Source: Halomonas sp. M20 (GTDB lineage Bacteria; Pseudomonadota; Gammaproteobacteria; Pseudomonadales; Halomonadaceae). From it: DNA of 64,000 bases. The translations under genes and the position numbers were made by a program. This document shows, piece by piece, positions 1 to 64,000 of this stretch. The stretch spans positions 248,001-312,000 of the forward strand of contig NZ_JACNMQ010000004.1 in the NCBI RefSeq assembly GCF_020622265.1, given 5' to 3'. Below the pieces are notes generated by a model. It ran no database searches. It was not told the DNA's origin and saw only the letters and a program-made list of their open reading frames with translations. Each line of letters begins with the position of its first letter. Position 1 is the first letter of the stretch.

Positions 1-228
1 GTCGAAGGCATCAACGCCAAGTTCCGCGAACTGATTCGGCTCGGCTACCTGCTCGGTGGCGAAGCCTGGTTCGACGAAGAGATCAACAGCCCCGAGGTGC
101 TCAAGGCGGGCAAGCTCTACATCGACTACGACTACACCCCGGTGCCGCCGCTGGAGAACCTGATGCTGCAGCAGCGCATCACCGACCGCTACCTGGTCGA
201 CTTCGCCGACCGTGTCGCCGCCGCTTAA
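1..228 (+). CDS. FI: Phage tail sheath protein FI, C-terminal end
   Basis: The window opens inside this reading frame; 75 codons remain before the TAA at 226-228. The tail of the product (an [12 protein letters not shown] segment, then a V-rich PVPPLENL stretch and an ITDRYL ending) is typical of the C-terminal domain of P2-type contractile sheath proteins, which polymerise round the tail tube and shorten on infection. The tube gene follows after 14 bases, the same order as FI-FII in P2. The start and most of the protein are outside the window. Confidence 0.9.
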
Positions 229-242
229 ACAGGAGATAGACC

Positions 243-752
243 ATGGCACTTCCCAAGATTCTGAAAGATTTCAACCTGTTCGGCGACGGCGACAACTGGC
301 AGGGCCAGATTCCGTCCCTCACGCTGCCGGAACTCGCCCGGCGCATGGTCGAGTACGAGGGCGGCGGCATGGAAGGCCCCATCGAAGTCGACCAGGGCGC
401 CCAGCTGCAGGAGTTCGAGTGGACCGCCGGTGGCATGATCGCCGAGATCTTCGACAGCTACGGCTCACCGATCCACGACGCCGCCCTGCTACGCATGACC
501 GGCAGCTACGAAAGCGACGAGACCGGCGAGACGTTCCCGGTGGAGATCGTCGTGCGCGGACGCCACAAGACCATCGCCATGGGCGAAGCATCAAAGGGCG
601 ACAACAACACTATCTCGGTCACCACCACCGTCAGTTACTACAAACTGACCGTCGACGGCGAGGATCTTATCGAGCGCGACGTGCCCGGCATGGTGTTCAA
701 GGTGCGCGGCGTAGACCGCTACGCCCAACGCCGCCGGAATCTCGGCGTATAA
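243..752 (+). CDS. FII: Phage major tail tube protein FII
   Basis: The 169-residue product matches the usual length of P2 FII, which forms the inner tube of the contractile tail. It starts MALPKILKDFNLF and carries the family's internal charged segments (a GGMEGPIEVDQG stretch near residue 42 and an FPVEIVVRGRHK stretch near 97). A Shine-Dalgarno stretch, AGGAG, lies about 7 bases before the ATG. The gene lies between the sheath gene and gpE, and is therefore part of the late tail operon expected to depend on an Ogr-type activator. Confidence 0.93.
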   Translation: MALPKILKDFNLFGDGDNWQGQIPSLTLPELARRMVEYEGGGMEGPIEVDQGAQLQEFEWTAGGMIAEIFDSYGSPIHDAALLRMTGSYESDETGETFPVEIVVRGRHKTIAMGEASKGDNNTISVTTTVSYYKLTVDGEDLIERDVPGMVFKVRGVDRYAQRRRNLGV

Positions 753-830
753 GCGCCCATCGATCCATCCAGCGCCGGCCAGCAGGCCGGCCCAGCAATA
801 CAAGCCATCATCAACCCCCAGGAGAAACCC

Positions 831-1172
831 ATGAGCGAGCAGGAACAGAAGCAAGCCCCGGCAGCGTCAAGCGTCACCACCGAAACCGTCGAGCTCGACA
901 CACCCATCCAGCGTGGCTCGAAAAGCGTCGCCACCATCACCGTGCGCAAGCCGCTGGCCGGCGCCCTGCGCGGCGTCAGCCTGACGGACGTGCTGCAGAT
1001 GGACGTATCGGCGCTATGCAAGGTGCTGCCGCGTATCACCGACCCGGCATTGACCGATGCGGAGCTGCGCAACCTGGACCCGGCGGACATGGTGCAGCTG
1101 GGCGGCGTGGTGGCGGGTTTTTTGCTACCGAAGCGGGCCAAGGGGGAGAACCCGGATTACCTCGAAGCGTAG
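831..1172 (+). CDS. E: Phage tail assembly protein gpE (tape-measure chaperone)
   Basis: This 113-residue protein sits between tube and tape-measure genes, the place of the P2 gpE chaperone that coats the tape measure before tail polymerisation. The central part (TPIQRGSKSVATITVRKP, then a DVLQMDVSALCKVLPRITDP segment) is typical of the family. The ATG follows AGGAGAAACCC. Near its 3' end the gene contains a T6G slippery run, so it also serves as the first half of the E-E' fusion product. Confidence 0.9.
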   Translation: MSEQEQKQAPAASSVTTETVELDTPIQRGSKSVATITVRKPLAGALRGVSLTDVLQMDVSALCKVLPRITDPALTDAELRNLDPADMVQLGGVVAGFLLPKRAKGENPDYLEA

Positions 1173-1306
1173 ACGATGCCATGGCGGACCTTGCCATGGT
1201 GTTCCACTGGCGGCCGGAGGACATGGCCGCCATGCCCCTCACCGAGCTGATGGAGTGGCGTGAGCGCGCCAGAATCCGCAGCCAGACCGATCAACCGAAA
1301 CGCTAA
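831..1306 (+). CDS. E+E': gpE-E' fusion made by programmed -1 frameshift
   Basis: Reading gpE to the slippery T_TTT_TTG at 1118-1124 and slipping back one base continues in an overlapping frame to the TAA at 1304-1306. The extension contains DLAMVFHWRPEDMAAMPL and ends ELMEWRERARIRSQ, which is the typical GpE-type C-terminal module of these phages. In P2 the same gene pair is joined by a -1 shift at a run of T and both products are needed for tail assembly. The extension ends 8 bases before the tape-measure start. A possible independent start at 1181 (MADLAM) lacks an obvious ribosome-binding site, so the fusion is preferred. Confidence 0.85.
1118..1124 (+). promoter_or_regulatory. -1 ribosomal frameshift slippery heptamer
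   Basis: T TTT TTG read in the gpE frame (codons GGT TTT TTG). Slipping one base back re-pairs both tRNAs on TTT TTT, the standard X XXY YYZ arrangement, and opens the E' frame. It falls at the point where the E and E' frames overlap. Confidence 0.85.
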
Positions 1307-1314
1307 GGACCGAC

Positions 1315-3603
1315 ATGGCCCGCGATCTCAAGCTGCAAGTCATCCTCGACGCAGTCGACCGGGTCACCGGTCCGCTCAAGAACATCACCCGCGGCAGCGG
1401 CAAGACCGCCGAGGCATTGAAGGCCAGCCGGGAAGAACTCAAGCGACTCAATCAACAGCAGCGCGACGCCAAGACCCGCATGGATCAGGCCGGCGGCGCC
1501 ACGGATCGCTACGCGGACGAGCAGCGTGCGCTTGCCGCACGGATAAAAGACGTCAACGCCCATATCAAGACCCAGCAGGAGCGGCTTTCCAAGCTCGCCC
1601 AGAAGCAGAAGGCGGCCCGGGACGCCAGCCGACGCTATTCTCGCGATCTCAACCGCGCCCAGGCCATGGCCGGCACCGGGGCTGCTGGTCTGGCAACCGG
1701 CGGAGCTGCCCTCTATGGCGGTGCCCGGCTGCTCGCCCCCGGAGTGGACTACGGTGCGGCAATGTCCCGCGTGCAGGCCCTGACCCGATTGGACAAGGAC
1801 GACCCGCGCCTGCAGGCGCTGATGGATCAAGCCCGGGAACTGGGCTCGACCACGTCTTTCAGTGCCACCGAGGCCGCCGGAGCACAGGGCTTTCTGGGTA
1901 TGGCGGGCTTCGACCCGGAGGCGATACTTGCCGCCATGCCGGACATGCTGGCCCTGGCCAAGGCCAGCAACGCGGAGCTTGGCAGGACGGCGGACATTGC
2001 CTCGAATCTACTCTCCGGCTTCGGACTGGCTCCCCAGGAGATGGGACGCTTGGCGGACGTGATCACTGCCACAACCACCCGGGCCAACGTCGATCTGGAA
2101 ATGCTCGGCGAGTCGATGAAGTACGTCGCGCCCCAGGCCCGAGCCATGGGACTGTCACTTGAGGAAGCCGCCGCCATGGCCGGCTTGCTGGGCAACGTGG
2201 GTATTCAGGGCAGTCAGGCGGGTACGACGCTGCGGGCCATGATGACGCGCCTTGCCGCGCCCACCGGCAAGGCCGCCGGAGCGCTCGAGGCGCTGGGGGT
2301 CAACGGCAAGGACGCCGAAGGTAACCTGCGCAACGTGCCGAAGATCCTCGCCGACGTGGCCCGGGCCACTGAACGAATGGGTAACGCCGATCGCGCCGAA
2401 TACCTGAAGAACATCTTCGGCGAGGAACCCGGCGCCGGCATGGCGGAACTGATCGCCCAACAGGGCGCCGCCGGGGTCGAGCAGTTCGTCGAGATCCTCA
2501 CCAATGCCGCCGGCGAGAATGCCCGGGTGGCCAAGGTGATGGCGGACAACATCCAGGGCGATCTGCTGGGCCTCAACAGCGCCTGGCAGGAGATCGGCAT
2601 CACCATCACCGACACCAACCAGGGCCCGCTCCGCGAGCTGATCCAGAACGTGACCGAAATCACCCGGGGCGTGGGAAACTGGATGAAGGAGAACCCCGAA
2701 TTGGCCGGGACGCTGGCCACCGTCGCCGCTGGACTGGCCACCACCGTAGCGGTGGGCGGTGGCCTGCTGGTGTTGCTGGGCTCGATCCTCGGGCCGATTG
2801 CCGCAGTGCGCTACGCCCTCACCCTACTGTCGCTGAATCCGGTATCGCTGACCATCATGGGAATCGTTGCCGCCGTGACATTGCTGGCCGCCGGTGCCTA
2901 CTACGTCTACAAGCACTGGGACGGCATCAGTTCCTGGTTCGGCGAGCGCTGGCAGCAGGTCAAGGACGCCTTCAATGACGGTATTGGGGCTGTCGGCAAG
3001 CTGCTGCTCAACTGGTCGCCCCTTGGCCTGCTCTACAAGGGCATCACCGCCGCGCTCGAAGCGCTGGGGGTCGAGATCCCGGACAAGTTCAAGAACCTGG
3101 GCAACGCCATCATCGATGGCCTGATCGGTGGCATCGGCGACAAGTTCGGCGAACTCAAGAACAAGATTACCGGCATCGCCGGAAACGTCTCCGGCTGGTT
3201 CAAGGACACCCTGGGCATCAAATCGCCCTCTCGCGTTTTCATGAGCCATGGCGCCGACACCTTGGCGGGCTATCAGAAGGGCCTGGCCGCCAATGAAGGT
3301 GCCCCGCTGAAACAGATTGGCGCTTTCGGCAAGCGCATGAAGCAAGCCGGCGCGGGCCTGGCGATCGGCGCGGCTAGTCTGCCGGCGGTGGCGGACATCC
3401 CGCTGGATACCCGGGCACCGATGTCCGCCGCATCCGGTGGCAACGTGACGTTCACGTTTGGCGATATCAATGTGCACCCCTCCCCCGGCATGGACGAGCA
3501 GGCGCTCGCCCGTTACGTGGGCATCGAGGTGCAACGCGCCCTCGCCCAGGCCGAACGCGATGCCGGCGTGCGCCGCCGCTCCGCGCTTTACGATACCGAC
3601 TGA
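1315..3603 (+). CDS. T: Phage tail tape measure protein (gpT-like, TP901 family)
   Basis: The 762-residue product sets tail length and passes through the membrane during DNA ejection. Residues 25-110 form a charged coiled coil rich in Q, K and E. About 140-330 is the TP901-type tape-measure core, containing FLGMAGF and GLLGNVGIQGSQAG. Residues about 462-535 contain long hydrophobic stretches (VAVGGGLLVLLGSILGPI and others) expected to insert in membrane. The C-terminal part carries the common KSPSRVF motif near residue 640. It follows E/E' directly and is followed after 2 bases by a small gene. The length predicts a fairly short tail. Confidence 0.95.
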   Translation: MARDLKLQVILDAVDRVTGPLKNITRGSGKTAEALKASREELKRLNQQQRDAKTRMDQAGGATDRYADEQRALAARIKDVNAHIKTQQERLSKLAQKQKAARDASRRYSRDLNRAQAMAGTGAAGLATGGAALYGGARLLAPGVDYGAAMSRVQALTRLDKDDPRLQALMDQARELGSTTSFSATEAAGAQGFLGMAGFDPEAILAAMPDMLALAKASNAELGRTADIASNLLSGFGLAPQEMGRLADVITATTTRANVDLEMLGESMKYVAPQARAMGLSLEEAAAMAGLLGNVGIQGSQAGTTLRAMMTRLAAPTGKAAGALEALGVNGKDAEGNLRNVPKILADVARATERMGNADRAEYLKNIFGEEPGAGMAELIAQQGAAGVEQFVEILTNAAGENARVAKVMADNIQGDLLGLNSAWQEIGITITDTNQGPLRELIQNVTEITRGVGNWMKENPELAGTLATVAAGLATTVAVGGGLLVLLGSILGPIAAVRYALTLLSLNPVSLTIMGIVAAVTLLAAGAYYVYKHWDGISSWFGERWQQVKDAFNDGIGAVGKLLLNWSPLGLLYKGITAALEALGVEIPDKFKNLGNAIIDGLIGGIGDKFGELKNKITGIAGNVSGWFKDTLGIKSPSRVFMSHGADTLAGYQKGLAANEGAPLKQIGAFGKRMKQAGAGLAIGAASLPAVADIPLDTRAPMSAASGGNVTFTFGDINVHPSPGMDEQALARYVGIEVQRALAQAERDAGVRRRSALYDTD

Positions 3604-3605
3604 GG

Positions 3606-3800
3606 ATGCTTGAGATGAAAGTAAAGATAGGCAATCGCAGTTACGACGCTACCGAAAAACCGATAGCGATAATCCTTACCGATCAAGATAAGAAAAACAT
3701 TCAGAACATGCACAACAACTGCACGATGTACGCGATATTCCCTGATGACTGGGGAAGCAAGGAAGAAATGCAAGCATGGTTAAAAAAGCATAAGGATTAA
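3606..3800 (+). CDS. Small protein of unknown function between T and U
   Basis: A 64-residue basic protein starting MLEMKVKIGNRSYDA. It begins 2 bases after the tape-measure stop; an alternative start is the second Met (position 3615). Its codons are more AT-rich than those of the neighbouring tail genes, and the gene sits where P2 has none, so it may be a late insertion into the tail operon. No family is recognised. Translation coupling with T and U is likely from the tight spacing (4 bases to the next start). Confidence 0.7.
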   Translation: MLEMKVKIGNRSYDATEKPIAIILTDQDKKNIQNMHNNCTMYAIFPDDWGSKEEMQAWLKKHKD

Positions 3801-3804
3801 GGCA

Positions 3805-4248
3805 ATGATGATGGTCTACGGCATGTTCGTGTTTTCGCTTGGCACCGCCGCCTATCAGGAATTCCAACGCCAGACACAATGGCGTCATGCCAGCCAGTCG
3901 CGCATCGGCGCCCGACCGGCAAGGCAGTTCCTGGGCGTGGGCGACGACACAATTACCCTCACCGGCACCCTGCTGCCCGAGTTCACCGGCGGGCAATCGA
4001 ACCTTGATCAACTTCGCCAAATGGCGGACGAAGGGGCGGCCTGGCCGCTGATAGAGGGCACCGGCACCCTGTACGGCGTCTACGTGATCGAATCGCTCAA
4101 CGAGCGCAAGAGCCGCTATTTCAAGGACGGCGCTGCCCAGCAAATCGAGTTCGACATCACCCTGCAACGCATCGACGACCAGCGCACCGACCTGCTCGGC
4201 ACGCTGACCAACCAGGCATTGCGCGGTATCACCGGGGCCCTGGCATGA
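3805..4248 (+). CDS. U: Phage tail terminator/completion protein gpU
   Basis: The 147-residue protein has the GpU signature: an N-terminal MFVFSLGTAAYQEFQRQTQW followed by a GDDTITLTGTLLPEFTG stretch and a GVYVIESLNER stretch. GpU proteins cap the tail tube end and fix its length. It is between the tape-measure region and gpD, the order found in P2. The next gene overlaps its stop by ATGA, so the two are translationally coupled. Confidence 0.93.
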   Translation: MMMVYGMFVFSLGTAAYQEFQRQTQWRHASQSRIGARPARQFLGVGDDTITLTGTLLPEFTGGQSNLDQLRQMADEGAAWPLIEGTGTLYGVYVIESLNERKSRYFKDGAAQQIEFDITLQRIDDQRTDLLGTLTNQALRGITGALA

Positions 4249-5276
4249 GCTGGCTTACCCAGCAGATGGCCCGCCCGGCACGCACGCCGGACTATCGCAT
4301 CAGCCTGCAGGGGCAGGTGATCACCCCGCGCTTTCGGGGTCGGGTCGAGAGTCTGCGCCTGACGGATCGACGCGGCCTCGAGGCGGACCAGCTCGACCTG
4401 GTACTGACCGACGACGACGCCGCCCTGGCATTGCCGCCGCGCGGCGCGGAACTCACCCTGGCCATCGGCTGGAAAGGCGAGCCGTTGATAGAGCGTGGCG
4501 TGTTCATCGTCGACGAGGTGGAGCATTCCGGGGCACCGGACAAGCTCAGCATTCGCGCCCGCAGCGCGGACATGCGCGGCAGTCTGCCGGGCAAGCGCTC
4601 CCAGAGCTGGCACAAACTGACCCTCGACGACATCGTCACCACTATCGCCAAACGTCACGACCTCACCCCCAAGATCGGCACTTCCCTGGCCGGGATCCGT
4701 GTCGGGCACATCGACCAGACCGACGAGAGCGACATGAATTTCCTCACCCGCCTCGCCGAGCGCTTCGACGCGGTGGCCACGGTCAAGGCCGGTAACCTGC
4801 TGTTCATTCACGCCGGCCAGGCCACCACCGCCGGCGGACTGGAAATCACACCCATCCAGTTGCGCCGCCAGGACGGCGACCAGCACCGCTATGTAGTCAC
4901 GGATCGGGACAGCTACACCGGCGTGATCGCCTACTGGAACGATGTCTCCGGTGCCAAGCGCCAGGAAGTGATCGCCGGCGACGACGACAACCCCAAGCGT
5001 CTGCGCCCCACCTATGCAAGCGAGGACGACGCCCTCGCCGCAGCCCAGGCGGAATGGCAGCGCCTGCAGCGCGGTCACGCGGAGTTCACCCTATCGCTGG
5101 CCGAAGGCAGGCCGGATCTCTACCCGGAAACGCCCGCCTGGATGATCGGCTTCAAGCCGGAGATCGAGCAGACCCCTTGGCTGCTGGTGGAGATCACCCA
5201 CGAGCTGAGTGACAGCGCCTACACCGCCAGCCTGCAATTCGAGATCCGCAATACCGACAGGCAAGCGCCCTATTGA
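4245..5276 (+). CDS. D: Phage tail hub protein gpD (late control protein D)
   Basis: A 343-residue GpD-family protein (a VgrG/gp27-like hub of the baseplate). It starts MSWLTQQMARPARTPDYRIS and carries a RFRGRVESLRLTDRRG segment and the conserved RLAERFDAVATVKAGNLLF block near residue 170. GpD sits at the base of the tail under the spike. The start overlaps the stop of U (ATGA). It is the last tail gene; the next 120 bases hold no terminator but a repeated operator for the toxin-antitoxin genes. Confidence 0.93.
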   Translation: MSWLTQQMARPARTPDYRISLQGQVITPRFRGRVESLRLTDRRGLEADQLDLVLTDDDAALALPPRGAELTLAIGWKGEPLIERGVFIVDEVEHSGAPDKLSIRARSADMRGSLPGKRSQSWHKLTLDDIVTTIAKRHDLTPKIGTSLAGIRVGHIDQTDESDMNFLTRLAERFDAVATVKAGNLLFIHAGQATTAGGLEITPIQLRRQDGDQHRYVVTDRDSYTGVIAYWNDVSGAKRQEVIAGDDDNPKRLRPTYASEDDALAAAQAEWQRLQRGHAEFTLSLAEGRPDLYPETPAWMIGFKPEIEQTPWLLVEITHELSDSAYTASLQFEIRNTDRQAPY

Positions 5277-5327
5277 TAGCCTTTTAACGCAATAGCGTGC
5301 GGTAATAGCCCAGCAAGGAAACAAACT

Positions 5328-5397
5328 AGGGTTATTTTTAGGGTTATCAGGGTTATTTTGTATTGAAATTAACCTGTCGCGGGGTTATTATAACCCC
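5328..5397 (+). promoter_or_regulatory. hicAB promoter with palindromic operator and GGGTTAT repeats
   Basis: AGGGTTAT occurs at 5328, 5340 and 5349, and a perfect 17-base palindrome GGGGTTATTATAACCCC spans 5381-5397. A sigma70-like promoter fits here: TTGAAA at 5363-5368, a 17-base spacer and TATTAT at 5386-5391, so the -10 element lies inside the palindrome. A transcript would start about 5398. The C-terminal ribbon-helix-helix of HicB is the expected ligand, giving autorepression. Confidence 0.7.
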
Positions 5398-5421
5398 ATG
5401 TATAAGAGAGGGAGCCAGGAG

Positions 5422-5604
5422 GTGAAGAGTAGCGATCTGATAAAGGAACTCGAGGCGGATGGATGGTCACTCGATCGCATCAAGGGCAGCCACCATCACT
5501 TCAGACATCCACGCAAACCCGGCACCGTGACCGTGCCTCATCCCAAGAAAGATCTGAAAAAGGGTTTGGTAAAAGGCATCAGAAAGCAAGCCGGTCTCAA
5601 GTAA
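5422..5604 (+). CDS. hicA: HicA toxin (mRNA interferase)
   Basis: A 60-residue dsRBD-fold toxin of the HicA family that cleaves mRNA. It contains the catalytic histidine region GSHHHFRHP and the usual basic end (KKDLKKGLVKGIRKQ). I prefer the GTG at 5422 (MKSSDLIKELEADGW) over the in-frame ATG at 5398: the GTG is preceded at a good distance by GAGAGGGA, gives the family's standard N-terminus and length, and the promoter predicts a transcript starting at about 5398. The antitoxin gene follows 43 bases downstream. In prophages such pairs usually stabilise the element or block other phages. Confidence 0.88.
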   Translation: MKSSDLIKELEADGWSLDRIKGSHHHFRHPRKPGTVTVPHPKKDLKKGLVKGIRKQAGLK

Positions 5605-5647
5605 GACCGGCAACACCTTGGCTCACTCATACGATAGGAGAGATGAC

Positions 5648-6061
5648 ATGTACTATCCCATTGCCATCGAAGTCGGCGACGAGCAATACGCCTATGGCGT
5701 GGCGGTGCCCGATCTTCCGGGCTGTTTCTCCGCCGGTGATACCTTCGACGAGGCAATCGCCAATGCGCGGGAGGCCATCGAGGGGCACTTGGAAAGCCTG
5801 GCCGAGCACGGCGACCCAATTCCCAGCGCGACATCCATCGAGCAACATCTTGCCGATCCCGACTATGCCGGCTGGGTTTGGGCAGCGGTCGAGATCGATA
5901 TGACTCCATATCTAGGCAAGAGCCACAAGATCAACGTCACTCTGCCCGATCTGCTGATCAAGCGCATCGACAGCACGGTATCCAAGCAAGGCGATTATCA
6001 GAGTCGCTCTGGATTCCTTGCTCGCGCCGCACTCCATGAGTTGGAACGCAGCGCCCGATGA
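5648..6061 (+). CDS. hicB: HicB antitoxin with C-terminal RHH domain
   Basis: The 137-residue product has the HicB RNase H-like domain (MYYPIAIEVGD start, then VPDLPGCFSAGDTFDEAIANA) that inhibits HicA. A C-terminal ribbon-helix-helix segment (INVTLPDLLIKRIDSTV, residues about 98-114) binds DNA. The ATG at 5648 has TAGGAG 7 bases ahead and gives the standard HicB N-terminus, so the longer frame from 5618 is unlikely. It is expected to neutralise the toxin and repress the shared promoter through the operator at 5381-5397. Confidence 0.9.
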   Translation: MYYPIAIEVGDEQYAYGVAVPDLPGCFSAGDTFDEAIANAREAIEGHLESLAEHGDPIPSATSIEQHLADPDYAGWVWAAVEIDMTPYLGKSHKINVTLPDLLIKRIDSTVSKQGDYQSRSGFLARAALHELERSAR

Positions 6062-6062
6062 C

Positions 6063-6088
6063 AATAGCGCCCCATCGAGGGCGCTATT
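6063..6088. terminator. Hairpin after hicB
   Basis: Perfect 10-base stem AATAGCGCCC / GGGCGCTATT with a 6-base loop directly after the hicB stop. The T tract on either strand is poor, so it may act weakly or as a boundary between the convergent hicB and S24-like genes. Confidence 0.55.
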
Positions 6089-6146
6089 CTTGAAAAGCAG
6101 TGGGCCGAGGCCCTGTGAGTCGAAAAGATTTTAAAAACAGGACCGG

Positions 6147-6500
6147 TCAAAACGCATAGCGACGGGCCTGACGTATCACCACCCCGCGAAGATCCGACCA
6201 GCGCGCCGGTACCGAGCCGCTCTTGTCCAGCGGCGGAACCAACAGCAGGCTATTGCCGATGCGTACCGTATTGAACAGGCGCGGCTCCCCTTCCACCATG
6301 GCCACCGTCAGATCGTTGTGCTGCGGCACCCTGCCTTCATCCACGATAAGCACATCGCCCTCGATCAGCGGTCCGTTGATCCCCGCCTCTTCGCTCACTT
6401 CCACCAGGTAGCAGCTTGAGCCGAAACGCGCTGCGTCATAGCCTTCGAGGGCAGGATGCTGGGCGCCGACACAGATCGGCCCGACATAGTTCACACGCAT
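6147..6500 (-). CDS. UmuD'-like S24-fold protein lacking the catalytic dyad
   Basis: The 117-residue product aligns with the C-terminal S24 domain of UmuD: IEGDVLIVDEGRVPQHND corresponds to the UmuD segment after the active serine. Counting from that block, the catalytic Ser60 of UmuD falls on Ala39 and Lys97 on Phe76, so self-cleavage is not expected. The length and the 38 residues ahead of the active-site position match the processed UmuD' form; phage P1 HumD is a known phage-encoded UmuD' homologue. A LexA box lies 19 bases upstream of the ATG. It may pair with host UmuC, or interfere with the S24 domain of the prophage repressor encoded nearby; both are inferences. Confidence 0.75.
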   Translation of the reverse strand: MRVNYVGPICVGAQHPALEGYDAARFGSSCYLVEVSEEAGINGPLIEGDVLIVDEGRVPQHNDLTVAMVEGEPRLFNTVRIGNSLLLVPPLDKSGSVPARWSDLRGVVIRQARRYAF

Positions 6501-6518
6501 GGTACTTTTCCGTTATTA

Positions 6519-6534
6519 CTGTATGGGAATACAG
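6519..6534 (-). promoter_or_regulatory. LexA (SOS) box upstream of the UmuD'-like gene
   Basis: CTGTATGGGAATACAG is a CTGT-N8-ACAG dyad with TAT/ATA flanks, close to the gammaproteobacterial LexA consensus, and lies 19-34 bases before the start codon of the leftward gene. Confidence 0.8.
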
Positions 6535-6570
6535 CTATATTAAAGGATTAGAACCTTGGACAGGAAGTGA

Positions 6571-7164
6571 CTATGACGGCAATTCACCTGTCGCCAACAT
6601 GGCAGCAAATTCATCCTCATTGAGAATTGTGCATCCCTGTGCTCGGGCCTGAGAGGTCTTGGTGCCACCTGGCTTTGGCCCTGCGCATAAGAACGTTAGG
6701 TTCTTGGTCACTGTTTTGCGAACCAATAACCCGGCGTCCTTGGCCTCCGTTTCCAGATTTTCGCGAACATCATTCGAAAAACCGGTAAACAAAATCTCCA
6801 TGGCTGAGCCGTTACTGAAGGCGGGAGCATCGACCTTATCGAGGACTCCCCCCAAGAGCTCTTCACCTTCGAGAAAATCAACGATCCGGTCACGCCTAAA
6901 GGTTCGAACGTCATTTGCGCGCTGGCAGAAGCCTTTTATGTAAGCGCCATCCTCTTGGAAATGGGAAACCTCGCGCTTGGTAATGTTGCCTTCGGCGTCT
7001 TCATAAATAAAACAAAGCCGAGCGGCGGGTATAAATTGTGCGGAATTTCTCGGTGTAGCGCTTTGCGAGTATTGAGCTTCGACCTCTCTGGCCTTTCGCT
7101 TGGTTCTTCGCACCATGAAGATCAGTACGGCACCTGCAATTACCCAGAAAACTAGCCCTTCCAT
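6571..7164 (-). CDS. Membrane-anchored protein with WYL-like and BRCT domains
   Basis: The 197-residue product has three parts. Residues 4-18 are a hydrophobic anchor (FWVIAGAVLIFMV) followed by a basic stop (RRTKRKAR). Residues about 47-100 resemble a WYL domain (LCFIYEDAEGNITKREV, then GFCQRANDVRTFRRDRI). Residues about 118-197 form a BRCT domain with the fold's usual start (MEILFTGF) and a GTKTSQARAQGCTILNEDEF ending. BRCT domains bind DNA ends or phosphopeptides; WYL domains sense ligands, often nucleic acids, in phage and defence regulators. The gene lies between the S24-like gene and the repressor, all leftward, but a 70-base gap with the LexA box separates it from the former. Function unknown. 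Confidence 0.72.
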   Translation of the reverse strand: MEGLVFWVIAGAVLIFMVRRTKRKAREVEAQYSQSATPRNSAQFIPAARLCFIYEDAEGNITKREVSHFQEDGAYIKGFCQRANDVRTFRRDRIVDFLEGEELLGGVLDKVDAPAFSNGSAMEILFTGFSNDVRENLETEAKDAGLLVRKTVTKNLTFLCAGPKPGGTKTSQARAQGCTILNEDEFAAMLATGELPS

Positions 7165-7201
7165 ATACTCCCCCGATAGATATGGTGAGCTAGAATCCAG
7201 C

Positions 7202-7903
7202 TCACGCTATTCGCCCAATACGGATCTGGCAGCGTCCGATGATCTCTACGTCGCTCATATCCTCGGGCCGAATCATCTCGCGCTCGTAGTGCGGGTTATC
7301 ACTGATCAGCATCAGCGCGCCGCCGGCGACCCGCTGCAGCCTCTTGATGCGCAGTTCCTCTCCGATTCTCAGCAGGAACACTCCGTCAGGCTTGCGCTGC
7401 GAACGGTCGATCAACACCTTGTCGCCATCACGGAGAGTCTCCCCCATCGAGTCGCCGCGCACCTTGGCCCCTACCACCTGGGCGGGATCGAGCCCCTCGT
7501 GCGTAAGCTGCTCGGTTTCCAGATATACAGTTGACTCGATGTTCTCCGCATCGAACAGGCGCCCCGGGCCGGCGGCCGCCTCGATGTCGTACATCGGCAC
7601 CGAGGTGTAGCCGGGTCCGTCAGGCCTTCCACTAGGCACTAGTGTACGCAGTGTCGAATCGCTTGCAGGCGCTGAAATGCCCTCGGGAGCATCGCCTTTT
7701 CCCAGTATCAACCAGTCCAGGCTGATGTCGTGCTCTAGGGCCAGCTGCACGCATTCCTCGAAAGGCACGCTGCCGCGCTGGCGTTTGCTGGTGATGGTGG
7801 TGGAACCCATTCCGAAATACCCCGCCAGCTCTTTATCGCTTCTTACATTCGCTATCAATTTCAAACGAGTTATTACCTCGTCTGCGTTCTGTTTTGAGTT
7901 CAT
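7202..7903 (-). CDS. cI: Prophage CI-type repressor (HTH plus S24 peptidase)
   Basis: The 233-residue product has an N-terminal helix-turn-helix (residues about 10-60, SDKELAGYFGMGSTTITSKR) and a C-terminal S24 self-cleaving domain with serine in GDSM (S152) and lysine in LRIKRL (K187). A cleavage site Ala-Gly lies at 111-112. RecA-stimulated cleavage after DNA damage would induce the prophage. The start at 7903 (MNSKQNADE) gives the standard N-terminus; the open frame extends 56 codons further upstream, but over the operator region. It is divergent from the early genes beginning at 8005. Confidence 0.93.
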   Translation of the reverse strand: MNSKQNADEVITRLKLIANVRSDKELAGYFGMGSTTITSKRQRGSVPFEECVQLALEHDISLDWLILGKGDAPEGISAPASDSTLRTLVPSGRPDGPGYTSVPMYDIEAAAGPGRLFDAENIESTVYLETEQLTHEGLDPAQVVGAKVRGDSMGETLRDGDKVLIDRSQRKPDGVFLLRIGEELRIKRLQRVAGGALMLISDNPHYEREMIRPEDMSDVEIIGRCQIRIGRIA

Positions 7904-7986
7904 ATAACAACTCGATATAAGAGAGGATTGCAATTTGCATTGCACATATTCTGTTTTGAGTTCAACATTGTATTGTGCAAGACAAT
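7887..7986. promoter_or_regulatory. Lysogeny/lytic control region with repeated operators
   Basis: The gap between the divergent repressor and early genes contains TTCTGTTTTGAGTTCA twice (7887-7902, overlapping the repressor start codon, and 7949-7964) and, 9 bases after the second copy begins its flank (7972-7986), the dyad ATTGT-GCAAG-ACAAT. An inverted pair GAGTT/AACTC spans 7896-7913. These are candidate binding sites for CI and for the RHH protein. The second copy with its dyad recurs near 12082. Confidence 0.65.
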
Positions 7987-8004
7987 TACTAGGAATATTA
8001 CTAG

Positions 8005-8262
8005 ATGACTTCATCAGAATCCTCAACAAAACGCATTTCGCGCTCACCGAACGGCTGCAACGCCAAGCCAATTTATTTGAAGTTGCGCCCCGCGGAGCGC
8101 GACGAGATAGAGAGTATCGCCGATCAGCTGCGCTACTCCATCGGCGGGACCTCGCGGCTGCTGATACTCATCGGGCTACAAGAGTACCGCCGTTCCGGCG
8201 TGGATGCGCTGCAACGGGCCAACGATGAGGACTACCACCGCGAACACGACGATCGCATCTGA
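8005..8262 (+). CDS. Small ribbon-helix-helix-like regulator, first early gene
   Basis: An 85-residue protein. After a polar N-terminus, residues 22-62 (KPIYLKLRPAERDEIESIAD followed by GGTSRLLILIGLQEYRR) read as a beta strand and two helices, as in Arc/MetJ-type DNA-binding proteins. It is the first gene opposite the CI repressor, the place where Cro- or Cox-like proteins are encoded. AGGAA lies 9 bases ahead of the ATG. The RHH assignment is by pattern only. Confidence 0.6.
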   Translation: MTSSESSTKRISRSPNGCNAKPIYLKLRPAERDEIESIADQLRYSIGGTSRLLILIGLQEYRRSGVDALQRANDEDYHREHDDRI

Positions 8263-8272
8263 GGAGCCGACG

Positions 8273-8518
8273 ATGAGACTCATTTGCCCCCACTGCGGTG
8301 ACAAGACCCGCATCCGCACCACCAAGACCCTGTCGCCCATCTACCGCGAAGCCTACGTGCAGTGCACGGCGCCGGAGTGCGGTTGGTCCGGCAAGGCCCG
8401 GGTGGAGATCGCCGAGACCTTCAACCCGTCTCGCCAACCCAATCCCGATGTTCGCCTCTTTGTGTCGCCAGAGGCCCGCATCGCGCTACTCGCCCAACTG
8501 CAAGCCCAGAAAAACTGA
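8273..8518 (+). CDS. ogr: Ogr/Delta-type zinc-finger late gene activator
   Basis: The 81-residue product begins MRLICPHCGDKTRIRTT and has the pattern C-x2-C-x22-C-x4-C (QCTAPECGW), typical of the P2 Ogr and P4 Delta proteins. These bind upstream of late promoters and contact the RNA polymerase alpha subunit to turn on tail, capsid and lysis genes. The ATG at 8273 has GAGGAG ahead; the longer frame from 8204 would overlap the previous gene. In P2 ogr follows D; here it has moved to the early operon, which changes when it would be made. Confidence 0.88.
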   Translation: MRLICPHCGDKTRIRTTKTLSPIYREAYVQCTAPECGWSGKARVEIAETFNPSRQPNPDVRLFVSPEARIALLAQLQAQKN

Positions 8519-8577
8519 AAACCAAAACACCAGAAAAAGCCCGACAACGGGCGAATTAGGTACCAGGAGAGAACATC

Positions 8578-8952
8578 ATGAACACCCACACCCACCTTCT
8601 CGACCCCAACAATGCCGCTACCAGCTGGCTAATGCGCAATGCCATGCACCTGCCGCGCGTCGATGCCCTAGAGGGCTGCATCGTACATTTGATGAGCCAA
8701 AACGAGCTGAGCGAGCGCGACGCCGAATTGCATGCCATGCAGGCCTATGCCGAGCTCAATTGCCTCAACCAGGTCGCCACCATCGATGCCGAAGCGACCA
8801 CCTCATACCTGGTCGTGCTGCGTACCGCCGATGGCCGCCCGGTGATGTTCACCGCCGATGACCTGATGAAGATGCTCGATAACGCTCGCCGAAATGGCAA
8901 CGCGCGCGTAGTGAACAGCGAGTCACGTACGCCTGTCGTCGTTTCCCAGTAA
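8578..8952 (+). CDS. Conserved-looking phage protein of unknown function
   Basis: A 124-residue acidic protein starting MNTHTHLLDPNNAATSW, with a helical middle (SERDAELHAMQAYAELNCL) and a strand-rich part (TTSYLVVLRTADGRPVMFTADD). It follows CAGGAGAGAACATCATGA, an 18-base leader that also precedes the gene at 13908. It is in the early operon between the Ogr-like gene and the primase. No family is recognised. Confidence 0.75.
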   Translation: MNTHTHLLDPNNAATSWLMRNAMHLPRVDALEGCIVHLMSQNELSERDAELHAMQAYAELNCLNQVATIDAEATTSYLVVLRTADGRPVMFTADDLMKMLDNARRNGNARVVNSESRTPVVVSQ

Positions 8953-8985
8953 CTCGTTCATCTAATCCGGAAGAAGAGGCACAGC

Positions 8986-11667
8986 ATGAATTCATCGCTG
9001 CGCGCAGACATTATCGGCCGTCTGGTTCGGGATATGGATGCCATCGAGCGTGGCCCGTACCTTCAGCGGGTCACCTGCCCGGGCTGCGGCAAGCGCGAGG
9101 CGTACATCTCGGCGGATCAGCCCTGGATGCTGAAATGCGGTCGCGAGAACAACTGCGGCGACCAGCGCCACGTCAAGGATCTGTTTCCAGATCTGTTCGA
9201 AAGTTGGACAGAACGCTACGCCAACCTGCCGCCCCACCCGGACAAGCCGAAAAGCACCACGCCAGTGGCGGACGGCTATCTGGCGGATGGTCGCGGTTTC
9301 GAACTCGAGCGCATCAGGGGCTGGTATACCGAAGAGACGTTTTTCAGCCACAAGCACAACGCAGGCTCCACCACGGTGCGCTTTACCCTGCCCGGCGGTG
9401 CCTACTGGGAGCGCATCCTCGACAAGCCGGAGCGCTTCGGCAAGCAGAAGGCGAATTTTGTCGGACGCTACAAGGGCGAGTGGTGGCAGCCACCGACCCT
9501 GACCGATGCGGATCTCGCCGACAGCGACGAGATATGGATCGTCGAAGGCATCTTCGACGCCATTGCCCTGTTGCATCACGGCATCGCCGCCGTCTCCGCC
9601 ATGAGTTGCGCGAACTACCCGGACGCGGCGCTCACGCGCCTGTCCGACGCCGCCCACGCTGCCGGCCACGGTCGCCCGATGCTGGTATGGGCATTGGACA
9701 GCAACCGGGCCGGACAGAACGGCACCCTCAAGCACGTCGAGCGTGCCCGGGCCGCGGGCTGGGACTGCAAGGCAGCACAGATACCCGGCAAGCAGGACTG
9801 GAACGATGCCCACCAGGCCACGGCGCTGACCCATAAGCACCTGGACACCTACCGCTATCACGGTGCCCTGCTGCTGGCCGAATCCCCCACCGCCAAGGCG
9901 CTTTTGATATACAAGCGCACCGAGCGTCGGGAGTTCTGGTTCGAGTACAAGCATCAGGTGTGGTGGTTCAAGCTCAGCCAGGAGGCGTTCGAGCGTGCGC
10001 TAAAGTCCGCCACCGGCGGCAGCGCCGACCCGGAGGACATGCAGCTGCTGAACGATGAGCAGCGCGACGCCGCCCTGCAGCAGGCCGGTACCGTCAACCG
10101 TATCTGCACCTGCCTGCCGGAATTTCTCTACTACCAGGCGAACGCGGTCACGGACGAGAGCTGGTACTACGCCCGGGTGGACTTCCCCAGCGGCAAGGCC
10201 TCGATCAAGAACACCTTTTCCGGCGGCCAACTGGCCAGCGCCTCGGAGTTCAAGAAGCGCCTGATGGGCGTGGCCGCCGGCGCACTCTGGACCGGTACCA
10301 GCCAGCAGCTGGACGGCCTGCTGCAGGATCAGATCAGCAACATCAAGACCGTCGAAACCATCGACTACATCGGCTACAGCCGGGAGCACAGCGCCTACGT
10401 GTTCGGCGATCTGGCGGTGAGCAACGGCAAGCTCTACCCGATCAACAGCGAGGACTACTTCGAGCTCAAGCAACTACAGCTCAAGACCCTGAGCCAGTCC
10501 GTGACGCTCAACATCAACGCCAAGCGCGACGAATACCGCCGCGACTGGACGCACAATCTCTACGGCGCCTTCGGTGCCCGGGGCGTGGTGGCCATGGCCT
10601 GGTGGCTGGGCTCGCTGTTCGCCGAGCAGATCCGTAAACGTCAGAAGAGCTATCCGTTTCTGGAAGTGATCGGTGAGGCCAGCGCGGGCAAGTCCACGCT
10701 GATCGAGTTCTTCTGGAAGCTATGCGGGCGTCAGGACTACGAGGGCTTCGACCCGGCCAAGGCCACCATGCCGGCCCGAGCGCGAAACTTCGCCCAGGTC
10801 TCCAACCTGCCGGTGGTTCTGATCGAGTCCGACCGCGAACAGGAAGGCGGCGCCAAGCAGCGCCAGTTCGATTGGGACGAGCTCAAGACCGCGTACAACG
10901 GCCGCTCGATTCGCGCCCGGGGCGTGAAGAACTCCGGCAACGACACCTACGAGCCGCCCTTTCGCGGCGCGATCCTGATCAGCCAGAACGCGGCGGTGCA
11001 GGCCGGCGAGGCGATCCAGACCCGTATCACGCACCTGCACTTCACCCGGGAGGGCCAGAACCCGCAGACGAAGAAGATGGCGGAAGCCTTGGAGCGGGTT
11101 CCCATGGAAGAAGTCAGCGGTTTTCTGCTCGAGGCCACGCTCAAGGAAAAGGCCCTGCTGGAACTGATGGAACAGGCCATCGACGACTACGAAGTGAATC
11201 TGATGGACGACGACGACGTGCACAACCTGCGCATCGCCAAGTGCCACGCCCAGCTGCTGGGCCTTCTGGACTGCCTGGGGCCCCAGGGACTGAACCTGTT
11301 CAGCGAGCAGATCATCGACCAGGCGGCAGGCCACGTCTGGCACATGGCCCGGGAGCGTCAGCAGGCAATCAACGCGGATCATCCGATGGTGGCGGAGTTC
11401 TGGGAGGCCTTCGATTACATCGAGGGGCTGCGCGCCGACTCGACCCTGAACCACTACGGCGAAGGCACCGGCCAGATCGCCGTCAATCTCAAGGACTTCG
11501 AACGCATGTGTGGCGAGCACAAGTTGCGAGTGCCGGATATCCGTGAGCTCAAGCGCCACTTGAAGACCAGCAAATCGCGCAAGTTCCTCGACACCAACCG
11601 CACCGTGCGCAGCCAAGTCCGTATCGGCAACGGCAGCGTGAAGTGCTGGATATTCCAGGGCGAATGA
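8986..11667 (+). CDS. Phage DNA primase-helicase (zinc ribbon, Toprim, ATPase)
   Basis: An 893-residue replication protein. Residues about 28-56 form a primase-type zinc ribbon (TCPGCGK, then CGRENNC). Residues about 178-275 are a Toprim domain (IWIVEGIFDAI with the catalytic Glu, then VWALDSNRAG and KQDWNDAH). From about residue 560 there is an ATPase domain with Walker A GEASAGKST and a Walker-B-like VVLIESD. It should prime and unwind prophage DNA, as the A protein does in other P2 relatives through a different mechanism. Its presence means replication is unlikely to be P2-type rolling-circle started by gpA. The last 40 residues are basic. Confidence 0.9.
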   Translation: MNSSLRADIIGRLVRDMDAIERGPYLQRVTCPGCGKREAYISADQPWMLKCGRENNCGDQRHVKDLFPDLFESWTERYANLPPHPDKPKSTTPVADGYLADGRGFELERIRGWYTEETFFSHKHNAGSTTVRFTLPGGAYWERILDKPERFGKQKANFVGRYKGEWWQPPTLTDADLADSDEIWIVEGIFDAIALLHHGIAAVSAMSCANYPDAALTRLSDAAHAAGHGRPMLVWALDSNRAGQNGTLKHVERARAAGWDCKAAQIPGKQDWNDAHQATALTHKHLDTYRYHGALLLAESPTAKALLIYKRTERREFWFEYKHQVWWFKLSQEAFERALKSATGGSADPEDMQLLNDEQRDAALQQAGTVNRICTCLPEFLYYQANAVTDESWYYARVDFPSGKASIKNTFSGGQLASASEFKKRLMGVAAGALWTGTSQQLDGLLQDQISNIKTVETIDYIGYSREHSAYVFGDLAVSNGKLYPINSEDYFELKQLQLKTLSQSVTLNINAKRDEYRRDWTHNLYGAFGARGVVAMAWWLGSLFAEQIRKRQKSYPFLEVIGEASAGKSTLIEFFWKLCGRQDYEGFDPAKATMPARARNFAQVSNLPVVLIESDREQEGGAKQRQFDWDELKTAYNGRSIRARGVKNSGNDTYEPPFRGAILISQNAAVQAGEAIQTRITHLHFTREGQNPQTKKMAEALERVPMEEVSGFLLEATLKEKALLELMEQAIDDYEVNLMDDDDVHNLRIAKCHAQLLGLLDCLGPQGLNLFSEQIIDQAAGHVWHMARERQQAINADHPMVAEFWEAFDYIEGLRADSTLNHYGEGTGQIAVNLKDFERMCGEHKLRVPDIRELKRHLKTSKSRKFLDTNRTVRSQVRIGNGSVKCWIFQGE

Positions 11668-11678
11668 AGGAGACCACA

Positions 11679-12053
11679 ATGAAACCCCAAACCTACACCA
11701 TTGGCGAGGCAGCAGTGCTGCTCAACCTGGGCCGCAACACCCTGGCCCGGCTGCTGCGCCACGCCGGCATCCTGGACCGAAAGAACCTTCCCTTGGGCCG
11801 CTATCGCAACAACACCCGGCTGGTGGTGGTGGCCACGGGCACCTATCACCACCCCATCCTGGGATGGACCCACTACGGCCGCACGGAGCTCACCGACGCC
11901 GGGCTGGACCTCATCGCGGACCTGCTGGGAGCGGATATCGAGCGCCTTCCTATCCACCGATCGATGTCTAGCGAAACGCATTGCGCGTCCATCAGCGGCG
12001 ACGAAAAACGCAATATGAATCAAAAAGCAGTCAAATATAGCCATTCGATATAA
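11679..12053 (+). CDS. Stand-alone KilAC/ANT-domain protein (antirepressor-like)
   Basis: The 124-residue product carries most of a KilAC domain: YTIGEAAVLLNLGRNTLARL, a RLLRHAGILDRKNLPLGRYR stretch and a HPILGWTHYGRTELTDAGL stretch. In phage antirepressors this domain follows a Bro-N or RhuM-type module; here it is alone. The ATG at 11679 has AAGGAG in front. It comes directly after the primase gene and just before the second copy of the operator-like repeat. The last 35 residues are unrelated to the family and polar, probably disordered. An antirepressor role is an inference. Confidence 0.78.
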   Translation: MKPQTYTIGEAAVLLNLGRNTLARLLRHAGILDRKNLPLGRYRNNTRLVVVATGTYHHPILGWTHYGRTELTDAGLDLIADLLGADIERLPIHRSMSSETHCASISGDEKRNMNQKAVKYSHSI

Positions 12054-12081
12054 ACATCAAACTCATTTTGTATTGCATAGA

Positions 12082-12119
12082 TTCTGTTTTGAGTTCATTA
12101 TGAGTTTGTGCAAGACAAA
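12082..12119 (+). repeat. Second locus of the operator-like repeat
   Basis: TTCTGTTTTGAGTTCA at 12082-12097 is followed after 9 bases by TGTGCAAGACAA, with the same spacing as at 7949-7985. The dyad here is TTTGT-GCAAG-ACAAA (12105-12119). The outer pair changed from A/T to T/A on both sides, so the symmetry is kept. It lies in the 135-base gap before a new gene string and probably brings it under the same regulator. Confidence 0.7.
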
Positions 12120-12188
12120 AACCAGACCGCGAAGCGGCACAGTAATTAAGAAACTCATACCGAAACACAGGTACGACAGGAGAAACAA

Positions 12189-12422
12189 ATGACACGCGAA
12201 CGCCTCGTCTCTCACTCAGCGCCGCAAGGCATTCTGCAGGATGCCGGCGAACTGGCGGTGCTGACCGAGAATGCAGAGCCGACTCGCCATCGATACGCCA
12301 TGGTCATCTCGTTCGAAAGCGATGATCAGCTGCGCGAGGCGCTGGGGCATCGCCGCCTCGATTATCGCGTCGGCATCACCGCCCAGGAGCGCATGCACGA
12401 GGAGGATCAGAGTAATGGTTAA
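12189..12422 (+). CDS. Small phage protein of unknown function
   Basis: A 77-residue protein (MTRERLVSHSAPQGILQ start) with a strand-like YAMVISFESDDQLREAL segment. The ATG is preceded by AGGAGAAACAA. It is the first gene after the repeated operator at 12082-12119 and overlaps the next start by 8 bases. No family is recognised. Confidence 0.7.
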   Translation: MTRERLVSHSAPQGILQDAGELAVLTENAEPTRHRYAMVISFESDDQLREALGHRRLDYRVGITAQERMHEEDQSNG

Positions 12423-12651
12423 GCGCTACGTGATTCGCAATATCTGGGGCGGCGCTGTCATCGCCCGCATCGCCGAGCCCAGCAAGGCCCGCACCGTTCA
12501 GACATTCATGAGCGTGATTCAGGGCCGGGACTTGAGCTATGTCGAAGCAGGATTCCGATGGATTCCCTGGTGGTGGCAGGGCTACCGCGTCGTCAGCATT
12601 GCCGACCTGACCATGCAGGAGATGCAGAACACGGAGGCGGTTCATGGCTGA
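12415..12651 (+). CDS. Small phage protein of unknown function
   Basis: A 78-residue protein starting MVKRYVIRNIWGGAVIA, with an aromatic patch (FRWIPWWWQGYRVVS). The ATG at 12415 has GAGGAGG about 8 bases ahead; the open frame extends further upstream only as antisense-like sequence. The next gene starts 8 bases before its stop, so the three genes from 12189 to 12859 are translationally coupled. No family is recognised. Confidence 0.7.
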   Translation: MVKRYVIRNIWGGAVIARIAEPSKARTVQTFMSVIQGRDLSYVEAGFRWIPWWWQGYRVVSIADLTMQEMQNTEAVHG

Positions 12652-12859
12652 CAAAGCAGACCTCGCCGGCGAGATCATCGAGAACCGGCTGGAAGGTGCC
12701 ATCGGCAACATCCGCGTTCCCAACACCGTGGCCACGAACCCGGACTGCGAAGACTGCGGAAACGAGATACCGCAAGCCCGCCGACTGGCAGCCCCCTGGG
12801 TCACGACCTGTATCGAGTGCCAGAGAATCAGAGAAAACAAAGCGCGCCAATGGCGCTGA
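12644..12859 (+). CDS. TraR/DksA-type C4 zinc-finger protein
   Basis: The 71-residue product has the compact TraR layout: an N-terminal helix (ADLAGEIIENRLEGAIGNI) and a four-cysteine finger CEDC-x17-CIEC with the usual RRLAAPWVTTC linker. Short phage- and plasmid-encoded TraR proteins bind the secondary channel of RNA polymerase without needing ppGpp and retune transcription. It overlaps the gene before it and is followed by the predicted antisense RNA unit. Confidence 0.88.
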   Translation: MADKADLAGEIIENRLEGAIGNIRVPNTVATNPDCEDCGNEIPQARRLAAPWVTTCIECQRIRENKARQWR

Positions 12860-12878
12860 TAGAAAGCAACCAGGCATG

Positions 12879-12901
12879 AAAAAGGCGGCCCGAAGGCCGC
12901 C
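12879..12901 (-). terminator. Intrinsic terminator, minus strand
   Basis: Seven-base GC stem closed by a TTCG tetraloop and followed by five T, read on the minus strand (stem 12901-12884, T tract 12883-12879). On the plus strand no T tract follows. Confidence 0.8.
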
Positions 12902-12951
12902 CCCGTAACCAGCCGCTGTAACGGCTGATCACTTACTAGCTAGACACTAGC
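12879..12951 (-). ncRNA. Predicted small RNA antisense to the yadA-like leader
   Basis: On the minus strand a promoter-like pair TTGAGG (12986-12981), 17-base spacer, GATAAT (12963-12958) predicts a start near 12951. The transcript would open with the hairpin GCTAG-TGT-CTAGC (12951-12939), continue with CAGCCG-TTACAG-CGGCTG (12927-12910) and end in GGCGGCC-TTCG-GGCCGCC plus five T (12901-12879). No protein gene on this strand needs that terminator. The RNA would be about 73 bases long and would cover the leader of the adhesin gene just up to its ribosome-binding site. Not matched to a known RNA family. Confidence 0.5.
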
Positions 12952-12964
12952 AGGAGCATTATCA

Positions 12965-13858
12965 ATGAAAATCGCACTTACCTCAATCGCTGCCGCCATC
13001 GCACTCGCAACCACTGCGGCCCAGGCGGGAACGAACGAGACCCATATCAAGTGGTTGCAAAACGATACCGAGGTTGACTGGGCAACTCCGGACGTCGATC
13101 CCGGTGCCAATGGCTCTACTGCTTTGAATGAAGTTGTCGAGCATGAGTACAACGCGCGGCGGAAAGACCGCGAGACCATGATCGACCGCACTCAATCGAA
13201 CAAGGGCTTCATCAGCCGTGTGAACGTGAAGTCTGAAGAAGCGCTGGAACAGAACCAGTCCCAGGACCAAAGCCTTGACAGGCTCGACCGCCGCGTCGAC
13301 TCAGCGCTGAACACCAACAGCGGCCAGGAGCGCCGCATCGATGCCAACACCGAGGCAAACGCTCGCCAGGATGACACTCTCGCCAATCACGACGAGCGCA
13401 TCGCAGCCAATACCGGCGGCGTCTATGCCAATGCGAAGACCAACACGCAGCAGGATGCGGCCATTGCCGGCAACCGCGAGCGAATCGGCATCACCAATGC
13501 CCAGATGCGCGACTTCCAGCGACGCACCAATGCATCGTTTGCGGCCCAGGCGGACGCCATCAACCGCAACAGCGCCGCGATCGGCCAGATGCAAGGCGAT
13601 ATCAGCGAGTTGCGGGGCGACGTCACCGATCTGAAAGCCGGCGTGGCGGCGGCCATCGCTGCCGCCTCTCACCAGTTCAACCTGGGCAGCGGCTCGGGCT
13701 TCCAGATGTCCGTCGCCGGTGGCTACTACGAGAGCGAGAACGCCGCCTCTCTAGCCATCGGCGCACCCCTCGGCGAGCGCACCTTCATGAACATCAACGC
13801 CTCTCACGATAGTCGCGGCAATGCGGGCTACGGCGCCGGCGTCAACATCCAATTCTAA
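12965..13858 (+). CDS. YadA-like trimeric autotransporter (prophage moron)
   Basis: The 297-residue product has a Sec signal peptide (MKIALTSIAAAIALATTAAQA, cut after AQA), a passenger/stalk rich in Q, N, D and R with coiled-coil periodicity (residues about 80-220), and a C-terminal YadA-type anchor. The anchor comprises a helix (AGVAAAIAAASH) and four amphipathic strands that end in the typical terminal Phe (GAGVNIQF). Such proteins form outer-membrane trimers. In a prophage this is a lysogenic-conversion gene, not a structural one, because of the signal peptide. AGGAG sits 8 bases before the ATG. Its leader is overlapped by a predicted antisense RNA. Confidence 0.85.
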   Translation: MKIALTSIAAAIALATTAAQAGTNETHIKWLQNDTEVDWATPDVDPGANGSTALNEVVEHEYNARRKDRETMIDRTQSNKGFISRVNVKSEEALEQNQSQDQSLDRLDRRVDSALNTNSGQERRIDANTEANARQDDTLANHDERIAANTGGVYANAKTNTQQDAAIAGNRERIGITNAQMRDFQRRTNASFAAQADAINRNSAAIGQMQGDISELRGDVTDLKAGVAAAIAAASHQFNLGSGSGFQMSVAGGYYESENAASLAIGAPLGERTFMNINASHDSRGNAGYGAGVNIQF

Positions 13859-13907
13859 CCAACTAAACATAACGGCCAGGGAAGGCCATATCGCAGGAGA
13901 GAACATC

Positions 13908-14201
13908 ATGAGCGGAGTAATGGAAAAAGAGATCTTCCGTCTACGGCGCTTGCTGAAAGACACCCTCGATCAGCGCAACGCACTGGCCAAGTTCGCCCAG
14001 GAGGCATTCGACAGCTGCTTCGACGGCCTGGACTGGGACGGCGCGGCCATTCAGGAACACGGTGAAAAGCTCGGCTTGCTGGTTCCCGAAGCCTTCGACC
14101 CCAAGGTGCACAACAGCGAACTCGGCGCCATCTGCGAGCCAGGCGACACGGTCTACTTCCAGGTTCGCTGGCTGAAACTCGCCGCGGGGGGCACGCAATG
14201 A
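13908..14201 (+). CDS. Phage protein of unknown function, helical N-terminus
   Basis: A 97-residue protein starting MSGVMEKEIFRLRRLLKDTL, with a predicted long helix over residues 5-35 and a strand-rich end (GDTVYFQVRWLKL). The start at 13908 is set by AGGAGAGAACATCATG, the same leader that precedes the gene at 8578. Its stop overlaps the next start (ATGA). No family is recognised. Confidence 0.7.
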   Translation: MSGVMEKEIFRLRRLLKDTLDQRNALAKFAQEAFDSCFDGLDWDGAAIQEHGEKLGLLVPEAFDPKVHNSELGAICEPGDTVYFQVRWLKLAAGGTQ

Positions 14202-14518
14202 GCAACGTCAAACAGTTATACCGTTTCGATCCCGTCCGTATCGCCGACGCCATGCTGTCCCAGCAGCACGAGACCGCACCGCTACAGGTAACAAAGCGCC
14301 CGGGCAGCTTCGAGCGCATGGCTTCCGATCGTGCCGCCAAGCGGAAGCTGATCGGGATTCGTGCCGTGGACAAGAGTGACATCCTCGACGACGACGGCCC
14401 GGCAATATTCACTGCCGATCAGGCCAAGAACCGGATGCTTCGGGCGCGTTTTGCCGGGCGTTGGTACGGCACAGAGGACGACACGATCAAGGTTTACAAG
14501 GCGCCGGAGACCCTTTGA
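14198..14518 (+). CDS. Phage protein of unknown function
   Basis: A 106-residue protein starting MSNVKQLYRFDPVRIADAML, basic in the middle and ending in a short aromatic segment (RFAGRWYGTEDDTIKVY). It overlaps both neighbours by ATGA/TGATG junctions, so it is translated as part of one coupled string. No family is recognised. Confidence 0.72.
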   Translation: MSNVKQLYRFDPVRIADAMLSQQHETAPLQVTKRPGSFERMASDRAAKRKLIGIRAVDKSDILDDDGPAIFTADQAKNRMLRARFAGRWYGTEDDTIKVYKAPETL

Positions 14519-15198
14519 TGAGTAACAACCACCACACCGTCACCGAGATAATAGAAAAGGTCGATTCCTACAGGGCGCACTGGTCGTTGGCCGGGGGGGC
14601 ATCGGACGACGGCTCAATGATGGGAATAGCACTGACCAAGAAAGATGAGCTGCGCAATATGGTCACGCATCTTATCGACGATCGAAATGCACTGGCGGCG
14701 CATGTCGAGGTCATGCGTGACCTGGCTGAAATCCTGCTCTGCATCTACCAGTGCGACGAGTGCAAGAAAGAAGGCGAGTTCAACCGGGACTGGGTAAAGC
14801 AGCGCCTCAATGAAACCCCCGAGGCAAGCCTTGAAAGGCATGATGCGGAAGTCGAAGCCCGCTCACTGGCTGATGCTGGGATCACCCGTCAGATCGCTGA
14901 CCTTATCGACGAGCGCCGCCACCAGGAAGATGCTCACCAGTTCGATGCGGCGCATGACGACCACTACACGCAAGGCGAACTGGCAGCTGCCGCCGCTTCT
15001 TATTCAGCCTATGCAGAAGACCTGCAGCAAGATCGTCCTCTGCTAGATGGGTGGCCACCTGCTTTCTGGCCGTTTGAAGAAGAGTGGTGGAAGCCAAGCC
15101 GCAACCCGCGCCGCAACCTGGTCAAGGCCGCTGCATTGATACTGGCGGAGATCGAGCGGATTGATCGGAAGCGGGCAGGAAAGGAAGGTGCCGAATGA
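14518..15198 (+). CDS. Phage protein of unknown function with WWKP motif
   Basis: The 226-residue product starts MSNNHHTVTEIIEKVDSYR at the ATG of a TGATG junction. Residues about 135-225 resemble a block common in phage early-region proteins: a YTQGELAAAAASYSAYAED helix, then WPFEEEWWKP and RNLVKAAALILAEIERIDR. The N-terminal half is a helical, Cys-containing segment (CIYQCDECKK). Function unknown. Coupled to the genes on both sides. Confidence 0.72.
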   Translation: MSNNHHTVTEIIEKVDSYRAHWSLAGGASDDGSMMGIALTKKDELRNMVTHLIDDRNALAAHVEVMRDLAEILLCIYQCDECKKEGEFNRDWVKQRLNETPEASLERHDAEVEARSLADAGITRQIADLIDERRHQEDAHQFDAAHDDHYTQGELAAAAASYSAYAEDLQQDRPLLDGWPPAFWPFEEEWWKPSRNPRRNLVKAAALILAEIERIDRKRAGKEGAE

Positions 15199-15482
15199 CC
15201 GACCAAACCACCAAAGGCGGGCCGATGGCCCGCCAGGCGGCCATGCTCTGCCAGGATCGCCGCTTCCAGCTCTATCTTGATCGTCGCAAGCGTCACAAGT
15301 TCGGCCTGTCACCGGATCAACTACCTGACGGTACTCACGATCAGCAGGACGCCCGGGACTGGCTGTGCCAGGCCTGCGGCATCGAAAGTCGCGCCGAACT
15401 AGACCACAACACCGACGCCGCCGGCATGTTTCGCACCATTCGCCACCGCTTCAACCGTTGGAACGCAAGGGAAAAATCATGA
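15195..15482 (+). CDS. Small basic phage protein with CxxC motif
   Basis: A 95-residue protein. Residues 24-54 are basic (LYLDRRKRHKFGLSPDQLPDG), residues about 57-61 read WLCQACG, and a histidine-rich end follows (LDHNTDAAGMFRTIRHRFNRW). It starts in an ATGA overlap and its stop overlaps the PrtN-like start by 4 bases. Nucleic-acid binding is plausible, no family is recognised. Confidence 0.7.
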   Translation: MTDQTTKGGPMARQAAMLCQDRRFQLYLDRRKRHKFGLSPDQLPDGTHDQQDARDWLCQACGIESRAELDHNTDAAGMFRTIRHRFNRWNAREKS

Positions 15483-15736
15483 ACACCTACTTCGGACTAC
15501 TCGCCGAGTTCAACGGCCGCGCCGAGATCCCGCTCGAGGAGATCGCGCCCCGCTACTTCGGCATCAGCCCCAAGACCGCCGGCGCCCGGGCGATTGCCCA
15601 GGCTCTGCCGGTGCCCGCCTATCGGGCGATGGATAGCCAGAAGTCGCCGTGGCTGGTCAGCGCCGTGGATCTGGCCCGCTACCTGGACGAGCGCCGCGAG
15701 CAGGCGCGCAGCCAGTGGCAGATGGTGAACGGGTAG
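15479..15736 (+). CDS. PrtN-family (pyocin activator-like) protein
   Basis: The 85-residue product matches the PrtN family: MNTYFGLLAEFNGRAEIPLE at the start, a DYFG-like RYFGISPKTAGAR segment, and the VSAVDLARYLDERREQARSQ end. In Pseudomonas PrtN turns on pyocin genes after RecA-dependent loss of PrtR. In prophages such proteins are probably early or late regulators. The ATG at 15479 overlaps the gene before it. The element thus carries two candidate activators, this one and the Ogr-like protein. Confidence 0.8.
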   Translation: MNTYFGLLAEFNGRAEIPLEEIAPRYFGISPKTAGARAIAQALPVPAYRAMDSQKSPWLVSAVDLARYLDERREQARSQWQMVNG

Positions 15737-15767
15737 GCACCCACAAAAAGAAAAAGGAACGCAGGGA

Positions 15768-17357
15768 ATGAATTTAAACCTATTCGGCCACGAGCTGGTC
15801 GTCGATAATTTCGCCGGCGGTGGCGGCGCATCCGAGGGCATCGAACAGGCCCTGGGACGCCCTGTAGATCTCGCCATCAACCACGACGCCGCGGCCATCG
15901 CCGTGCACACCGCCAATCACCCGGGCAGCGAGCATGCTGTCGCCGACGTGTGGGACATCGAACCCGAGCAAGCGACGCGGGGCATGCCTGTTGGCCTCGC
16001 GTGGTTTTCTCCGGATTGTCGGCACCATTCCAAGGCCAAGGGTGGCCGGCCGGTCAGCAAGAGCGTGCGCGGTCTCGCGTGGGTTGCGGCTCGCTGGGCG
16101 GCTAAGGTGAAGCCCAGGGTGATCATCCTTGAGAACGTAGAAGAGTTCCAGGACTGGGGGCCGTTGATCAAGAATACCAAGGGCCAATTGGTACCTGACC
16201 CGGCGCGCAAGGGGCAAACCTTCCGTGGTTTCATTAGGGCACTCAACCGACATGGGTACCAGGTTGATTGGCGACTGCTCCGCGCCTGTGACTACGGCAC
16301 ACCCACAATACGCCGACGACTGTTCCTGATCGCCCGTCGTGATGGCCTGCCGATAAGCTGGCCCAAGCCAACACATGCCGACCCCGCTGCGCCTGCCGTA
16401 AGGCGAGGAAAGATGCAGGCCTACCACACCGCTGCCGAGTGCATTGATTGGTCGATCCCCTGCCCCTCTATCTTTGATCGCGACCGGCCGCTGGCAGAAA
16501 ACACACTCAAGCGGATCGCCAAGGGTGTGATGCGGTATGTAGTTGAAAGCGGAGACCCGTTCATTGTGCCGATCGCCAACTACGGCAACGGCACGACGCT
16601 GGTCAACGCCATCGACGAGCCTTTGCGCACGGTCACCGCCTGGCCCAAGGGCGGATCGTTCGCGCTGGTCGCGCCGCACATCACCAAGTTCAGAAGCGGT
16701 GCCGTCGGCCACCGGATGGACGAGCCGATGCACACCATCACGGCCAACGCCAATGTCACCCGGCCAGGCGTGAACCCGGGAGGGTGCGCTCCGATTGGAG
16801 TCGTGTCGGCATTCCTCGCGAAGCATTTCACTGGCGTGGTCGGTGATGACCTGAGAAATCCGGTACCGACGATCACCGCCACCGATCATAACGCTCTGGT
16901 CGCAGCCAACCTGGTCAACCTCAAGGGCGCCGATCGTGGTGGACGGGATCTGCGCAAGGCGATGCCCACCGTCTGCGCGGGCGGAACCCACGCCGCGGCG
17001 GTATCCGCTTTCCTAGTGAAGTACTACGGGCAAGGAGTTGGCCAGGATTGCGGCGAGCCGCTTCATACAATGCCGACCCGTGACCGCTTCGGGCTGGTCA
17101 CAGTGACAATCAAGGGCGAGCAGTACGCTATCATCGATATCGGCATGCGCATGCTCCAGCCCCACGAGCTGGCTGCTGCCCAGGGTTTCCCTGATCACTA
17201 CGTATTCGATCGAGTCGATGGCAAGCCAGTACCTAAGTATCAGCAGGTTCGGCTGATCGGAAACAGTGTCTGCCCGCCGCTGGCCCGTGCCATTGTCGAT
17301 GCCAACTTTTCCCACGAAAGAAAGTTCATGCCGGCACCGGCAGAGGCCGTTGCATAA
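15768..17357 (+). CDS. C5 cytosine DNA methyltransferase (phage type)
   Basis: A 529-residue Dcm-type enzyme that would transfer methyl from SAM to C5 of cytosine. Motif I is DNFAGGGGASEG (residues 13-24), motif IV is SPDCRHHSKAKGG (about 83-95, with the active cysteine in a PDC instead of PC context, common in phage members), motif VI is LENVEEF, motif VIII RRRLFLIARR, and motifs IX-X (AAAQGFPDHY, then IGNSVCPPLARAI) are at the end. The region between about 200 and 430 carries several similar ITKFRSG / AFLAKHFTG / AFLVKYYGQG blocks, the likely target-recognition domain. No partner nuclease is next to it, so it is probably anti-restriction. Confidence 0.92.
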   Translation: MNLNLFGHELVVDNFAGGGGASEGIEQALGRPVDLAINHDAAAIAVHTANHPGSEHAVADVWDIEPEQATRGMPVGLAWFSPDCRHHSKAKGGRPVSKSVRGLAWVAARWAAKVKPRVIILENVEEFQDWGPLIKNTKGQLVPDPARKGQTFRGFIRALNRHGYQVDWRLLRACDYGTPTIRRRLFLIARRDGLPISWPKPTHADPAAPAVRRGKMQAYHTAAECIDWSIPCPSIFDRDRPLAENTLKRIAKGVMRYVVESGDPFIVPIANYGNGTTLVNAIDEPLRTVTAWPKGGSFALVAPHITKFRSGAVGHRMDEPMHTITANANVTRPGVNPGGCAPIGVVSAFLAKHFTGVVGDDLRNPVPTITATDHNALVAANLVNLKGADRGGRDLRKAMPTVCAGGTHAAAVSAFLVKYYGQGVGQDCGEPLHTMPTRDRFGLVTVTIKGEQYAIIDIGMRMLQPHELAAAQGFPDHYVFDRVDGKPVPKYQQVRLIGNSVCPPLARAIVDANFSHERKFMPAPAEAVA

Positions 17358-17374
17358 AGATTGAAAACCGATAC

Positions 17375-18445
17375 CTACGCGCCCGGAGCCTCTCGCAGCA
17401 CGAGGTTTTCCGGGCGCAAGTGTGTGTAGCGCTTGAGCACGTCCCAGCTCTCATGCAGCGTGAATTGCTGCACTTCCACTATCTCGTACCCTGCTTCGAA
17501 TAGCCGCGACGTCGCCTCATGACGTAGATCATGGAACCGCAGATCCTCGATACCACAGGCCGCGCAGGCCGCTTGCCAGCGTGTGCCAATCGATTTTTCA
17601 TTGTAGGCGAATATCCTTTCCTGACGCTGGGCGCGAGGCTGCCGGCGAATTATATCGAGCCCTTCCCGGGTTAGCTTGAAGCGCTTGTGATTGCCCTCTT
17701 TCCGCCGTGGATGCTTGGCATCGCGTACCCAGCAGGTGCTGGCCTTTTCATCCAGGTCTGCCCACACCAGGCGCGTGATTTCGCCCAGGCGTCGGGATGA
17801 CGCTATCGCAAAGTCCATGATGTCTTCCATGGGGATGACAGCGCTGGGCCGGATCTTCTGCGATCGGCGAAAGTAGGCTCGCACCGCCTCGATCTCGGCT
17901 GCCGAGGGTCGACGGTCGCGCTTTTCGGGGCGTGCAATCAATCCCTTGCTGCGCATCAGCAGCTTCGCCGACTCGAATTCGTTGAGGTCCACCGGCATTT
18001 TCCAGGCGGCGGACGCCGTGCGCAGGATGATACCCAGCCAAGTAATATCCTGAGCAACCGTTTGCGGCTTGATACCGCTATCGCGGCGCATCACGGCATG
18101 CCCGATGATATCCTCGCTGCTCAGTCGGGCTATGTGCACCCGCGCGATCGGGAAGCGCTGCATCTGCTGAATTGTGGCCCTCTTGCTGCGGCCAGCGCCT
18201 TGGGCGAACTCATGAATGTATCGCTCAATGGCATCGTTCAGCGTCACATTCCGCCATTTGGCCACAAGAAGACCACCAGGAGCGAGTAGCTCGGTCTCGC
18301 GCCGGCGGGCCCACTCTTCGGCCATCGCCTTTTTCGGAAATGTCCTCGACTCTGCATAATCCGGCTGCCCCTTGCGAGCGATGCGGATCTGCACCATGTA
18401 TGCGAAACTGCCATCCTTTCGACGGCGCTTGCGGATTGTTGCCAT
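17375..18445 (-). CDS. int: Tyrosine integrase of the dusA-targeting type
   Basis: The 356-residue product has an N-terminal DNA-binding part (RRRKDGSFAYMVQIRI), a core-binding domain (about 65-170) and a catalytic domain with Arg219 (SSRRLGEITRL), His305-x-x-Arg308 (HDLRHEATSRLFEAG), His331 (TLHESW) and Tyr340 (RYTHL). It is the last phage gene and points toward the phage, with its promoter region beside dusA. Integrases with this context form a known group that recombines into the 5' end of dusA. The 3' end lies 17 bases from the convergent methyltransferase. Confidence 0.95.
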   Translation of the reverse strand: MATIRKRRRKDGSFAYMVQIRIARKGQPDYAESRTFPKKAMAEEWARRRETELLAPGGLLVAKWRNVTLNDAIERYIHEFAQGAGRSKRATIQQMQRFPIARVHIARLSSEDIIGHAVMRRDSGIKPQTVAQDITWLGIILRTASAAWKMPVDLNEFESAKLLMRSKGLIARPEKRDRRPSAAEIEAVRAYFRRSQKIRPSAVIPMEDIMDFAIASSRRLGEITRLVWADLDEKASTCWVRDAKHPRRKEGNHKRFKLTREGLDIIRRQPRAQRQERIFAYNEKSIGTRWQAACAACGIEDLRFHDLRHEATSRLFEAGYEIVEVQQFTLHESWDVLKRYTHLRPENLVLREAPGA

Positions 18446-18458
18446 ACCATCCTCTCCG

Positions 18459-18501
18459 ATGTACCAAATTCATTCGGCGCCATGTACCAAATATGTACCA
18501 A
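18459..18501. repeat. ATGTACCAA direct repeats, candidate integrase arm sites
   Basis: ATGTACCAAAT at 18459-18469 and 18482-18492 and ATGTACCAA at 18493-18501. The last two are 11 bases apart, one DNA turn. They lie between int and the attachment site, where arm-type or excisionase sites are expected. Confidence 0.6.
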
Positions 18502-18528
18502 CCAATCAGGCAAAACGCATCAAAACCA

Positions 18529-18544
18529 CTGTAAATATGGACAG
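18529..18544. promoter_or_regulatory. Second LexA-box match, between int and dusA
   Basis: CTGTAAATATGGACAG fits CTGT-N8-ACAG with an AT-rich centre. It is 84 bases upstream of int and 33 bases upstream of dusA, so it could control either. Confidence 0.5.
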
Positions 18545-18576
18545 ATATGGAAAGCAACGCAAGAGCCTAACCCACT

Positions 18577-19617
18577 ATGAACACTGAGAATAAGCGGGTT
18601 TCACCAGATAGGACATTCTCCGTCGCGCCGATGATGGATTGGACGACCCGGGACTATCGCGTCTTCGCCCGTACGCTGACACGCCAGGCCTTGTTGTATA
18701 CGGAGATGGTCACCACCGGGGCCATTCTGCATGGAAGCCCCAGGGAGCGCTTTCTGGGCCATGACGATGTCGAGCACCCCCTTGCGTTACAGCTTGGCGG
18801 CAGCGATGCCGGCGAACTGGCGGAGTGTGCCGCCATTGCACAAGCCTGGGGCTACGACGAGGTCAATCTCAATGTGGGCTGTCCCAGCGACCGGGTTCAG
18901 AACAACCTGATCGGCGCCTGCCTCATGGCGCATCCGGACAAGGTAGCCGCTGCCGTCAAAGCAATGACCGCTGCAGTGAATATTCCCGTGACGGTGAAAT
19001 GCCGTATCGGTATCGATGCCCAAGACGAGGATGCGGATCTCGAGCGCTTCATTAACGAAGTCGCTGGGGCCGGTTGCGACACCTTCATCGTCCACGCTCG
19101 CAAGGCCTGGCTTGAAGGGCTGTCTCCCAAGGAGAACCGTGATATTCCGCCGCTGAACTATGCCCGGGTACAACGTCTCAAGGCGGCCCATCCCGAATTG
19201 CATATCGGTATCAATGGCGGCTTGAAAACCCTGGCCGACTGTCAATCCCAGCTCGAGCATGTGGATAGTGTCATGGTGGGCCGGGAGGCCTATCAGAACC
19301 CCTGGGTACTTGCGGCGGTGGATGACACCTTCTATGGCCAGCCGGGGCCGGTGCGTACCCGACACGAAGCGGCACTGGCATTGCGCCCCTATATTGCAAA
19401 GCGCTTGAGCGAAGGGGCGAAACTCAACCATGTGACTCGTCATCTTCTGGGGCTGTTCCAAGGTTGCTCCGGGGGCCGGCGTTTCCGCCGCCATCTGTCC
19501 GAGAACGCGCACCGCGAAGGAGTCGGCCTGCAGGTTTTCGACGATGCATTGGGCTTGGTCGACCAACGTGTCAGCGAGAGTTCCGAAAAGAGTAAGAACG
19601 GCCGGGTCGTGGCATGA
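18577..19617 (+). CDS. dusA: tRNA-dihydrouridine synthase A
   Basis: A 346-residue flavoprotein that reduces uridine 20/20a in tRNA. It shows the DusA start VAPMMDWTTRDYR, TEMVTTGAILHG, ALQLGGSDAGEL, the catalytic cysteine in NLNVGCPSDRVQ, HARKAWLEGLSPKENR and MVGREAYQNPW. The prophage ends in its 5' end: upstream sequence, and possibly the first 14 or so codons (MNTENKRVSPDRTF), are of phage origin while the product remains full length. Expression is therefore likely driven from phage DNA. A hairpin follows the stop. Confidence 0.96.
   Translation: MNTENKRVSPDRTFSVAPMMDWTTRDYRVFARTLTRQALLYTEMVTTGAILHGSPRERFLGHDDVEHPLALQLGGSDAGELAECAAIAQAWGYDEVNLNVGCPSDRVQNNLIGACLMAHPDKVAAAVKAMTAAVNIPVTVKCRIGIDAQDEDADLERFINEVAGAGCDTFIVHARKAWLEGLSPKENRDIPPLNYARVQRLKAAHPELHIGINGGLKTLADCQSQLEHVDSVMVGREAYQNPWVLAAVDDTFYGQPGPVRTRHEAALALRPYIAKRLSEGAKLNHVTRHLLGLFQGCSGGRRFRRHLSENAHREGVGLQVFDDALGLVDQRVSESSEKSKNGRVVA
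18619..18650. other. Probable prophage attachment site (att) in dusA
   Basis: The codons for the SVAPMMDWT block are the conserved 5' stretch of dusA at which this integrase family recombines; integrase, arm-like repeats and phage genes all lie just upstream. The second att copy would be left of base 1, so the exact core cannot be set. Confidence 0.6.
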
Positions 19618-19619
19618 CA

Positions 19620-19643
19620 CCGATACGCCAGCAGGCGTATCGG
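19620..19643. terminator. Hairpin between convergent dusA and the AstE/AspA-like gene
   Basis: Perfect 10-base stem CCGATACGCC / GGCGTATCGG with loop AGCA, 2 bases after the dusA stop. T tracts are poor on both strands; it probably serves both genes. Confidence 0.6.
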
Positions 19644-19652
19644 AACATAGCG

Positions 19653-20684
19653 CTACATCGTCTCGAGGGTCGGTTCATAATCTTGCTGGAAAGACTCTAC
19701 GGCGTTTTCTGCCTCTTCGATGGCATCGAAGCGGGCCACGTGAAATAACGCTTCCCCTTCATTGACCAACGGCAAATTGCTCATGCCGATGACGATGCCA
19801 TCGGCATTGGCGATGACTTCCCCCTCGGCGTTGCCAAACGGGTCAGCCACCAGCCCCAGCAGTTGTCCTTTAGCGACCCGCGCCCCGAGCCGCACCCGAG
19901 GTCGCAGAATGCCATCTCCAGTCGCCCTCGCCCAACTCGAGCCATTGGCGATCTCCGCGGGTCTTGATATCGCACGTTGCCGACTAGTCGGCAACATGGC
20001 TAACGTGCGCATCACCCGCAGAATGCCGCGCACCCCAGGCGCAATCGACCATTCATCGAAACGCAGCGCCTCCCCCGCTTCGTAGGTCAGAACCGGCACG
20101 CCGCGGTTCTGGGCATAGGCACGCAAGCTTCCTTCGCGGAGCTCCGCATTGAGGATCACCGGTGCCCCGAAGGCATCCGCCATGCGCGCCGTCTCGCTGC
20201 TCGAACCTAGTTGAGCGCGAATCTGAGGCAGGTTGGTGCGATGGATGGCGCCGGTGTGCAGATCGATGATATGAGTGGCCAGATCGACGATCTGCTCCCG
20301 AAAGAGTGCCGCCACCCGAGAGCCCAGCGAGCCCGTCTCGATGCCGGGAAAACAACGATTGAGATCACGCCGATCCGGTAGATACCGCGTATGCTGAACG
20401 AACCCGAAGACGTTGACGACAGGCACCGCAATCAGGGTGCCACGCAATCGGCGTAGCGCGGATGCGCGCAGCAGACGACGCACGATCTCAACACCATTGA
20501 TTTCATCCCCGTGGATGGCACTACACACCAGCAGCACCGGGCCGGGCTGACGTCCGTGCACGACCTCCACGGGTATATGCAGTGGCGCATGCGTGTAGAG
20601 CTTGGCAATAGGGACATCGATTTGAGCGCGGGTACCGGGGGCCACATGCACACCGGCGAGTTCGAAAGAGCTTCGGGCCATCAC
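19653..20684 (-). CDS. Succinylglutamate desuccinylase/aspartoacylase-family hydrolase
   Basis: A 343-residue member of the M14-like AstE/AspA family, zinc enzymes that deacylate N-acyl amino acids or related amides. The zinc-binding HGDE motif lies in SAIHGDEINGVEIVR (about residue 58), the conserved arginine in RRDLNRCFPG, and the second zinc histidine in IIDLHTGA (about 143). The C-terminal 100 residues form the beta-rich domain (RLGARVAKGQLLGLVADPFG) seen in family members. The true substrate cannot be read from sequence; the arginine-catabolic ast genes are not nearby. It begins at 20684 or at the next Met. Confidence 0.85.
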   Translation of the reverse strand: MMARSSFELAGVHVAPGTRAQIDVPIAKLYTHAPLHIPVEVVHGRQPGPVLLVCSAIHGDEINGVEIVRRLLRASALRRLRGTLIAVPVVNVFGFVQHTRYLPDRRDLNRCFPGIETGSLGSRVAALFREQIVDLATHIIDLHTGAIHRTNLPQIRAQLGSSSETARMADAFGAPVILNAELREGSLRAYAQNRGVPVLTYEAGEALRFDEWSIAPGVRGILRVMRTLAMLPTSRQRAISRPAEIANGSSWARATGDGILRPRVRLGARVAKGQLLGLVADPFGNAEGEVIANADGIVIGMSNLPLVNEGEALFHVARFDAIEEAENAVESFQQDYEPTLETM

Positions 20685-20787
20685 GGCTTCCTTGAAGAAA
20701 ACAGCGTTTTCTTTATACGCCTTGATAGCCTATATGACGACCCTTTATCCTACTTTCTTGCCCAATTCGACCGAAGCCATTAGTTAG

Positions 20788-21405
20788 TTACTGTCGAATT
20801 CCCTCGAACTCGAAGATCAATTCCACCTCATCACCCACCATGCCGTTATCGACGCCGTAGGTCATGCCCCATTCACTGCGAGACAGCGTGGTGCGCGCCG
20901 AGAGCCCGAGCGTGTACTGCTTGTGGCCAAAAGGGTATTTTTCCGCCTTGTTGAGCGTGACATCAAGAGTCACTGGATGGGTCTCGCCCAGCAGGGTGAG
21001 ATCCCCGGTCAGCGACCCTTGGGTATCGCTTTCGGCGTTGAAATCCGTGGCCTCGAAAACGATTGACGGGTACTCCTTGGCATTCAGAAAGTCGTCGCTC
21101 AGCACATGTTCATCGCGTTTTTCATGGTTGGTGAAAAGACTTGCAGCCGGTATTTCCACCCGGCCCGAAGAGAGTGCCTGGGTCTGCTCGTCGTAAACGA
21201 ACTCCCCTTCCCCTTCCAGGAACATGCCCAGCTGCTTCTGATAGCCAAGGTGATCGATCAAAAAGCCGATGGAAAAGTGCTCGGGATCGATGCGATAGGT
21301 CTGCGGCTCTGCCTGGGCCGGTAACGCCCCTAGCAGAAGGCCGCCTGCCACGGCCACTATCGATAGAGAACTGCGTAGTGCGGTAATCATTTCGAGTCTC
21401 CTCAT
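20788..21405 (-). CDS. YceI-family periplasmic lipocalin-like protein
   Basis: The 205-residue product has a signal peptide (SLSIVAVAGGLLLGALPAQA) and the YceI beta-barrel: YRIDPEHFSIGFLIDHLGY, SGRVEIPAASLFTNHEKRDEHV, DFLNAKEYPSIVFEAT, and a GDLTLLGETHPVTLDV block. YceI proteins bind isoprenoid-like lipids in the periplasm. It is 6 bases from the CDP-alcohol phosphatidyltransferase gene upstream, same strand, so the two probably form one operon, which joins a lipid-binding protein to a phospholipid-type enzyme. Confidence 0.92.
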   Translation of the reverse strand: MRRLEMITALRSSLSIVAVAGGLLLGALPAQAEPQTYRIDPEHFSIGFLIDHLGYQKQLGMFLEGEGEFVYDEQTQALSSGRVEIPAASLFTNHEKRDEHVLSDDFLNAKEYPSIVFEATDFNAESDTQGSLTGDLTLLGETHPVTLDVTLNKAEKYPFGHKQYTLGLSARTTLSRSEWGMTYGVDNGMVGDEVELIFEFEGIRQ

Positions 21406-21411
21406 AAACGG

Positions 21412-22179
21412 CTATGAACCGCTTGAAAGCGCTCTTTTCTTCTTGGTGGATAGCCAGCGTATATCCACCAAGAACGACACGGACAGCACCAATAGCGACA
21501 ACGCGGCAAGGCTGGATGCCATGCCGCTCGATACCCATGGGTGTAATCCACATAGTAGCGTCAGTGCCTGCCACACGCAGATGATTTTGCGTCGGCGACT
21601 CTCGGGTAGCGCCCGGTTGAGCCAAGGCCAGACTTTCCCGGTCAGAACGAAACCGTATCGCATCAAACCGATCGACAATACCCAGGGCCCTGCCTTGCCA
21701 AGCACGACAAGGGCCAGACACAGCACCAGAATGAAGAAGGCATCCAGCTCCATGTCGAAACGGGCCCCGAAAGCGGTCGCGGAGCGCGTCAGCCGCGCGA
21801 TCCAGCCATCCAGCCCATCGAGGATCAAGGCGCCCAATGCCAGGGTCGTCATGACGACGGCGTGTTGTGCCATGAAATCCGGGAAAAGGATTGCACCCGC
21901 CAGAATCGCAACGAGCATGCCCCGCAACAGCGTGACGCGGTTGGCCCAACCCAGCCAGCGGCGCGTGGCAGGCCAGGACTTGAGCACCATTACGACCATG
22001 ATCAGATAAACCGCACCAGCGCTAAGACGCAGCCCCACCGGTGCAGCCAGCCACAGCAACAGCCCTTCCAGCAACCCCACGAACAGAAGCGATGCGACAA
22101 AGCATTCGATCAAGGTCGATGTACTGAAACGACTATCCTGCGGGGCATTCATCACCGGCTGTCGATTACCATGCTGCAT
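21412..22179 (-). CDS. CDP-alcohol phosphatidyltransferase-family membrane protein
   Basis: The 255-residue product contains the signature D-G-x2-A-R-x8-G-x3-D-x3-D, seen as DGWIARLTRSATAFGARFDM followed by ELD (residues about 123-145), and about six hydrophobic segments. Such enzymes transfer a CDP-linked lipid to an alcohol acceptor. The first 30 residues are polar; the start may be the Met at residue 10 (MNAPQDSRF). It is divergent from the dehydrogenase gene at 22347 and shares the regulatory gap with it. The acceptor is not predictable. Confidence 0.88.
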   Translation of the reverse strand: MQHGNRQPVMNAPQDSRFSTSTLIECFVASLLFVGLLEGLLLWLAAPVGLRLSAGAVYLIMVVMVLKSWPATRRWLGWANRVTLLRGMLVAILAGAILFPDFMAQHAVVMTTLALGALILDGLDGWIARLTRSATAFGARFDMELDAFFILVLCLALVVLGKAGPWVLSIGLMRYGFVLTGKVWPWLNRALPESRRRKIICVWQALTLLCGLHPWVSSGMASSLAALSLLVLSVSFLVDIRWLSTKKKRALSSGS

Positions 22180-22248
22180 GCGGCACCCCTAGGGTCTGTT
22201 GACGTTTCATTCACGTTCGCGCTGAATGGCGATTTTGCTATATAACTT

Positions 22249-22267
22249 TTGTACAATCATTGAACAA
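22249..22267. promoter_or_regulatory. Dyad in the divergent promoter of the pterin-like cluster
   Basis: TTGTACAAT-C-ATTGAACAA: two 9-base arms matching at 8 of 9 positions around one base. It follows an extended -10-like TGCTATATA (22237-22245). A candidate operator for a dimeric regulator acting on 22347 and possibly 22179. Confidence 0.5.
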
Positions 22268-22346
22268 CAAGTTTATGCGAAGGTCGATACCTGTAGAGCA
22301 TTGTTCTACTCTACTGCTCTATTAGTGTGTTACGAAGGAAAACGCC

Positions 22347-23351
22347 ATGTCCTCCATTACCGCTCAAGCCTTCTGGACGCTGGCCCCGGGGCATGGTGCC
22401 CTGCGCGATGAGAGTCTCTCGCCTCCTGGTCCCGAGGAAGTGTTGGTTCATAGTCGCTACAGTGCGATCAGTCGCGGCACTGAAAGCCTTGTCTTCAATG
22501 GACAGGTGCCGGCAAGTGAACGTTCACGCATGCGCGCCCCTTTTCAACAGGGCGACTTCCCTGGCCCGGTCAAATATGGCTATGCCAACGTCGGCATCGT
22601 GGAACAGGGCCCGGAACATTTGCTGAACCGCGCCGTCTTTTGTCTGTACCCCCATCAGGATCGCTATGTCGTACCCCAGGACGCAGTGCTGGTACTTCCA
22701 TCCGGCTTACCCTTCGAGCGCGCGGTGCTCGCTGCCAACATGGAAACCGCCATCAACGGCCTTTGGGATGCAGGCCCACGGGTGGGCGATCGCATCAGCG
22801 TCATCGGCGCCGGCGTCGTCGGTGCGCTGATCGCCTACCTATGTGCGCGGATTCCCGGCACTCGAGTGCAGCTGATCGATATCGCACCCCAGCGTCAGAC
22901 ACTCGCGGATGCGCTGGAGGTTCCTTTCTGTCTCCCTCATCAGGCAGAAGGCGACAACGACCTGGTGATCCATGCCAGTGGCTCACCGGATGGGCTTCGC
23001 ACCGGGCTTGAATTGGCCGGTAAAGAAGCCACCTTGATTGAAATGAGCTGGTTCGGCCAGAAGGAAGTGAGTCTGCCGCTGGGAGAAGCGTTTCACTCCC
23101 GCCGCCTGACGCTGCGCGCAAGCCAGGTGGGTACCGTGGCACCGGCACGCAGCGCCCGCTGGGACTATCGGCGCCGCCTGAGCCTAGCTCTCGACCTGCT
23201 GCAGGACGCACGCCTGGACGCACTCATCAGCGGGGAAAGCGATTTCAAGGATCTCCCGGAATCGATGCCCCGCTTGTTCGAGCATGCCAACGATGTACTC
23301 TGCCATCGTGTGGCTTACCCACAAACGGATAACTTTGCACAAGGAAGATAG
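22347..23351 (+). CDS. MDR-family dehydrogenase without structural zinc ligands
   Basis: The 334-residue protein is a medium-chain dehydrogenase/reductase: N-terminal GroES-like part ([21 protein letters not shown]), then a Rossmann domain with [13 protein letters not shown] near residue 153 and ID at the end of the second strand. The catalytic-zinc Cys and the four-Cys lobe of alcohol dehydrogenases are not seen, as in BchC-like members. ISRGTE at the active-site region is typical of that branch. It leads the cluster running to 29527 and ends 4 bases before the next start. Confidence 0.85.
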
Positions 23352-23355
23352 TGTC

Positions 23356-23754
23356 ATGTTCAGCTTGACCGTTCGCGATCATTTCATGATCGCTCACAGT
23401 TTCAACGGCGAGGTCTTCGGCCCGGCCCAGCGCCAGCACGGCGCTACCTATGTGGTGGACGTCACCTTCAAGCGCCCGAACCTGGATGATGACGACCTGG
23501 TCATCGACATCGGTCTAGCCAGCACCACCCTTCACGCCATACTCGATGAGTTCAACCTGCGCAACCTGGATGACATCGAAGAGTTCAAGGGCCGCAATAC
23601 CACCACGGAGTTCATGGCCAAGGTCGTGTTCGATCGTCTTGCCCGAGCCATTCAGGAAGGCCGCTTGGGGCCTGCCGCCAGCGGACTGAGCAATATGAGC
23701 GTGACCCTGCATGAATCGCACATTGCCTGGGCAAGCTACGAGGGAACGCTATGA
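23356..23754 (+). CDS. 6-pyruvoyl-tetrahydropterin synthase homologue, degenerate active site
   Basis: The 132-residue protein has the T-fold outline of PTPS/Que[10 protein letters not shown] at the N-terminus, [12 protein letters not shown] for the usual HGHNY strand, TTTEFMAK for the substrate-anchoring PTAEN-like loop and VTLHES near the end. Of the three zinc histidines, H14 and H28 are present but the third is Ala30. The catalytic Cys four residues before H28 is missing and the Asp-His pair reads Asp64-Glu65. The usual lyase chemistry is therefore doubtful and another reaction on a pterin-like substrate is likely. It is coupled to the glycosyltransferase gene by an ATGA overlap. Confidence 0.82.
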
Positions 23755-24815
23755 GTCATCACCTGACGTTCATAGTGGCCGGCGACCCTGAACAGCTGAC
23801 CGGCGGCTATCTCTATGACGCTCGAATAATTGAAGCGTTGCGTCAGCAGGGGTGGCGCGTCGAGGTCATCGGGCTCGAGGGGCGATTCCCGGAGCCGGAT
23901 GCAACCGCCGCCGAAGCCATGGAAGAAGCACTGGCCAAACAGCCCGACGGCGCCCGGATCGTCATCGACGGTCTGGCCATGGGCGGCTTGCCCGAGGTGA
24001 TTGCCAGGCACGCCAAGCGCCTCGAATTGACGGCTTTGATTCACCACCCGCTTGCGGACGAAACCGGACTCGACCCGGCTCAGCGCTCTCGCTTCACGCT
24101 AAGCGAGACTCGGGCGTTGACCGCCGTCGACAACGTCATCGCCACCAGCGTGTTTACCGCCCATCGCCTTGCGGATTTCAACGTCGATGCGGAGCGCATC
24201 GCCGTCATCGAGCCCGGCGTCGAGCCGGCGCCACTGGCGGAACGCGATGACAGGAGCGCATTGACAGGCCAACACCTGCTATGCGTGGCCACGCTCATTC
24301 CGCGCAAGGGGCAGGACGTATTGATCGAGGCCCTGGCCCGTCTCTCTGAATACGACTGGCAGTGCGATCTGATCGGCGCTCTGGATCGCGATCCGGGTTT
24401 TGTCGAAAAGCTTACCGACCTCATCCAGAATCACGGCCTCAAGGATCGTATCCGGCTGCTTGGCGAACAGTCATCGGAAGCACTGGGACAGGCCTATCGC
24501 AACGCGGATCTCTTCGTTTTGCCCTCTTTTTACGAGGGTTACGGCATGGTGATCAGCGAAGCTCTAGCCCGGGGTTTACCTGTCATCACAACCACCGGGG
24601 GCGCCCTGGCGCATACCCTGCCGGAAACCGCGGGGTTGAGCGTGCCGCCCAGGGACACCCAGGCACTGGCCCAGGCACTCAAGCGCTGGCTCGATGAGCC
24701 CGAGCTGCGCGAGGGTCTGCGCCAGGGTGCCCGGCAAGCGCGAGAAAATCTCACCGACTGGCAAACCGCCGGCGACGCCTTCGCCAAGGCGCTAATGCGG
24801 GGCGGGATCTCATGA
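23751..24815 (+). CDS. GT4-family glycosyltransferase
   Basis: A 354-residue retaining glycosyltransferase with a GT-B fold. The C-terminal donor domain contains [20 protein letters not shown] (about residue 180) and the motif [20 protein letters not shown] with E-x7-E (about 258-277). The N-terminal part ([20 protein letters not shown]) is the acceptor side. In this cluster it would attach a sugar to a pterin- or pyrimidine-like acceptor. Start and stop overlap the neighbouring genes by four bases each, so it is tightly co-translated. Confidence 0.9.
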
Positions 24816-25711
24816 CCCAACCGGCGCCGGGCAGCATCTTCGATACCGGCTGGCTGCGCCTTCGCGAGAGCGCCGACGCCGCTGCCCGGAGTACGGCATT
24901 GCCCGAACGGGCCAGGCGCTACCTAGTCCAGCGGCAACGGGGTGAGCGCTGTCTATCGCTTGTCGATCTAGGCTGTGGTGGCGGCAGCAATCTGCGTTTT
25001 CTTGCGCCACGGCTGCCCGGCCCCCAATCCTGGCACTTGATCGATCACGATGCCGGCCTGCTCGATGAGGCCCTCGCCACGGCAACGCATCTTCGCGATG
25101 TCAGCGGTGAGCCCATTGCGGTTCAATCGGCGTGCAAGAGTCTTGTGGATGTTGAAGCCGACTGGTTTACGGGGTGCGATCTGGTCTGCGCCTCGGCGCT
25201 TTTCGACCTGGTGTCCAGTGACTGGCTGGAACGGCTGGCAGCAGCCTGCGCGGCGTCGAAAACCGCAGTGCTGTTTACCCTGAGCGTGAACGGCGACTGG
25301 GGCTTTCTCGACGGTGACGGACAAGCTCAAGACCACCCCAGCGATCGCTGGGTGCGGGATCAGCTCATCGCCCATCAGCAGCGAGACAAGGGCTTTGGCA
25401 TCGCCCTGGGCAGCCACGCCCCCCAGGCCTTGGTCCAAGCGTTCGCTCAGCGCGGCTATCAGGTAGAAAGCGCTCCGAGTCCTTGGCGGTTGTCTCCCGG
25501 CCATGCTGACACCCAGGCACTGGGCCACAGCCTGATCGAAGGCTGGGCCGGCGCTGTCCATGAGCAGTCGCCCAACGAGCAGCAGCGACTGGAACGCTGG
25601 CTGATACACCGCCTGTCGCAACTCAATGCTGGCGCATTGGGGCTGGAAGTGGGTCATATGGATTTTTTCGCGTATCCGCCGGCATCAGATTCAACGGGTG
25701 ATAACCTATGA
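24812..25711 (+). CDS. Class I SAM-dependent methyltransferase
   Basis: A 299-residue protein with motif I VDLGCGGGSNLRFLAPRL (about residue 50), an acidic residue ending strand 2 (WHLIDHDAGLLDEA) and a strand-4 region DLVCASALFDLVSSDWL. These mark a Rossmann-type methyltransferase. The target is unknown; the gene overlaps the glycosyltransferase and the membrane-protein gene by four bases each, so a role in tailoring the cluster's product is likely. Confidence 0.88.
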   Translation: MTQPAPGSIFDTGWLRLRESADAAARSTALPERARRYLVQRQRGERCLSLVDLGCGGGSNLRFLAPRLPGPQSWHLIDHDAGLLDEALATATHLRDVSGEPIAVQSACKSLVDVEADWFTGCDLVCASALFDLVSSDWLERLAAACAASKTAVLFTLSVNGDWGFLDGDGQAQDHPSDRWVRDQLIAHQQRDKGFGIALGSHAPQALVQAFAQRGYQVESAPSPWRLSPGHADTQALGHSLIEGWAGAVHEQSPNEQQRLERWLIHRLSQLNAGALGLEVGHMDFFAYPPASDSTGDNL

Positions 25712-27426
25712 GATTGCCCCGCGCCCATCTATGGCTTCGCCTGCTGGCAAGCCTGGTGCTGTTGGGTGTACTCGCACTATGGCTGGACACCTCCGCCATC
25801 ATTGCGGAAATTCGAGGGCTATCGCTCTACTGGGTTCTATTGGGACTGATATTGACCCTGCCCCAGGTAGCAATCTCCGCCTGGCGCTGGCGCCTTACCG
25901 CTCGCCTGCTGGATATCCGCCTGCCCTGGCAGGCTGCCTTGGGCGACTACTATCTGGCGACCTTTCTCAACCAGGTACTGCCCGGCGGCGTCATGGGGGA
26001 TGCCGCCCGCGCCTGGCGTCATGCTCGCGCCAGCGGTCAACGGGCGGCGGCGCTGCGGGCGGTCATCATCGAGCGCACCTCCGGGCAGCTGGTGTTAGCG
26101 GCCATGGCTTGCGCCACATTGTTCTCGCCGATCTGGCAGGCGCCGTTGAGTGCATTCTCGCGCGAATCGCTGTGGGGTGCTGGCGTTCTGCTCGGAGGCC
26201 TCTTTTTGCTGTTGATGTTTGGACTGCTATTCAAGCGCATCCTCCGACGGCCCCTCTCTTTGTTCAAGCGCGTATTTGCAGGATTTTTTACCGGTTTAGG
26301 CCGCGATCTGCATCGCTCCCTGTTGAGCCAGCAGGCATGGCCCCGGCAGCTCTTGGGCTCGGCGCTGGTGGTGTGCAGTTATGTAGCGGTGTTCGTCTGC
26401 GCCGCCCAAGCCATTGGCAGCGAGTTACCGCTAACCACGCTATTGGCGCTGATTCCTCTGGTGCTGCTGGCCATGGCCATTCCGCTCTCCGTGGCGGGCT
26501 GGGGTCTGCGGGAAAGCGCGGCTGCGTTGGTATGGGTCGGTGCCGGCCTGTCGCCGGCTCAGGGCGTGGCAATATCCGTGGCCTATGGCCTACTGGTGCT
26601 GATCTCGAGCCTGCCCGGTGCGCTGTTTCTAATACGCCGTCGTTCGCGGCGGTTCGCTGGCGGTGAGCATCAGATCGAACAGGGTGTCCTCACCGCAGGG
26701 AAAGGTTCTGCACCGGGGGCGCAGCGCCTGATCGAGAGTCGCAATGGGTGTCAGGTCGAGACCGGGACGCCCGGAGCCAATCAACAGCGGTGCGATCAGC
26801 ATATGCAGGCGATGCAGTACGCCGGCTTCGAGAAAGCGCGAGATGGTCACCCCGCCGCCTTCGATCAATACGCGCTCGAGCCCTCGCGCGCTCAGCATGT
26901 CGAGCACGCTGCCCGGATCGAATCCCTGTGCGCCCAGGGGCAGCACGATACGCTCCACATGACTACCGAAGACGCCGGCCACAGAAGCGCCCTCACCGAT
27001 CACATGCAATGTCGGCGCATCACTGGACTGGAAAACATGACAGGCGCTGTCGAGTCGCCCTCGCGGATCGAGCACCACCCGCACCGGATGCCGGCCCGAG
27101 ACATGGCGCACGTTGAGCTGGGGGTTGTCCGCCTCGACGGTGCCGGCGCCGACCATGACTGCGTCCATCAGGGCGCGCAGGCGGTGCAGGTGAATGCGGC
27201 TTTCAAGCCCGTTGATGTAATGAGATGCGCCGGTCACCGTGGCGATTCGACCGTCCAGACTCTGACCCAGCTGAGCGATCGCCAGGGGCTCGGTTCGCGC
27301 CACCAATGGCAACAGATTGTCGAACAGGCGACGCCCCTCGTCGATGATGCCCGTATTGCAGGTCCAGTCACCGCCCCTGATGATCTGTACGCCCAGTCGC
27401 TCGTCGACAAAAGGCCGAGACAATGA
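25708..27426 (+). CDS. Flippase-like UPF0104/AglD-type membrane protein with long 3' overhang
   Basis: Residues 1 to about 315 form an integral membrane protein with 7-8 hydrophobic segments. It carries features of the lysylphosphatidylglycerol synthase/UPF0104 membrane family: AALGDYYLATFLNQVLPGGV, RAWRHAR and AVIIERTSGQLVLA, and near the end PLSVAGWGLRESA. The last transmembrane part ends LFLIRRRSRRF around 26655. The frame has no stop there and runs on for about 255 codons opposite the reductase gene, reading like antisense. Either the natural stop was lost (or a base is wrong) or the protein truly has a long tail. Likely role: moving or exporting the glycosylated product. Confidence 0.72.
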   Translation: MRLPRAHLWLRLLASLVLLGVLALWLDTSAIIAEIRGLSLYWVLLGLILTLPQVAISAWRWRLTARLLDIRLPWQAALGDYYLATFLNQVLPGGVMGDAARAWRHARASGQRAAALRAVIIERTSGQLVLAAMACATLFSPIWQAPLSAFSRESLWGAGVLLGGLFLLLMFGLLFKRILRRPLSLFKRVFAGFFTGLGRDLHRSLLSQQAWPRQLLGSALVVCSYVAVFVCAAQAIGSELPLTTLLALIPLVLLAMAIPLSVAGWGLRESAAALVWVGAGLSPAQGVAISVAYGLLVLISSLPGALFLIRRRSRRFAGGEHQIEQGVLTAGKGSAPGAQRLIESRNGCQVETGTPGANQQRCDQHMQAMQYAGFEKARDGHPAAFDQYALEPSRAQHVEHAARIESLCAQGQHDTLHMTTEDAGHRSALTDHMQCRRITGLENMTGAVESPSRIEHHPHRMPARDMAHVELGVVRLDGAGADHDCVHQGAQAVQVNAAFKPVDVMRCAGHRGDSTVQTLTQLSDRQGLGSRHQWQQIVEQATPLVDDARIAGPVTAPDDLYAQSLVDKRPRQ

Positions 27427-27516
27427 CCAGTCATGATCGCGGGCAAGACATGTCAGATGCCAGGCTGCGTCAATGTCGAGGCTGGGAACGCTCATCAAAC
27501 TGCTCTCGCTTATCAT
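26629..27516 (-). CDS. Stand-alone RibD-type (dihydrofolate reductase-fold) reductase
   Basis: The 295-residue product carries the reductase half of RibD: LGQSLDGRIATVTGASHYIN (about residue 83), the HRLRALMDAVMVGAGTVEAD block, NPQLNVR, and VLIEGGGVTISRFLEAGV near the end. There is no cytidine-deaminase-like domain; instead an 80-residue N-terminal part of unknown kind. Stand-alone reductases of this fold act in the fungal and archaeal riboflavin routes, where the ribosyl side chain is reduced before deamination. It is divergent from the cyclohydrolase gene and convergent with the membrane gene. Confidence 0.87.
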   Translation of the reverse strand: MISESSLMSVPSLDIDAAWHLTCLARDHDWSLSRPFVDERLGVQIIRGGDWTCNTGIIDEGRRLFDNLLPLVARTEPLAIAQLGQSLDGRIATVTGASHYINGLESRIHLHRLRALMDAVMVGAGTVEADNPQLNVRHVSGRHPVRVVLDPRGRLDSACHVFQSSDAPTLHVIGEGASVAGVFGSHVERIVLPLGAQGFDPGSVLDMLSARGLERVLIEGGGVTISRFLEAGVLHRLHMLIAPLLIGSGRPGLDLTPIATLDQALRPRCRTFPCGEDTLFDLMLTASEPPRTTAY

Positions 27517-27587
27517 TTGAACGGGGATGAACGACTATGATGCTTAGCCCCATGCGCCAGCACAACCTAGCAATACAAGGAGATGTC

Positions 27588-28703
27588 ATGCATCAGGTTG
27601 AACGAGCCATTTTCGATCTTCGTCGCGGGCTCCCGGTAATATTGCGCGACGATGAACAGGATGTTCTTGTCCAGCCCATCGAGAGTCTCGACGACGGTAT
27701 TCTGGAGCATCTTATCGCAACCGCGGGAGAAGCCCCGGGGCTGGTATTAAGCCGCCATCGTCTGGCACTGCTTGGCAAATCGATCGAGCATGAGACCGCC
27801 CGTTTGCCGTTGTCTCCGGCGATGCTTGCAACCGAACGGCTAAACGAACTCGCCTTTAGCGTCGATCCAGAGAGCGTTTCACAGGATATCGTGTCGGCCA
27901 GTCGTGCCGATCATGCCGCATTGACCCTGATGCGTCGGGCACTGCTGATACCCGCCGCGCTTACCGCCCGAGTAGCCAAGGCGTCTCGTGAAACCGTCGA
28001 GGCATTGATCGGCCAAGGAGAATTGCTCTCAGTAACGGTATCGGATGCCGAGCGCTGTTTCGAAGCGGCCAATGGACTGCTCAAGCGCGTCAGTGAAGCA
28101 CAGGTTCCGCTGGCAGAAGCCATCGAAAGTCGTTTCATCCTGTTCCGCGAACCAGATGGCCTGCGGGAGCACGTCGCTATCGTCATCGGCGACACCGCCG
28201 CCTGGCAGAACGCGGTACCTCTACGTATGCACTCTGCCTGCCTGACTGGCGATCTGTTTGCCAGCCTGCGCTGCGACTGCGGTGAACAGCTACGGAACGC
28301 AGTAGCGGATATCGATGACATGGGTGGCGGCGTATTGCTCTACCTGGCCCAGGAAGGACGCGGCATCGGCCTTGCCAACAAGCTGCGCGCCTATGCCATG
28401 CAAGATGTGGGGCTCGATACCCTGGACGCGGATCAGCACCTGGGCTTTGGTGAGGACGAACGTCGTTACAGCGTGGCAGTAGATATGCTGGCGGCCCTGG
28501 ATATTCGCCAGGTACAACTTCTGACCAACAACCCCATCAAGATCGCGGCGTTGACTGCGGGCGGCATCGAAGTTACCGAGCGCCAGGCACTTTACGGAAG
28601 CCTGACGGAGCAGAACTACCGCTATCTGAATGCCAAGGCCAAACGTGCCGGCCATATGCTCGATGGGGTGCTGGAAAACTACGAGCGGCTTGGGGGTGAA
28701 TGA
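27588..28703 (+). CDS. GTP cyclohydrolase II homologue with degenerate RibB half
   Basis: The 371-residue protein has an intact cyclohydrolase II domain: HSACLTGDLFASLRCDCGEQ with the three zinc cysteines, LLYLAQEGRGIGL and KLRAYAMQDVGLDT, and LLTNNPIKIAALTAGGIEV. The final VERVP of RibA reads VTERQA. The N-terminal 180 residues resemble RibB, but the acidic DDED-RENEGDL loop is replaced by DDEQDVLVQPIE, so dihydroxybutanone-phosphate synthase activity is unlikely. The ATG at 27588 has AAGGAG 5 bases ahead. It would convert GTP to the diaminopyrimidine entry compound of the cluster. Confidence 0.88.
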   Translation: MHQVERAIFDLRRGLPVILRDDEQDVLVQPIESLDDGILEHLIATAGEAPGLVLSRHRLALLGKSIEHETARLPLSPAMLATERLNELAFSVDPESVSQDIVSASRADHAALTLMRRALLIPAALTARVAKASRETVEALIGQGELLSVTVSDAERCFEAANGLLKRVSEAQVPLAEAIESRFILFREPDGLREHVAIVIGDTAAWQNAVPLRMHSACLTGDLFASLRCDCGEQLRNAVADIDDMGGGVLLYLAQEGRGIGLANKLRAYAMQDVGLDTLDADQHLGFGEDERRYSVAVDMLAALDIRQVQLLTNNPIKIAALTAGGIEVTERQALYGSLTEQNYRYLNAKAKRAGHMLDGVLENYERLGGE

Positions 28704-29527
28704 GAGCGAGCCATGTGAAAATCCGCGATGTCCATAACACGGGCCTCCTCGAAAAGCGCGGCCAAATGCGTGGCATAATGCTCGACCAGCCGGGCGCCGA
28801 GTTCGGCGTCGGCGAGTCGGGCATTGCCTACTACCCCACCCGGATGCAGATCCTCCGCCAACCAGGCAAAGGCTGCCTCTCCCTCCGGCCCCAGCCGATC
28901 TCCCCGAGCCGCCATTGCTTCACCCCGGGAAGGCGGGTGATCGACATGTTCCCGACGCACCTTGTGCGGCGCCAGATGAAGCATCATCGCGGTTTCAAGC
29001 GCGCCCCCATGCAACCCATGACGTAGCTCCTCTAAGGGGAGCGCTTCGGACGGTATCGAAAAGCGCATGTAATGCGCCTTGACCACTAGCATGCCCCAGC
29101 GCTTACGCAGGTTGAGAGCGGCAATGTCCGCCATCGCCTTGTTGCCGCCGTGGCTGTTGAGCAGCACCAGACGGCGAACGCCGGCACGAGCAATGGAATC
29201 GCCGTAGGCTTCGATCACCGCAATGGCGGTTTCCGGAGGCAAGCTCAACGTGCCGGGGTAGCTTGCGTGTTCCTGGCTTGCGCCCACCGCCAGGGCCGGC
29301 AATGCAAGTAGAGGAAAAGTACCGGGCAGCTTGCTCATGGCCGCCTGTAGAAGCCCCAGGCCGATATCCAAATCCGTAGAGAGCGGCAAGTGCGCGCCGT
29401 GCTGCTCGATGGCCGCCAGGGGCAATACCGCAACGCTATCCTGGCGGAGGGTTCGTTCGAGTTCCGGCGAACTCAGCGCTTGCCATTCGCGAGACCAATC
29501 GCGGGAAAGCTTCGTGGGGTCTGGCAT
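28679..29527 (-). CDS. Creatininase-family amidohydrolase
   Basis: A 282-residue metal-dependent amidohydrolase with PLAAIEQHGAHLPLSTDLDI (metal-binding E, H and D, about residues 35-54), NSHGGN (about 123) and HGGALETAMML (about 172). Besides creatinine amidohydrolase the family includes the archaeal ArfB deformylase, which removes the formyl group from the cyclohydrolase product in flavin and F420 biosynthesis. Next to a GTP cyclohydrolase II homologue, that role fits better than creatinine use. Its 3' end overlaps the cyclohydrolase gene by 25 bases, tail to tail. Confidence 0.85.
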   Translation of the reverse strand: MPDPTKLSRDWSREWQALSSPELERTLRQDSVAVLPLAAIEQHGAHLPLSTDLDIGLGLLQAAMSKLPGTFPLLALPALAVGASQEHASYPGTLSLPPETAIAVIEAYGDSIARAGVRRLVLLNSHGGNKAMADIAALNLRKRWGMLVVKAHYMRFSIPSEALPLEELRHGLHGGALETAMMLHLAPHKVRREHVDHPPSRGEAMAARGDRLGPEGEAAFAWLAEDLHPGGVVGNARLADAELGARLVEHYATHLAALFEEARVMDIADFHMARSHSPPSRS

Positions 29528-29745
29528 GATAACTCCAGTTGATGGGTACTTGTCGGCAGACTTACCTGAATATTAGACAACATGCCCACCATCAGTCTTG
29601 TTTATATGAGATTGACCCATCTCAAGGCTGGCAACCTACTTTGTAATAAAGTAAAAACAACGCCTTTGTAGAATGTTTTTTTACCTGTTCTTTTCCAGTC
29701 CCATGCCTTGGCAGAATTGCTGCGAAATTCCTGGAGTTCGATCGG

Positions 29746-31305
29746 ATGCTGGAAGTCATTTGTCTTACCTTTGCCCTGGTATTGGGCTTGATTGCCCGCG
29801 GTTTCGGCCTACCGCCTTTGATCGGCTTTCTCGGCGCGGGCTTTGCAATCAATTCTCTCGGCGACCTTGTGGCTCTGCCTCCCTCGACGCCAGAGGTACT
29901 CCACTACATGGCCCATCTGGGTGTGCTGCTGTTGCTGTTCAGCGTCGGCCTCAAGCTCAAGCTCAAGAGCCTCGTTCAGCCCGAGGTCATCGGCGGGGGG
30001 CTGGCGCACTTCGTGGTGACAGTGAGCGTGTTCGCGATGGGGCTTCACTGGATTGCGGATATCGACTGGACCAACGCGCTGATTCTGGCCATCGCTCTGG
30101 CCTTTTCCAGTACAGTGCTCGCCGCCAAAAGCCTTGAGGAGCGCCGGGAGCTGCGCTCCTTCCATGGGCGGGTGGCGATAGGCATTCTGGTCATTCAAGA
30201 CCTGATCGCCCTGGGCGTGCTGGTGTTTTCCATTGGCCAGGCCCCCTCACCCTGGGCCCTTCTACTGCTCGGATTGCCCTTGCTGCGTCCGGTACTCCAT
30301 CGCCTGATCGATGCCTGCGGTCACGACGAACTGCTGATGATGATGGGTCTGGTGCTGGCACTTGTCATTGGTGGCGCCGGCTTCACGACCCTGGGGCTAT
30401 CCAGCGAAGTAGGCGCTCTGGTGCTGGGAACGCTGATCTCACAGCACCCCCGCGCTCAGGAAATCGGCAAATCCCTGTGGGCGCTCAAGGAGCTGTTCCT
30501 GGTCGGCTTCTTTCTCGAGATCGGCATGTCCGGCTTGCCGGATTGGCAATCCTTCGGTTTTGCTCTTGCCTTCGTCGTCTTGCTGCCGCTGAAAGCAGTG
30601 CTATTCTTTTTTCTACTCTTGCTGTTCCGCCTGCGGGCACGTAATGCCTTCGAGGCCTCGGTCAATCTCAGCAGTTACAGCGAATTCGGCCTAATCGTTG
30701 CTGCTGCGCTGGTGCCGGATGCGCTGGTAGGGCTTGCCATGGCGGTGGCCCTGTCATTTCTTGTGGTGTCACCCCTGCAGCGCAAGGCGCACACCCTGTT
30801 CGGTCAAATCGAACCCTGGCTTACCCGCTTCGAGACCCACAACTGGCATCCGGACGAACAGCCCGCCTCACTGGGGGACGCCCAGGTATTGGTCATCGGT
30901 ATGGGGCGCACCGGTACCGCGACTTACGATCGCCTGCGCACAGACGCCATCGCCGTGATCGGTCTCGACGCGGATCCCAGCCGCGTCGAGAGCCATACTG
31001 CCGAAGGGCGGCATATCGTCTATGCGGATGGAGAGGACATCAGTTTCTGGAACGCGCTCAATCTCGACGGCATCAAGGCGGTGGTTCTGACCCTGCCGGA
31101 TGCGCAATCCAAGATCTTTGCAACGCAACAATTGCGCAGCCATGGCTTTACGGGGGCCATCGTTGCGCATAGCCTCTATCAGGACGAGGCGCAATCGATC
31201 CGTCTTGCTGGGGCCGATCAGACCTATCTGACCATGCACGAGGCAGGCCTGGGCCTTGCAGAACATGTGAGACAGGATGAGAACATTAAACGGCACATCT
31301 CCTGA
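29746..31305 (+). CDS. CPA2-type cation/proton antiporter with TrkA-N domain
   Basis: The 519-residue product has about 12 membrane segments of the Na+/H+ exchanger fold (residues 1-350), including the cation-site region LAFSSTVLAAKSLEERRELR. A cytoplasmic RCK-type Rossmann domain follows (VLVIGMGRTGTATYDRL, then VIGLDADPSR). It belongs to the KefB/YbaL branch and probably exchanges K+ or Na+ for protons, fitting a halophilic lifestyle. The next gene begins inside its last 29 bases. Confidence 0.92.
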   Translation: MLEVICLTFALVLGLIARGFGLPPLIGFLGAGFAINSLGDLVALPPSTPEVLHYMAHLGVLLLLFSVGLKLKLKSLVQPEVIGGGLAHFVVTVSVFAMGLHWIADIDWTNALILAIALAFSSTVLAAKSLEERRELRSFHGRVAIGILVIQDLIALGVLVFSIGQAPSPWALLLLGLPLLRPVLHRLIDACGHDELLMMMGLVLALVIGGAGFTTLGLSSEVGALVLGTLISQHPRAQEIGKSLWALKELFLVGFFLEIGMSGLPDWQSFGFALAFVVLLPLKAVLFFFLLLLFRLRARNAFEASVNLSSYSEFGLIVAAALVPDALVGLAMAVALSFLVVSPLQRKAHTLFGQIEPWLTRFETHNWHPDEQPASLGDAQVLVIGMGRTGTATYDRLRTDAIAVIGLDADPSRVESHTAEGRHIVYADGEDISFWNALNLDGIKAVVLTLPDAQSKIFATQQLRSHGFTGAIVAHSLYQDEAQSIRLAGADQTYLTMHEAGLGLAEHVRQDENIKRHIS

Positions 31306-32374
31306 TGATATTTCAGGGTCTATCCACCCTCGCCGTGAAGGTGAAGGCCCGTTGCCAGGAGAATGGATTGAGGAGCGCAGATTGAATCCCGAAGCACCGC
31401 CAGTTCCACGCTGCGACGAAGAGCATCTACGTCGTGTCGGAGTCGAGATCGAGTTTGCCGCCATTGCGCCATTGAGAGCGGCACAACTGGTGCAGGAGCA
31501 TTTTGGCGGCAGTCTTGAGCAATTCGATCCGCATCGCTTCAAGATCCTCGACAGTCGCTGGGGCAATTTCACCATCGAGCTCGATTCGAAGTACGTCCAT
31601 CCGGATCACCAGGTGCTCGAAGAGAATACTCCCGATGATAGCGAGTGGCATCATCTGCGCCGGGAGATTCATCAGCGTTCGCGCCGGCTGCTGGGTGACG
31701 CGGTGGCAGGCATCGTGCCTACGGAAATCGTGTGTCCGCCCATTCCTTGGCTTGCGCTCAACGAACTCGACAGCTTGTTCGATGCGCTGCGTCTGGAAGG
31801 CGCTCGGGATACCCGAGACAGCCTGCTGTACGGCTTCGGCCTGCATCTCAATCCCGAGGTACCTTCCCTCGAGGCCGATAGTCTACTGGCGCACCTGCGC
31901 GCCTACATGATTCTGGCGGCCTGGCTGCGCGAAGAGATCGATATCGACATCACCCGTCAGATACTGCCCCATGCCAATCCCTTCACCAAGGAGTATGCGC
32001 TGAAAGTGCTGGATGCCGCCTACGCCCCGGATCTCGACACGTTGATCGAGGACTATCTTACCGCCAACCCGTCACGCAACCGTGAGCTCGACCTGCTGCC
32101 ATTGTTTGCCTATCTGCGCCCCGACCACCCCAACCCGCTGCTTGCAGGTGAGTTGGTCAGCCCCCGCCCCACCTTTCATTATCGTCTGCCCAATGCGCAG
32201 CTATCCCAACCGGACTGGAGCGCGGTGTGCGAATGGAATCGCTGGGTCGAGGTGGAACGCCTGGCGGCGGATACCGAGCTCCTGGCCGAACGCAGCGCAA
32301 CCTATGTCGACCACTACCGGCGCTCCCACATGCCTCAGTGGCTGGACCGTCTCAAGGAGTGGATGAAGGAGTAG
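31277..32374 (+). CDS. Putative amidoligase (glutamine-synthetase-like fold)
   Basis: A 365-residue protein of the amidoligase family related to gamma-glutamylcysteine ligases. The signature RRVGVEIEFAAI is near residue 52; then come FTIELDSKYV and EIVCPPIPW, and a late histidine/acidic segment. Such enzymes are predicted to make amide bonds in small metabolites or peptides using ATP. It overlaps the antiporter gene and is followed 2 bases later by a class I glutamine amidotransferase, the typical partner. Substrates are unknown. Confidence 0.85.
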   Translation: MRTLNGTSPDDISGSIHPRREGEGPLPGEWIEERRLNPEAPPVPRCDEEHLRRVGVEIEFAAIAPLRAAQLVQEHFGGSLEQFDPHRFKILDSRWGNFTIELDSKYVHPDHQVLEENTPDDSEWHHLRREIHQRSRRLLGDAVAGIVPTEIVCPPIPWLALNELDSLFDALRLEGARDTRDSLLYGFGLHLNPEVPSLEADSLLAHLRAYMILAAWLREEIDIDITRQILPHANPFTKEYALKVLDAAYAPDLDTLIEDYLTANPSRNRELDLLPLFAYLRPDHPNPLLAGELVSPRPTFHYRLPNAQLSQPDWSAVCEWNRWVEVERLAADTELLAERSATYVDHYRRSHMPQWLDRLKEWMKE

Positions 32375-32376
32375 TC

Positions 32377-33075
32377 ATGGTACGCCCAAGGATCGGCATT
32401 ACCACCTCGGATCATAAAAGCCTGCTAGCCTGGTGGTGCGACTGGCTGGCAGTCTGGCGCGCCGGCGGCAAGCCGGTACGTCTATCTCCCTCGCGCCCCA
32501 TCCCTGACGATCTCGATGGGCTGGTGATTGGTGGCGGTGATGATATCGGCGCCCATCTTTATGGCGGCGAAGTACAGCTCGATGTGCGGGTCGATCCGCA
32601 GCGAGATACCCTGGAGCTATCGCTGTTGAAACGACTGCTGCCCGATGACTGCCCGGTATTGGGAATCTGCCGGGGCGCTCAGATCATCAATGTACATCTG
32701 GGCGGCTCACTGGTCAGCGACATCTACACGTCCTACACCCACATCAAGAAGCAGCGCACGGTACTGCCGCGCAAGACTGTCGACATCACCATTGGTAGCC
32801 GTCTGCACGACCTGCTCGAGGTCAGCTGGTGTCAGGTGAATAGCCTGCATCATCAAGCCATCAATCGTGCAGGCCGTGGCATCGACATCGTGGCCAAGGA
32901 TCGAGATGGGCTGGTTCAGGGAATCGAAAGCCGCAATCATCGCTTCTTGATTGGCGTGCAATGGCACCCGGAATTCCTGATCTTCAATCGCCCCCAGCAG
33001 CGCTTGATTCGTGGGCTAGTCGACGCGGCCAGCGATCATGCCGAAAGCCGCAGGCCCCTTGGCGAAGAAAGTTGA
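32377..33075 (+). CDS. Class I glutamine amidotransferase/PuuD-like hydrolase
   Basis: The 232-residue protein has the GATase-1 triad: cysteine in LGICRGAQIINVHLGG (about residue 93), histidine and glutamate in GVQWHPEF (about 199). It resembles PuuD-type hydrolases that split gamma-glutamyl amides (RIGITTSDH start). The ATG at 32377 sits 2 bases after the amidoligase stop, with AAGGAG 5-10 bases ahead. The pair may ligate and later release a gamma-glutamyl or similar amide. Confidence 0.88.
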   Translation: MVRPRIGITTSDHKSLLAWWCDWLAVWRAGGKPVRLSPSRPIPDDLDGLVIGGGDDIGAHLYGGEVQLDVRVDPQRDTLELSLLKRLLPDDCPVLGICRGAQIINVHLGGSLVSDIYTSYTHIKKQRTVLPRKTVDITIGSRLHDLLEVSWCQVNSLHHQAINRAGRGIDIVAKDRDGLVQGIESRNHRFLIGVQWHPEFLIFNRPQQRLIRGLVDAASDHAESRRPLGEES

Positions 33076-33087
33076 CGCCAAAAACGA

Positions 33088-33112
33088 CGACGCCGACCCA
33101 AGGTCGGCGTCG
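33088..33112. terminator. Bidirectional terminator between GATase and osmC genes
   Basis: Eleven-base perfect stem CGACGCCGACC / GGTCGGCGTCG with loop CAA. On the minus strand the hairpin is followed, after a few bases, by a run of T (33084-33080), so it best serves the leftward osmC-like gene. Confidence 0.75.
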
Positions 33113-33133
33113 ACTATTGCTTGATCGAAAGGA

Positions 33134-33565
33134 TCAATTTTCCAGGCTGGCATCCAGGGTAATTTTGGCATTGAACAGCTTGGAGACTGGGCAGCCCTCT
33201 TTTGCCTTGTTGGCCGCTTCGTCGAATTTGGACTGGTCCGCGCCGGGAATTTTCGCCTTGGTCTCGAGATGGATCGCAGAGATGGTAAAGCCACTGTCGT
33301 CCTGCTCCAGGGTCACGGTGGCGCTGGTCTTGATGCTTTCCGGTTCGAGATTGTCCTCGCCCAGAATCATCGACAACGCCATGGAGTAGCAGCTAGCATG
33401 CGCTGCCCCGATCAGCTCTTCAGGATTGGTGCCAGCCTCTCCCTCAAAACGCGTGTTGAAACCGTAAGGGTTCTGTTTCAAGGCACCGCTTTCGGTGGAT
33501 ACCGTGCCTTTACCCTGTTTCAAGCTACCCTGCCACTCGGCGGATCCTTGCTTCTTGATGCTCAT
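33134..33565 (-). CDS. osmC: OsmC-family peroxiredoxin
   Basis: A 143-residue thiol peroxidase of the OsmC subgroup. The two redox cysteines are in HASCYSMALS (about residue 59) and KEGCPVSKLF (about 124). GSAEWQGSLKQGKGTVSTES and NPYGFNTRFEGEAGTNPEE are typical of OsmC rather than Ohr. It removes organic hydroperoxides and is osmotically induced in E. coli; no osmotic promoter could be identified here. Confidence 0.93.
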   Translation of the reverse strand: MSIKKQGSAEWQGSLKQGKGTVSTESGALKQNPYGFNTRFEGEAGTNPEELIGAAHASCYSMALSMILGEDNLEPESIKTSATVTLEQDDSGFTISAIHLETKAKIPGADQSKFDEAANKAKEGCPVSKLFNAKITLDASLEN

Positions 33566-33694
33566 GACGTCTCCTTTCGCGAAATAAAGTGGATGATCAA
33601 ACAGTCATCCCACTGATTAAACACTGTAGACGATAATGGATCTTTCATCCTTGCAACCTTGGGCAGCGCGTATTTGCTATCTGCCTATTACTCT

Positions 33695-34264
33695 TTATGG
33701 CTCTCGATTTCCAGACTTCAAGGGCTGGGCATCAGCAATCTGAGCGGCAAGGCGCTCATTGCCCATTTCCCGCAACAGCGTGACATTACGCTCAGGGATT
33801 CGCTCTGGATGGGCAAAGCCCGCCAGAGCGCGCTCGATGCTTTCTTCCCGCAGCAGATGCAGCATGGGCCAAGGCGAACGGTTGGTGTAATTGGCAGGGT
33901 CGCTCTCCTCTACGCCATGAAAGCAGTAATTCGGATGAAAGCTTGCCAGCTGATAAACGCCTTCATAGCCCTGATCCTCGAGTAGCGCTTCCGCCAACCC
34001 CAGCAAATCCAGGTAGTCATCGAAATCCTCGGCCCCATCAGTCAGCACCAGCACGGTAGTCTGGATACCCGAATCCTCGTCGAGGCGCCGACACTCCTCG
34101 ATCAGCGCCAGCAAAGCGGCTTCAAAGGACCGAGCGCTCGTTGCCTCATAGCGGATGCTGCCACGCTCCATCTCGCGCCGGGCAAAAGGGCAGATGTCGT
34201 GAGCTACCACAAAGCTCTCGACCCAGGCTTGGGTCTGATCCAGGCAAACAGCGTCATCGGTCAT
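33695..34264 (-). CDS. DUF1415-family protein
   Basis: A 189-residue protein of a family found mainly in gammaproteobacteria without known function. Typical blocks: WVESFVVAHDICPFARRE (about residue 12), YQLASFHPNYCFHGVEESDPANYTNRSPWPM (within residues 105-135) and HPERIPERNV. The conserved Cys and His residues suggest a redox or metal enzyme but that is not shown. The start at 34264 gives the standard N-terminus; the longer frame adds a hydrophobic stretch from the intergenic gap. Confidence 0.85.
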   Translation of the reverse strand: MTDDAVCLDQTQAWVESFVVAHDICPFARREMERGSIRYEATSARSFEAALLALIEECRRLDEDSGIQTTVLVLTDGAEDFDDYLDLLGLAEALLEDQGYEGVYQLASFHPNYCFHGVEESDPANYTNRSPWPMLHLLREESIERALAGFAHPERIPERNVTLLREMGNERLAAQIADAQPLKSGNREP

Positions 34265-34433
34265 GGGATGTCCCGTAAGGTGTAAATAAATAGGTGCAGG
34301 TACGAAGAGGCGATAAGAGCCAAGTGAAAGAACGAGAAAGCAAGTAAAAAAGAGTATAGCGGAGGACGGCATTGAACATTCACTCTTGAGCAATCATGTT
34401 CGTTGAAGCCTTCTCTTTTGACTGGAGCCGTTC

Positions 34434-35324
34434 ATGTCTCACCACAATGTTCCTGTTGTCACTCTCGCAGCCGACGGCGGCCAGGCAACCGTCGAACTCC
34501 CTGCCATCGGACAAGGCACCTGGTACATGGGTGAAGGGCTGGCAACCTCTGAGGAAGAGGTTCGCGCCCTGCAACAGGGCCTCGAACTCGGCCTGACGCT
34601 GATCGACACCGCCGAGATGTATGGCGATGGCGGCGCCGAGAAGGTCGTGGGCCAGGCGCTCAAGGACCGGCGCGATCAGGCGTTTCTGGTCTCCAAGGTC
34701 TACCCCTGGAATGCGGGACGCGACAGCGCCATCGCCGCCTGCGAGAAAAGCCTCAAGCGTCTCAAGACCGATCATCTCGATCTGTATCTGCTGCACTGGC
34801 CCGGCAGCATTCCGCTGGAAGAAACTCTGGAAGCCTTTGAGCGTTTAAGTGAACAAGGCAAGATCAAGCGCTTTGGCGTCTCAAACTTCGATATCGCCGA
34901 CATGCAGGCCTTGAACGAGCTGCCCAACGGTCAGCGCTGCGCCGTCAATCAGGTGCTCTATCATCTCGGCTCTCGCGGCATCGAGCACAGTCTGCTGCCC
35001 TGGCAGCGCGAGCACGGCATTCCCACCATGGCCTACTGCCCCATCGCTCAGGGCGGAAGCCTGCGCCGCGAACTGCTTGGCAATGCGACCGTCGAGGCCG
35101 TTGCCGAGGAGTTGAACGCCAGCACCGCGCAAGTGCTGCTAGCCTGGGCGATTCGCCCGATCGATGGCAAGCGCGATGTCATCGCTATTCCCAAGGCGGT
35201 ACAGCCGGAGCACGTGGAACAGAACGCCGCCGCGCTGTCACTCACGCTGAGCGACAATGCGCTTGCACGCCTCGACGCGGCCTTCCCTGCGCCCAAGCAC
35301 AAGACATCCCTTGATATTGTCTAG
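34434..35324 (+). CDS. Aldo/keto reductase
   Basis: A 296-residue NADPH-dependent oxidoreductase with a TIM-barrel. Catalytic tetrad: Asp and Tyr in LIDTAEMYGDGGAEKVVGQA (about residues 62-68), Lys in VSKVYP (about 92) and His in LYLLHWPG (about 122). VSNFDIADM and a C-terminal cofactor segment IPKAVQPEHVEQNAAAL complete the pattern. Substrate unknown, probably small aldehydes. It is transcribed alone, divergent from the DUF1415 gene. Confidence 0.92.
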   Translation: MSHHNVPVVTLAADGGQATVELPAIGQGTWYMGEGLATSEEEVRALQQGLELGLTLIDTAEMYGDGGAEKVVGQALKDRRDQAFLVSKVYPWNAGRDSAIAACEKSLKRLKTDHLDLYLLHWPGSIPLEETLEAFERLSEQGKIKRFGVSNFDIADMQALNELPNGQRCAVNQVLYHLGSRGIEHSLLPWQREHGIPTMAYCPIAQGGSLRRELLGNATVEAVAEELNASTAQVLLAWAIRPIDGKRDVIAIPKAVQPEHVEQNAAALSLTLSDNALARLDAAFPAPKHKTSLDIV

Positions 35325-35637
35325 ACGTTGTCCGAAAAGTACCTACGCTCCCAAGACGCACAACTGCAGTTCACTTACCTTATGTAGCCGCTGCTTGAAC
35401 AAGCGACGTTTTTGCTATGGATGACCGCAACAAAGGGCCATGTAAAAAGTACTATTCAACCAGTATGGATTACACGTCTCATCCAACAAGAATGAGTTTT
35501 TAAAAGTGGAGGCAAACTTGTGTCTATTTAGTAGACATACCGTCCCGAACGTGACTATGCTGTGCTTATGATGCACTGCATCAAAAGAGCAATTCTTAAT
35601 CAATACGGTTGCTTGACAATCTTTTAAGGAGCGTTAC
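35325..35637. promoter_or_regulatory. Phasin upstream region with two perfect dyads
   Basis: No gene is seen in these 313 bases. TGTCTA-TTTAG-TAGACA lies at 35521-35537 and TGATGC-ACT-GCATCA at 35569-35583, both perfect, 101 and 55 bases before the phasin ATG. The second contains a TGC-N3-GCA core; PhaR-type repressors of phasin genes are known to use TGC/GCA dyads. AAGGAG is 7 bases before the start codon. Confidence 0.55.
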
Positions 35638-36108
35638 ATGGCTAACACGAACGTAAATCAGAATGTTGAACAAGCCCAGCAGCAGTTTGCCTCTGTCTTC
35701 GCTGGTCCGGCTCGCTCTATCGCCGGTAAAATGCTCGATTACACGCAGAAATTGACCAATGTTCAGCGTGAAGCATTTGACACCTATTCCGAGATTGGAT
35801 TCCGTCAGATGCGCTCGGCGCTTGATATAAGGAATTCCGAAGACCTGCGCAGCTACATGGAAGAGCAGCAGGATGCCGCCAAGAAAGTCGGTGAGCAGAT
35901 GAAGTCTGACATGGAAAAAGTCAGCTCCATCAACCAGGAATTCATGCAGCAGAGTCAGGAAGTTACCCAAGATGCCATGCAGCGCGGCCAGGAAGCTGCT
36001 CAGCAGAATATGGAGCGTGGTCAGCAGAAATTGCAAGAAGTAGCAAAAGAAGGTGAAAAGGAAGTCGATAAAGCAGCTCAAGATGCCAAGTCTACTTCCA
36101 AGAAGTAA
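35638..36108 (+). CDS. phaP: Phasin-family PHA granule protein
   Basis: The 156-residue helical protein matches the phasin family (NVEQAQQQFASVFAGPARSI, then YTQKLTNVQREAFDTYSEIG). It has a long Q/E/K-rich C-terminal coiled coil (residues about 80-156) ending in lysines. Phasins coat polyhydroxyalkanoate granules and control their number. The strongly biased codon use and clean terminator suggest high expression. No PHA synthase is in this window. Confidence 0.88.
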   Translation: MANTNVNQNVEQAQQQFASVFAGPARSIAGKMLDYTQKLTNVQREAFDTYSEIGFRQMRSALDIRNSEDLRSYMEEQQDAAKKVGEQMKSDMEKVSSINQEFMQQSQEVTQDAMQRGQEAAQQNMERGQQKLQEVAKEGEKEVDKAAQDAKSTSKK

Positions 36109-36155
36109 AACGCCCCTCGTCGGCTAACGCAGCCAACATATTGGGGTAATTCAAG

Positions 36156-36186
36156 AGCCGCGACTCATTCCGAGTGGCGGCTTTTT
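36156..36186 (+). terminator. Phasin gene terminator
   Basis: Stem AGCCGCGACTC / GAGTGGCGGCT (one mismatch), 5-base loop, followed by TTTTT at 36182-36186. Confidence 0.88.
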
Positions 36187-36270
36187 GTATGAGCGTTAAA
36201 CGTTAAATTAAAAAATCGGCGATAAGAAAACTGTATATAAGGGTTTGTTCAAGCGCAATAAAACACGTGC

Positions 36271-37032
36271 TCAGCCGTCGATGCCCAGCTCACCCTGGCG
36301 TCTTTCGCTCTCAAACGCCTTGCCACGGCGCGAAGCCAGACGGTCCGCCAATCGGGTCGGTTCTGGCAGTTTGGTACGCCCCAGACAGGCAATGGCCCAC
36401 TCCAGCGCCGTGGCTTGACTCACCCGATGGCCCGTAGACACGATTACGGGCTTGACACCCTCACGGCTGCGCAACATGGCACCGATGATCACCCGGCCAG
36501 CGTCGTCCACCAGCGCATCTTCCGGGTCCTCTTTTCGGCGCCGATCGGTCAAGGGCGTCCAGTCACCTCGACCGGCAGGCACCTCGCCATGCTTGCCACA
36601 AAGACGCTTCTTTGCCACACCCAGGGTTGGAAGATCGAGCCATAGGCCCAAATGGGAAGCCACACCCAAACGGCGCGGATGGGCAATGCCCTGACCATCG
36701 ACCATGACCAGATCCGGGCGCTGGCTCAAACGCTTGAAGGCATTCAGCGCGGCGGGAATCTCGCGAAACGACAGCAGGCCAGGAATATAGGGCATGCGGG
36801 TAGGCTCGCGATGCACGATCTCTTCGATGGGCTCAAGGCTCGGCCAGTCGAGCAGCACTACCGCGGCCCGGGTCGTTTCACCATCATCCTCGAAACCGAT
36901 ATCCACACCGGCGATGCGCTTGATTTCATCCGCTGGCCCCAGCCGGTCATGCCGCTCGACCCGGGGCGCCAGGGATTTCTGCAACTCGATAGCCGCTTGC
37001 GGCTCCAGATTCCATTCGTGTAGTTCAGCCAT
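36271..37032 (-). CDS. nfi: Endonuclease V
   Basis: A 253-residue deaminated-base repair nuclease that cuts near inosine. Conserved blocks: RIAGVDIGFED (metal Asp, about residue 44), YIPGLLSFREIP (about 83), DLVMVDGQGIAHPRRLGVASHLG (within 106-130, second metal Asp), GVAKKRLCG and STGHRVSQATALEW. The C-terminal 25 residues are basic. It is single, with the DUF1499 gene close upstream on the same strand. Confidence 0.95.
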   Translation of the reverse strand: MAELHEWNLEPQAAIELQKSLAPRVERHDRLGPADEIKRIAGVDIGFEDDGETTRAAVVLLDWPSLEPIEEIVHREPTRMPYIPGLLSFREIPAALNAFKRLSQRPDLVMVDGQGIAHPRRLGVASHLGLWLDLPTLGVAKKRLCGKHGEVPAGRGDWTPLTDRRRKEDPEDALVDDAGRVIIGAMLRSREGVKPVIVSTGHRVSQATALEWAIACLGRTKLPEPTRLADRLASRRGKAFESERRQGELGIDG

Positions 37033-37060
37033 GTCATTCCTTGCAATGTGGATCGTAAAT

Positions 37061-37468
37061 TCAGCCAGTCTTCAAGGCGCTGCGCAATTGCTCCACCCGA
37101 TTACGATTCTTGTCAAAATCACTCTTGCCCAACCGCGAGGCACTGCGCACATGACATACCTGCTCATCTTCACTCCAGAAACACTCCAGGTCATCGGTGA
37201 ACCCCATCATCCTGGAGCGACATTCCGCATGCAGGTAATCCTCACGCCGAGTCACGATTTCGGTACGCTCCCAAGAGGCTAACACCTCGGCTATCCGTTC
37301 GATCAAGGCCGCGCCCTTTAAGCGCGACGACTTCAGAGGCGCAATATGATGCTTGTCATCACCTGACTGACTGCATACGCAGTTGGGTGTTTTTGGGCAT
37401 GCTTTCAAGCGCCCTTGATGCACCCCAAGGTCCGTCGGGCGCCTGCCCGCAAAAAAACCTCCTGACAT
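37061..37468 (-). CDS. DUF1499-family protein
   Basis: A 135-residue protein with the family's RLKACPKTPNCVCSQSGDDKHHIAPL start, TRREDYLHAECRSRMMGFTDDLEC and the closing VRSASRLGKSDFDKNRNRVEQL. DUF1499 proteins are widespread and of unknown function. The ATG at 37468 has GAGGAG 6 bases ahead and gives the usual N-terminus (MSGGFFAGRRP); the frame continues 18 codons upstream. Confidence 0.88.
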   Translation of the reverse strand: MSGGFFAGRRPTDLGVHQGRLKACPKTPNCVCSQSGDDKHHIAPLKSSRLKGAALIERIAEVLASWERTEIVTRREDYLHAECRSRMMGFTDDLECFWSEDEQVCHVRSASRLGKSDFDKNRNRVEQLRSALKTG

Positions 37469-37556
37469 CGGTTTCTCCTCGCTGTTTTCAGTCGGCTCTA
37501 GGTTAGCGCACTGAGCCTCCACGTTTTACACTAGCGCCTCGCTGCAGGAGCATCAT

Positions 37557-38780
37557 GTGAAGTTTTTCCATACCGCCGACTGGCATCTCGGCCAGACCTT
37601 TCATGGCCAGGAACGCCATGAGGAACACCGCGCTTTTCTTGACTGGATGCTCGAGACGCTAGCCACTCGACAACCGGATGCACTGCTGATCGCCGGGGAT
37701 GTCTTCGATGTGGTCAACCCTTCCCTACGCGCCCAAGAGCTGCTTTACGACTTCATCGTTGGTGCTCACGAACGCCTGCCACAGCTCGAGATCGTAATGA
37801 TTGCCGGCAACCACGATAGCGGCAACCGCATCGAACTGCCGGCCCCCTTGATGCAGCGGCTGAATGCCCATGCCCGCGGCCGGGTGCAATGGCGCGACGA
37901 CGGCGAGCTGGATAGCGAACGCCTGCTGATTCCGCTGCACGACACTAGCGGAGAAATTCGTGCCTGGTGCCTGGCCCTGCCCTTTCTGCGCCCGGCGGAA
38001 GTGACCGGCGGCGATATCGGCGACTATGCAGCGGGCATCGCTCGGGTGCATCGTGAGCTGATCGACGACGCTCGCGAACGCCGTCAACCCGGCCAGGCGT
38101 TGGTGGCCATGAGCCATGCCCACCTGCAGGGCGCCAGCGTCTCCGAACACAGCGAGCGCCCCATCGTCATTGGCGGCGAAGAAGCCCTGCCGGCGAGCCT
38201 GTTTCCCGAGGACATCGCCTACGTGGCCCTGGGCCACTTGCATCGTCCTCAGCAGGTTGTCGAGGCACGCATTCGCTACAGTGGCACGCCGCTACCCATG
38301 GACTTCTCCGAAGCCCACTACCCGCATCAGATCGTCGAGATCACCCTCGAGGGCGAAACACTGAGTGGCATCGAAGCACTGCCGATCCCGCGTTCCGTGG
38401 AACTGCGTCGGGTGGGCCCCTTGCCGCTGGAACAGACCTTGAGCGAACTCGACGCCTTGACCGGCGACGACAATCTGCCTCGGGAGCGCTGGCCCTGGCT
38501 GGAGGTGCGCGTGGAGCTCGCCGCGCCCTGTCCGGACCTGCGCGCCCGGGTGGAAGCCGCCCTGGACGGCAAGCCGCTGCGACTGCTGCGCATCCATACG
38601 CGCTTTCCTGATAGCTTGGGCGATGCTCGGGAATCCCGAGTGACCCTCGACAGCCTCGGCCCGCGTGAACTCTTCGAGCGCACCTGGCACAAGCGCTACG
38701 CCAGCGAACCGACACCCCAGATACTCGAGGATTTCGATCATCTACTGCAGACGGTTCACGACGACGAGGAGAACGCATGA
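37557..38780 (+). CDS. sbcD: SbcD nuclease subunit
   Basis: The 407-residue Mre11-type subunit of SbcCD, which cuts DNA hairpins and protein-blocked ends. Metal-binding motifs: DWHLGQTFHG (residues about 8-17), GDVFDVVNPS, GNHDSGNR (about 82), MSHAHLQG (about 184) and LGHLHRPQ (about 224). It starts with GTG; the ATG two bases earlier is out of frame. The stop overlaps the sbcC start by four bases. Confidence 0.96.
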   Translation: MKFFHTADWHLGQTFHGQERHEEHRAFLDWMLETLATRQPDALLIAGDVFDVVNPSLRAQELLYDFIVGAHERLPQLEIVMIAGNHDSGNRIELPAPLMQRLNAHARGRVQWRDDGELDSERLLIPLHDTSGEIRAWCLALPFLRPAEVTGGDIGDYAAGIARVHRELIDDARERRQPGQALVAMSHAHLQGASVSEHSERPIVIGGEEALPASLFPEDIAYVALGHLHRPQQVVEARIRYSGTPLPMDFSEAHYPHQIVEITLEGETLSGIEALPIPRSVELRRVGPLPLEQTLSELDALTGDDNLPRERWPWLEVRVELAAPCPDLRARVEAALDGKPLRLLRIHTRFPDSLGDARESRVTLDSLGPRELFERTWHKRYASEPTPQILEDFDHLLQTVHDDEENA

Positions 38781-41700
38781 AGATCCTCGCCATTCGCCTG
38801 GAGAACCTCGCCTCCCTGGCAGGTAAACACGAACTCGACTTCACTTGCGCTCCACTGGCCGAGCAGGGCCTGTTCGCTATTATCGGCCCCACCGGGGCGG
38901 GCAAGAGTACCCTGCTCGACGCCCTTTGCCTGGCGCTCTATGGCAGTACCCCACGCCTGCGCGGTGCCCGCCAGGACCAGGCGCGCATCCCCGACCCCGG
39001 CGCCACGGATGTCACCAGCTTCGATCCGCGCACCCTGCTGCGCCGTGGTTGCGCCAGTGGCTTCGCCGAGGTCGATTTCCTGGGCCGCGACCAACGCCGC
39101 TACCGGGCACGCTGGGCCGTTCGCCGCGCTCGGGAACGTCAGGATGGCCGCCTGCAGGCGGTCGAACAGTCGCTTTTCGATATCGACGACAACCGCCTGC
39201 TGACCGCTCAGAAGCGCGAATTCGATGCTCTGCTCCCGGAACGCCTGGGCCTCTCCTTCGAGCAGTTCACCCGCGCGGTACTGCTGGCTCAGAGCGAGTT
39301 TTCCGCCTTCCTCAAGGCGGACGACAACGCCCGCAGCGAGTTGCTTGAAAAACTCACCGATACCGGCGAGTACTCAAGAATCTCGATTGCCGCCTATCGT
39401 CGCGCCCGACAGGCCCAGCAGGTGGTGGGGGAACTCGAACAACGTCTAGCCGGCGAGCCCCCTGCCGAGGCCGAGGCCCGCGTTCGACTCGAAAGCGAGG
39501 CCGCCGAGAGCGAACGCGTGCTGAATGCGACTCAGCTTCAGGCCACGCATTTGCAAGGGGAACGCCGGTGGCTGCAGCAGGATAGGCATCTAGTCCAGGG
39601 CATGCAGGATGCTCGTCAACACATGGAGCTGGCACGCCGCGACGACGAGGCCTTATCGGAGCAGCGTGAACAGGAGCGCAAGCTCGAACGGCTCGCCCCG
39701 CAGCGCCACCGTTTCCAGCGCCGCGAGACGCTGACGAGACAATCCCGTGAGCAGGAACAGCAGTGCGCCTCCACCCGCCAGGCACTGAGCGAGGCCGAAC
39801 AACACCATAGCCATGCCGCCGGGGACAAGCGCCAGGCCGATAGCGCTTTGGCCGAGGCCACCCAGGCCCGCCAGGCGACGCTGCCCTTGATCGAGGCGGC
39901 CCGGGAACTGGCCGCCGAACGCGACCGCTTCGAGCATCAGCGCCGCGACAAACAGGCCAGCCGTCAGCGAATCGCCGACGCGCTGACGGGGGATCGTCAG
40001 CGACACGACACCCTGCAAAGGGGTTACCGCGAACAACACCAGGAGTTCGACGACCTGCAGGCCACGCAACGCCTGCAGTTGGGCGAACACGCCGATGCCT
40101 TGACCGCCCGACGCGCCCTGCTCACCGATCAGGAACAGGCCAATCAACGCCGTCAGACCCTGCAGACCCTCGAGCGGCACTGGCGCCAGTGGCATGACAG
40201 CCAACAACGCCTCGATGCGCTGCGCCGGCAACAGGATAGCGACACCCAAGGACAGGCACAGGTGCTGGAACAGGGCCAGGCGGCCAAGACCCAACTAGAA
40301 GGAGCGGAAAACCAGCAGCGCCAACTACAGGCCAGCATCGACGGACTGCGTGCCGCTCGTAGCGAGAGTGTGGTCTTGCTGCGCCAGCAACTGAGCGACG
40401 ACCAACCCTGCCCGGTATGCGGCAGCCAGGCCCATCCCTACCGCGATGCGCCGCCACGCGAACCCGGCCAGGCACAGCTCGAGGCTACCGAACGCGAAGA
40501 GCGGCGCCAACTCGACGAAGCGGCGAAAGCCGTCGAGGCCGCTCGAGAAAGACACCATGGGTTACAGGGACAATACCGCGCATTGCAGGCGCAACTGACC
40601 CAGAGCGCCACCCACATCGCCAAACTGGCCGAGGAAACCGCCGCCCACCGCACCACCCTGCTCGATCAACCCGACAGCCAGGCATTGCTCGAACAGACGG
40701 ATGCCGCTAGCTGGCTAGGCAACAACCAGGAGCACGCCGAACGGCACTGGCGCGACTCCCGCCAGGCTCTCGAAGCCCTCGACACGACCCAGCAACGCCT
40801 CACCCCGCTGCGCGACGCCCTGCAACGCCAGGAAATCGAACTCGGCAAGCTGGCCAGTCGCTGCGAACAGCAGGAACAGAGCCTCGCCACCCTCGACAAC
40901 GAACTGGCCCCGCTCGCCGAGCAGTGTCAGCGGTTGGCGCGGGAACTGCGCGAAGCCCTGGGCGATCACGCCGCCCCCAACGAATGGCAAACGAGTGTCG
41001 ACAGCGCCCTGGAGGATGCCCGCAAGCACGCCGAACAGGCCCGGGAGCGCGAACAGCACGCCGCCAGCGAGGTGCAGCGCCAGCGCCAGGCGCTTGAACA
41101 TCAGCAACAACGACTGGATGCCCTCAAGGAAGAGCATACGCAACTCGACCAGGAACTGAATGTCTGGCGCGAACAGCACCCGCAGTTCGATGACGCCACC
41201 CTGGCAACTCTGCTCGCCATCGACGACGCGGACCGCCAGGCCCTGCGCGAGCGCCTGCAAAAAGCCGAGCGCGAGCATCATGCCGCCGAGATCAGCCTGA
41301 CCGAGCGCCGCCAGATGCTGGCGAATCATCGCTGCGAGCGTTTTGCCGATGTCTCCCCCGAGTCGCTGCTTGGAGAGGATACCGAGGGCCGAATCGCGGC
41401 AATGGGCGAACGCCTCGCTGCAGAGGAAGCCAGCCTCGCCGAGCGTCAAACGGCCACCCAGCAGCGCCGTGACGCGGCTCAGCACGCCCTGCGCGACGAC
41501 GACCGTCGCCGCGAACGCCAGCGCGAAGTGCTCGATGAATTGGAGCATGCACGCCGCGAGCAGCATCGCTGGGGCAGCATCAGCGAACTCATCGGCTCCG
41601 CAGATGGCAAGGCATTCCGGCGCATCGCCCAGGCCTATAATCTGGAACAGCTACTCGATCACGCCAATGCCCACCTTGCCTCGCTGTCACGGCGCTACCG

Positions 41701-42067
41701 CCTGACCCGCGGCGGCAGCGAACTCGGCATTCTGGTGATCGACGGCGACATGGGCGACGAACGCCGCTCCGTGCATTCGCTCTCCGGGGGCGAGACCTTT
41801 TTAGTGTCACTGGCACTGGCCTTGGGCCTTGCCTCGATGGCCTCGGGACAGCTACGCATCGAATCGCTATTCATCGACGAAGGCTTCGGCAGCCTCGACC
41901 CGCAATCCCTGGCCCTGGCCATGGACGCTCTCGACGGCCTGCAGGCCCAAGGGCGGCGCGTCGGCGTGATCTCCCACGTGCAGGAAATGCACGAACGGAT
42001 TCCGGTGCAGGTGCGTATCGAACCGCTAGGTAATGGCGCCAGCCGGGCGAGGTTGGTGAGTAATTGA
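38777..42067 (+). CDS. sbcC: SbcC ATPase subunit
   Basis: A 1096-residue SMC-like protein. Walker A is GPTGAGKSTLLDALCLALYG (about residue 36), long coiled coils occupy about 200-500 and 580-900, the zinc hook is PCPVCGSQAHP (about 545), and signature, Walker B and D-loop (HSLSGGETFLVSLALALGLA, then LFIDEGFGSLDPQSL) are near 1000-1045. With SbcD it forms the complex processing hairpin and blocked ends. A short piece of a related gene occurs again at 48528-48582. Confidence 0.96.
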   Translation: MKILAIRLENLASLAGKHELDFTCAPLAEQGLFAIIGPTGAGKSTLLDALCLALYGSTPRLRGARQDQARIPDPGATDVTSFDPRTLLRRGCASGFAEVDFLGRDQRRYRARWAVRRARERQDGRLQAVEQSLFDIDDNRLLTAQKREFDALLPERLGLSFEQFTRAVLLAQSEFSAFLKADDNARSELLEKLTDTGEYSRISIAAYRRARQAQQVVGELEQRLAGEPPAEAEARVRLESEAAESERVLNATQLQATHLQGERRWLQQDRHLVQGMQDARQHMELARRDDEALSEQREQERKLERLAPQRHRFQRRETLTRQSREQEQQCASTRQALSEAEQHHSHAAGDKRQADSALAEATQARQATLPLIEAARELAAERDRFEHQRRDKQASRQRIADALTGDRQRHDTLQRGYREQHQEFDDLQATQRLQLGEHADALTARRALLTDQEQANQRRQTLQTLERHWRQWHDSQQRLDALRRQQDSDTQGQAQVLEQGQAAKTQLEGAENQQRQLQASIDGLRAARSESVVLLRQQLSDDQPCPVCGSQAHPYRDAPPREPGQAQLEATEREERRQLDEAAKAVEAARERHHGLQGQYRALQAQLTQSATHIAKLAEETAAHRTTLLDQPDSQALLEQTDAASWLGNNQEHAERHWRDSRQALEALDTTQQRLTPLRDALQRQEIELGKLASRCEQQEQSLATLDNELAPLAEQCQRLARELREALGDHAAPNEWQTSVDSALEDARKHAEQAREREQHAASEVQRQRQALEHQQQRLDALKEEHTQLDQELNVWREQHPQFDDATLATLLAIDDADRQALRERLQKAEREHHAAEISLTERRQMLANHRCERFADVSPESLLGEDTEGRIAAMGERLAAEEASLAERQTATQQRRDAAQHALRDDDRRRERQREVLDELEHARREQHRWGSISELIGSADGKAFRRIAQAYNLEQLLDHANAHLASLSRRYRLTRGGSELGILVIDGDMGDERRSVHSLSGGETFLVSLALALGLASMASGQLRIESLFIDEGFGSLDPQSLALAMDALDGLQAQGRRVGVISHVQEMHERIPVQVRIEPLGNGASRARLVSN

Positions 42068-42085
42068 TGGCCTGAATAGATAAAT

Positions 42086-42129
42086 CTCCACGTTGGAATT
42101 GACCAAGTTGGCTGGTTTCAACGTGGGGA
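42086..42129. repeat. Long inverted repeat after sbcC
   Basis: TCTCCACGTTG / CAACGTGGGGA (10 of 11 pairs plus one G-T) separated by 23 bases, just after the sbcC stop. No T tract follows, so it is either a weak terminator or a boundary element of the accessory island. The rest of 42068-42266 holds no gene I can support. Confidence 0.45.
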
Positions 42130-42266
42130 TAAACTCAGTAATAGCTTGAGAGTGCCGCTTTCGGCCAAAAGCGGACAGTTAGCAGGTGCCGACCTAACAC
42201 GCTGCTTTGTAGCGCAGGCGAAGCCTATATCCGGAAGGAAAGTCCAGGCCGAACTGCTTTGCATTG

Positions 42267-42839
42267 TTAGCGTGGTATCGGCCAACCAGCGTCGTTATCG
42301 TAACCAGCATAAGATTGTAGGTCCGTGATAAGAGCTTCGACAAGTTCAATGTCCGTCGGTGGGCGCAGGTACAAGTTGCCCGAAGCCTTTTCCTGTTCAG
42401 ATTTTCGAAGCGGAGCTTGATATTTAGAAGCCCACTGAACAAATATAGTTAAACGCTCGAGGAGCGGCCTATACTCGTCAGAAATCGGGAACTTCATCCT
42501 CTGTGCAATTGCTACTAGGTCATGCTGGCGGCCGTTATCCTGAAAGTGTGAACTTTTCAAGCGCCCTCCTGAGGTATCAGGAGGAAATTTATAAACCAGC
42601 GCCCCTTTAAGAGCATTCTCGATCGCAAGGCCCAATAGCAACATAATTCCCTTCATCGAGCCTACTTCCCTGTATGTCTCTGTTTCAGTCTTTGGCAAGC
42701 GCATACCATCCATGCTCTGATAGAGAGCTTTGGCTGCCTCGAGCAGCTGCCAAGCTTGCCGGAGCCAATTCTCGGGTGTTGAGACTGCTTCTTCGAACTC
42801 AATCAATAGTCGCCTCCAGAGCGCTAACGCCTCAAACAC
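42267..42839 (-). CDS. Unknown protein with HEPN-like features
   Basis: A 190-residue, mostly helical protein. The middle (GIMLLLGLAIENALKGALVY, then NGRQHDLVAIAQRM and FVQWASKYQAPLRKS) resembles a HEPN-type helical group in which an AENxLK-like helix, an HDL element and a WxxRYPxP-like end occur. The classic catalytic R-x4-H is not clear. The frame starts with GTG at 42839 without a good ribosome-binding site, so an internal Met (residues 43, 46 or 62) may be the real start. It lies beside the large nuclease-like gene in the island. Confidence 0.5.
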   Translation of the reverse strand: MFEALALWRRLLIEFEEAVSTPENWLRQAWQLLEAAKALYQSMDGMRLPKTETETYREVGSMKGIMLLLGLAIENALKGALVYKFPPDTSGGRLKSSHFQDNGRQHDLVAIAQRMKFPISDEYRPLLERLTIFVQWASKYQAPLRKSEQEKASGNLYLRPPTDIELVEALITDLQSYAGYDNDAGWPIPR

Positions 42840-42923
42840 CGGCTTGGTGGAGATGGCGGCTTTTTTGGAACAAAAAAGGTAACAACTTTGCCAAGTCCGT
42901 GTGCTTTGACTTGTTATAGGGCT

Positions 42924-45900
42924 TCACTGATTAAACTTCCTTTTTAGAGACTCAATTATGGGGGCATTACTTACCCCTTCTGGAATTAGAGGGTCATCGT
43001 CTGAATGAATGGCCATCACTTCTATATCATTTGGCCCTATCTTCCATGCTTCTAAAACATTAATGTCAAATTTTCGGATTGATTTTTTCTTCGCTAATGA
43101 GCTCTCAATAATCCGTTCATTCCTAACTACTGCATAGCTCAAAATATAGCTTTTTCGCTCATCAAATGCGGATAGAAATCCATTAAGGTTTTCGGATGTC
43201 GAAGGGGTCATTGTGTTTTTTCTGGCAATCATCTGAACAGTTTTATTCGAGTCAAAAGTGAAGTTTTCACTAATACAAACTCTGTAATGTGCAGGATTTT
43301 TTCGGTCAATATTTCTAATAATTGATATTTTTAACCGATCTTCTCTGTCTTCACTACCTATTTCATTTTCTAAATCTGCAAAAATAACTTCTGCTGCTTG
43401 TTCATCTTCAAAAAGTAAAGTTAATTCAATATCTCCATTGGGATAAATTGCATATCCAGTCCCACACCATACAGTTCTATCCCACAACCTTATTTTGATA
43501 AGATCCTGTACCTTCATATCTTTATGGGACAAGCTTTCACCATCAATCAACCCTTTGGGTGGCTTTCCCTTGCCAGGCTTCAAATTGCTCAATGGTTTGC
43601 TCGCCGGTTTAGACTTTGGAAAGCTAGAATCCCATGGCAACGAACGGAGCATGTCGTATTGTTTGTGTTCAGAATCACGCAGAAGCGACTTAATACGACT
43701 AACGGCATCATTACCCATTATGTTTTGTAAACCAACAAAGCATGACCCAAATGATACAGAACGCTCTAGAGCCCTGTCTTCGCCAAGCATAGATTCCAGA
43801 GTCCTCTCTGGATTTTTGGGCCTAACCATGCGTGAGAATACGTCAATTACAAAATCATGAAGCCATTCTTGAATAATTCTTTGCCCAGAAACATTCAACA
43901 TATCAGAGGTGAATGATGAACACAGAATATTCATTTTCAGAGCTCCACTTGCATCATCTACTTCATGTGATATCTCAATTTCGTCATCGTCATCGGCTGT
44001 AATTTCAATTTCAAGGCGAGACTCATATACAAATACTTGATCAACCATTCCTGTTGATAAAAAACCTTCTATGACAGAAAGTAGTGTTTCCGCTAGTTCC
44101 ACCAAAGGACTTCTAAACGGAAAAGAAACTCCAATTTCACAACCCATAACATAACTTTTCAAGTGACCATATCTTTCTTCACAATCAATTATTTCTGGAA
44201 CAGGCGCACCTAAATCTGTATCTCTAACCATTTTTAGATAATCTATATACTCGTTGTCTATATTCAATTCATACTCTTTTTTTACAAGATCTTCATGACC
44301 CAGTGAATATAACAACATAGATCTACTAGTGAATAGTTGCGCCTTATCCAAAAGATCGGGTAATCGTTGAATAGAACTTAGCCCATCGATAGGGGTATTG
44401 AGTATGCATTGAGACAAATATGCATCGAAAGAAAGGTATTCCGTTTCTGATATGGTTTCTTCTTCAACTTGAGACGAGACAACAGATGCCAGCTCCCACC
44501 ATGCGAGAGCGTAATTTACGCGGCCTAACTGAAGTTCAACTTTAGCAAGCCGTATATATGCATATACTTGGGCAGATAGAATGTCACCGCTACGCCAAAA
44601 TTCATCTGTAACTATTGATGCAGCGAGCAATAAATTCGCACGCGATGCCCAAAGCAAACCAACTTTCCTGTAAGCCGCTGAAAGAATATTTAATGCAGCA
44701 TAAAGGTCTTTCTTGGACTCCTTTTTGTATAGCGCCGCAAGAGATTTACCAATTAACTTTATTGATTGATATGGTTCGTTAGATTCTAGGCGCCTTGCGC
44801 CCCTTTTTAGCCAGAGAACAGCTCCCCTAACCTCGCCCTCACGACGTGAAGTGTACTCTGTGATATAGTCAAGTAAATTTTCATAACTTTCTAATTCACC
44901 AAAAAAACTATCCAACTCGGTAACCAAATCGGATACTTCATTAAATGAGAAACCTACTAACTTCTCACCTTCTTTCATAATTTCGTGCATTGATGAAAAT
45001 ATGGCTGAAGCTTGGTCTATATTCTTGATGGAATGCAAATTTAGCAATTCAATATAGATCCGAGACATCAGAGAATTACTGGGTCGTTCATCCTTTTTTG
45101 CAAGCTTATTCAGTTCGCCTTTTGCCTCTAACAGAAGCGATTCGATATCCAAATCACTTTCACCTTCACTACCTCGATAGTAGCTCGAATAGAGACCAAG
45201 AAGCGATACTGTATCTCCCCATTGACCCGATTGCTCAATTCCTTTCGCTATCTGCAAACATAACAATAGCTGCTCGCCAAATATAGCAATGTCTTCAAAC
45301 CACCAATAGGCAGCCCAAGCATACTGATAATGAGCATTAAATCGATGGAAATTAGTGCCAAATTTTTCAGCCGCTTTAATAGCTCTTAGAAAAAGCCCCT
45401 GTGTTTCAATTGAGGGCTTTTCGAGCTCCTTTGACAATACCGCGACCTCTAATAACCAATCCAATTGGTGAGGGAGTACTTTACTAGTGTCTATTTCATT
45501 TTTTATTAATTTTTCGAGCTCATTTAGCCTTACATTTCTAGCGTAGTCATTAACTCCGATTTCTATTTCTCGGCGCCAGTCTATATCAATCGACAAGCAA
45601 TCAATCGCTAATTGTTCGTAGCCATTGGAAAATATTTGATCTAGTATCCAAGAGATATCTAAAATTCTTACATCAATTCCAGTTTCTTTCCTTAACGAGT
45701 CTTCCAACTCACTTCGCTGATTAGCTTTTGCATACATATTTGTTACACAAAATGCTTTTTTGTAATCTCGGTCAGTGGCCTTTATTTTTCGAACATCTTT
45801 CCTGCACTTAGCTTTCCAATCCTCTTGTGTGCTTACTGCAAAAGCCCATCGTTCGTTGTTGGAATTTTCATCAACTCCAATATACCAAAGAACTTTAGAC

Positions 45901-46190
45901 TGCTCTGATACGGGAAAGGTTTGTGTATCTACCTTTCCATCACCACCAGCTACCGGACCTGTTTGCTCTAGCAGATTTGGGCAAATGACTTTTTCACAGA
46001 GTTTTTTAGCGAAATCTTCGAATGCCAACTCCATATTTCTTCTATTAAGCGTAGACAACTGAAATTCCAAAACAGAACGATCTAGTTTACCTACATCCTT
46101 TGTTATTGAATCAGAAAAACGCTCTGGTCTTCTAGCTTTTAGAAATGATTTTGGTGAAATACTTGAGGTACTTGCTATCTCTGCTTCCAT
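42924..46190 (-). CDS. Large protein with nuclease-like N-terminus and helical repeats (candidate defence gene)
   Basis: The 1088-residue protein is clearly more AT-rich than its surroundings. Residues about 50-175 look like a PD-(D/E)xK endonuclease of the Mrr/REase kind: an ELAFEDFAKKLCEKVICPNL helix, GGDGKVDTQTFPV (possible active-site Asp) and WAFAVSTQEDWKAKCRKDV (hydrophobic strand with Q/E and K). Residues about 220-640 are helical TPR-like repeats (RLAKVELQLGRVNYALAWWE and similar). About 740-760 is very acidic, and the C-terminal 330 residues match nothing I know. No Walker A motif is present, so it is not a STAND/Avs ATPase, although the nuclease plus repeats layout is similar. It is a single gene, with its promoter in the 750-base gap upstream. 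Confidence 0.62.
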   Translation of the reverse strand: MEAEIASTSSISPKSFLKARRPERFSDSITKDVGKLDRSVLEFQLSTLNRRNMELAFEDFAKKLCEKVICPNLLEQTGPVAGGDGKVDTQTFPVSEQSKVLWYIGVDENSNNERWAFAVSTQEDWKAKCRKDVRKIKATDRDYKKAFCVTNMYAKANQRSELEDSLRKETGIDVRILDISWILDQIFSNGYEQLAIDCLSIDIDWRREIEIGVNDYARNVRLNELEKLIKNEIDTSKVLPHQLDWLLEVAVLSKELEKPSIETQGLFLRAIKAAEKFGTNFHRFNAHYQYAWAAYWWFEDIAIFGEQLLLCLQIAKGIEQSGQWGDTVSLLGLYSSYYRGSEGESDLDIESLLLEAKGELNKLAKKDERPSNSLMSRIYIELLNLHSIKNIDQASAIFSSMHEIMKEGEKLVGFSFNEVSDLVTELDSFFGELESYENLLDYITEYTSRREGEVRGAVLWLKRGARRLESNEPYQSIKLIGKSLAALYKKESKKDLYAALNILSAAYRKVGLLWASRANLLLAASIVTDEFWRSGDILSAQVYAYIRLAKVELQLGRVNYALAWWELASVVSSQVEEETISETEYLSFDAYLSQCILNTPIDGLSSIQRLPDLLDKAQLFTSRSMLLYSLGHEDLVKKEYELNIDNEYIDYLKMVRDTDLGAPVPEIIDCEERYGHLKSYVMGCEIGVSFPFRSPLVELAETLLSVIEGFLSTGMVDQVFVYESRLEIEITADDDDEIEISHEVDDASGALKMNILCSSFTSDMLNVSGQRIIQEWLHDFVIDVFSRMVRPKNPERTLESMLGEDRALERSVSFGSCFVGLQNIMGNDAVSRIKSLLRDSEHKQYDMLRSLPWDSSFPKSKPASKPLSNLKPGKGKPPKGLIDGESLSHKDMKVQDLIKIRLWDRTVWCGTGYAIYPNGDIELTLLFEDEQAAEVIFADLENEIGSEDREDRLKISIIRNIDRKNPAHYRVCISENFTFDSNKTVQMIARKNTMTPSTSENLNGFLSAFDERKSYILSYAVVRNERIIESSLAKKKSIRKFDINVLEAWKIGPNDIEVMAIHSDDDPLIPEGVSNAPIIESLKRKFNQ

Positions 46191-46941
46191 TTTTCACCCT
46201 TTTTACTGTGAATATTTAAAGCCATTCTTTTAAAGGTTTAACGTTTAGTAGGCCTTTAAACCATCAAAAAGCCCTATAACAGCAATTAGACAGACCGCTT
46301 CGATATTGCGGAAATCTGACCGCTTCATAATTACGGTTTCCAATTTCCAAAAGCGCTTACTTAAAGATTTATAAACAACAGCTTAGCTGGTCACTTACTG
46401 ACTGCCATGTAATCATTTGACTTCTGTGATCTGTGCAAAAAATAATACTGTACAAAAATATAGATTCATAGAAGCCTGGCTCATGCCCGGGAGCCGTTTC
46501 GGTTACGCGCATCAGATTCCGCGCGGTCTCGAACCTCATTTTCTACGGGGTTCTCTATCCCAGCTCTTCAGCCCTGCTACTGCAGTGGTCACTTCAGCAG
46601 CCCCGAGCAAAACATCCCTTTTTGCGATGATCATTCATCATCTATTCCATGTCCAAGGACATCAGTCAGCCCGCTAGTGAGTAGTCTCATAGCCGCCCTC
46701 GGTCATCAGTTTGTCCAGCTAGGGATGCATGAAATGCTTTTAACGACGCATGCCTTTATGATCGAGAAAGTGACGCCATCGGCATATCACGAAAACGGGT
46801 CGAAAAAGCCCTCTTTTTAGATATGCCTGACTGAATGTCGAAAAACAGGTATTTCATAAATTCCTGAAGGGCTTCAAACGTCTGCGCCCTCATCCGAGCG
46901 GTGCCTACTACCTTCATCACGCCTGAGGACTACAGGAAAAC
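46191..46941. other. Gene-free stretch of the accessory island
   Basis: No supported gene in 751 bases. It holds the upstream region of the large leftward gene (AT-rich, 46191-46480) and then a GC-richer stretch with only short, unrelated open frames. GACCGCTTC occurs twice at about 46289 and 46319. It looks like a junction of sequences of different origin, possibly remains of decayed genes. Confidence 0.5.
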
Positions 46942-47952
46942 TCAGGAATCCTCCTCCGGGCTGGCCAGCATGTTCATGATCAGCCGGATCATGATGTCCT
47001 TGTTGGCCGGGTCGGACTCGGCGACCAGCAGCGTCAGAGCCGCCAGCCCTACGTCGTTCACCACCGCTTCGCCGTCAGCGTTAAGCAGGCGATCGTTGCG
47101 ATAGAGAAAGTCGACGAAGAGGTAGGCCGCGCTGCGCTTGTTGCCGTCGGCGAAGGGATGGTTCTTGATCACGAAGTAGAGCAAATGCGCCGCCTTGGCT
47201 TCCACCGAGGGGTAGGCGGGCTCGCCGAAGATTGTCTGGTCCAGGTTGCCCAGTAGCGCTTCCAAGCCCTCGCCGCGTTCCCGGGCGAATAACTCGGAGG
47301 CCTCTCCTCGTGTGATCAACTCGGCCTTGAGCGTGGCAAGGGCCACACGGGCCTCATCCAGGCTGGGTAGCCGACCGCCCGGCCGGGCATTGGGCTCGGC
47401 CAGCAGTCCCTCGTCATAACGCTGCAGCAGCAAAAAGGTTTGGGCGTAGCGGGTAACGATATCGATGAGGCCACGGCCGCTGGTGGCATCCAGTGCCGGG
47501 CTCTGGGCCGTCTGACGTATCAGGGCCATGGCCGCTTCGAGCTCCCGGGCATTGTCCTCGAAGCGCTGGCGATTCAGTGTCCAGCCCTGCGTGAGATGCT
47601 CGCGCAGCACTCGGGTGGCCCACTGGCGGAACTGCACCGCACGTCGTGAGTTGACGCGATAACCCACCGAGATGATGGCATCGAGGTTGTAGAGCTCGAT
47701 TTGTCGGCGTACCTGCCGGGAACCCTCAGATTGAACTGTTGCATTTTTTGCAACCGTTGCCTCCCGCTCTAACTCTCCCTCCTTGTAGATGTTGCGCAAG
47801 TGGCGAGAGATCACGGACTTGTCGCGACCGAACACCTCCGATAGCTGCTGTAGGTTTAACCAGACCGTATCCCGCTCGGCGTCCAGCCACACTTCCACCG
47901 CTTGATCTGCATCCTGATAGATGACGATAGGCGCCTGGCCCTCGGTGCTCAT
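46942..47952 (-). CDS. RhuM-Fic fusion protein
   Basis: The 336-residue protein has an N-terminal RhuM-type region (residues 1-125: VWLNLQQLSEVFGRDKSVIS, then AIISVGYRVNSRRAVQFRQW) and a C-terminal Fic/Doc domain. The Fic motif is HPFADGNKRSAAYLF (265-279). It has HPF as in AMP-transferring Fic proteins but K in the position where Doc, a kinase, has K rather than G. No clear inhibitory helix motif is seen. RhuM proteins are found beside restriction and toxin genes. It may modify a host or phage protein. Confidence 0.85.
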   Translation of the reverse strand: MSTEGQAPIVIYQDADQAVEVWLDAERDTVWLNLQQLSEVFGRDKSVISRHLRNIYKEGELEREATVAKNATVQSEGSRQVRRQIELYNLDAIISVGYRVNSRRAVQFRQWATRVLREHLTQGWTLNRQRFEDNARELEAAMALIRQTAQSPALDATSGRGLIDIVTRYAQTFLLLQRYDEGLLAEPNARPGGRLPSLDEARVALATLKAELITRGEASELFARERGEGLEALLGNLDQTIFGEPAYPSVEAKAAHLLYFVIKNHPFADGNKRSAAYLFVDFLYRNDRLLNADGEAVVNDVGLAALTLLVAESDPANKDIMIRLIMNMLASPEEDS

Positions 47953-48169
47953 GCCATTATCTCCTCCACCGCCATCTCGGCGTATAAAATCATGGGCTTA
48001 ATCTACGCCAAGGCTCTCGAAGGCACCAAACGTTCAGCTAGGCTGCACTCTCCCCCATGGGTATCACGACACGGCCGCCAACATGTGGGATTGAGCAGTA
48101 TAGCTATCGCCTTGTTGGGGTTACCTGCACGGGATAATATATCCGGATAGCATAAGCCGCGGAGGCGGT

Positions 48170-48406
48170 ATGACCATAGAGGCCCTAGATCAGCTACGCT
48201 CCCAGATTCCGACGCTTTCCAAATCAGAGCGCGCCGCACTTGCCCAAGAACTGATCATGAGCCTCGATGGCTTACAAGATGATGCCATCGAACAAGCGTG
48301 GGATGACGAGATCATGCGTCGTATTGTCCAAGTTGAGGCCGGCCAAGCTAACTTCCTGACACGCGATGAATTTCGCCAGAAAATGCGGAGCAGGATTGGA
48401 ACCTAA
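48170..48406 (+). CDS. Addiction-module antitoxin (putative addiction module component family)
   Basis: A 78-residue protein (PTLSKSERAALAQELIMSLD, ending EAGQANFLTRDEFRQKMRSR) of the small antitoxin family that partners ParE/RelE toxins. GGAGGCGGT lies just before the ATG. The toxin gene starts 2 bases after its stop but is broken, so this antitoxin is now an orphan. Confidence 0.85.
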   Translation: MTIEALDQLRSQIPTLSKSERAALAQELIMSLDGLQDDAIEQAWDDEIMRRIVQVEAGQANFLTRDEFRQKMRSRIGT

Positions 48407-48408
48407 TA

Positions 48409-48591
48409 GTGCAATCGCTACGGATACTCGAAAGCGCTGCGGAAAAGGCAGCATGGTACGAGCAAGAACGCCCAGGACTCGGAGAGGACTTTTTCGAAGC
48501 GTTCGAGGCCGCGTTAAACCTTATTGTTGATCGGCGAAGGCTTTGGCAGCCTCGGCCCGCAATCCTTGGCGCTGGCTCTGGACGACCATGA
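48409..48591 (+). pseudogene. Truncated ParE-type toxin
   Basis: Starts GTG (MQSLRILESAAEKAAWYEQE, then RPGLGEDFFEAFEAALNLI), the N-terminal half of a RelE/ParE toxin of the plasmid stabilisation family. After about residue 40 the DNA changes to sequence resembling the 3' part of sbcC and the frame ends in 20 unrelated residues. The catalytic C-terminal strands are missing, so it is probably inactive. Confidence 0.75.
48528..48582 (+). pseudogene. sbcC Walker-B/D-loop fragment
   Basis: These 55 bases match about 85 percent of the sbcC segment at 41870-41924 (my base-by-base count: 47 of 55). In that frame they read IGEGFGSLGPQSLALALD, against IDEGFGSLDPQSLALAMD in SbcC. No further sbcC sequence is seen on either side. 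It joins the broken ParE gene. Confidence 0.72.
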
Positions 48592-48608
48592 ACCGACGCT
48601 CAACCCAC

Positions 48609-48902
48609 CTAAGCCACTTCGAAGTCCAATGGATGAATATCATCCAGGTTGACCGTTTTACGAGCCATCCAAAGATCGTACATGTCCTGCATCGTCAGCC
48701 AGCTTTCCGGAGAGCGCCCAAGAACCTTTGCCAGCCGCAAGGACATTTCAGGGCTCATGCCACTATCCCCTTTGAGCAATCGAGACAAGGTGGAGGGCGA
48801 AACCCCTAGACTTGAAGCAAGTTGACGAGAACTAATGCCGAAAGGCTCCAGATAAACGTCCCGAATGAACTCGCCAGGATGAGGTGGATTATGCATAGTC
48901 AT
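48609..48902 (-). CDS. higA: HigA antitoxin
   Basis: A 97-residue XRE-type antitoxin: PPHPGEFIRDVYLEPFGIS at the start, helix-turn-helix SRQLASSLGVSPSTLSRLLK (residues about 25-44) and the family's SPESWLTMQDMYDLWMA. It follows higB in the reversed order typical of this family, with a one-base overlap (ATGA). It should bind HigB and repress the operon. Confidence 0.93.
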   Translation of the reverse strand: MTMHNPPHPGEFIRDVYLEPFGISSRQLASSLGVSPSTLSRLLKGDSGMSPEMSLRLAKVLGRSPESWLTMQDMYDLWMARKTVNLDDIHPLDFEVA

Positions 48903-49180
48903 CAGTGGTAATCCTCGTAATCAAGCACATAGGCGTTTCCTTCCCGAAACTCGAACGTCATGCGCCAGTTGCCGTTAACCCAAATTGACCAACGTCCACT
49001 GTCTTTTCCTTTCAGGGAATGGAGGCGAAAACCCGGAATATCCATGTCATCTACTGACGTAGCAGTATCGAGAGCCGCGAGTTGCATGCGCAATTTCTTG
49101 GCATGGTCAGCCCGTATCCCTGCCGTACTGCCAGTCGAGTAGAACCGTTTCAATCCCTTGTGCCGGAATGATTTAATCAT
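48902..49180 (-). CDS. higB: HigB toxin (RelE-type mRNA nuclease)
   Basis: A 92-residue RelE-superfamily toxin: MIKSFRHKGLKRFYSTGS, RLHSLKGKDSGRWSIWVNGN and WRMTFEFREGNAYVLDYEDY. HigB enzymes cut mRNA on the ribosome. It is the first gene of the leftward operon; its promoter lies in 49181-49289, shared with argE in the other direction. Confidence 0.93.
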   Translation of the reverse strand: MIKSFRHKGLKRFYSTGSTAGIRADHAKKLRMQLAALDTATSVDDMDIPGFRLHSLKGKDSGRWSIWVNGNWRMTFEFREGNAYVLDYEDYH

Positions 49181-49289
49181 TGGGAGATTTTAGCGTGTTG
49201 CGCATCACGCATCAATAGCTACTTTGGCACGCCCACCGAACGCCAACATGTTAGGCTTGGGCAATACCGCATCTGGATAGGGAGCCTCC

Positions 49290-50447
49290 ATGCCATCTGC
49301 ACAGCAATTGCTCGAAACACTAGTCAGTCATGCCACCGTCTCGCGGGATTCCAACCTCAAGCTGATTCAGTTCATCGAAGCGTATCTCGACGACTACGGC
49401 GTGCCCCATACCCGCGTCGAGAATGACGATGGCAGCAAGGCCAATCTGCTGGCGCGTATCGGCCCAGATGTGGCCGGTGGCGTAGTGCTATCGGGGCATA
49501 CGGACGTGGTGCCAGTGGATGGCCAACCCTGGACGAGCGATCCCTTCACATTGACGGACAGGGATGATGGTCGGCTTTATGGTCGCGGTACCTGCGACAT
49601 GAAGGGCTTCATCGCCTGTGCTCTCGCCCAGGTGCCGCGCTGGATCGAGCAAAGTCTTGAGCGGCCAATCATCCTGGCCTTCTCCTACGACGAGGAAGTC
49701 GGCTGCCTGGGGGCGCCGCGTCTGATCGAACGCCTGATGGCGGACTATCCGCGCCCAGGGGCGGTGATCATCGGCGAACCCACGCTGATGGCGCCTGTAG
49801 TCGCGCAAAAGGGCATCACTACCCTGCGCACTACGGTTACCGGCCGCGAGTCGCACTCCAGCCAGGTCAATCAGGGCGTCTCGGCGATCCATGTCGCCGC
49901 CCGCCTGGTGACGAAGATCGAGGACATCATGGGGGAGCTATGCGAGGCCGGCCGCGTCGACGATGCCTTCAACGTCGCCCACTCCAGCCTGCACGTGGGC
50001 AAGATTCAAGGCGGCACAGCGATCAACATCATGGCCCGGGAGTGTCAGTTCGATTGGGAGATCCGTCATTTACCTCAGGACGGCTTCGACGAAGTGATGG
50101 TGAGCTTCGACGAATACGCCAGTCGCCTGGAGCACGAACTCAAGCAGCGTGCGCCCCAGGTCAGCATACGTACCGAGAAGCTGATCGAGACCGTGCCGGC
50201 GCTGGCGGATCGCGACAACCGCGAGGCGCTGAGCCTATGCCATGCGTTACTCGGCGAGCGTGGCAATGAAGCCGTGGCCTACGCCACCGAAGGCGGACAG
50301 TTCCAGCGCGCCGGGCTATCCACGGTGATTTGCGGCCCCGGCAGCATCAGTCAGGCTCACCAACCGGACGAATACATCGAGGTCGATCAGCTTGAAGCCG
50401 GGAGCGACTTCATGCGCCGCCTCGGCGATTACCTGACGGCCGGATGA
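49290..50447 (+). CDS. argE: Acetylornithine deacetylase
   Basis: A 385-residue M20 zinc peptidase-family enzyme that releases ornithine in arginine synthesis. Metal-binding motifs: SGHTDVVPVDGQPW (about residue 69), GRGTCDMKGF (about 101), YDEEVGCLGAPRL (about 133), IIGEPTLM (about 165) and the late HQPDEY. Length and motifs fit ArgE better than succinyl-diaminopimelate desuccinylase. The GGGAGCC before the ATG is a fair ribosome-binding site. It overlaps the next gene tail to tail by 38 bases. Confidence 0.9.
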   Translation: MPSAQQLLETLVSHATVSRDSNLKLIQFIEAYLDDYGVPHTRVENDDGSKANLLARIGPDVAGGVVLSGHTDVVPVDGQPWTSDPFTLTDRDDGRLYGRGTCDMKGFIACALAQVPRWIEQSLERPIILAFSYDEEVGCLGAPRLIERLMADYPRPGAVIIGEPTLMAPVVAQKGITTLRTTVTGRESHSSQVNQGVSAIHVAARLVTKIEDIMGELCEAGRVDDAFNVAHSSLHVGKIQGGTAINIMARECQFDWEIRHLPQDGFDEVMVSFDEYASRLEHELKQRAPQVSIRTEKLIETVPALADRDNREALSLCHALLGERGNEAVAYATEGGQFQRAGLSTVICGPGSISQAHQPDEYIEVDQLEAGSDFMRRLGDYLTAG

Positions 50448-51444
50448 ATCTCACCCGTGTAATGTCTCGGGTTCTTCTAGTCCGAACGTCCGCCCTCGCC
50501 TGCTCCTTTTCCAACGCTTTATCGATTGCAGCTCGAGGGTCCGGTGCACCGGCAGCCACTTTACGCCGCTGGCGATGTAGATCCCGAGCGGTACTGCCGA
50601 GCATGGCAGCAAGAATGACACCGCCGCCAACAAACGCCAGGGGCGCCGGCACCTCACTAACCCACCACCACACCAGCAGTGTACCGACCAGAGTCTCGAG
50701 CAGCATGACCAGACTGACCTCGGCACCGGGTAGATAGCGCGCGCCCGTCTGAATAAGGAAGTAGGCGCCGGGCAGGAATACCACCCCCATCAATAGCAGA
50801 GTTACCAGATCCTCTGTCGGTGGCAGCTGCATACCCCCCATCAGGATGGCGGGAATAATCATCACGATGCAGCCTAGCGGCAAAATGACCGTGGTATCCG
50901 CACCGCGCCGGGACTGCCCTCGCTGGGCGCTGGCTACAGTGGTGTTGACGGCAATCGCCAAGGGGATCGCTAGGGCCACGACCAGCCCAAGCACACTCCC
51001 CTTGCCGATTTCACCGGCGGCCATCAGACTGGCGCCAGCGACACAAAGGCAGATGACTACCCAGGTCTGAACCCGCAGGCGCTGGCTGAAAAAAATCATT
51101 CCGATGAGCCCAGCCATCAAGGGCGCCAGATTCTGCATGACCAGCACGTTGCCAGCGGCGGTCAAACGCGCGGCAGCGACGAAGGCCCAAGCGCTGGTGG
51201 CAAACGCCAGCGGACACCACAGGGCCGCTTGCCCGCAGGAGCGCACGACTTCCGGTAAACGGCGGCCATAACGTAAATAGGCCACCAGCGACAACACCAT
51301 GCCCAGCAATAGCGCTCGCCAGAACATGAAGGTTTCCACATCCACCTGGGTGGCCTTGACGAACAAAGCATCCGGTGAAAGCAGCAACACCCCTGCTCCG
51401 GTAATCAAATAGCCGCGCAAACGCCACGGCAAAGACCGCCACAT
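50410..51444 (-). CDS. DMT-superfamily (EamA) transporter
   Basis: A 344-residue membrane protein with about ten hydrophobic segments forming two EamA repeats (FMFWRALLLGMVLSLVAYL, then VLVMQNLAPLMAGLIGMIFF, and GAYFLIQTGARYLPGAEVSL in the second). Such proteins export or import small metabolites. The C-terminal 50 residues are strongly basic and cytoplasmic. Substrate unknown. The 3' end overlaps argE. Confidence 0.9.
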   Translation of the reverse strand: MWRSLPWRLRGYLITGAGVLLLSPDALFVKATQVDVETFMFWRALLLGMVLSLVAYLRYGRRLPEVVRSCGQAALWCPLAFATSAWAFVAAARLTAAGNVLVMQNLAPLMAGLIGMIFFSQRLRVQTWVVICLCVAGASLMAAGEIGKGSVLGLVVALAIPLAIAVNTTVASAQRGQSRRGADTTVILPLGCIVMIIPAILMGGMQLPPTEDLVTLLLMGVVFLPGAYFLIQTGARYLPGAEVSLVMLLETLVGTLLVWWWVSEVPAPLAFVGGGVILAAMLGSTARDLHRQRRKVAAGAPDPRAAIDKALEKEQARADVRTRRTRDITRVRFIRPSGNRRGGA

Positions 51445-51491
51445 AGCTTCTATTACTCCTGATGAGAACCCTGATGAGGGTTATGAAACGA

Positions 51492-51522
51492 CACAGGCCG
51501 GAGCGAAACGCCCCGGCCTGTG
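51492..51522. terminator. Terminator hairpin below deaD
   Basis: Perfect stem CACAGGCCGG / CCGGCCTGTG with an 11-base loop that folds further (GCG-AAA-CGC). It lies 33 bases after the deaD stop. On the plus strand ATTTTTG follows; on the minus strand only a short T stretch. Confidence 0.6.
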
Positions 51523-51554
51523 ATTTTTGCTGTTGCTTTTATTGCGGGTGAGGC

Positions 51555-53261
51555 TTAAGCCTGGGAGCGACGCCGAATCGGCGCATCCCCGTCGCTGCGA
51601 CGCCGCGGTGCGCGTTCCGGCGCTCCCCGATCCTCAGCGATATCCAGCGGACGACCGGCTACGCGGGCGCGGGCCATCTTGGCCAGAATGCTGGTCGGCA
51701 GACTGTTGGGCAGTTCGACGACCGAGAAGGCATTGCGAATATCGATGCGGCCGATACGCGACCCTTCGATGCCGCCTTCGTTGGCCAGTGCGCCAACCAG
51801 CTGACCCGGCTTGATGCCGTCCTTGTGACCGACGCCCACTCGATAGCGAATCATGCCCTCGGATGGGCCGCTGTCGCGACGACGGGGCGGCTTGCCATCC
51901 CGGGGGGCACGCTCACGATCGTTACGTGCACCCGGCTTGGGTAGACGCCCGATCGGTGCTTCATCGGCGCGAGCCATCGCGGCAAAGGCGCAGGCCAGCT
52001 CGACAGGATCATGGCCTTCGGCAACCAGACGCTCGATCACAGCACGCTGCTCTTCGGCACCTGCCGTCAACGTACCTACGACTCTTTCACGGAAGCGCTC
52101 GTCGCGGTGGGCGCGTATCGCGGCTTCGTTGGGCAGCTCGGTGTCAGTCAGTGTCTGACCCGTGGCCTGCTCCAGCCAACGCACTTTGCGGGTTTCGCGC
52201 GCGCCGGCAAAGGTAATGGCGATGCCGGAGCGACCCGCGCGACCAGTACGACCAATACGGTGGGTATAAGCCTCGCTGTCCTGGGGCAGGTCATAATTGA
52301 TCACGTGAGTGATACGCGGCACATCGAGACCGCGAGCGGCAACGTCGGTGGCAATCAATACGTCGATCTTGCCACGCTTCAGGCGTGCCACGGTGCGCTC
52401 CCGCAGGCTCTGATCCAGATCACCGGACAAGGCCGCAGCGTTGATACCCCGGGCCGTGAGCTGCTCGACCAGGGTGGTGCAGGCAGCGCGGGTGCGTACG
52501 AATACGATCGCCGCATCTACCGGCTCGACTTCGAGAATGCGCGACAGCGCTTCGATCTTGGCGCCCCCATCGACGCGCACCATACGCTGTTCGATGCTGG
52601 CAGCGGTATCTGCCTTGGACTCGATGGCTACCTTGACCGGATCGACCAGGTAACGATTGACGATGCGTTCGATTTCCGCCGGCAGCGTCGCGGAGAAGAA
52701 CACGCGTTGGGCATCGGTCGGTGTATCGGAGACCACACGCTTAACGTCGTCGATGAAGCCCATGCGCAGCATTTCATCGGCTTCGTCGAGCACCAGCGAT
52801 GAAAGGCCGTCGAGCTTCAAGCTGCCGCGATCGAGGTGATCGATCACGCGACCTGGCGTACCCACGATGACCTGAGCGCCACGGCGCAATGCGCTGAGCT
52901 GCTCGCGATATTCCTGGCCACCGCACAGGCTGGCGACTTCCAACCCTTTGAGATTCTGGCCGTACTTGGTAAAGGATACCGCCACCTGCTGCGCCAGCTC
53001 GCGGGTGGGCGCAAGCACCAGCACTTGAGGCTCGCGACGAGTCAGTTCAATTTTTGACAAGATCGGCAGCGCGAAGGCGGCGGTCTTACCGGTGCCGGTC
53101 TGGGCCTGGCCTAGCATGTCACGGCCTTCCAGTAGCGCTGGAATGGTTTGTGCCTGAATCGGCGACGGGGTTTCATAACCCAGGGTTTCAAGAGCAGAAA
53201 GCACGGCAGGCAGCAGTGCCAGTTCGCCGAAGCTCGGCGAGGCGACAGAAGTCGAGGTCAT
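51555..53261 (-). CDS. deaD: DEAD-box RNA helicase DeaD/CsdA
   Basis: A 568-residue ATP-dependent RNA helicase for ribosome assembly and mRNA decay in the cold. Motifs: Q motif, AQTGTGKT (I), PTRELAQQ (Ia), TPGRVIDHL (Ib), VLDEADEML (II), FSATLP (III), ATDVAARGLDVPRITHVINYD (V) and HRIGRTGRAGRSG (VI). From about 470 there is an RNA-binding domain like DbpA/CsdA (MIRYRVGVGHKDGIKPGQLVGALANEGGI within 475-520) and an R-rich tail. The start at 53261 gives MTSTSVASPSFGEL; the open frame extends 74 codons further as leader. Confidence 0.95.
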   Translation of the reverse strand: MTSTSVASPSFGELALLPAVLSALETLGYETPSPIQAQTIPALLEGRDMLGQAQTGTGKTAAFALPILSKIELTRREPQVLVLAPTRELAQQVAVSFTKYGQNLKGLEVASLCGGQEYREQLSALRRGAQVIVGTPGRVIDHLDRGSLKLDGLSSLVLDEADEMLRMGFIDDVKRVVSDTPTDAQRVFFSATLPAEIERIVNRYLVDPVKVAIESKADTAASIEQRMVRVDGGAKIEALSRILEVEPVDAAIVFVRTRAACTTLVEQLTARGINAAALSGDLDQSLRERTVARLKRGKIDVLIATDVAARGLDVPRITHVINYDLPQDSEAYTHRIGRTGRAGRSGIAITFAGARETRKVRWLEQATGQTLTDTELPNEAAIRAHRDERFRERVVGTLTAGAEEQRAVIERLVAEGHDPVELACAFAAMARADEAPIGRLPKPGARNDRERAPRDGKPPRRRDSGPSEGMIRYRVGVGHKDGIKPGQLVGALANEGGIEGSRIGRIDIRNAFSVVELPNSLPTSILAKMARARVAGRPLDIAEDRGAPERAPRRRSDGDAPIRRRSQA

Positions 53262-54100
53262 TATCACACCTTGGATGGCCGGCAATCGCCGGCGAAAATT
53301 GTCGTGGCGCCTTGTCGCTTTCAATTGCACACCGTCTAAACGCTGGCAACGTGACATGGCACCGGGTCGCGCCTGCATCCTGTTCGTTTCATGACTGCCA
53401 TCGCGCAACGCAATGGAAGACGAACAGCGTGGCGACCGTCTACGCCGCGCCAATTTGGCGAATCTGGCGTTCCATCTACGCACCTGGCGTTTGATCAGCT
53501 GCTCACAGTGAGCTTGGCTGCGCGCCTTGCGAGAGAGTCGTCCCTATGCCGTCAGGCAATGTCATTAAGGGCCGAATCAAGGGATGGTGGGGTCAACACA
53601 TGCGAGGAGGACGCATACTACCATCGTTGTAGTGCTTTGGCTAGCGCTGAATCGAGTTGGTGAACCCATCCTAGCAGCCGCTTGCGTCGATGAACGCCTG
53701 CAAGATCAAAAATGAATTCTTCAAGGATGATGTGGTCGTTCAGGATGTAACAAGGATGAATTGTGTAGTAAAAAAGCGCTTATTCTCGGTTAAAAAACAG
53801 TTTTATGAATGAGAGGATAACAGCAATCCGATGACTGAGCAGGCTGATGACGAATGGTATTCTTCTGGAACCAACGATCAATTTGCCAGTAAATATTCTC
53901 AGTATTAGTAGCTTAGAGCATCATTAACGAGTCTCGGCCACTTGACATGATGGATCAGTTATAGGATCGTACCGTGTAACAAAACGTTACATTGTTTGTA
54001 AGTTTGATCACTGTACTCGCGTACAGGGTAGGAACACTAAGGCGCTTGGGTTAAGGTTCCCTTGCCATTTTCTATTCACTTGATATGTTACCGGGCCTAT
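53262..54100. other. Long divergent intergenic region (deaD leader and M23 gene upstream)
   Basis: About 840 bases without a supported gene. The part next to deaD is an open frame without family features and probably a long untranslated leader, as known for deaD in other bacteria, where it carries cold-shock control. The AT-rich half (53700-54060) holds the promoter of the peptidase gene. No riboswitch or RNA family was recognised. Confidence 0.55.
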
Positions 54101-55750
54101 ATGCTGCGAATTCTTCATTCACTGCCTCGCACGCACAAATTGATTCTTCTTCCCGTTGCCACAATGGTTACCGTGCTAGGCGTTCATAAAATTATCGCCA
54201 CTGTCGACAGCGCCGATAAAGGCGACGTGTCGCTCGTTCAGGTTGCGCCATCTACAGACTTCAAAGCTCAAATAAGAAGTGTGTTCTCTTTTGGCACTTC
54301 CAACGGCACTACGGATCAAGATCCTACGCGTGGCGCAATCCCACTGGCTAACCTTACATCTCTTGATGTGGTCGACATCAGCAACTTGCTAGGTATTCAA
54401 ACTGCCAAGGCAAGCTCGCTCGATATCGATCCCAGCATTCAAGGCATGCCGGTCAAACTCACATTGAGTGCTACGGCAATCCATGCTGCCCTGCAATTGC
54501 CTCTCGTCGAGCTAGAACCTGGTGGCACATCCTATGCGGATCTCTCTACCGATTCCATCTCCCTCGATGAGGAAGGTGTACAACTCGAAAATGAGCTGGC
54601 TGCCAAGGAAAACTTCGTTCCTACCTGGGAAACCTATACCGTGCAGAAGGGTGATACCTTTGCGGTAATGGCAGAGCGCACTCTGGGTATGGGATTCAGT
54701 GAAGTTATGGCGCTGCTTGATAAAATGCCGGACAAGAATGTACTTACCCGTTGGCGTGTCGGCAATAGTTTCGATTTCAAGCTCGATGAAACTGGTGAGC
54801 TAATGGCGTTGCGTGTAATGAAAAATACACGCAGCGGCTATCTGATCGAACACGATATCAATGCCAATAGCTTCGAAGTCGCCCCCTTCGACAAGACCTC
54901 ACAAGCGACTGAACGTCTATTCAGCGGTACGCTGAGCGGTAGCTTTGCGAAATCCGCCAGTGCGACTGGTTTGTCCAATGCCGAGATTGCAGAGCTGTCA
55001 GCGTTGCTATCGAAAAAGCTGGATTTCCGCAGGAAAGCGCGGCATGGGGATAAGTTCCAGGTGCTGGTCGAAAGTGACATGATTGAAGGGCAGTCTGCAG
55101 GTTCGCGTATTCTGGCCGCCCAGTACGAAGGCAAGAAAATGAACCTGACCGTGGTACGTAATACCGCGGACGATCGCTTTTATACGCCGGAAGGTAATAG
55201 CCTTGATCCGGCCTTTGATCGCCATCCGTTTAGCGGCGATTATCGGATCAGCTCATCTTTCAACCTGCGTCGCAAACATCCGATCTCCGGTCGCATCAGC
55301 CCGCACCGCGGTACGGATTTCGCCATGCGTACCGGCAGTTCCGTAACATCTCCGGCAAACGGCCGTGTCGTAAAAGCCGCCTATCAAAAAGGTGGCGCAG
55401 GCAATTATCTCGTGATTCGTCACGACAACGGCTACAAGACACGCTACATGCACCTCTCCAAGCGGCTGGTGCGTGAGGGTGAGCGGGTGAAAATGGGTCA
55501 GAAAATTGCCCTTTCAGGTAACACTGGAGGCAGTACCGGCCCACACCTTCACTACGAAGTCATGGTCAACAATCGGCAAGTGGATGCCATGCGCGTCAAG
55601 CTACCGGAAAGTCAGAACCTTGCCGGACAAGCACTGGCTGCTTTCAAGCAGGATTCCAAGCAACTGCTGGCCAAGCTCGAAAGCGATAGCAATGCGGCTG
55701 TGGTCGCCAGTCGCTCAACCCAGCGCACACGTCTCGACGACGGAAGCTGA
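54101..55750 (+). CDS. M23 peptidoglycan endopeptidase (MepM-like)
   Basis: A 549-residue envelope protein. It starts MLRILHSLPRTHKLILLPVA, the OapA-type cytoplasmic tip and membrane anchor. About 185-240 is a LysM-like OapA domain (WETYTVQKGDTFAVMAERTL), then the Csd3-type second domain. About 385-500 is the M23 peptidase with H-x3-D (SPHRGTDFAMRTGSSV) and HLHYEV. It cuts peptide cross-links during wall growth. The ATG at 54101 is preferred to the TTG at 54062. A strong terminator follows. Confidence 0.92.
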   Translation: MLRILHSLPRTHKLILLPVATMVTVLGVHKIIATVDSADKGDVSLVQVAPSTDFKAQIRSVFSFGTSNGTTDQDPTRGAIPLANLTSLDVVDISNLLGIQTAKASSLDIDPSIQGMPVKLTLSATAIHAALQLPLVELEPGGTSYADLSTDSISLDEEGVQLENELAAKENFVPTWETYTVQKGDTFAVMAERTLGMGFSEVMALLDKMPDKNVLTRWRVGNSFDFKLDETGELMALRVMKNTRSGYLIEHDINANSFEVAPFDKTSQATERLFSGTLSGSFAKSASATGLSNAEIAELSALLSKKLDFRRKARHGDKFQVLVESDMIEGQSAGSRILAAQYEGKKMNLTVVRNTADDRFYTPEGNSLDPAFDRHPFSGDYRISSSFNLRRKHPISGRISPHRGTDFAMRTGSSVTSPANGRVVKAAYQKGGAGNYLVIRHDNGYKTRYMHLSKRLVREGERVKMGQKIALSGNTGGSTGPHLHYEVMVNNRQVDAMRVKLPESQNLAGQALAAFKQDSKQLLAKLESDSNAAVVASRSTQRTRLDDGS

Positions 55751-55772
55751 TCGTCAGATGACAAGCCGTTCC

Positions 55773-55800
55773 AACACCCCGCTCCTGCGGGGTGTTTTTG
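55773..55800 (+). terminator. M23 gene terminator
   Basis: Perfect 10-base stem AACACCCCGC / GCGGGGTGTT with loop TCCT, followed by a T run. Confidence 0.92.
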
Positions 55801-55819
55801 TTTTGAGGGGCTGGATACG

Positions 55820-56110
55820 TCAGCGCTTGGTAATCAACGACACCACTTCCGATATCGTCTTGTGGCATTCGAGTGGGTGGCGTAGCGGTTTATCCAGGAA
55901 CAACTGATACACATTGCGCCGTCCCACCCGCTCCCGCGCGATGATTTCGGCATTCTCGAGATCACTCACGATACGCTGCACTGCACGCTCGGTAATGCCC
56001 ACCTGAATGGCGACCTCTCGTAGCGTGCGAGTGGGGTCCTCAACCAGACATATCAGTACATGTGCGTGATTACTGAACATTGTCCAGCCACTTCCCCCGC
56101 TCATCTCCAT
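55820..56110 (-). CDS. Winged-helix transcriptional regulator (MarR/ArsR-like)
   Basis: A 96-residue protein with a compact winged helix: SNHAHVLICLVEDPTRTLRE, VAIQVGITERAVQRIVSDLE (recognition helix, about residues 35-54) and IIARERVGRRNVYQL (wing). The start at 56110 has GGAG 6 bases ahead. It is divergent from the ABC exporter gene and may regulate it; that is an inference. Confidence 0.82.
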   Translation of the reverse strand: MEMSGGSGWTMFSNHAHVLICLVEDPTRTLREVAIQVGITERAVQRIVSDLENAEIIARERVGRRNVYQLFLDKPLRHPLECHKTISEVVSLITKR

Positions 56111-56276
56111 CTCATTCTCCAATGCTGCACACAAAACGTGAAAAACATTACCAGAAAGAATTTCTTATAAGAGATTCATGCAAGACCTCACTGGCGCCCG
56201 TTTGATCTTTCAGACTGCTCGATTTCACGATCTATTTTTTGAGGAAGCCCTGACGAGTCAGTATTGAAATCCTAGA

Positions 56277-58187
56277 TTGGAAGGTGCTTATACTAATGAG
56301 CTTAACCTGCTTCGGGAACGCCTCTTGTCCTCGCCCCACGCTCAATCCTATGCCTCTACCGGCACTGGCTCCCTGACCGGTTTTTTCAGCGTCTTTCGCT
56401 ACAGCCGCCGCGCCCTCGGGCTGGTGTGGGATACTTCCCGCGGCCTGACCCTGGGGCTGGCGATCTGTACGCTCGTCGCGGGTGTACTACCGGCGGTGGC
56501 GGCCTGGATCGGCAAGCTGATCGTCGATGCGGTGGTGGCGGCCATGGCGCTGCACAGTCAGGTGGATGGCCCACTAGAATTTGCCACGCTCTGGCCGGTG
56601 CTGCGCTACGTGGCTCTGGAAGCCCTGGTCATTGCGCTAATCGCCCTCGCCCAACGCGGCCTCTCGGCACAGCAATCCCTGTTGCGGGCGCTGCTCGGGC
56701 AGAAAGTCAATGTAATGATCCTCGAGAAGGCCGGCACCCTGTCTCTTGCCCAGTTCGAGGATTCGGAGTTCTATGACAAGCTGACTCGCGCTCGGCGCGA
56801 GGCCTCGACCCGACCGCTGGCACTGGTCACCAAGACCTTCGGCCTGCTGCAGAATGCCATCTCGCTGGTCAGCTTCGCGGTATTGCTGGTGCAGTTTTCG
56901 CCTTGGGCGCTGCTGATCCTGCTGATCGGCGCCCTGCCGGTGTTCGTCTCCGAGGCCAAGTTCTCCGGCGATGCCTTTCGCCTGTTCCGCTGGCGCTCGC
57001 CACAAACCCGCATGCAGATGTACCTGGAGACCGTACTCGCCCGGGAAGACAGCATCAAGGAGGTCAAGCTGTTCGGCCTGGAGCCGCTGTTCCTGAAGCG
57101 CTATCGGGACATTTTCGAGGGCCTCTATGCCGAGGATCGCCGCCTGACGATTCGGCGCGACAGCTGGGGGTTTCTGCTCGGCCTGCTGGGTACGCTGGCC
57201 TTCTATGGCGCCTATGGCTGGGTGGTGATCGAGACCGTCGGCGGGCGCCTGACCCTGGGGGATATGACTATGTACCTGATGGTATTCAAGCAGGGTCAAT
57301 CCGCGCTTTCAGCCAGCCTTACCGCGATCAGCGGAATGTACGAGGACAATCTGTACCTGTCCAATCTGTATGAATATCTGGAGCAGCCGGTGGCGCCCTC
57401 CACGGGCAGTCTTATCGAGGGTGCGAATCCTGGCGACGGCATTCGTTTCGAGCGCGTCAGCTTTACCTATCCGGGCACTCAGACACCAGTGCTGCAAAAT
57501 ATCGATCTGCATCTGCGCCCCGGCGAGAGCCTGGCGCTGGTGGGGCAAAACGGCTCCGGCAAGACCACGCTGATCAAACTGCTGACGCGGCTCTACGATC
57601 CCAGCGAGGGGCGAATCCTGCTTGATGGCAGCGATCTGAAAGCGTGGGACGCGACTACCCTGCGTCAACGAATTGGCGTGATCTTTCAGGATTTCGAACG
57701 CTATCAACTACAGGTTGGCGAAAACCTCGGCGTGGGCGATGTTGCCGCCTTCAGCGATACCCAGCGCTGGGAGCGCGCCGCCCGCCAAGGCATGGCGAAC
57801 GATTTCATCGAACGTATGGATCGCGGCTACCACACCCAGCTTGGGCGCTGGTTCAAGGACGGGCAGGAGCTTTCTGGCGGCCAGTGGCAGAAGATCGCCC
57901 TGGCCAGGGCCTACATGCGCGAAGAGGCGGACATTCTGGTGCTGGATGAACCCACCGCCGCCATGGACGCCGCCGCCGAGGCCCAGGTATTCGAACAGTT
58001 CCGCCGCCACGCCCGGGAGCGCATGACGCTTTTGATCTCGCATCGTTTTTCCACGGTGCGCGCCGCAGATCAGATCGTGGTCATCGACGATGGCCGCATC
58101 ATCGAGCACGGCTCTCATGAAACGCTGCTTGCTCAAAAGGGGCGCTATGCGCAACTGTTCAGGATGCAGGCAGCGGGATATCGGTGA
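56277..58187 (+). CDS. ABC exporter half-transporter
   Basis: The 636-residue protein has six membrane segments (residues about 55-330) fused to an ATPase domain. The latter has Walker A GQNGSGKTT (about 425), Q loop, signature LSGGQWQKIALARA (about 530), Walker B ILVLDEPTAAMD and H-loop SHRF. Such proteins work as dimers; the substrate may be a lipid, peptide or drug. The frame opens with TTG at 56277 and no ATG is available before the first membrane helix, so the exact start is uncertain. Confidence 0.9.
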   Translation: MEGAYTNELNLLRERLLSSPHAQSYASTGTGSLTGFFSVFRYSRRALGLVWDTSRGLTLGLAICTLVAGVLPAVAAWIGKLIVDAVVAAMALHSQVDGPLEFATLWPVLRYVALEALVIALIALAQRGLSAQQSLLRALLGQKVNVMILEKAGTLSLAQFEDSEFYDKLTRARREASTRPLALVTKTFGLLQNAISLVSFAVLLVQFSPWALLILLIGALPVFVSEAKFSGDAFRLFRWRSPQTRMQMYLETVLAREDSIKEVKLFGLEPLFLKRYRDIFEGLYAEDRRLTIRRDSWGFLLGLLGTLAFYGAYGWVVIETVGGRLTLGDMTMYLMVFKQGQSALSASLTAISGMYEDNLYLSNLYEYLEQPVAPSTGSLIEGANPGDGIRFERVSFTYPGTQTPVLQNIDLHLRPGESLALVGQNGSGKTTLIKLLTRLYDPSEGRILLDGSDLKAWDATTLRQRIGVIFQDFERYQLQVGENLGVGDVAAFSDTQRWERAARQGMANDFIERMDRGYHTQLGRWFKDGQELSGGQWQKIALARAYMREEADILVLDEPTAAMDAAAEAQVFEQFRRHARERMTLLISHRFSTVRAADQIVVIDDGRIIEHGSHETLLAQKGRYAQLFRMQAAGYR

Positions 58188-58283
58188 CAATGGCATCGTT
58201 GATTAAAACAGCTAGCCCGCGCATATCAGGCTACCTGAAAGCCACTACACTTAAGCCCTCGAAATACACTTTGAGGAAAAGAA

Positions 58284-58712
58284 ATGTCCACGACTCAAGA
58301 ATGCCGAGGCAGTTGTCTATGTGGCGCGGTTAATCTGACCGTTACGCTCGCCGACCATAAGGTAGATGCCTGTCATTGCAATATGTGCCGTAAATGGGGC
58401 GGCGGCCCGTTTCTTTCTGCTCAGGCAAACGAGCAAGTACGCATCGATGGCGAGGAGAGTGTCACCATTTACTCATCTTCCGACTGGGCGGAACGCGGTT
58501 TCTGCCGCCAGTGCGGCACCCACCTCTTCTTCCGCCTAAAGCAAGGTGACCACTACGCCATCCCGGCAGGACTGATCGACAACGGCCAGCTCTGGGTCTT
58601 CGAGCAGCAGATATTCATCGACGAAAAACCCGATTTCTATGACTTCGCCAATTCGACCCAGAACATGACCGGTCAGGAAGTATTTGAGGTTTTCGGAACC
58701 CCGCCGGAATAA
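58284..58712 (+). CDS. GFA-family zinc protein
   Basis: A 142-residue protein with the Gfa cysteine pattern: RGSCLCGAVNLTV, DACHCNMCRKWGGGPF and FCRQCGTHLFFR. Founding members were linked to glutathione-dependent formaldehyde handling; most homologues, including this one, are of unknown substrate. It is alone, with AGGAA near the ATG. Confidence 0.9.
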   Translation: MSTTQECRGSCLCGAVNLTVTLADHKVDACHCNMCRKWGGGPFLSAQANEQVRIDGEESVTIYSSSDWAERGFCRQCGTHLFFRLKQGDHYAIPAGLIDNGQLWVFEQQIFIDEKPDFYDFANSTQNMTGQEVFEVFGTPPE

Positions 58713-58823
58713 CGCCAGACGAATATTTCACTCCTTAGATTCTTCCGCCAGCCCCTTGCCCCGCGCAGTTTGCACGCCCATCATCGACAGGCACTTTTGC
58801 ACTCTTACTGAAAGGACGCACTC

Positions 58824-59300
58824 ATGACGATTTCCGTAGGCGACAAGATTCCTGACGTCACCATCAAGACCAACGGTGCCAATGGTCCGGAAGATATTTC
58901 CACCGGTGAGCTCTTTGCCGGCAAGCGGGTAGTGCTGTTCGCGGTCCCCGGTGCCTTCACACCGGGCTGCTCGAACACCCACATGCCGGGCTTCGTGATC
59001 AAGGCGGACGACATCCTCGCCAAGGGCATCGACACCATCGCCTGCATGGCGGTCAATGACGCCTTCGTACTGGACGCTTGGCAGAAGGATCAGAACGCCC
59101 AGCAGATCACCATGCTCGCCGATGGCAATGCCGAATTCACCCAGGCGCTGGGCCTGGAACTGGACGCCACCGGCGGCGGCATGGGAATTCGCAGCAAACG
59201 CTTCGCACTGATCGCCAACGACGGTGTGGTGGAATATCTCGGCGTAGACAGCAAAGGCGTGCAGGAAAGCAGTGCCGAGACGGTGCTGGAAAAGCTCTGA
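58824..59300 (+). CDS. Peroxiredoxin (Prx5 type)
   Basis: A 158-residue thiol peroxidase of the AhpC/TSA Prx5 group: FAVPGAFTPGCSNTHMPGF with the peroxidatic cysteine near residue 49, then TIACMAVNDAFVLDAW and QALGLELDATGGGMGIRSKR. It reduces peroxides with glutathione or thioredoxin. The GAAAGGA sequence precedes the ATG, and a long hairpin follows the stop. Confidence 0.94.
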   Translation: MTISVGDKIPDVTIKTNGANGPEDISTGELFAGKRVVLFAVPGAFTPGCSNTHMPGFVIKADDILAKGIDTIACMAVNDAFVLDAWQKDQNAQQITMLADGNAEFTQALGLELDATGGGMGIRSKRFALIANDGVVEYLGVDSKGVQESSAETVLEKL

Positions 59301-59316
59301 GGACGCCCATCAACGA

Positions 59317-59349
59317 GAACCCAGCCGGCCGGCCTAGCCGGCTGGGTTC
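59317..59349. terminator. Hairpin after the peroxiredoxin gene
   Basis: Perfect 13-base stem GAACCCAGCCGGC / GCCGGCTGGGTTC, 7-base loop. There is no T run, but the stem is very stable. Confidence 0.65.
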
Positions 59350-59368
59350 CTAAATCAATTAAATCGCC

Positions 59369-60214
59369 ATGACTACCACTGTCTTTTTCGCTGTTATTGG
59401 TGCAGCACTATTGCATGCGGTATGGAATGCATTGGTCAAAGGCGGCGCCGATGTGCGGGTGAGCATGGGCGCTGTCATTCTTGGCAACGTCCCTCTTGCT
59501 TTGGTGATCATGCCTTTCGTGCCGCTGCCCGCGCCGGAAAGCATTCCTTTCCTAGTCGCAGGGCTCGTTCTGCATATGGGTTATCAGCTGTTTCTGCTGC
59601 ACTCCTACCGGTTAGGCGATCTCACCCAGGTCTACCCTATCGCCCGAGGTTCCGCGCCCCTGATCGTTGCGCTGTTTTCCGTAGTGGTTCTAGGAGTTTA
59701 TCTGACCCCGATTGAGCTCATGGCGATCGTCGTGATCGGTGCGGGAATCTTGAGTCTCTCGCTGGTTCGTCGTGCAGACGGAATGCGCAATGGCCACGCG
59801 GCCCTGCTGGCCTTGATCACGGGTGGATTCATTGCATCCTATTCGATAGTGGATGGCATGGGGGCGCGACACGCCGGCACCTCGCTGGGTTATTACTGCT
59901 GGCTGGCGGTTGGCAACGGCATCGTCATGGCACTCTATCTGATGATCACCGCGCCTGGTGCGCTGCGGGACATCACGGGAAAAGGCCGAAAAACCTTTGT
60001 GATCGGCGGTAGTGCAGCATTTGTCGCCTATGCGTTGGTGACCTGGGCGTTTACTCAGGCCCCTATCGCGCTGGTCACGGCGTTGCGCGAGACGAGTATC
60101 GTGTTTGCACTGTTGATTGGTGTGTTCTTCTTGAAGGAGCGGCTTGACCTGGGCAAGGTCTTCTCAACCATGACAACGCTTACGGGTGTGATATTGCTGC
60201 GCTATTTCAAATAG
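59369..60214 (+). CDS. DMT-superfamily (EamA) transporter
   Basis: A 281-residue membrane protein with ten hydrophobic segments, including ALLHAVWNALVKGGADVRVS and YRLGDLTQVYPIARGSAPLI. These two blocks are typical of an EamA subgroup of uncharacterised exporters. The second half repeats the fold and ends in a ATLTGVILLRYF-like helix. It is unrelated in detail to the transporter at 50410. Substrate unknown. Confidence 0.9.
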   Translation: MTTTVFFAVIGAALLHAVWNALVKGGADVRVSMGAVILGNVPLALVIMPFVPLPAPESIPFLVAGLVLHMGYQLFLLHSYRLGDLTQVYPIARGSAPLIVALFSVVVLGVYLTPIELMAIVVIGAGILSLSLVRRADGMRNGHAALLALITGGFIASYSIVDGMGARHAGTSLGYYCWLAVGNGIVMALYLMITAPGALRDITGKGRKTFVIGGSAAFVAYALVTWAFTQAPIALVTALRETSIVFALLIGVFFLKERLDLGKVFSTMTTLTGVILLRYFK

Positions 60215-60256
60215 CCGACCATGCAAGCGGGAAAGCATTGGCTCACATGCTTTTAT

Positions 60257-60622
60257 TTACTCGATTTCTTCCCCAAACATGATTCGATGTCCTTCGGGTG
60301 TTGCCACTCCAAATTCACGCATTCCCCAGGGTTTATCCGACAGTAATTGAAATATGTCAACGCCACGCGCTTGGTAGGTGCGGTAGAGATCATCTATTCC
60401 TTCGCAATTGACATAGGCGAAGTAAGAGTGGTCGTTGGTATCCCGCGCGGGCATTTCATCGGGGCAATGGCCCAGCATCACATGAAAACTCCCGAGACTG
60501 GCGAACGACCACCCGTCTACGCGAAACCGGATGGAAAAGCCGAGCCTGTCGATGAAATAAGCCTCAATCTTCTTCAGGTCATTGACCGCCAGAACGTGCT
60601 GAGTTGTTTTTATTTCGAACAT
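60257..60622 (-). CDS. VOC-superfamily (glyoxalase/bleomycin-resistance) protein
   Basis: A 121-residue protein with two beta-alpha-beta-beta-beta units: HVLAVNDLKKIEAYFIDRLG at the start, then YFAYVNCEGIDDLYRTYQAR, and the closing WGMREFGVATPEGHRIMFGE. H9, E-type residues and the final E suggest a metal site formed by a dimer. The reaction cannot be predicted. Confidence 0.88.
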   Translation of the reverse strand: MFEIKTTQHVLAVNDLKKIEAYFIDRLGFSIRFRVDGWSFASLGSFHVMLGHCPDEMPARDTNDHSYFAYVNCEGIDDLYRTYQARGVDIFQLLSDKPWGMREFGVATPEGHRIMFGEEIE

Positions 60623-60668
60623 AAGAGTTCTCTATCCAAGGTCAGGACAAGGCAGCCCTTAAATCGAT

Positions 60669-61034
60669 TTAGGGCTTCGCTTTAACTGCGATCCGGAAAT
60701 ACTGAGGCGTTACCGTACGTTTTATTTGTTTCACCAGTATCTCGTAGACATGCTGATCGGAAGGGACACGTGGGAATTTCTGAGGATCCATCGGGTTCTG
60801 GAGCAAAGCACTGATGTTGTTATCCTCGATCACCTCAAGAGAGACCTCTTGTTCAGCGGCGGTAATCAATCTATAACAAAGCGTTTGCTCTGGCAGGATC
60901 CTATCGGCAATAACGGTGGAGTCTGTTTCCGGCTCGAAATCAACGGGGGTGCATTCGTCCTGCGCTAGCACTGAATTACTTAGGGTAAGAGAAAGTGCGG
61001 GCAGTATCAGTCCATGAAGATAGCGCTTATACAT
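60669..61034 (-). CDS. Secreted protein of unknown function
   Basis: The 121-residue product has a signal peptide (LHGLILPALSLTLSNSVLAQ) and a mature part with two cysteines (DECTPVDFEPE and QTLCYRL), possibly a disulfide, and a strand-rich middle. No family is recognised. It is a single gene between the VOC gene and a gene-free stretch. Confidence 0.7.
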   Translation of the reverse strand: MYKRYLHGLILPALSLTLSNSVLAQDECTPVDFEPETDSTVIADRILPEQTLCYRLITAAEQEVSLEVIEDNNISALLQNPMDPQKFPRVPSDQHVYEILVKQIKRTVTPQYFRIAVKAKP

Positions 61035-61662
61035 ATGTGGTACCAGTCAGATCGATTTCGTTACATTCTATATCGATCCTTATGTCGTTACCCTATCAGC
61101 TATGGTGAAAAGCACTTTGCAGCCCACAAAGCTTATAAACAGAAAAATCCATGTCATCACTAACTGACCCAGTTGAATCTTGCCAAGCTCGTCACGCCTA
61201 TCGACTCTCTTCCTCTTGCGGAGCCGTCGCCCTGGATCGTCTGGCGCTTGTAGATCGAAGAAGTGGATGCGACTGCCCCATAACCAGCTCTGCAACGGGA
61301 GGTACTCATGGATAGTGAACACCACCTTCGGCACGCTTTGGTCTCCCTTGATTCTCCGACAGCGGGATGAACTCTCCCTCGTCGCCGGGGATTGGATCGG
61401 GACACGGACTCCAGCTCATGGCTACTTCCCCCTGACAGGCAACACATTGTAGGTGCGGCTATCGAGTTAACCGAGTTGCTTCTGTCCCCGGCGTCGGGGT
61501 CTCTGACGATGATCATGAGCCTTGCCAAACTCATGCGACCGATCACTTCTTGAAAGCCGTCGAGTGCTGGTGACTAGCCAGCTATCCAAGAACTGTAGCT
61601 GACCACACTCGATATAACGGTGCCCCAACGACATTTCTGCCTATTTGACTGGCCATACACCA
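61035..61662. other. Gene-free stretch, possible gene remains
   Basis: About 630 bases without a convincing gene. On the minus strand 61080-61334 encodes 84 residues with one hydrophobic segment (MTWIFLFISFVGCKVLF) and 61160-61546 another overlapping frame; neither has family features or a clear ribosome-binding site. The stretch could be a decayed gene. Confidence 0.5.
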
Positions 61663-62070
61663 TCACACTCCCTTTCTCGCCAACCCTCGATCCCAATGAC
61701 GCAACAGGAACAAGGCGATGAAGGCACCCAGCACCGGCACACCGGCGATGAATAGATGGTTCGCCGAGTTGCCCCAGGGATCGAGCAACAGCCGCCAGGA
61801 GACGATCACGCTAATAGCGTGCAACCCTAGCGCCGCGCCGTAGGCAATCGTCTTGAAGCGACCGATGAACAGGCAGATCGCCAGCGCGATCTCGACCGCA
61901 CCAAATAGATAGCCAAGCGACTCCGATACGTTCAGGCCGTAGAAATATCCCCAGATGGCCACCGTATTCTGGGGAACGACGAATTTCTCGACCCCCCATT
62001 GCAGCAGAAATACACCGAGGGTGATGCGCAGCACCAACAACGCTCGCGATAACGTTTGCTCGTCTCTCAT
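61663..62070 (-). CDS. DoxX-family membrane protein
   Basis: A 135-residue protein with four hydrophobic segments: LVLRITLGVFLLQWGVEKFV, LGYLFGAVEIALAICLFIG, YGAALGLHAISVIVSW and VPVLGAFIALFLL. DoxX proteins are small quinone- or stress-linked membrane proteins. The start at 62070 has GGAGG ahead; a start five codons upstream is possible. It follows the sigma factor gene after 34 bases, same strand, so one operon is likely. Confidence 0.88.
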   Translation of the reverse strand: MRDEQTLSRALLVLRITLGVFLLQWGVEKFVVPQNTVAIWGYFYGLNVSESLGYLFGAVEIALAICLFIGRFKTIAYGAALGLHAISVIVSWRLLLDPWGNSANHLFIAGVPVLGAFIALFLLRHWDRGLARKGV

Positions 62071-62104
62071 GAACACCTCCCCCATGACAATTGGATATCA
62101 ATGG

Positions 62105-63403
62105 CTATTGGTCGCTCAACACACCACGACCTTTCAGCTCGAGCGTCGGTTCTTCATCCAGCTCGGCTAGCCGCCGCTCAAGGAACCACTGCTCTTGTTG
62201 TTGCGGCGCCAGGCACAACGCCCTCTGATAGGCGACCCGCGCCTCCTCCTGTCTCCCTAGCTGACGGCAGAGATCGGCCCGGGCGGCATGCGCCAGATGG
62301 TAGTCCTGTAGATCACCGCGCTCGAGAATAATGTCGATGAGCCTCAGGCCGGCCTCGAGGCCGTCGCGCATGGCCACGGCAACGGCGCGATTAAGCTCTA
62401 CCACCGGCGACGGCTCCATCCGGAACAACACATCATAAAGCCCCACGATCTGCGCCCAATCCGTCTCGGCAGCGCTGGGCGCCTCGGCATGCACTGCGGC
62501 AATGGCGGCCTGAAGCGTATAGGGGCCGAAACGATGCGTCGCCAGGGCGCGCTCGACCAGCGCCCCGCCCTCGATGATGCGCTCTTGATTCCATAGCGCG
62601 CGATCCTGGTCATTGAGCAGGATTAACTCGCCTGTCGTGGTCGCACGCGCTGCGCGCCGCGATTCGTGCAACAGCATCAACGCCAGCAGTCCCATCGCTT
62701 CAGGCTCGGGAAGCAGCGTCATCAACAGCCGTCCCAGACGGATCGCTTCTTCGCTTAGGTCATTGCGTATCGATATATCACTCGAAGGAGTCGAATAGCC
62801 CTCGTTGAACACCAGATAGATCACTCGTAGTACGCTATCCATCCGCATTGGCAGCTCATCCCGCGACGGCACCTGATAGGGTATCCGCGCATCTCGGATC
62901 TTCGCCTTGGCGCGCACAATGCGCTGAGCCACCGTGGATGGTGTGGTAAGAAAGGCTCGCGCGACCTCCTCGGTAGCTAGGCCGCAGACCTCGCGCAGGG
63001 TCAATGCCACCTGTGCAGGGGGTGGCAGCGCCGGATGGCAGCAGGTAAAGATCAACCGTAGGCAATCATCTTCCACGGCCGTGTCTTCGTCGGGCATGAA
63101 TGCATCGTTCTCGTCTTCGAGTTGCCGGGCGATTTCCGCCTGGGAGGCGTCGAAACACGCACGACGGCGCAAGCTGTCGATGGCCTTGAAGCGACCGGCC
63201 GAGACCAGCCAGGCACGAGGGTTGGCAGGCACACCCACGCGCTGCCATTGCTCCACCGCGGCGGCGAAGGCGTCGTGCATTGCCTCCTCGGCGAGTTGGA
63301 AATCGCCGAGCAAGCGAATCAGGGTAGCGAGGACGCGACGCGACTCTCCACGATAGACCATGTCCACCGTCTGACGAATCTGCCTGGCCTCATGTTCGTT
63401 CAT
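62105..63403 (-). CDS. ECF sigma factor with C-terminal TPR-like extension (ECF42 type)
   Basis: A 432-residue protein. Residues 1-180 contain the sigma70 regions 2 and 4 (LGDFQLAEEAMHDAFAAAVE, AWLVSAGRFKAIDSLRRRA, and LTLREVCGLATEEVARAFL for the DNA-binding part). The remaining 250 residues (DSVLRVIYLVFNEGY, then NRAVAVAMRDGLEAGL and a closing TPR-like repeat) are the extension of the ECF42 group. Such factors lack anti-sigma factors and usually sit beside YCII- or DUF1428-type genes, as here. Confidence 0.9.
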   Translation of the reverse strand: MNEHEARQIRQTVDMVYRGESRRVLATLIRLLGDFQLAEEAMHDAFAAAVEQWQRVGVPANPRAWLVSAGRFKAIDSLRRRACFDASQAEIARQLEDENDAFMPDEDTAVEDDCLRLIFTCCHPALPPPAQVALTLREVCGLATEEVARAFLTTPSTVAQRIVRAKAKIRDARIPYQVPSRDELPMRMDSVLRVIYLVFNEGYSTPSSDISIRNDLSEEAIRLGRLLMTLLPEPEAMGLLALMLLHESRRAARATTTGELILLNDQDRALWNQERIIEGGALVERALATHRFGPYTLQAAIAAVHAEAPSAAETDWAQIVGLYDVLFRMEPSPVVELNRAVAVAMRDGLEAGLRLIDIILERGDLQDYHLAHAARADLCRQLGRQEEARVAYQRALCLAPQQQEQWFLERRLAELDEEPTLELKGRGVLSDQ

Positions 63404-63480
63404 CTCATACCCACCTCAAGAGATGTTCCGAAACAGTCTCGCTCCGACTTCGACGCAACGCCATAATTAGTGCCGTATGC

Positions 63481-63843
63481 TCATAATTTGACCATGATCT
63501 CGAATCCACCCCAGATCATGCGCTTGCCGTCGAAGGGCATCGCCCCAGGCTTCATCATGTCGGTTATTCGTGAATCTTTCATGACCTGCTCGTTGACGTG
63601 ATCACGCTGCTCACGCGACTCATACAGTATCCAGGAAAGCACCACTATCTCGTCGGATTCGAGCTTGACGCTCTGGGGAAACGAGGTGATCTCGCCAGGC
63701 TTCACGTCATCAGCGAGGCACTCGATGAATTCCAAAGCGCCGTACTCTCGCCACACCTTGCCCGCCTCCTCCGCCATCTGCCGATAGGCCTCAAGGTTAT
63801 GCTTGGGAACGGGGACTACGAAACCATCCACATATTTGCTCAT
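63481..63843 (-). CDS. DUF1428-family protein
   Basis: A 120-residue ferredoxin-like dimeric protein family: MSKYVDGFVVPVPKHNLEAY, EYGALEFIECLADDVKPGE and FDGKRMIWGGFEIMV. The start at 63843 has AGGAG about 7 bases ahead and gives the standard N-terminus. It lies upstream of the ECF sigma gene on the same strand with a 77-base gap, and is a likely target or partner of it. Function unknown. Confidence 0.92.
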   Translation of the reverse strand: MSKYVDGFVVPVPKHNLEAYRQMAEEAGKVWREYGALEFIECLADDVKPGEITSFPQSVKLESDEIVVLSWILYESREQRDHVNEQVMKDSRITDMMKPGAMPFDGKRMIWGGFEIMVKL

Positions 63844-64000
63844 GTTCGCTCTCCTGCAGTATCGACCGAAAACGCCATAATTGCGCGGCTCCAAGCGGAG
63901 CGCTTGATCGCTGACACAGGATGGTCGTTTGGCGAAGAGTGAATTCGACAGCCTCAAGAAAAACTATGGCCGTGGTGTCGAATTCGCGGACCGCCATTCG
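63844..64000. other. Window end, upstream region of the DUF1428 gene
   Basis: No gene is supported here. GTGTCGAATTC-type sequence (about 63934 and 63975) occurs twice in opposite orientation, GAATTCGACA and TGTCGAATTC, possibly a dyad of about 50 bases overall. Confidence 0.4.

Follow-up and report, generated by a model that had tools for sequence, protein, structure and literature searches.

A gene cluster in Halomonas sp. M20, lying in the 64,000-nucleotide stretch of DNA analysed here (the window), has about an even chance of being a dedicated operon that was passed between lineages and draws on the first intermediate of riboflavin synthesis. More tentatively, and on the unlikely side as a whole, we propose that its product is a membrane lipid or cofactor of a new class: a GTP-derived, glycosylated and methylated 2-amino-pyrimidine or pterin head group, its polyol phosphate joined to lipid by a CDP-alcohol phosphotransferase (CDPA) and the product flipped outward, with a translational bridge leading to ribA. 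With at least 582 relatives, one crystal structure and no function known to us, the gene set represents a large blank in bacterial metabolism. Its gene anatomy offers testable first steps (RibA and a deamination-free reduction) and directs attention to the lipid fraction.

A sequence-only reading of the window had listed eight genes, and Pfam and model matches place all eight in the families it gave. On the plus strand, a BchC-like MDR oxidoreductase (22347..23351; TIGR01202, 2.4e-14, below cut-off) is followed by a PTPS-like T-fold protein of the SCO6650/3D7J subfamily (23356..23754; PF01242, 6.7e-25), a GT4 family glycosyltransferase (GT; 23751..24815; PF00534, 1.2e-35), a class I SAM-dependent methyltransferase (MT; 24812..25711; weak Pfam methyltransferase matches) and a flippase-like protein (25708..27426; PF03706, 3.5e-39, residues 13-300). 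The four genes said to overlap by ATGA are linked by three such junctions (PTPS/GT, GT/MT and MT/flippase). The flippase domain reaches to about 26610, and its frame stays open to the end of the gene, forming the putative bridge across the antisense of ribD (about 26630-27426). The ribD gene, encoding a RibD_C reductase without deaminase (26629..27516, minus strand; PF01872, 1.6e-36), stands between flippase and ribA, both on the plus strand. RibA (27537..28703; PF00925, 1.3e-53) is a GTP cyclohydrolase II whose N-terminal half is degenerate, and its better start is the ATG at 27588, with AAGGAG ahead of it. Its gene overlaps tail-to-tail by 25 bp with that of a creatininase-family metallohydrolase (28679..29527, minus strand; PF02633, 2.2e-65). 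The earlier inventory missed this extension of the flippase frame to 27426 and two genes on the minus strand: the CDPA gene, divergent from the operon (21412..22179; PF01066), and that of a YceI-like periplasmic protein, a peripheral member found in 26 of 80 related loci (20788..21405; PF04264, 3.7e-41). An Rfam scan of 18000-32500 gave no match, so no known FMN riboswitch lies there.

The arrangement recurs widely. In a species-level genome collection with at least 582 PTPS-like relatives, the best 80 of 582 include the MDR gene in 78 loci, the GT in 78, the MT in 77, CDPA in 68 and the flippase in 60, counts to be read knowing that some contigs end early and divergent copies may be missed. 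Among the same 80, CDPA was not found in 12 loci, the flippase in 20, RibD in 22, RibA in 34 and the creatininase in 37, and the constant core is therefore MDR-PTPS-GT-MT alone, which is all that locus L132 holds. Gene order is near-fixed across four phyla, two of them represented by bins only, and such ordered recurrence is far beyond chance adjacency; the co-occurrence that the sequence-only reading had proposed as a check is thus borne out among the best 80 of 582. CDPA lies divergent and directly upstream of MDR in 65 of the 68 loci that have it, and in the layout variants L038, L043, L048 and L083 it is still inside or directly beside the operon. No RibD was found in the commonest Streptomyces layout (12 loci). 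Locus L039 has MDR and CDPA only, and L127 and L129 show PTPS only within the DNA covered. Salt-loving bacteria, the source of the window among them, have the gene set, and so do distant bacteria such as Streptomyces.

Residue tallies omit L052-L055, which have more distant MDR relatives, and sequences shorter than 0.6 of the query length (0.5 for RibA). RibA keeps its three zinc Cys, the Tyr (Y269) and the Arg in 52 of 52 rows; Arg and Tyr are catalytic in GTP cyclohydrolase II, and the enzyme looks active. Its N-terminal half had been described as a degenerate RibB, and hhalign indeed finds little kinship to RibB (a probability of 17%, over 67 residues). Along its full length RibA matches the PRK08815 model with 351.7 bits, short of the cut-off of 464, and RibB ancestry of the N-terminal half is only weakly indicated. 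The reductase, as previously described, has no deaminase match in Pfam. At the position of BsRibG Lys151 it has Gln in 53, His in 11 and Ser in 7 of 71 rows, Lys in none, and Gln in the window protein, while the aligned structures show Lys in three RibD chains and Asn in two diaminopyrimidine reductases (2AZN and 6P8C), 6P8C being its best PDB match. It thus has the sequence marks of a diaminopyrimidine (archaeal-type) reductase, namely no deaminase domain and no Lys at this position. The paper on BsRibG Lys151 is said to treat this lysine as the mark of a RibD acting on deaminated substrate, and we infer the substrate of the cluster reductase from that interpretation.

The same genome carries a separate RibA with all Cys present (at C9) and, at C8, a RibD with the Lys, its deaminase read by eye, and a fusion of a RibB half with a cyclohydrolase half that lacks the Cys. 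An intact RibA and a full RibD are therefore found elsewhere, and the cluster is not the housekeeping riboflavin set. These separate genes and the conserved co-occurrence agree with the earlier view of a dedicated cluster rather than normal riboflavin or queuosine synthesis.

The PTPS-like protein matches PDB 3D7J (SCO6650) at E 2.7e-58 and belongs to the same subfamily. It resembles QueD and 6-pyruvoyl-tetrahydropterin synthase in its T-fold, in two of the three zinc His and in Glu85, the pterin-anchoring residue, kept in 96 of 96 rows. We take the catalytic Cys, the zinc His and the Asp-His pair to correspond to known PTPS positions; the third zinc His is Ala in 95 of 96 rows and Thr in one, the catalytic Cys position is Ala in 96 of 96, and the Asp-His pair is replaced (alignment, by eye). 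The protein scores 45.4 bits against the QueD model (cut-off 89.25). PTPS or QueD catalysis is rejected on the loss of the catalytic residues, and the PTPS-like step proposed earlier is unsafe, because one zinc His has gone with them. Unlike the known enzymes, the protein lacks the motifs CxxxHGH, CxxxxxHGH and ExxHGH given in PMC5041015. The MDR protein lacks the zinc-site Cys pattern: 95 of 95 rows read S-x-G-[TS]-E where a zinc Cys would presumably be expected. The creatininase-family protein keeps its metal set (E41, H43, D52, H126, H173 and E178) in 48 of 48 rows and scores 107.8 bits against MftE (cut-off 172) and 17.6 bits against ArfB (cut-off 180). The ArfB score and the retained RibA Y269 lead us to reject the ArfB-type deformylation implied by the sequence-only reading; that Tyr is said (Spoonamore 2006) to accompany full hydrolysis, with no formyl product.

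The predicted methyltransferase model (pLDDT 93.9) gave 815 fold matches at E <= 0.001, the best with TM 0.56/0.64; the 50 listed of these 815 are methyltransferase-fold enzymes of mixed function and so give no substrate hint. CDPA shares with the CDP-alcohol phosphotransferases the full catalytic motif DxxDGxxAR(x8)GxxxDxxxD, with D121, D124, R129, G138, D142 and D146 present in 82 of 82 rows, and PgsA and archaetidylinositol-phosphate synthase are among its best family and fold matches. Unlike them it scores far short of all curated cut-offs. Some synthases with polyol-phosphate acceptors are among these weak family matches, as is PssA, whose acceptor is serine. A Foldseek search with its predicted model gave no match at <= 0.001 (best E 0.019, TM 0.52/0.69).

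These features suggest a revised pathway. The order proposed earlier keeps its dedicated cluster, loses deformylation and the PTPS-like step, and had overlooked CDPA. In the step most strongly indicated, RibA would convert GTP to 2,5-diamino-6-ribosylamino-4(3H)-pyrimidinone 5'-phosphate. RibD_C would then reduce the ribose directly, with no prior deamination, like archaeal and fungal reductases, and the 2-amino-4-oxo ring face would thereby be retained. T-fold proteins grip this face via a Glu. For the next step our guess is that MDR (BchC-like) and the T-fold protein alter the ring or side chain, and that the creatininase-family enzyme, where present, cleaves an amide or ring C-N bond. The families of GT and MT suggest that a sugar and a methyl group would be attached. 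Gene content points to CDPA coupling the polyol-phosphate portion to lipid or another phospho-alcohol, and to the flippase-like protein carrying the product across the membrane. The scheme is like the archaeal and fungal riboflavin order (reduction before deamination) in its RibA product, deaminase-free RibD_C and non-Lys specificity residue. It differs in adding glycosylation, methylation and membrane genes, in being extra to the housekeeping pathway, and in having Gln, His or Ser where 2AZN and 6P8C have Asn.

The product is probably lipid-linked. A soluble glycoside of a pterin or pyrimidine, secreted and with CDPA and flippase serving export or another task, is quite possible though short of probable: five loci (L086, L089, L104, L105 and L121) have MDR-PTPS-GT-MT-RibD with no CDPA or flippase within the DNA fetched. 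However, these loci may hold both genes elsewhere in the genome, and the presence of CDPA and flippase in most of the 80 loci and the intact CDPA motif speak for the lipid; given both genes, a lipid-linked product is no less likely than a simple soluble glycoside. An unlikely alternative is that the cluster makes a tetrahydropterin cofactor, with RibD_C as a DHFR-like dihydropterin reductase and the T-fold protein acting on a GTP cyclohydrolase I product. Weak DHFR chains do occur among the RibD_C matches (E 3.9e-6 and weaker) and the pterin Glu is kept, but the cluster has a type II cyclohydrolase, which does not yield a pterin, the PTPS catalytic residues are lost, and the best solved relatives of the reductase are diaminopyrimidine and RibD reductases. 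That ribA and ribD here form a backup or regulated second riboflavin set among unrelated neighbours, a reading favoured by the apparently active RibA, is most improbable given the missing deaminase match, the degenerate RibB half, the lack of a known FMN riboswitch, the separate RibA and RibD and the close linkage to GT, MT and MDR.

In loci where ribA comes next on the operon strand, the frame opposite ribD appears to be a translational bridge under selection. The set used here was enlarged by 40 loci, since the first sample favoured open loci; both genes had to be complete and convergent, and removal of near-identical ribD copies reduced it from 87 to 82. The antisense of ribD is open and fused to the flippase in 43 of the 82 loci, including the window, and forms a separate ORF in others; in the 43 it is open across 88-100% of ribD. 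RibA lies behind 41 of the 43 bridges by a distance rule, and behind 43 of 43 by a looser rule that also finds it in 18 of 39 non-bridge loci. Codons that would read as antisense stops number 5 against 169.9 expected in the 61 loci with ribA (56 stop-free) and 96 against 83.9 in the 21 without (2 stop-free). Where at least three stops are expected, 22 of 22 loci with ribA are stop-free and 0 of 8 without. Control codons number 364 against 444.0 with ribA and 229 against 231.7 without. With aligned gene parts only, the expected count is 190.8 (195.0 with the over-long GT and some MT frames), and non-bridge loci give 128 against 131.3. Extra third-base conservation in ribD (+0.080) is confined to Leu and Ser codons, other gene and codon sets ranging from -0.031 to +0.041 in a test whose GT frames, and some of whose MT frames, were too long; this confinement indicates stop avoidance, not amino-acid conservation.

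One possible explanation is that the open frame encodes a functional C-terminal flippase domain, as its extent over ribD in the 43 loci would allow. This is doubtful: the third-base signal is one of stop avoidance, there is no Pfam match past residue 300 of the flippase frame, and several loci have the open frame unfused, beginning at the flippase stop codon. A codon-bias artefact of GC-rich genomes, with no selection, is very improbable. GC-rich members expect few stops anyway (0.4 in L072), bridge loci were defined by their openness, related loci do not count as independent, and 13 of the 39 loci lacking a fused frame are stop-free too; yet all 13 carry ribA, sorting by ribA rather than by openness yields the same split, and reading neighbour genes likewise gives just 3-8 stop-free cases of 43. 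For a selected bridge, an open frame preserved either in a flippase extension or in a small-gap ORF could let ribosomes follow a putative shared transcript to ribA. The separate ORF would be coupled to both neighbours, and stops would be kept out through Leu and Ser codon choice in ribD. If confirmed, the bridge would be a means of keeping a transcript translated over an opposite-strand gene, and stop-codon avoidance in one gene could betray selection on the other strand. The S. aureus menaquinone operon, a noncontiguous operon, is alike in having a single opposite-strand gene within a same-direction series; PMC7154746 describes its antisense stretch as an internal untranslated region, whereas here the frame stays open, as known from layout, frame and codon statistics.

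A literature search on the cluster and its genes found no account of it among the papers listed, nor a product or activity for any member, which is no proof of absence in print. The nearest relative is in Streptomyces coelicolor, where PDB 3D7J is the crystal structure of SCO6650, a protein reportedly without PTPS activity, and SCO6655 reportedly yields the deformylated product; we know of no pathway, function or product for the SCO6650-SCO6655 region. SCO6650 shares the PTPS subfamily of the window protein, and RibA lies five genes past PTPS in 12 Streptomyces loci, fitting the SCO numbers (S. coelicolor was compared by numbering only). SCO6655, listed as GTP cyclohydrolase II, falls in a gene group mostly rising in stationary phase, according to PMC2853524.

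All eight genes of the dedicated GTP-derived pterin/pyrimidine glycoside pathway proposed by the sequence-only reading are present at 22347-29527: genes for an MDR dehydrogenase, a PTPS-like protein, a glycosyltransferase (GT), a methyltransferase (MT), a flippase-like protein and RibA, together with a RibD_C-type ribD and a creatininase-family gene on the minus strand. To these we add a CDP-alcohol phosphotransferase (CDPA, 21412-22179, minus strand) and, as a peripheral member, a YceI gene (20788-21405, minus strand). ATGA overlaps occur at 3 of the 5 junctions between plus-strand cluster genes. The cluster is dedicated and not the housekeeping riboflavin set, as a separate RibA and RibD are found in the same genome (3.89 Mb, 15 contigs). 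GTP cyclohydrolase II matches in this genome lie at C9:6851 and C8:55063, on two other contigs, and in the cluster. The C9 cyclohydrolase is a 242-aa open frame with every zinc Cys present, and the C8 protein (about 55-57 kb) joins a RibB half to a cyclohydrolase half lacking zinc Cys, a fusion type that we take to be RibBX. The housekeeping RibD adjoins this fusion and carries Lys in the motif LKMAMSIDG, its deaminase having been read by eye; it and the cluster RibD_C are the only RibD_C matches in the genome. Another PTPS-family protein is encoded on contig C7 (two matches within one 283-aa frame).

The conserved co-occurrence on which the proposed pathway depended is borne out, with the cluster genes recurring together in a nearly fixed order. 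At E 1e-60 or better, the MDR protein search returned this genome and 16 of 368 other genomes of the class, and the PTPS gene adjoins MDR in 15/16 of these loci (the exception being L039); at 1e-3 it reached 80/369 genomes, mostly through ordinary dehydrogenases. A degenerate PTPS motif sought in a species-level collection matched at least 595 stretches, at least 582 of them encoding relatives, from which we kept the best 80, which are top scorers and not a random sample. Among these best 80 loci, core genes are nearly universal (PTPS 80, MDR 78, GT 78, MT 77), followed by CDPA (68), flippase (60), RibD_C (58), RibA (46), creatininase (43) and YceI (26). Gene order is almost constant among them, and CDPA is divergent and directly upstream of MDR in 65 of the 68 loci that have it. 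The PTPS distribution is common but patchy: at E 1e-20 the profile matches 124/201 genomes of the family and 19/299 of the phylum, own genome included in both. In an MDR tree of 78 rows, whose bootstrap is not settled, one branch (100/99) sets the 23 Actinomycetota apart, and Halomonadaceae are scattered. Next to Kushneria, for instance, is a Rhodospirillaceae bin (96/68), and next to Salinicola an Endozoicomonas (100/80), each partner being a long row whose position is uncertain. Only metagenome bins represent Gemmatimonadota (2 rows) and Acidobacteriota (1 row). The cluster has likely, though not provably, spread between lineages. In the literature searched, we found no account of it. Two Streptomyces loci (L127, L129) have the PTPS-like gene with partners not found, which may mean that this protein has a second context.

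The closest structural match of the cluster PTPS-like protein is SCO6650 of Streptomyces: PDB 3D7J ('uncharacterized protein SCO6650') matches the PTPS profile at E 2.7e-58, far more strongly than true PTPS structures (4e-7 and weaker). SCO6650 is reportedly without zinc and catalytic triad and inactive as PTPS, and SCO6655 is said to make a deformylated product. Twelve Streptomyces loci have the order CDPA (minus strand), MDR, PTPS, GT, MT, flippase, creatininase (minus strand), RibA, which puts RibA five genes beyond PTPS, the same spacing as between SCO6650 and SCO6655. PMC2853524 lists SCO6655 as a GTP cyclohydrolase II within a gene group whose expression opposes predicted flux (-0.61) and whose members mostly rise in stationary phase.

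The residue tallies leave out L052-L055 and sequences below 0.6 of query length (0.5 for RibA). The PTPS-like proteins keep two zinc His and the pterin Glu (96/96), with Ala at the Cys position in 96/96 and the third His replaced by Ala in 95 and Thr in 1. Cluster RibA keeps three Cys, Tyr and Arg in 52/52, creatininase its metal residues in 48/48 and CDPA its motif in 82/82. MDR has S-x-G-[TS]-E in 95/95, at the place where a zinc Cys would be expected. At the position of BsRibG Lys151 (Lys163 of the tagged chain 2B3Z, by counting in the alignment), the 71 cluster RibD_C sequences have Gln (53), His (11) or Ser (7) and never Lys, whereas all three aligned RibD chains have Lys and both aligned diaminopyrimidine reductases (6P8C, 2AZN) have Asn. 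Lys151 reportedly enforces the deaminated substrate.

The core of the earlier proposal stands, the cluster being real, conserved and non-housekeeping; its order of steps is not fully upheld. RibA would convert GTP to a diaminopyrimidine riboside phosphate, which RibD_C would reduce to a ribityl compound without deamination; the T-fold protein, MDR and creatininase could carry out ring or side-chain steps, before glycosylation and methylation. In the many loci without RibA or RibD_C, housekeeping enzymes could supply the precursor. For most of the 80 loci, we propose a further step by CDPA and the flippase-like protein, which may give a lipid-linked product. Some phosphotransferase families have polyol-phosphate acceptors, which the ribityl phosphate would resemble. 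CDPA family matches are all weak (archaetidylinositol-phosphate synthase 23/23 members, PssA 23/23, PgsA 20, PIP synthase 18) and do not point to one kind of acceptor, as PssA uses serine; the nearest fold is PgsA (TM 0.52/0.69, E 0.019). Three unrelated genomes (L038:1628-3238, L111:3569-5197, L113:3931-5619) also encode, close to the cluster, a membrane protein that weakly matches a sulfatase-family domain and may belong to the pathway.

The flippase frame (25708-27426, plus strand) continues far beyond its Pfam domain, which ends at residue 300, and runs without a stop, aligned codon to codon with ribD of the other strand (26629-27516), until it is 161 bases short of the likely ribA start (27588). 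Of 82 distinct convergent loci, 43 have such a fused bridge, window included: 42 of 57 Halomonadaceae loci, with at least 7 genus labels, and one weak Streptomyces case (L130). The open frame covers 0.88-1.00 of ribD in these 43, the remaining 39 reach no more than 0.19, and there are no intermediate cases. None of the 1974 Leu/Ser codons in the bridged part is TTA, CTA or TCA, where the codon use of a few neighbouring genes predicts 190.8; control A-ending codons number 389 against 446.3. Related loci are not independent in this count or in the sorting by ribA below; between more distant pairs, third positions are largely reshuffled. Single-locus chance in the fused class goes down to 4.9e-8 (L076) and is 0.004 for the window alone. 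Stops number 5.4 and 7.9 per gene in the two remaining antisense frames of ribD, and the same reading of neighbouring genes is stop-free in few of the 43 loci (MDR 4, GT 6, MT 8, RibA 3, creatininase 5). Compared with its neighbours, ribD is more conserved at third bases only in Leu/Ser codons (+0.080); its other codon sets (+0.015, +0.033) lie inside the neighbours' range. It is therefore the openness that is kept and not the encoded amino acids.

Sorting loci by ribA is a better test, since fused loci are open by definition; it covers the 3′ four fifths of ribD. With ribA behind ribD (61 loci), 5 of 2099 Leu/Ser codons are antisense stops against 169.9 expected, and 56 loci are stop-free; without ribA (21 loci), the count is 96 of 712 against 83.9, with 2 stop-free. 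Control codons number 364 against 444.0 and 229 against 231.7 respectively, and the somewhat low value in the ribA group (0.82) means that general codon bias explains a small part. Where at least 3 stops are expected, 22/22 loci with ribA and 0/8 without are stop-free. Every one of the 13 stop-free loci among the 39 that lack fusion has ribA; another five unfused loci with ribA (L044, L068, L075, L128, L175) have one or two stops against 0.2-0.8 expected. For some of the 13 stop-free loci, the open frame takes the form of a distinct plus-strand ORF starting at the flippase stop, through ATGA (L058, L063) or TTGA (L091, L096, L124), or at an ATG behind a GGAGG-like site beside that stop (L148-L150). 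In L148, L149, L150 and L096 its end overlaps the ribA start by four bases, and by their junctions these ORFs look like they are coupled on both sides. On the simplest reading, continued translation across ribD would keep Rho or decay from cutting ribA off.

Elsewhere in the window, a phage-type integrase (PF00589, 17375-18445) starts 131 bases before a gene at 18577 named dusA-like from reading the sequence. Integrative elements are associated with dusA, and the region to the left of 18577 looks like such an element. The stretch 42267-46190, directly after a long ORF that we take to be SbcC-like, has 39-44% G+C between flanks of 66% and 52%, encodes a 1088-aa protein and is probably an acquired island. 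The nearest named relative among the fetched loci, from which closer records may be missing, is an uncultured Halomonas (L056; PTPS 92%) with flanks in common; it shares with the window an amidoligase (PF12224) that adjoins a peptidase C26/glutamine amidotransferase at 31277-33075.
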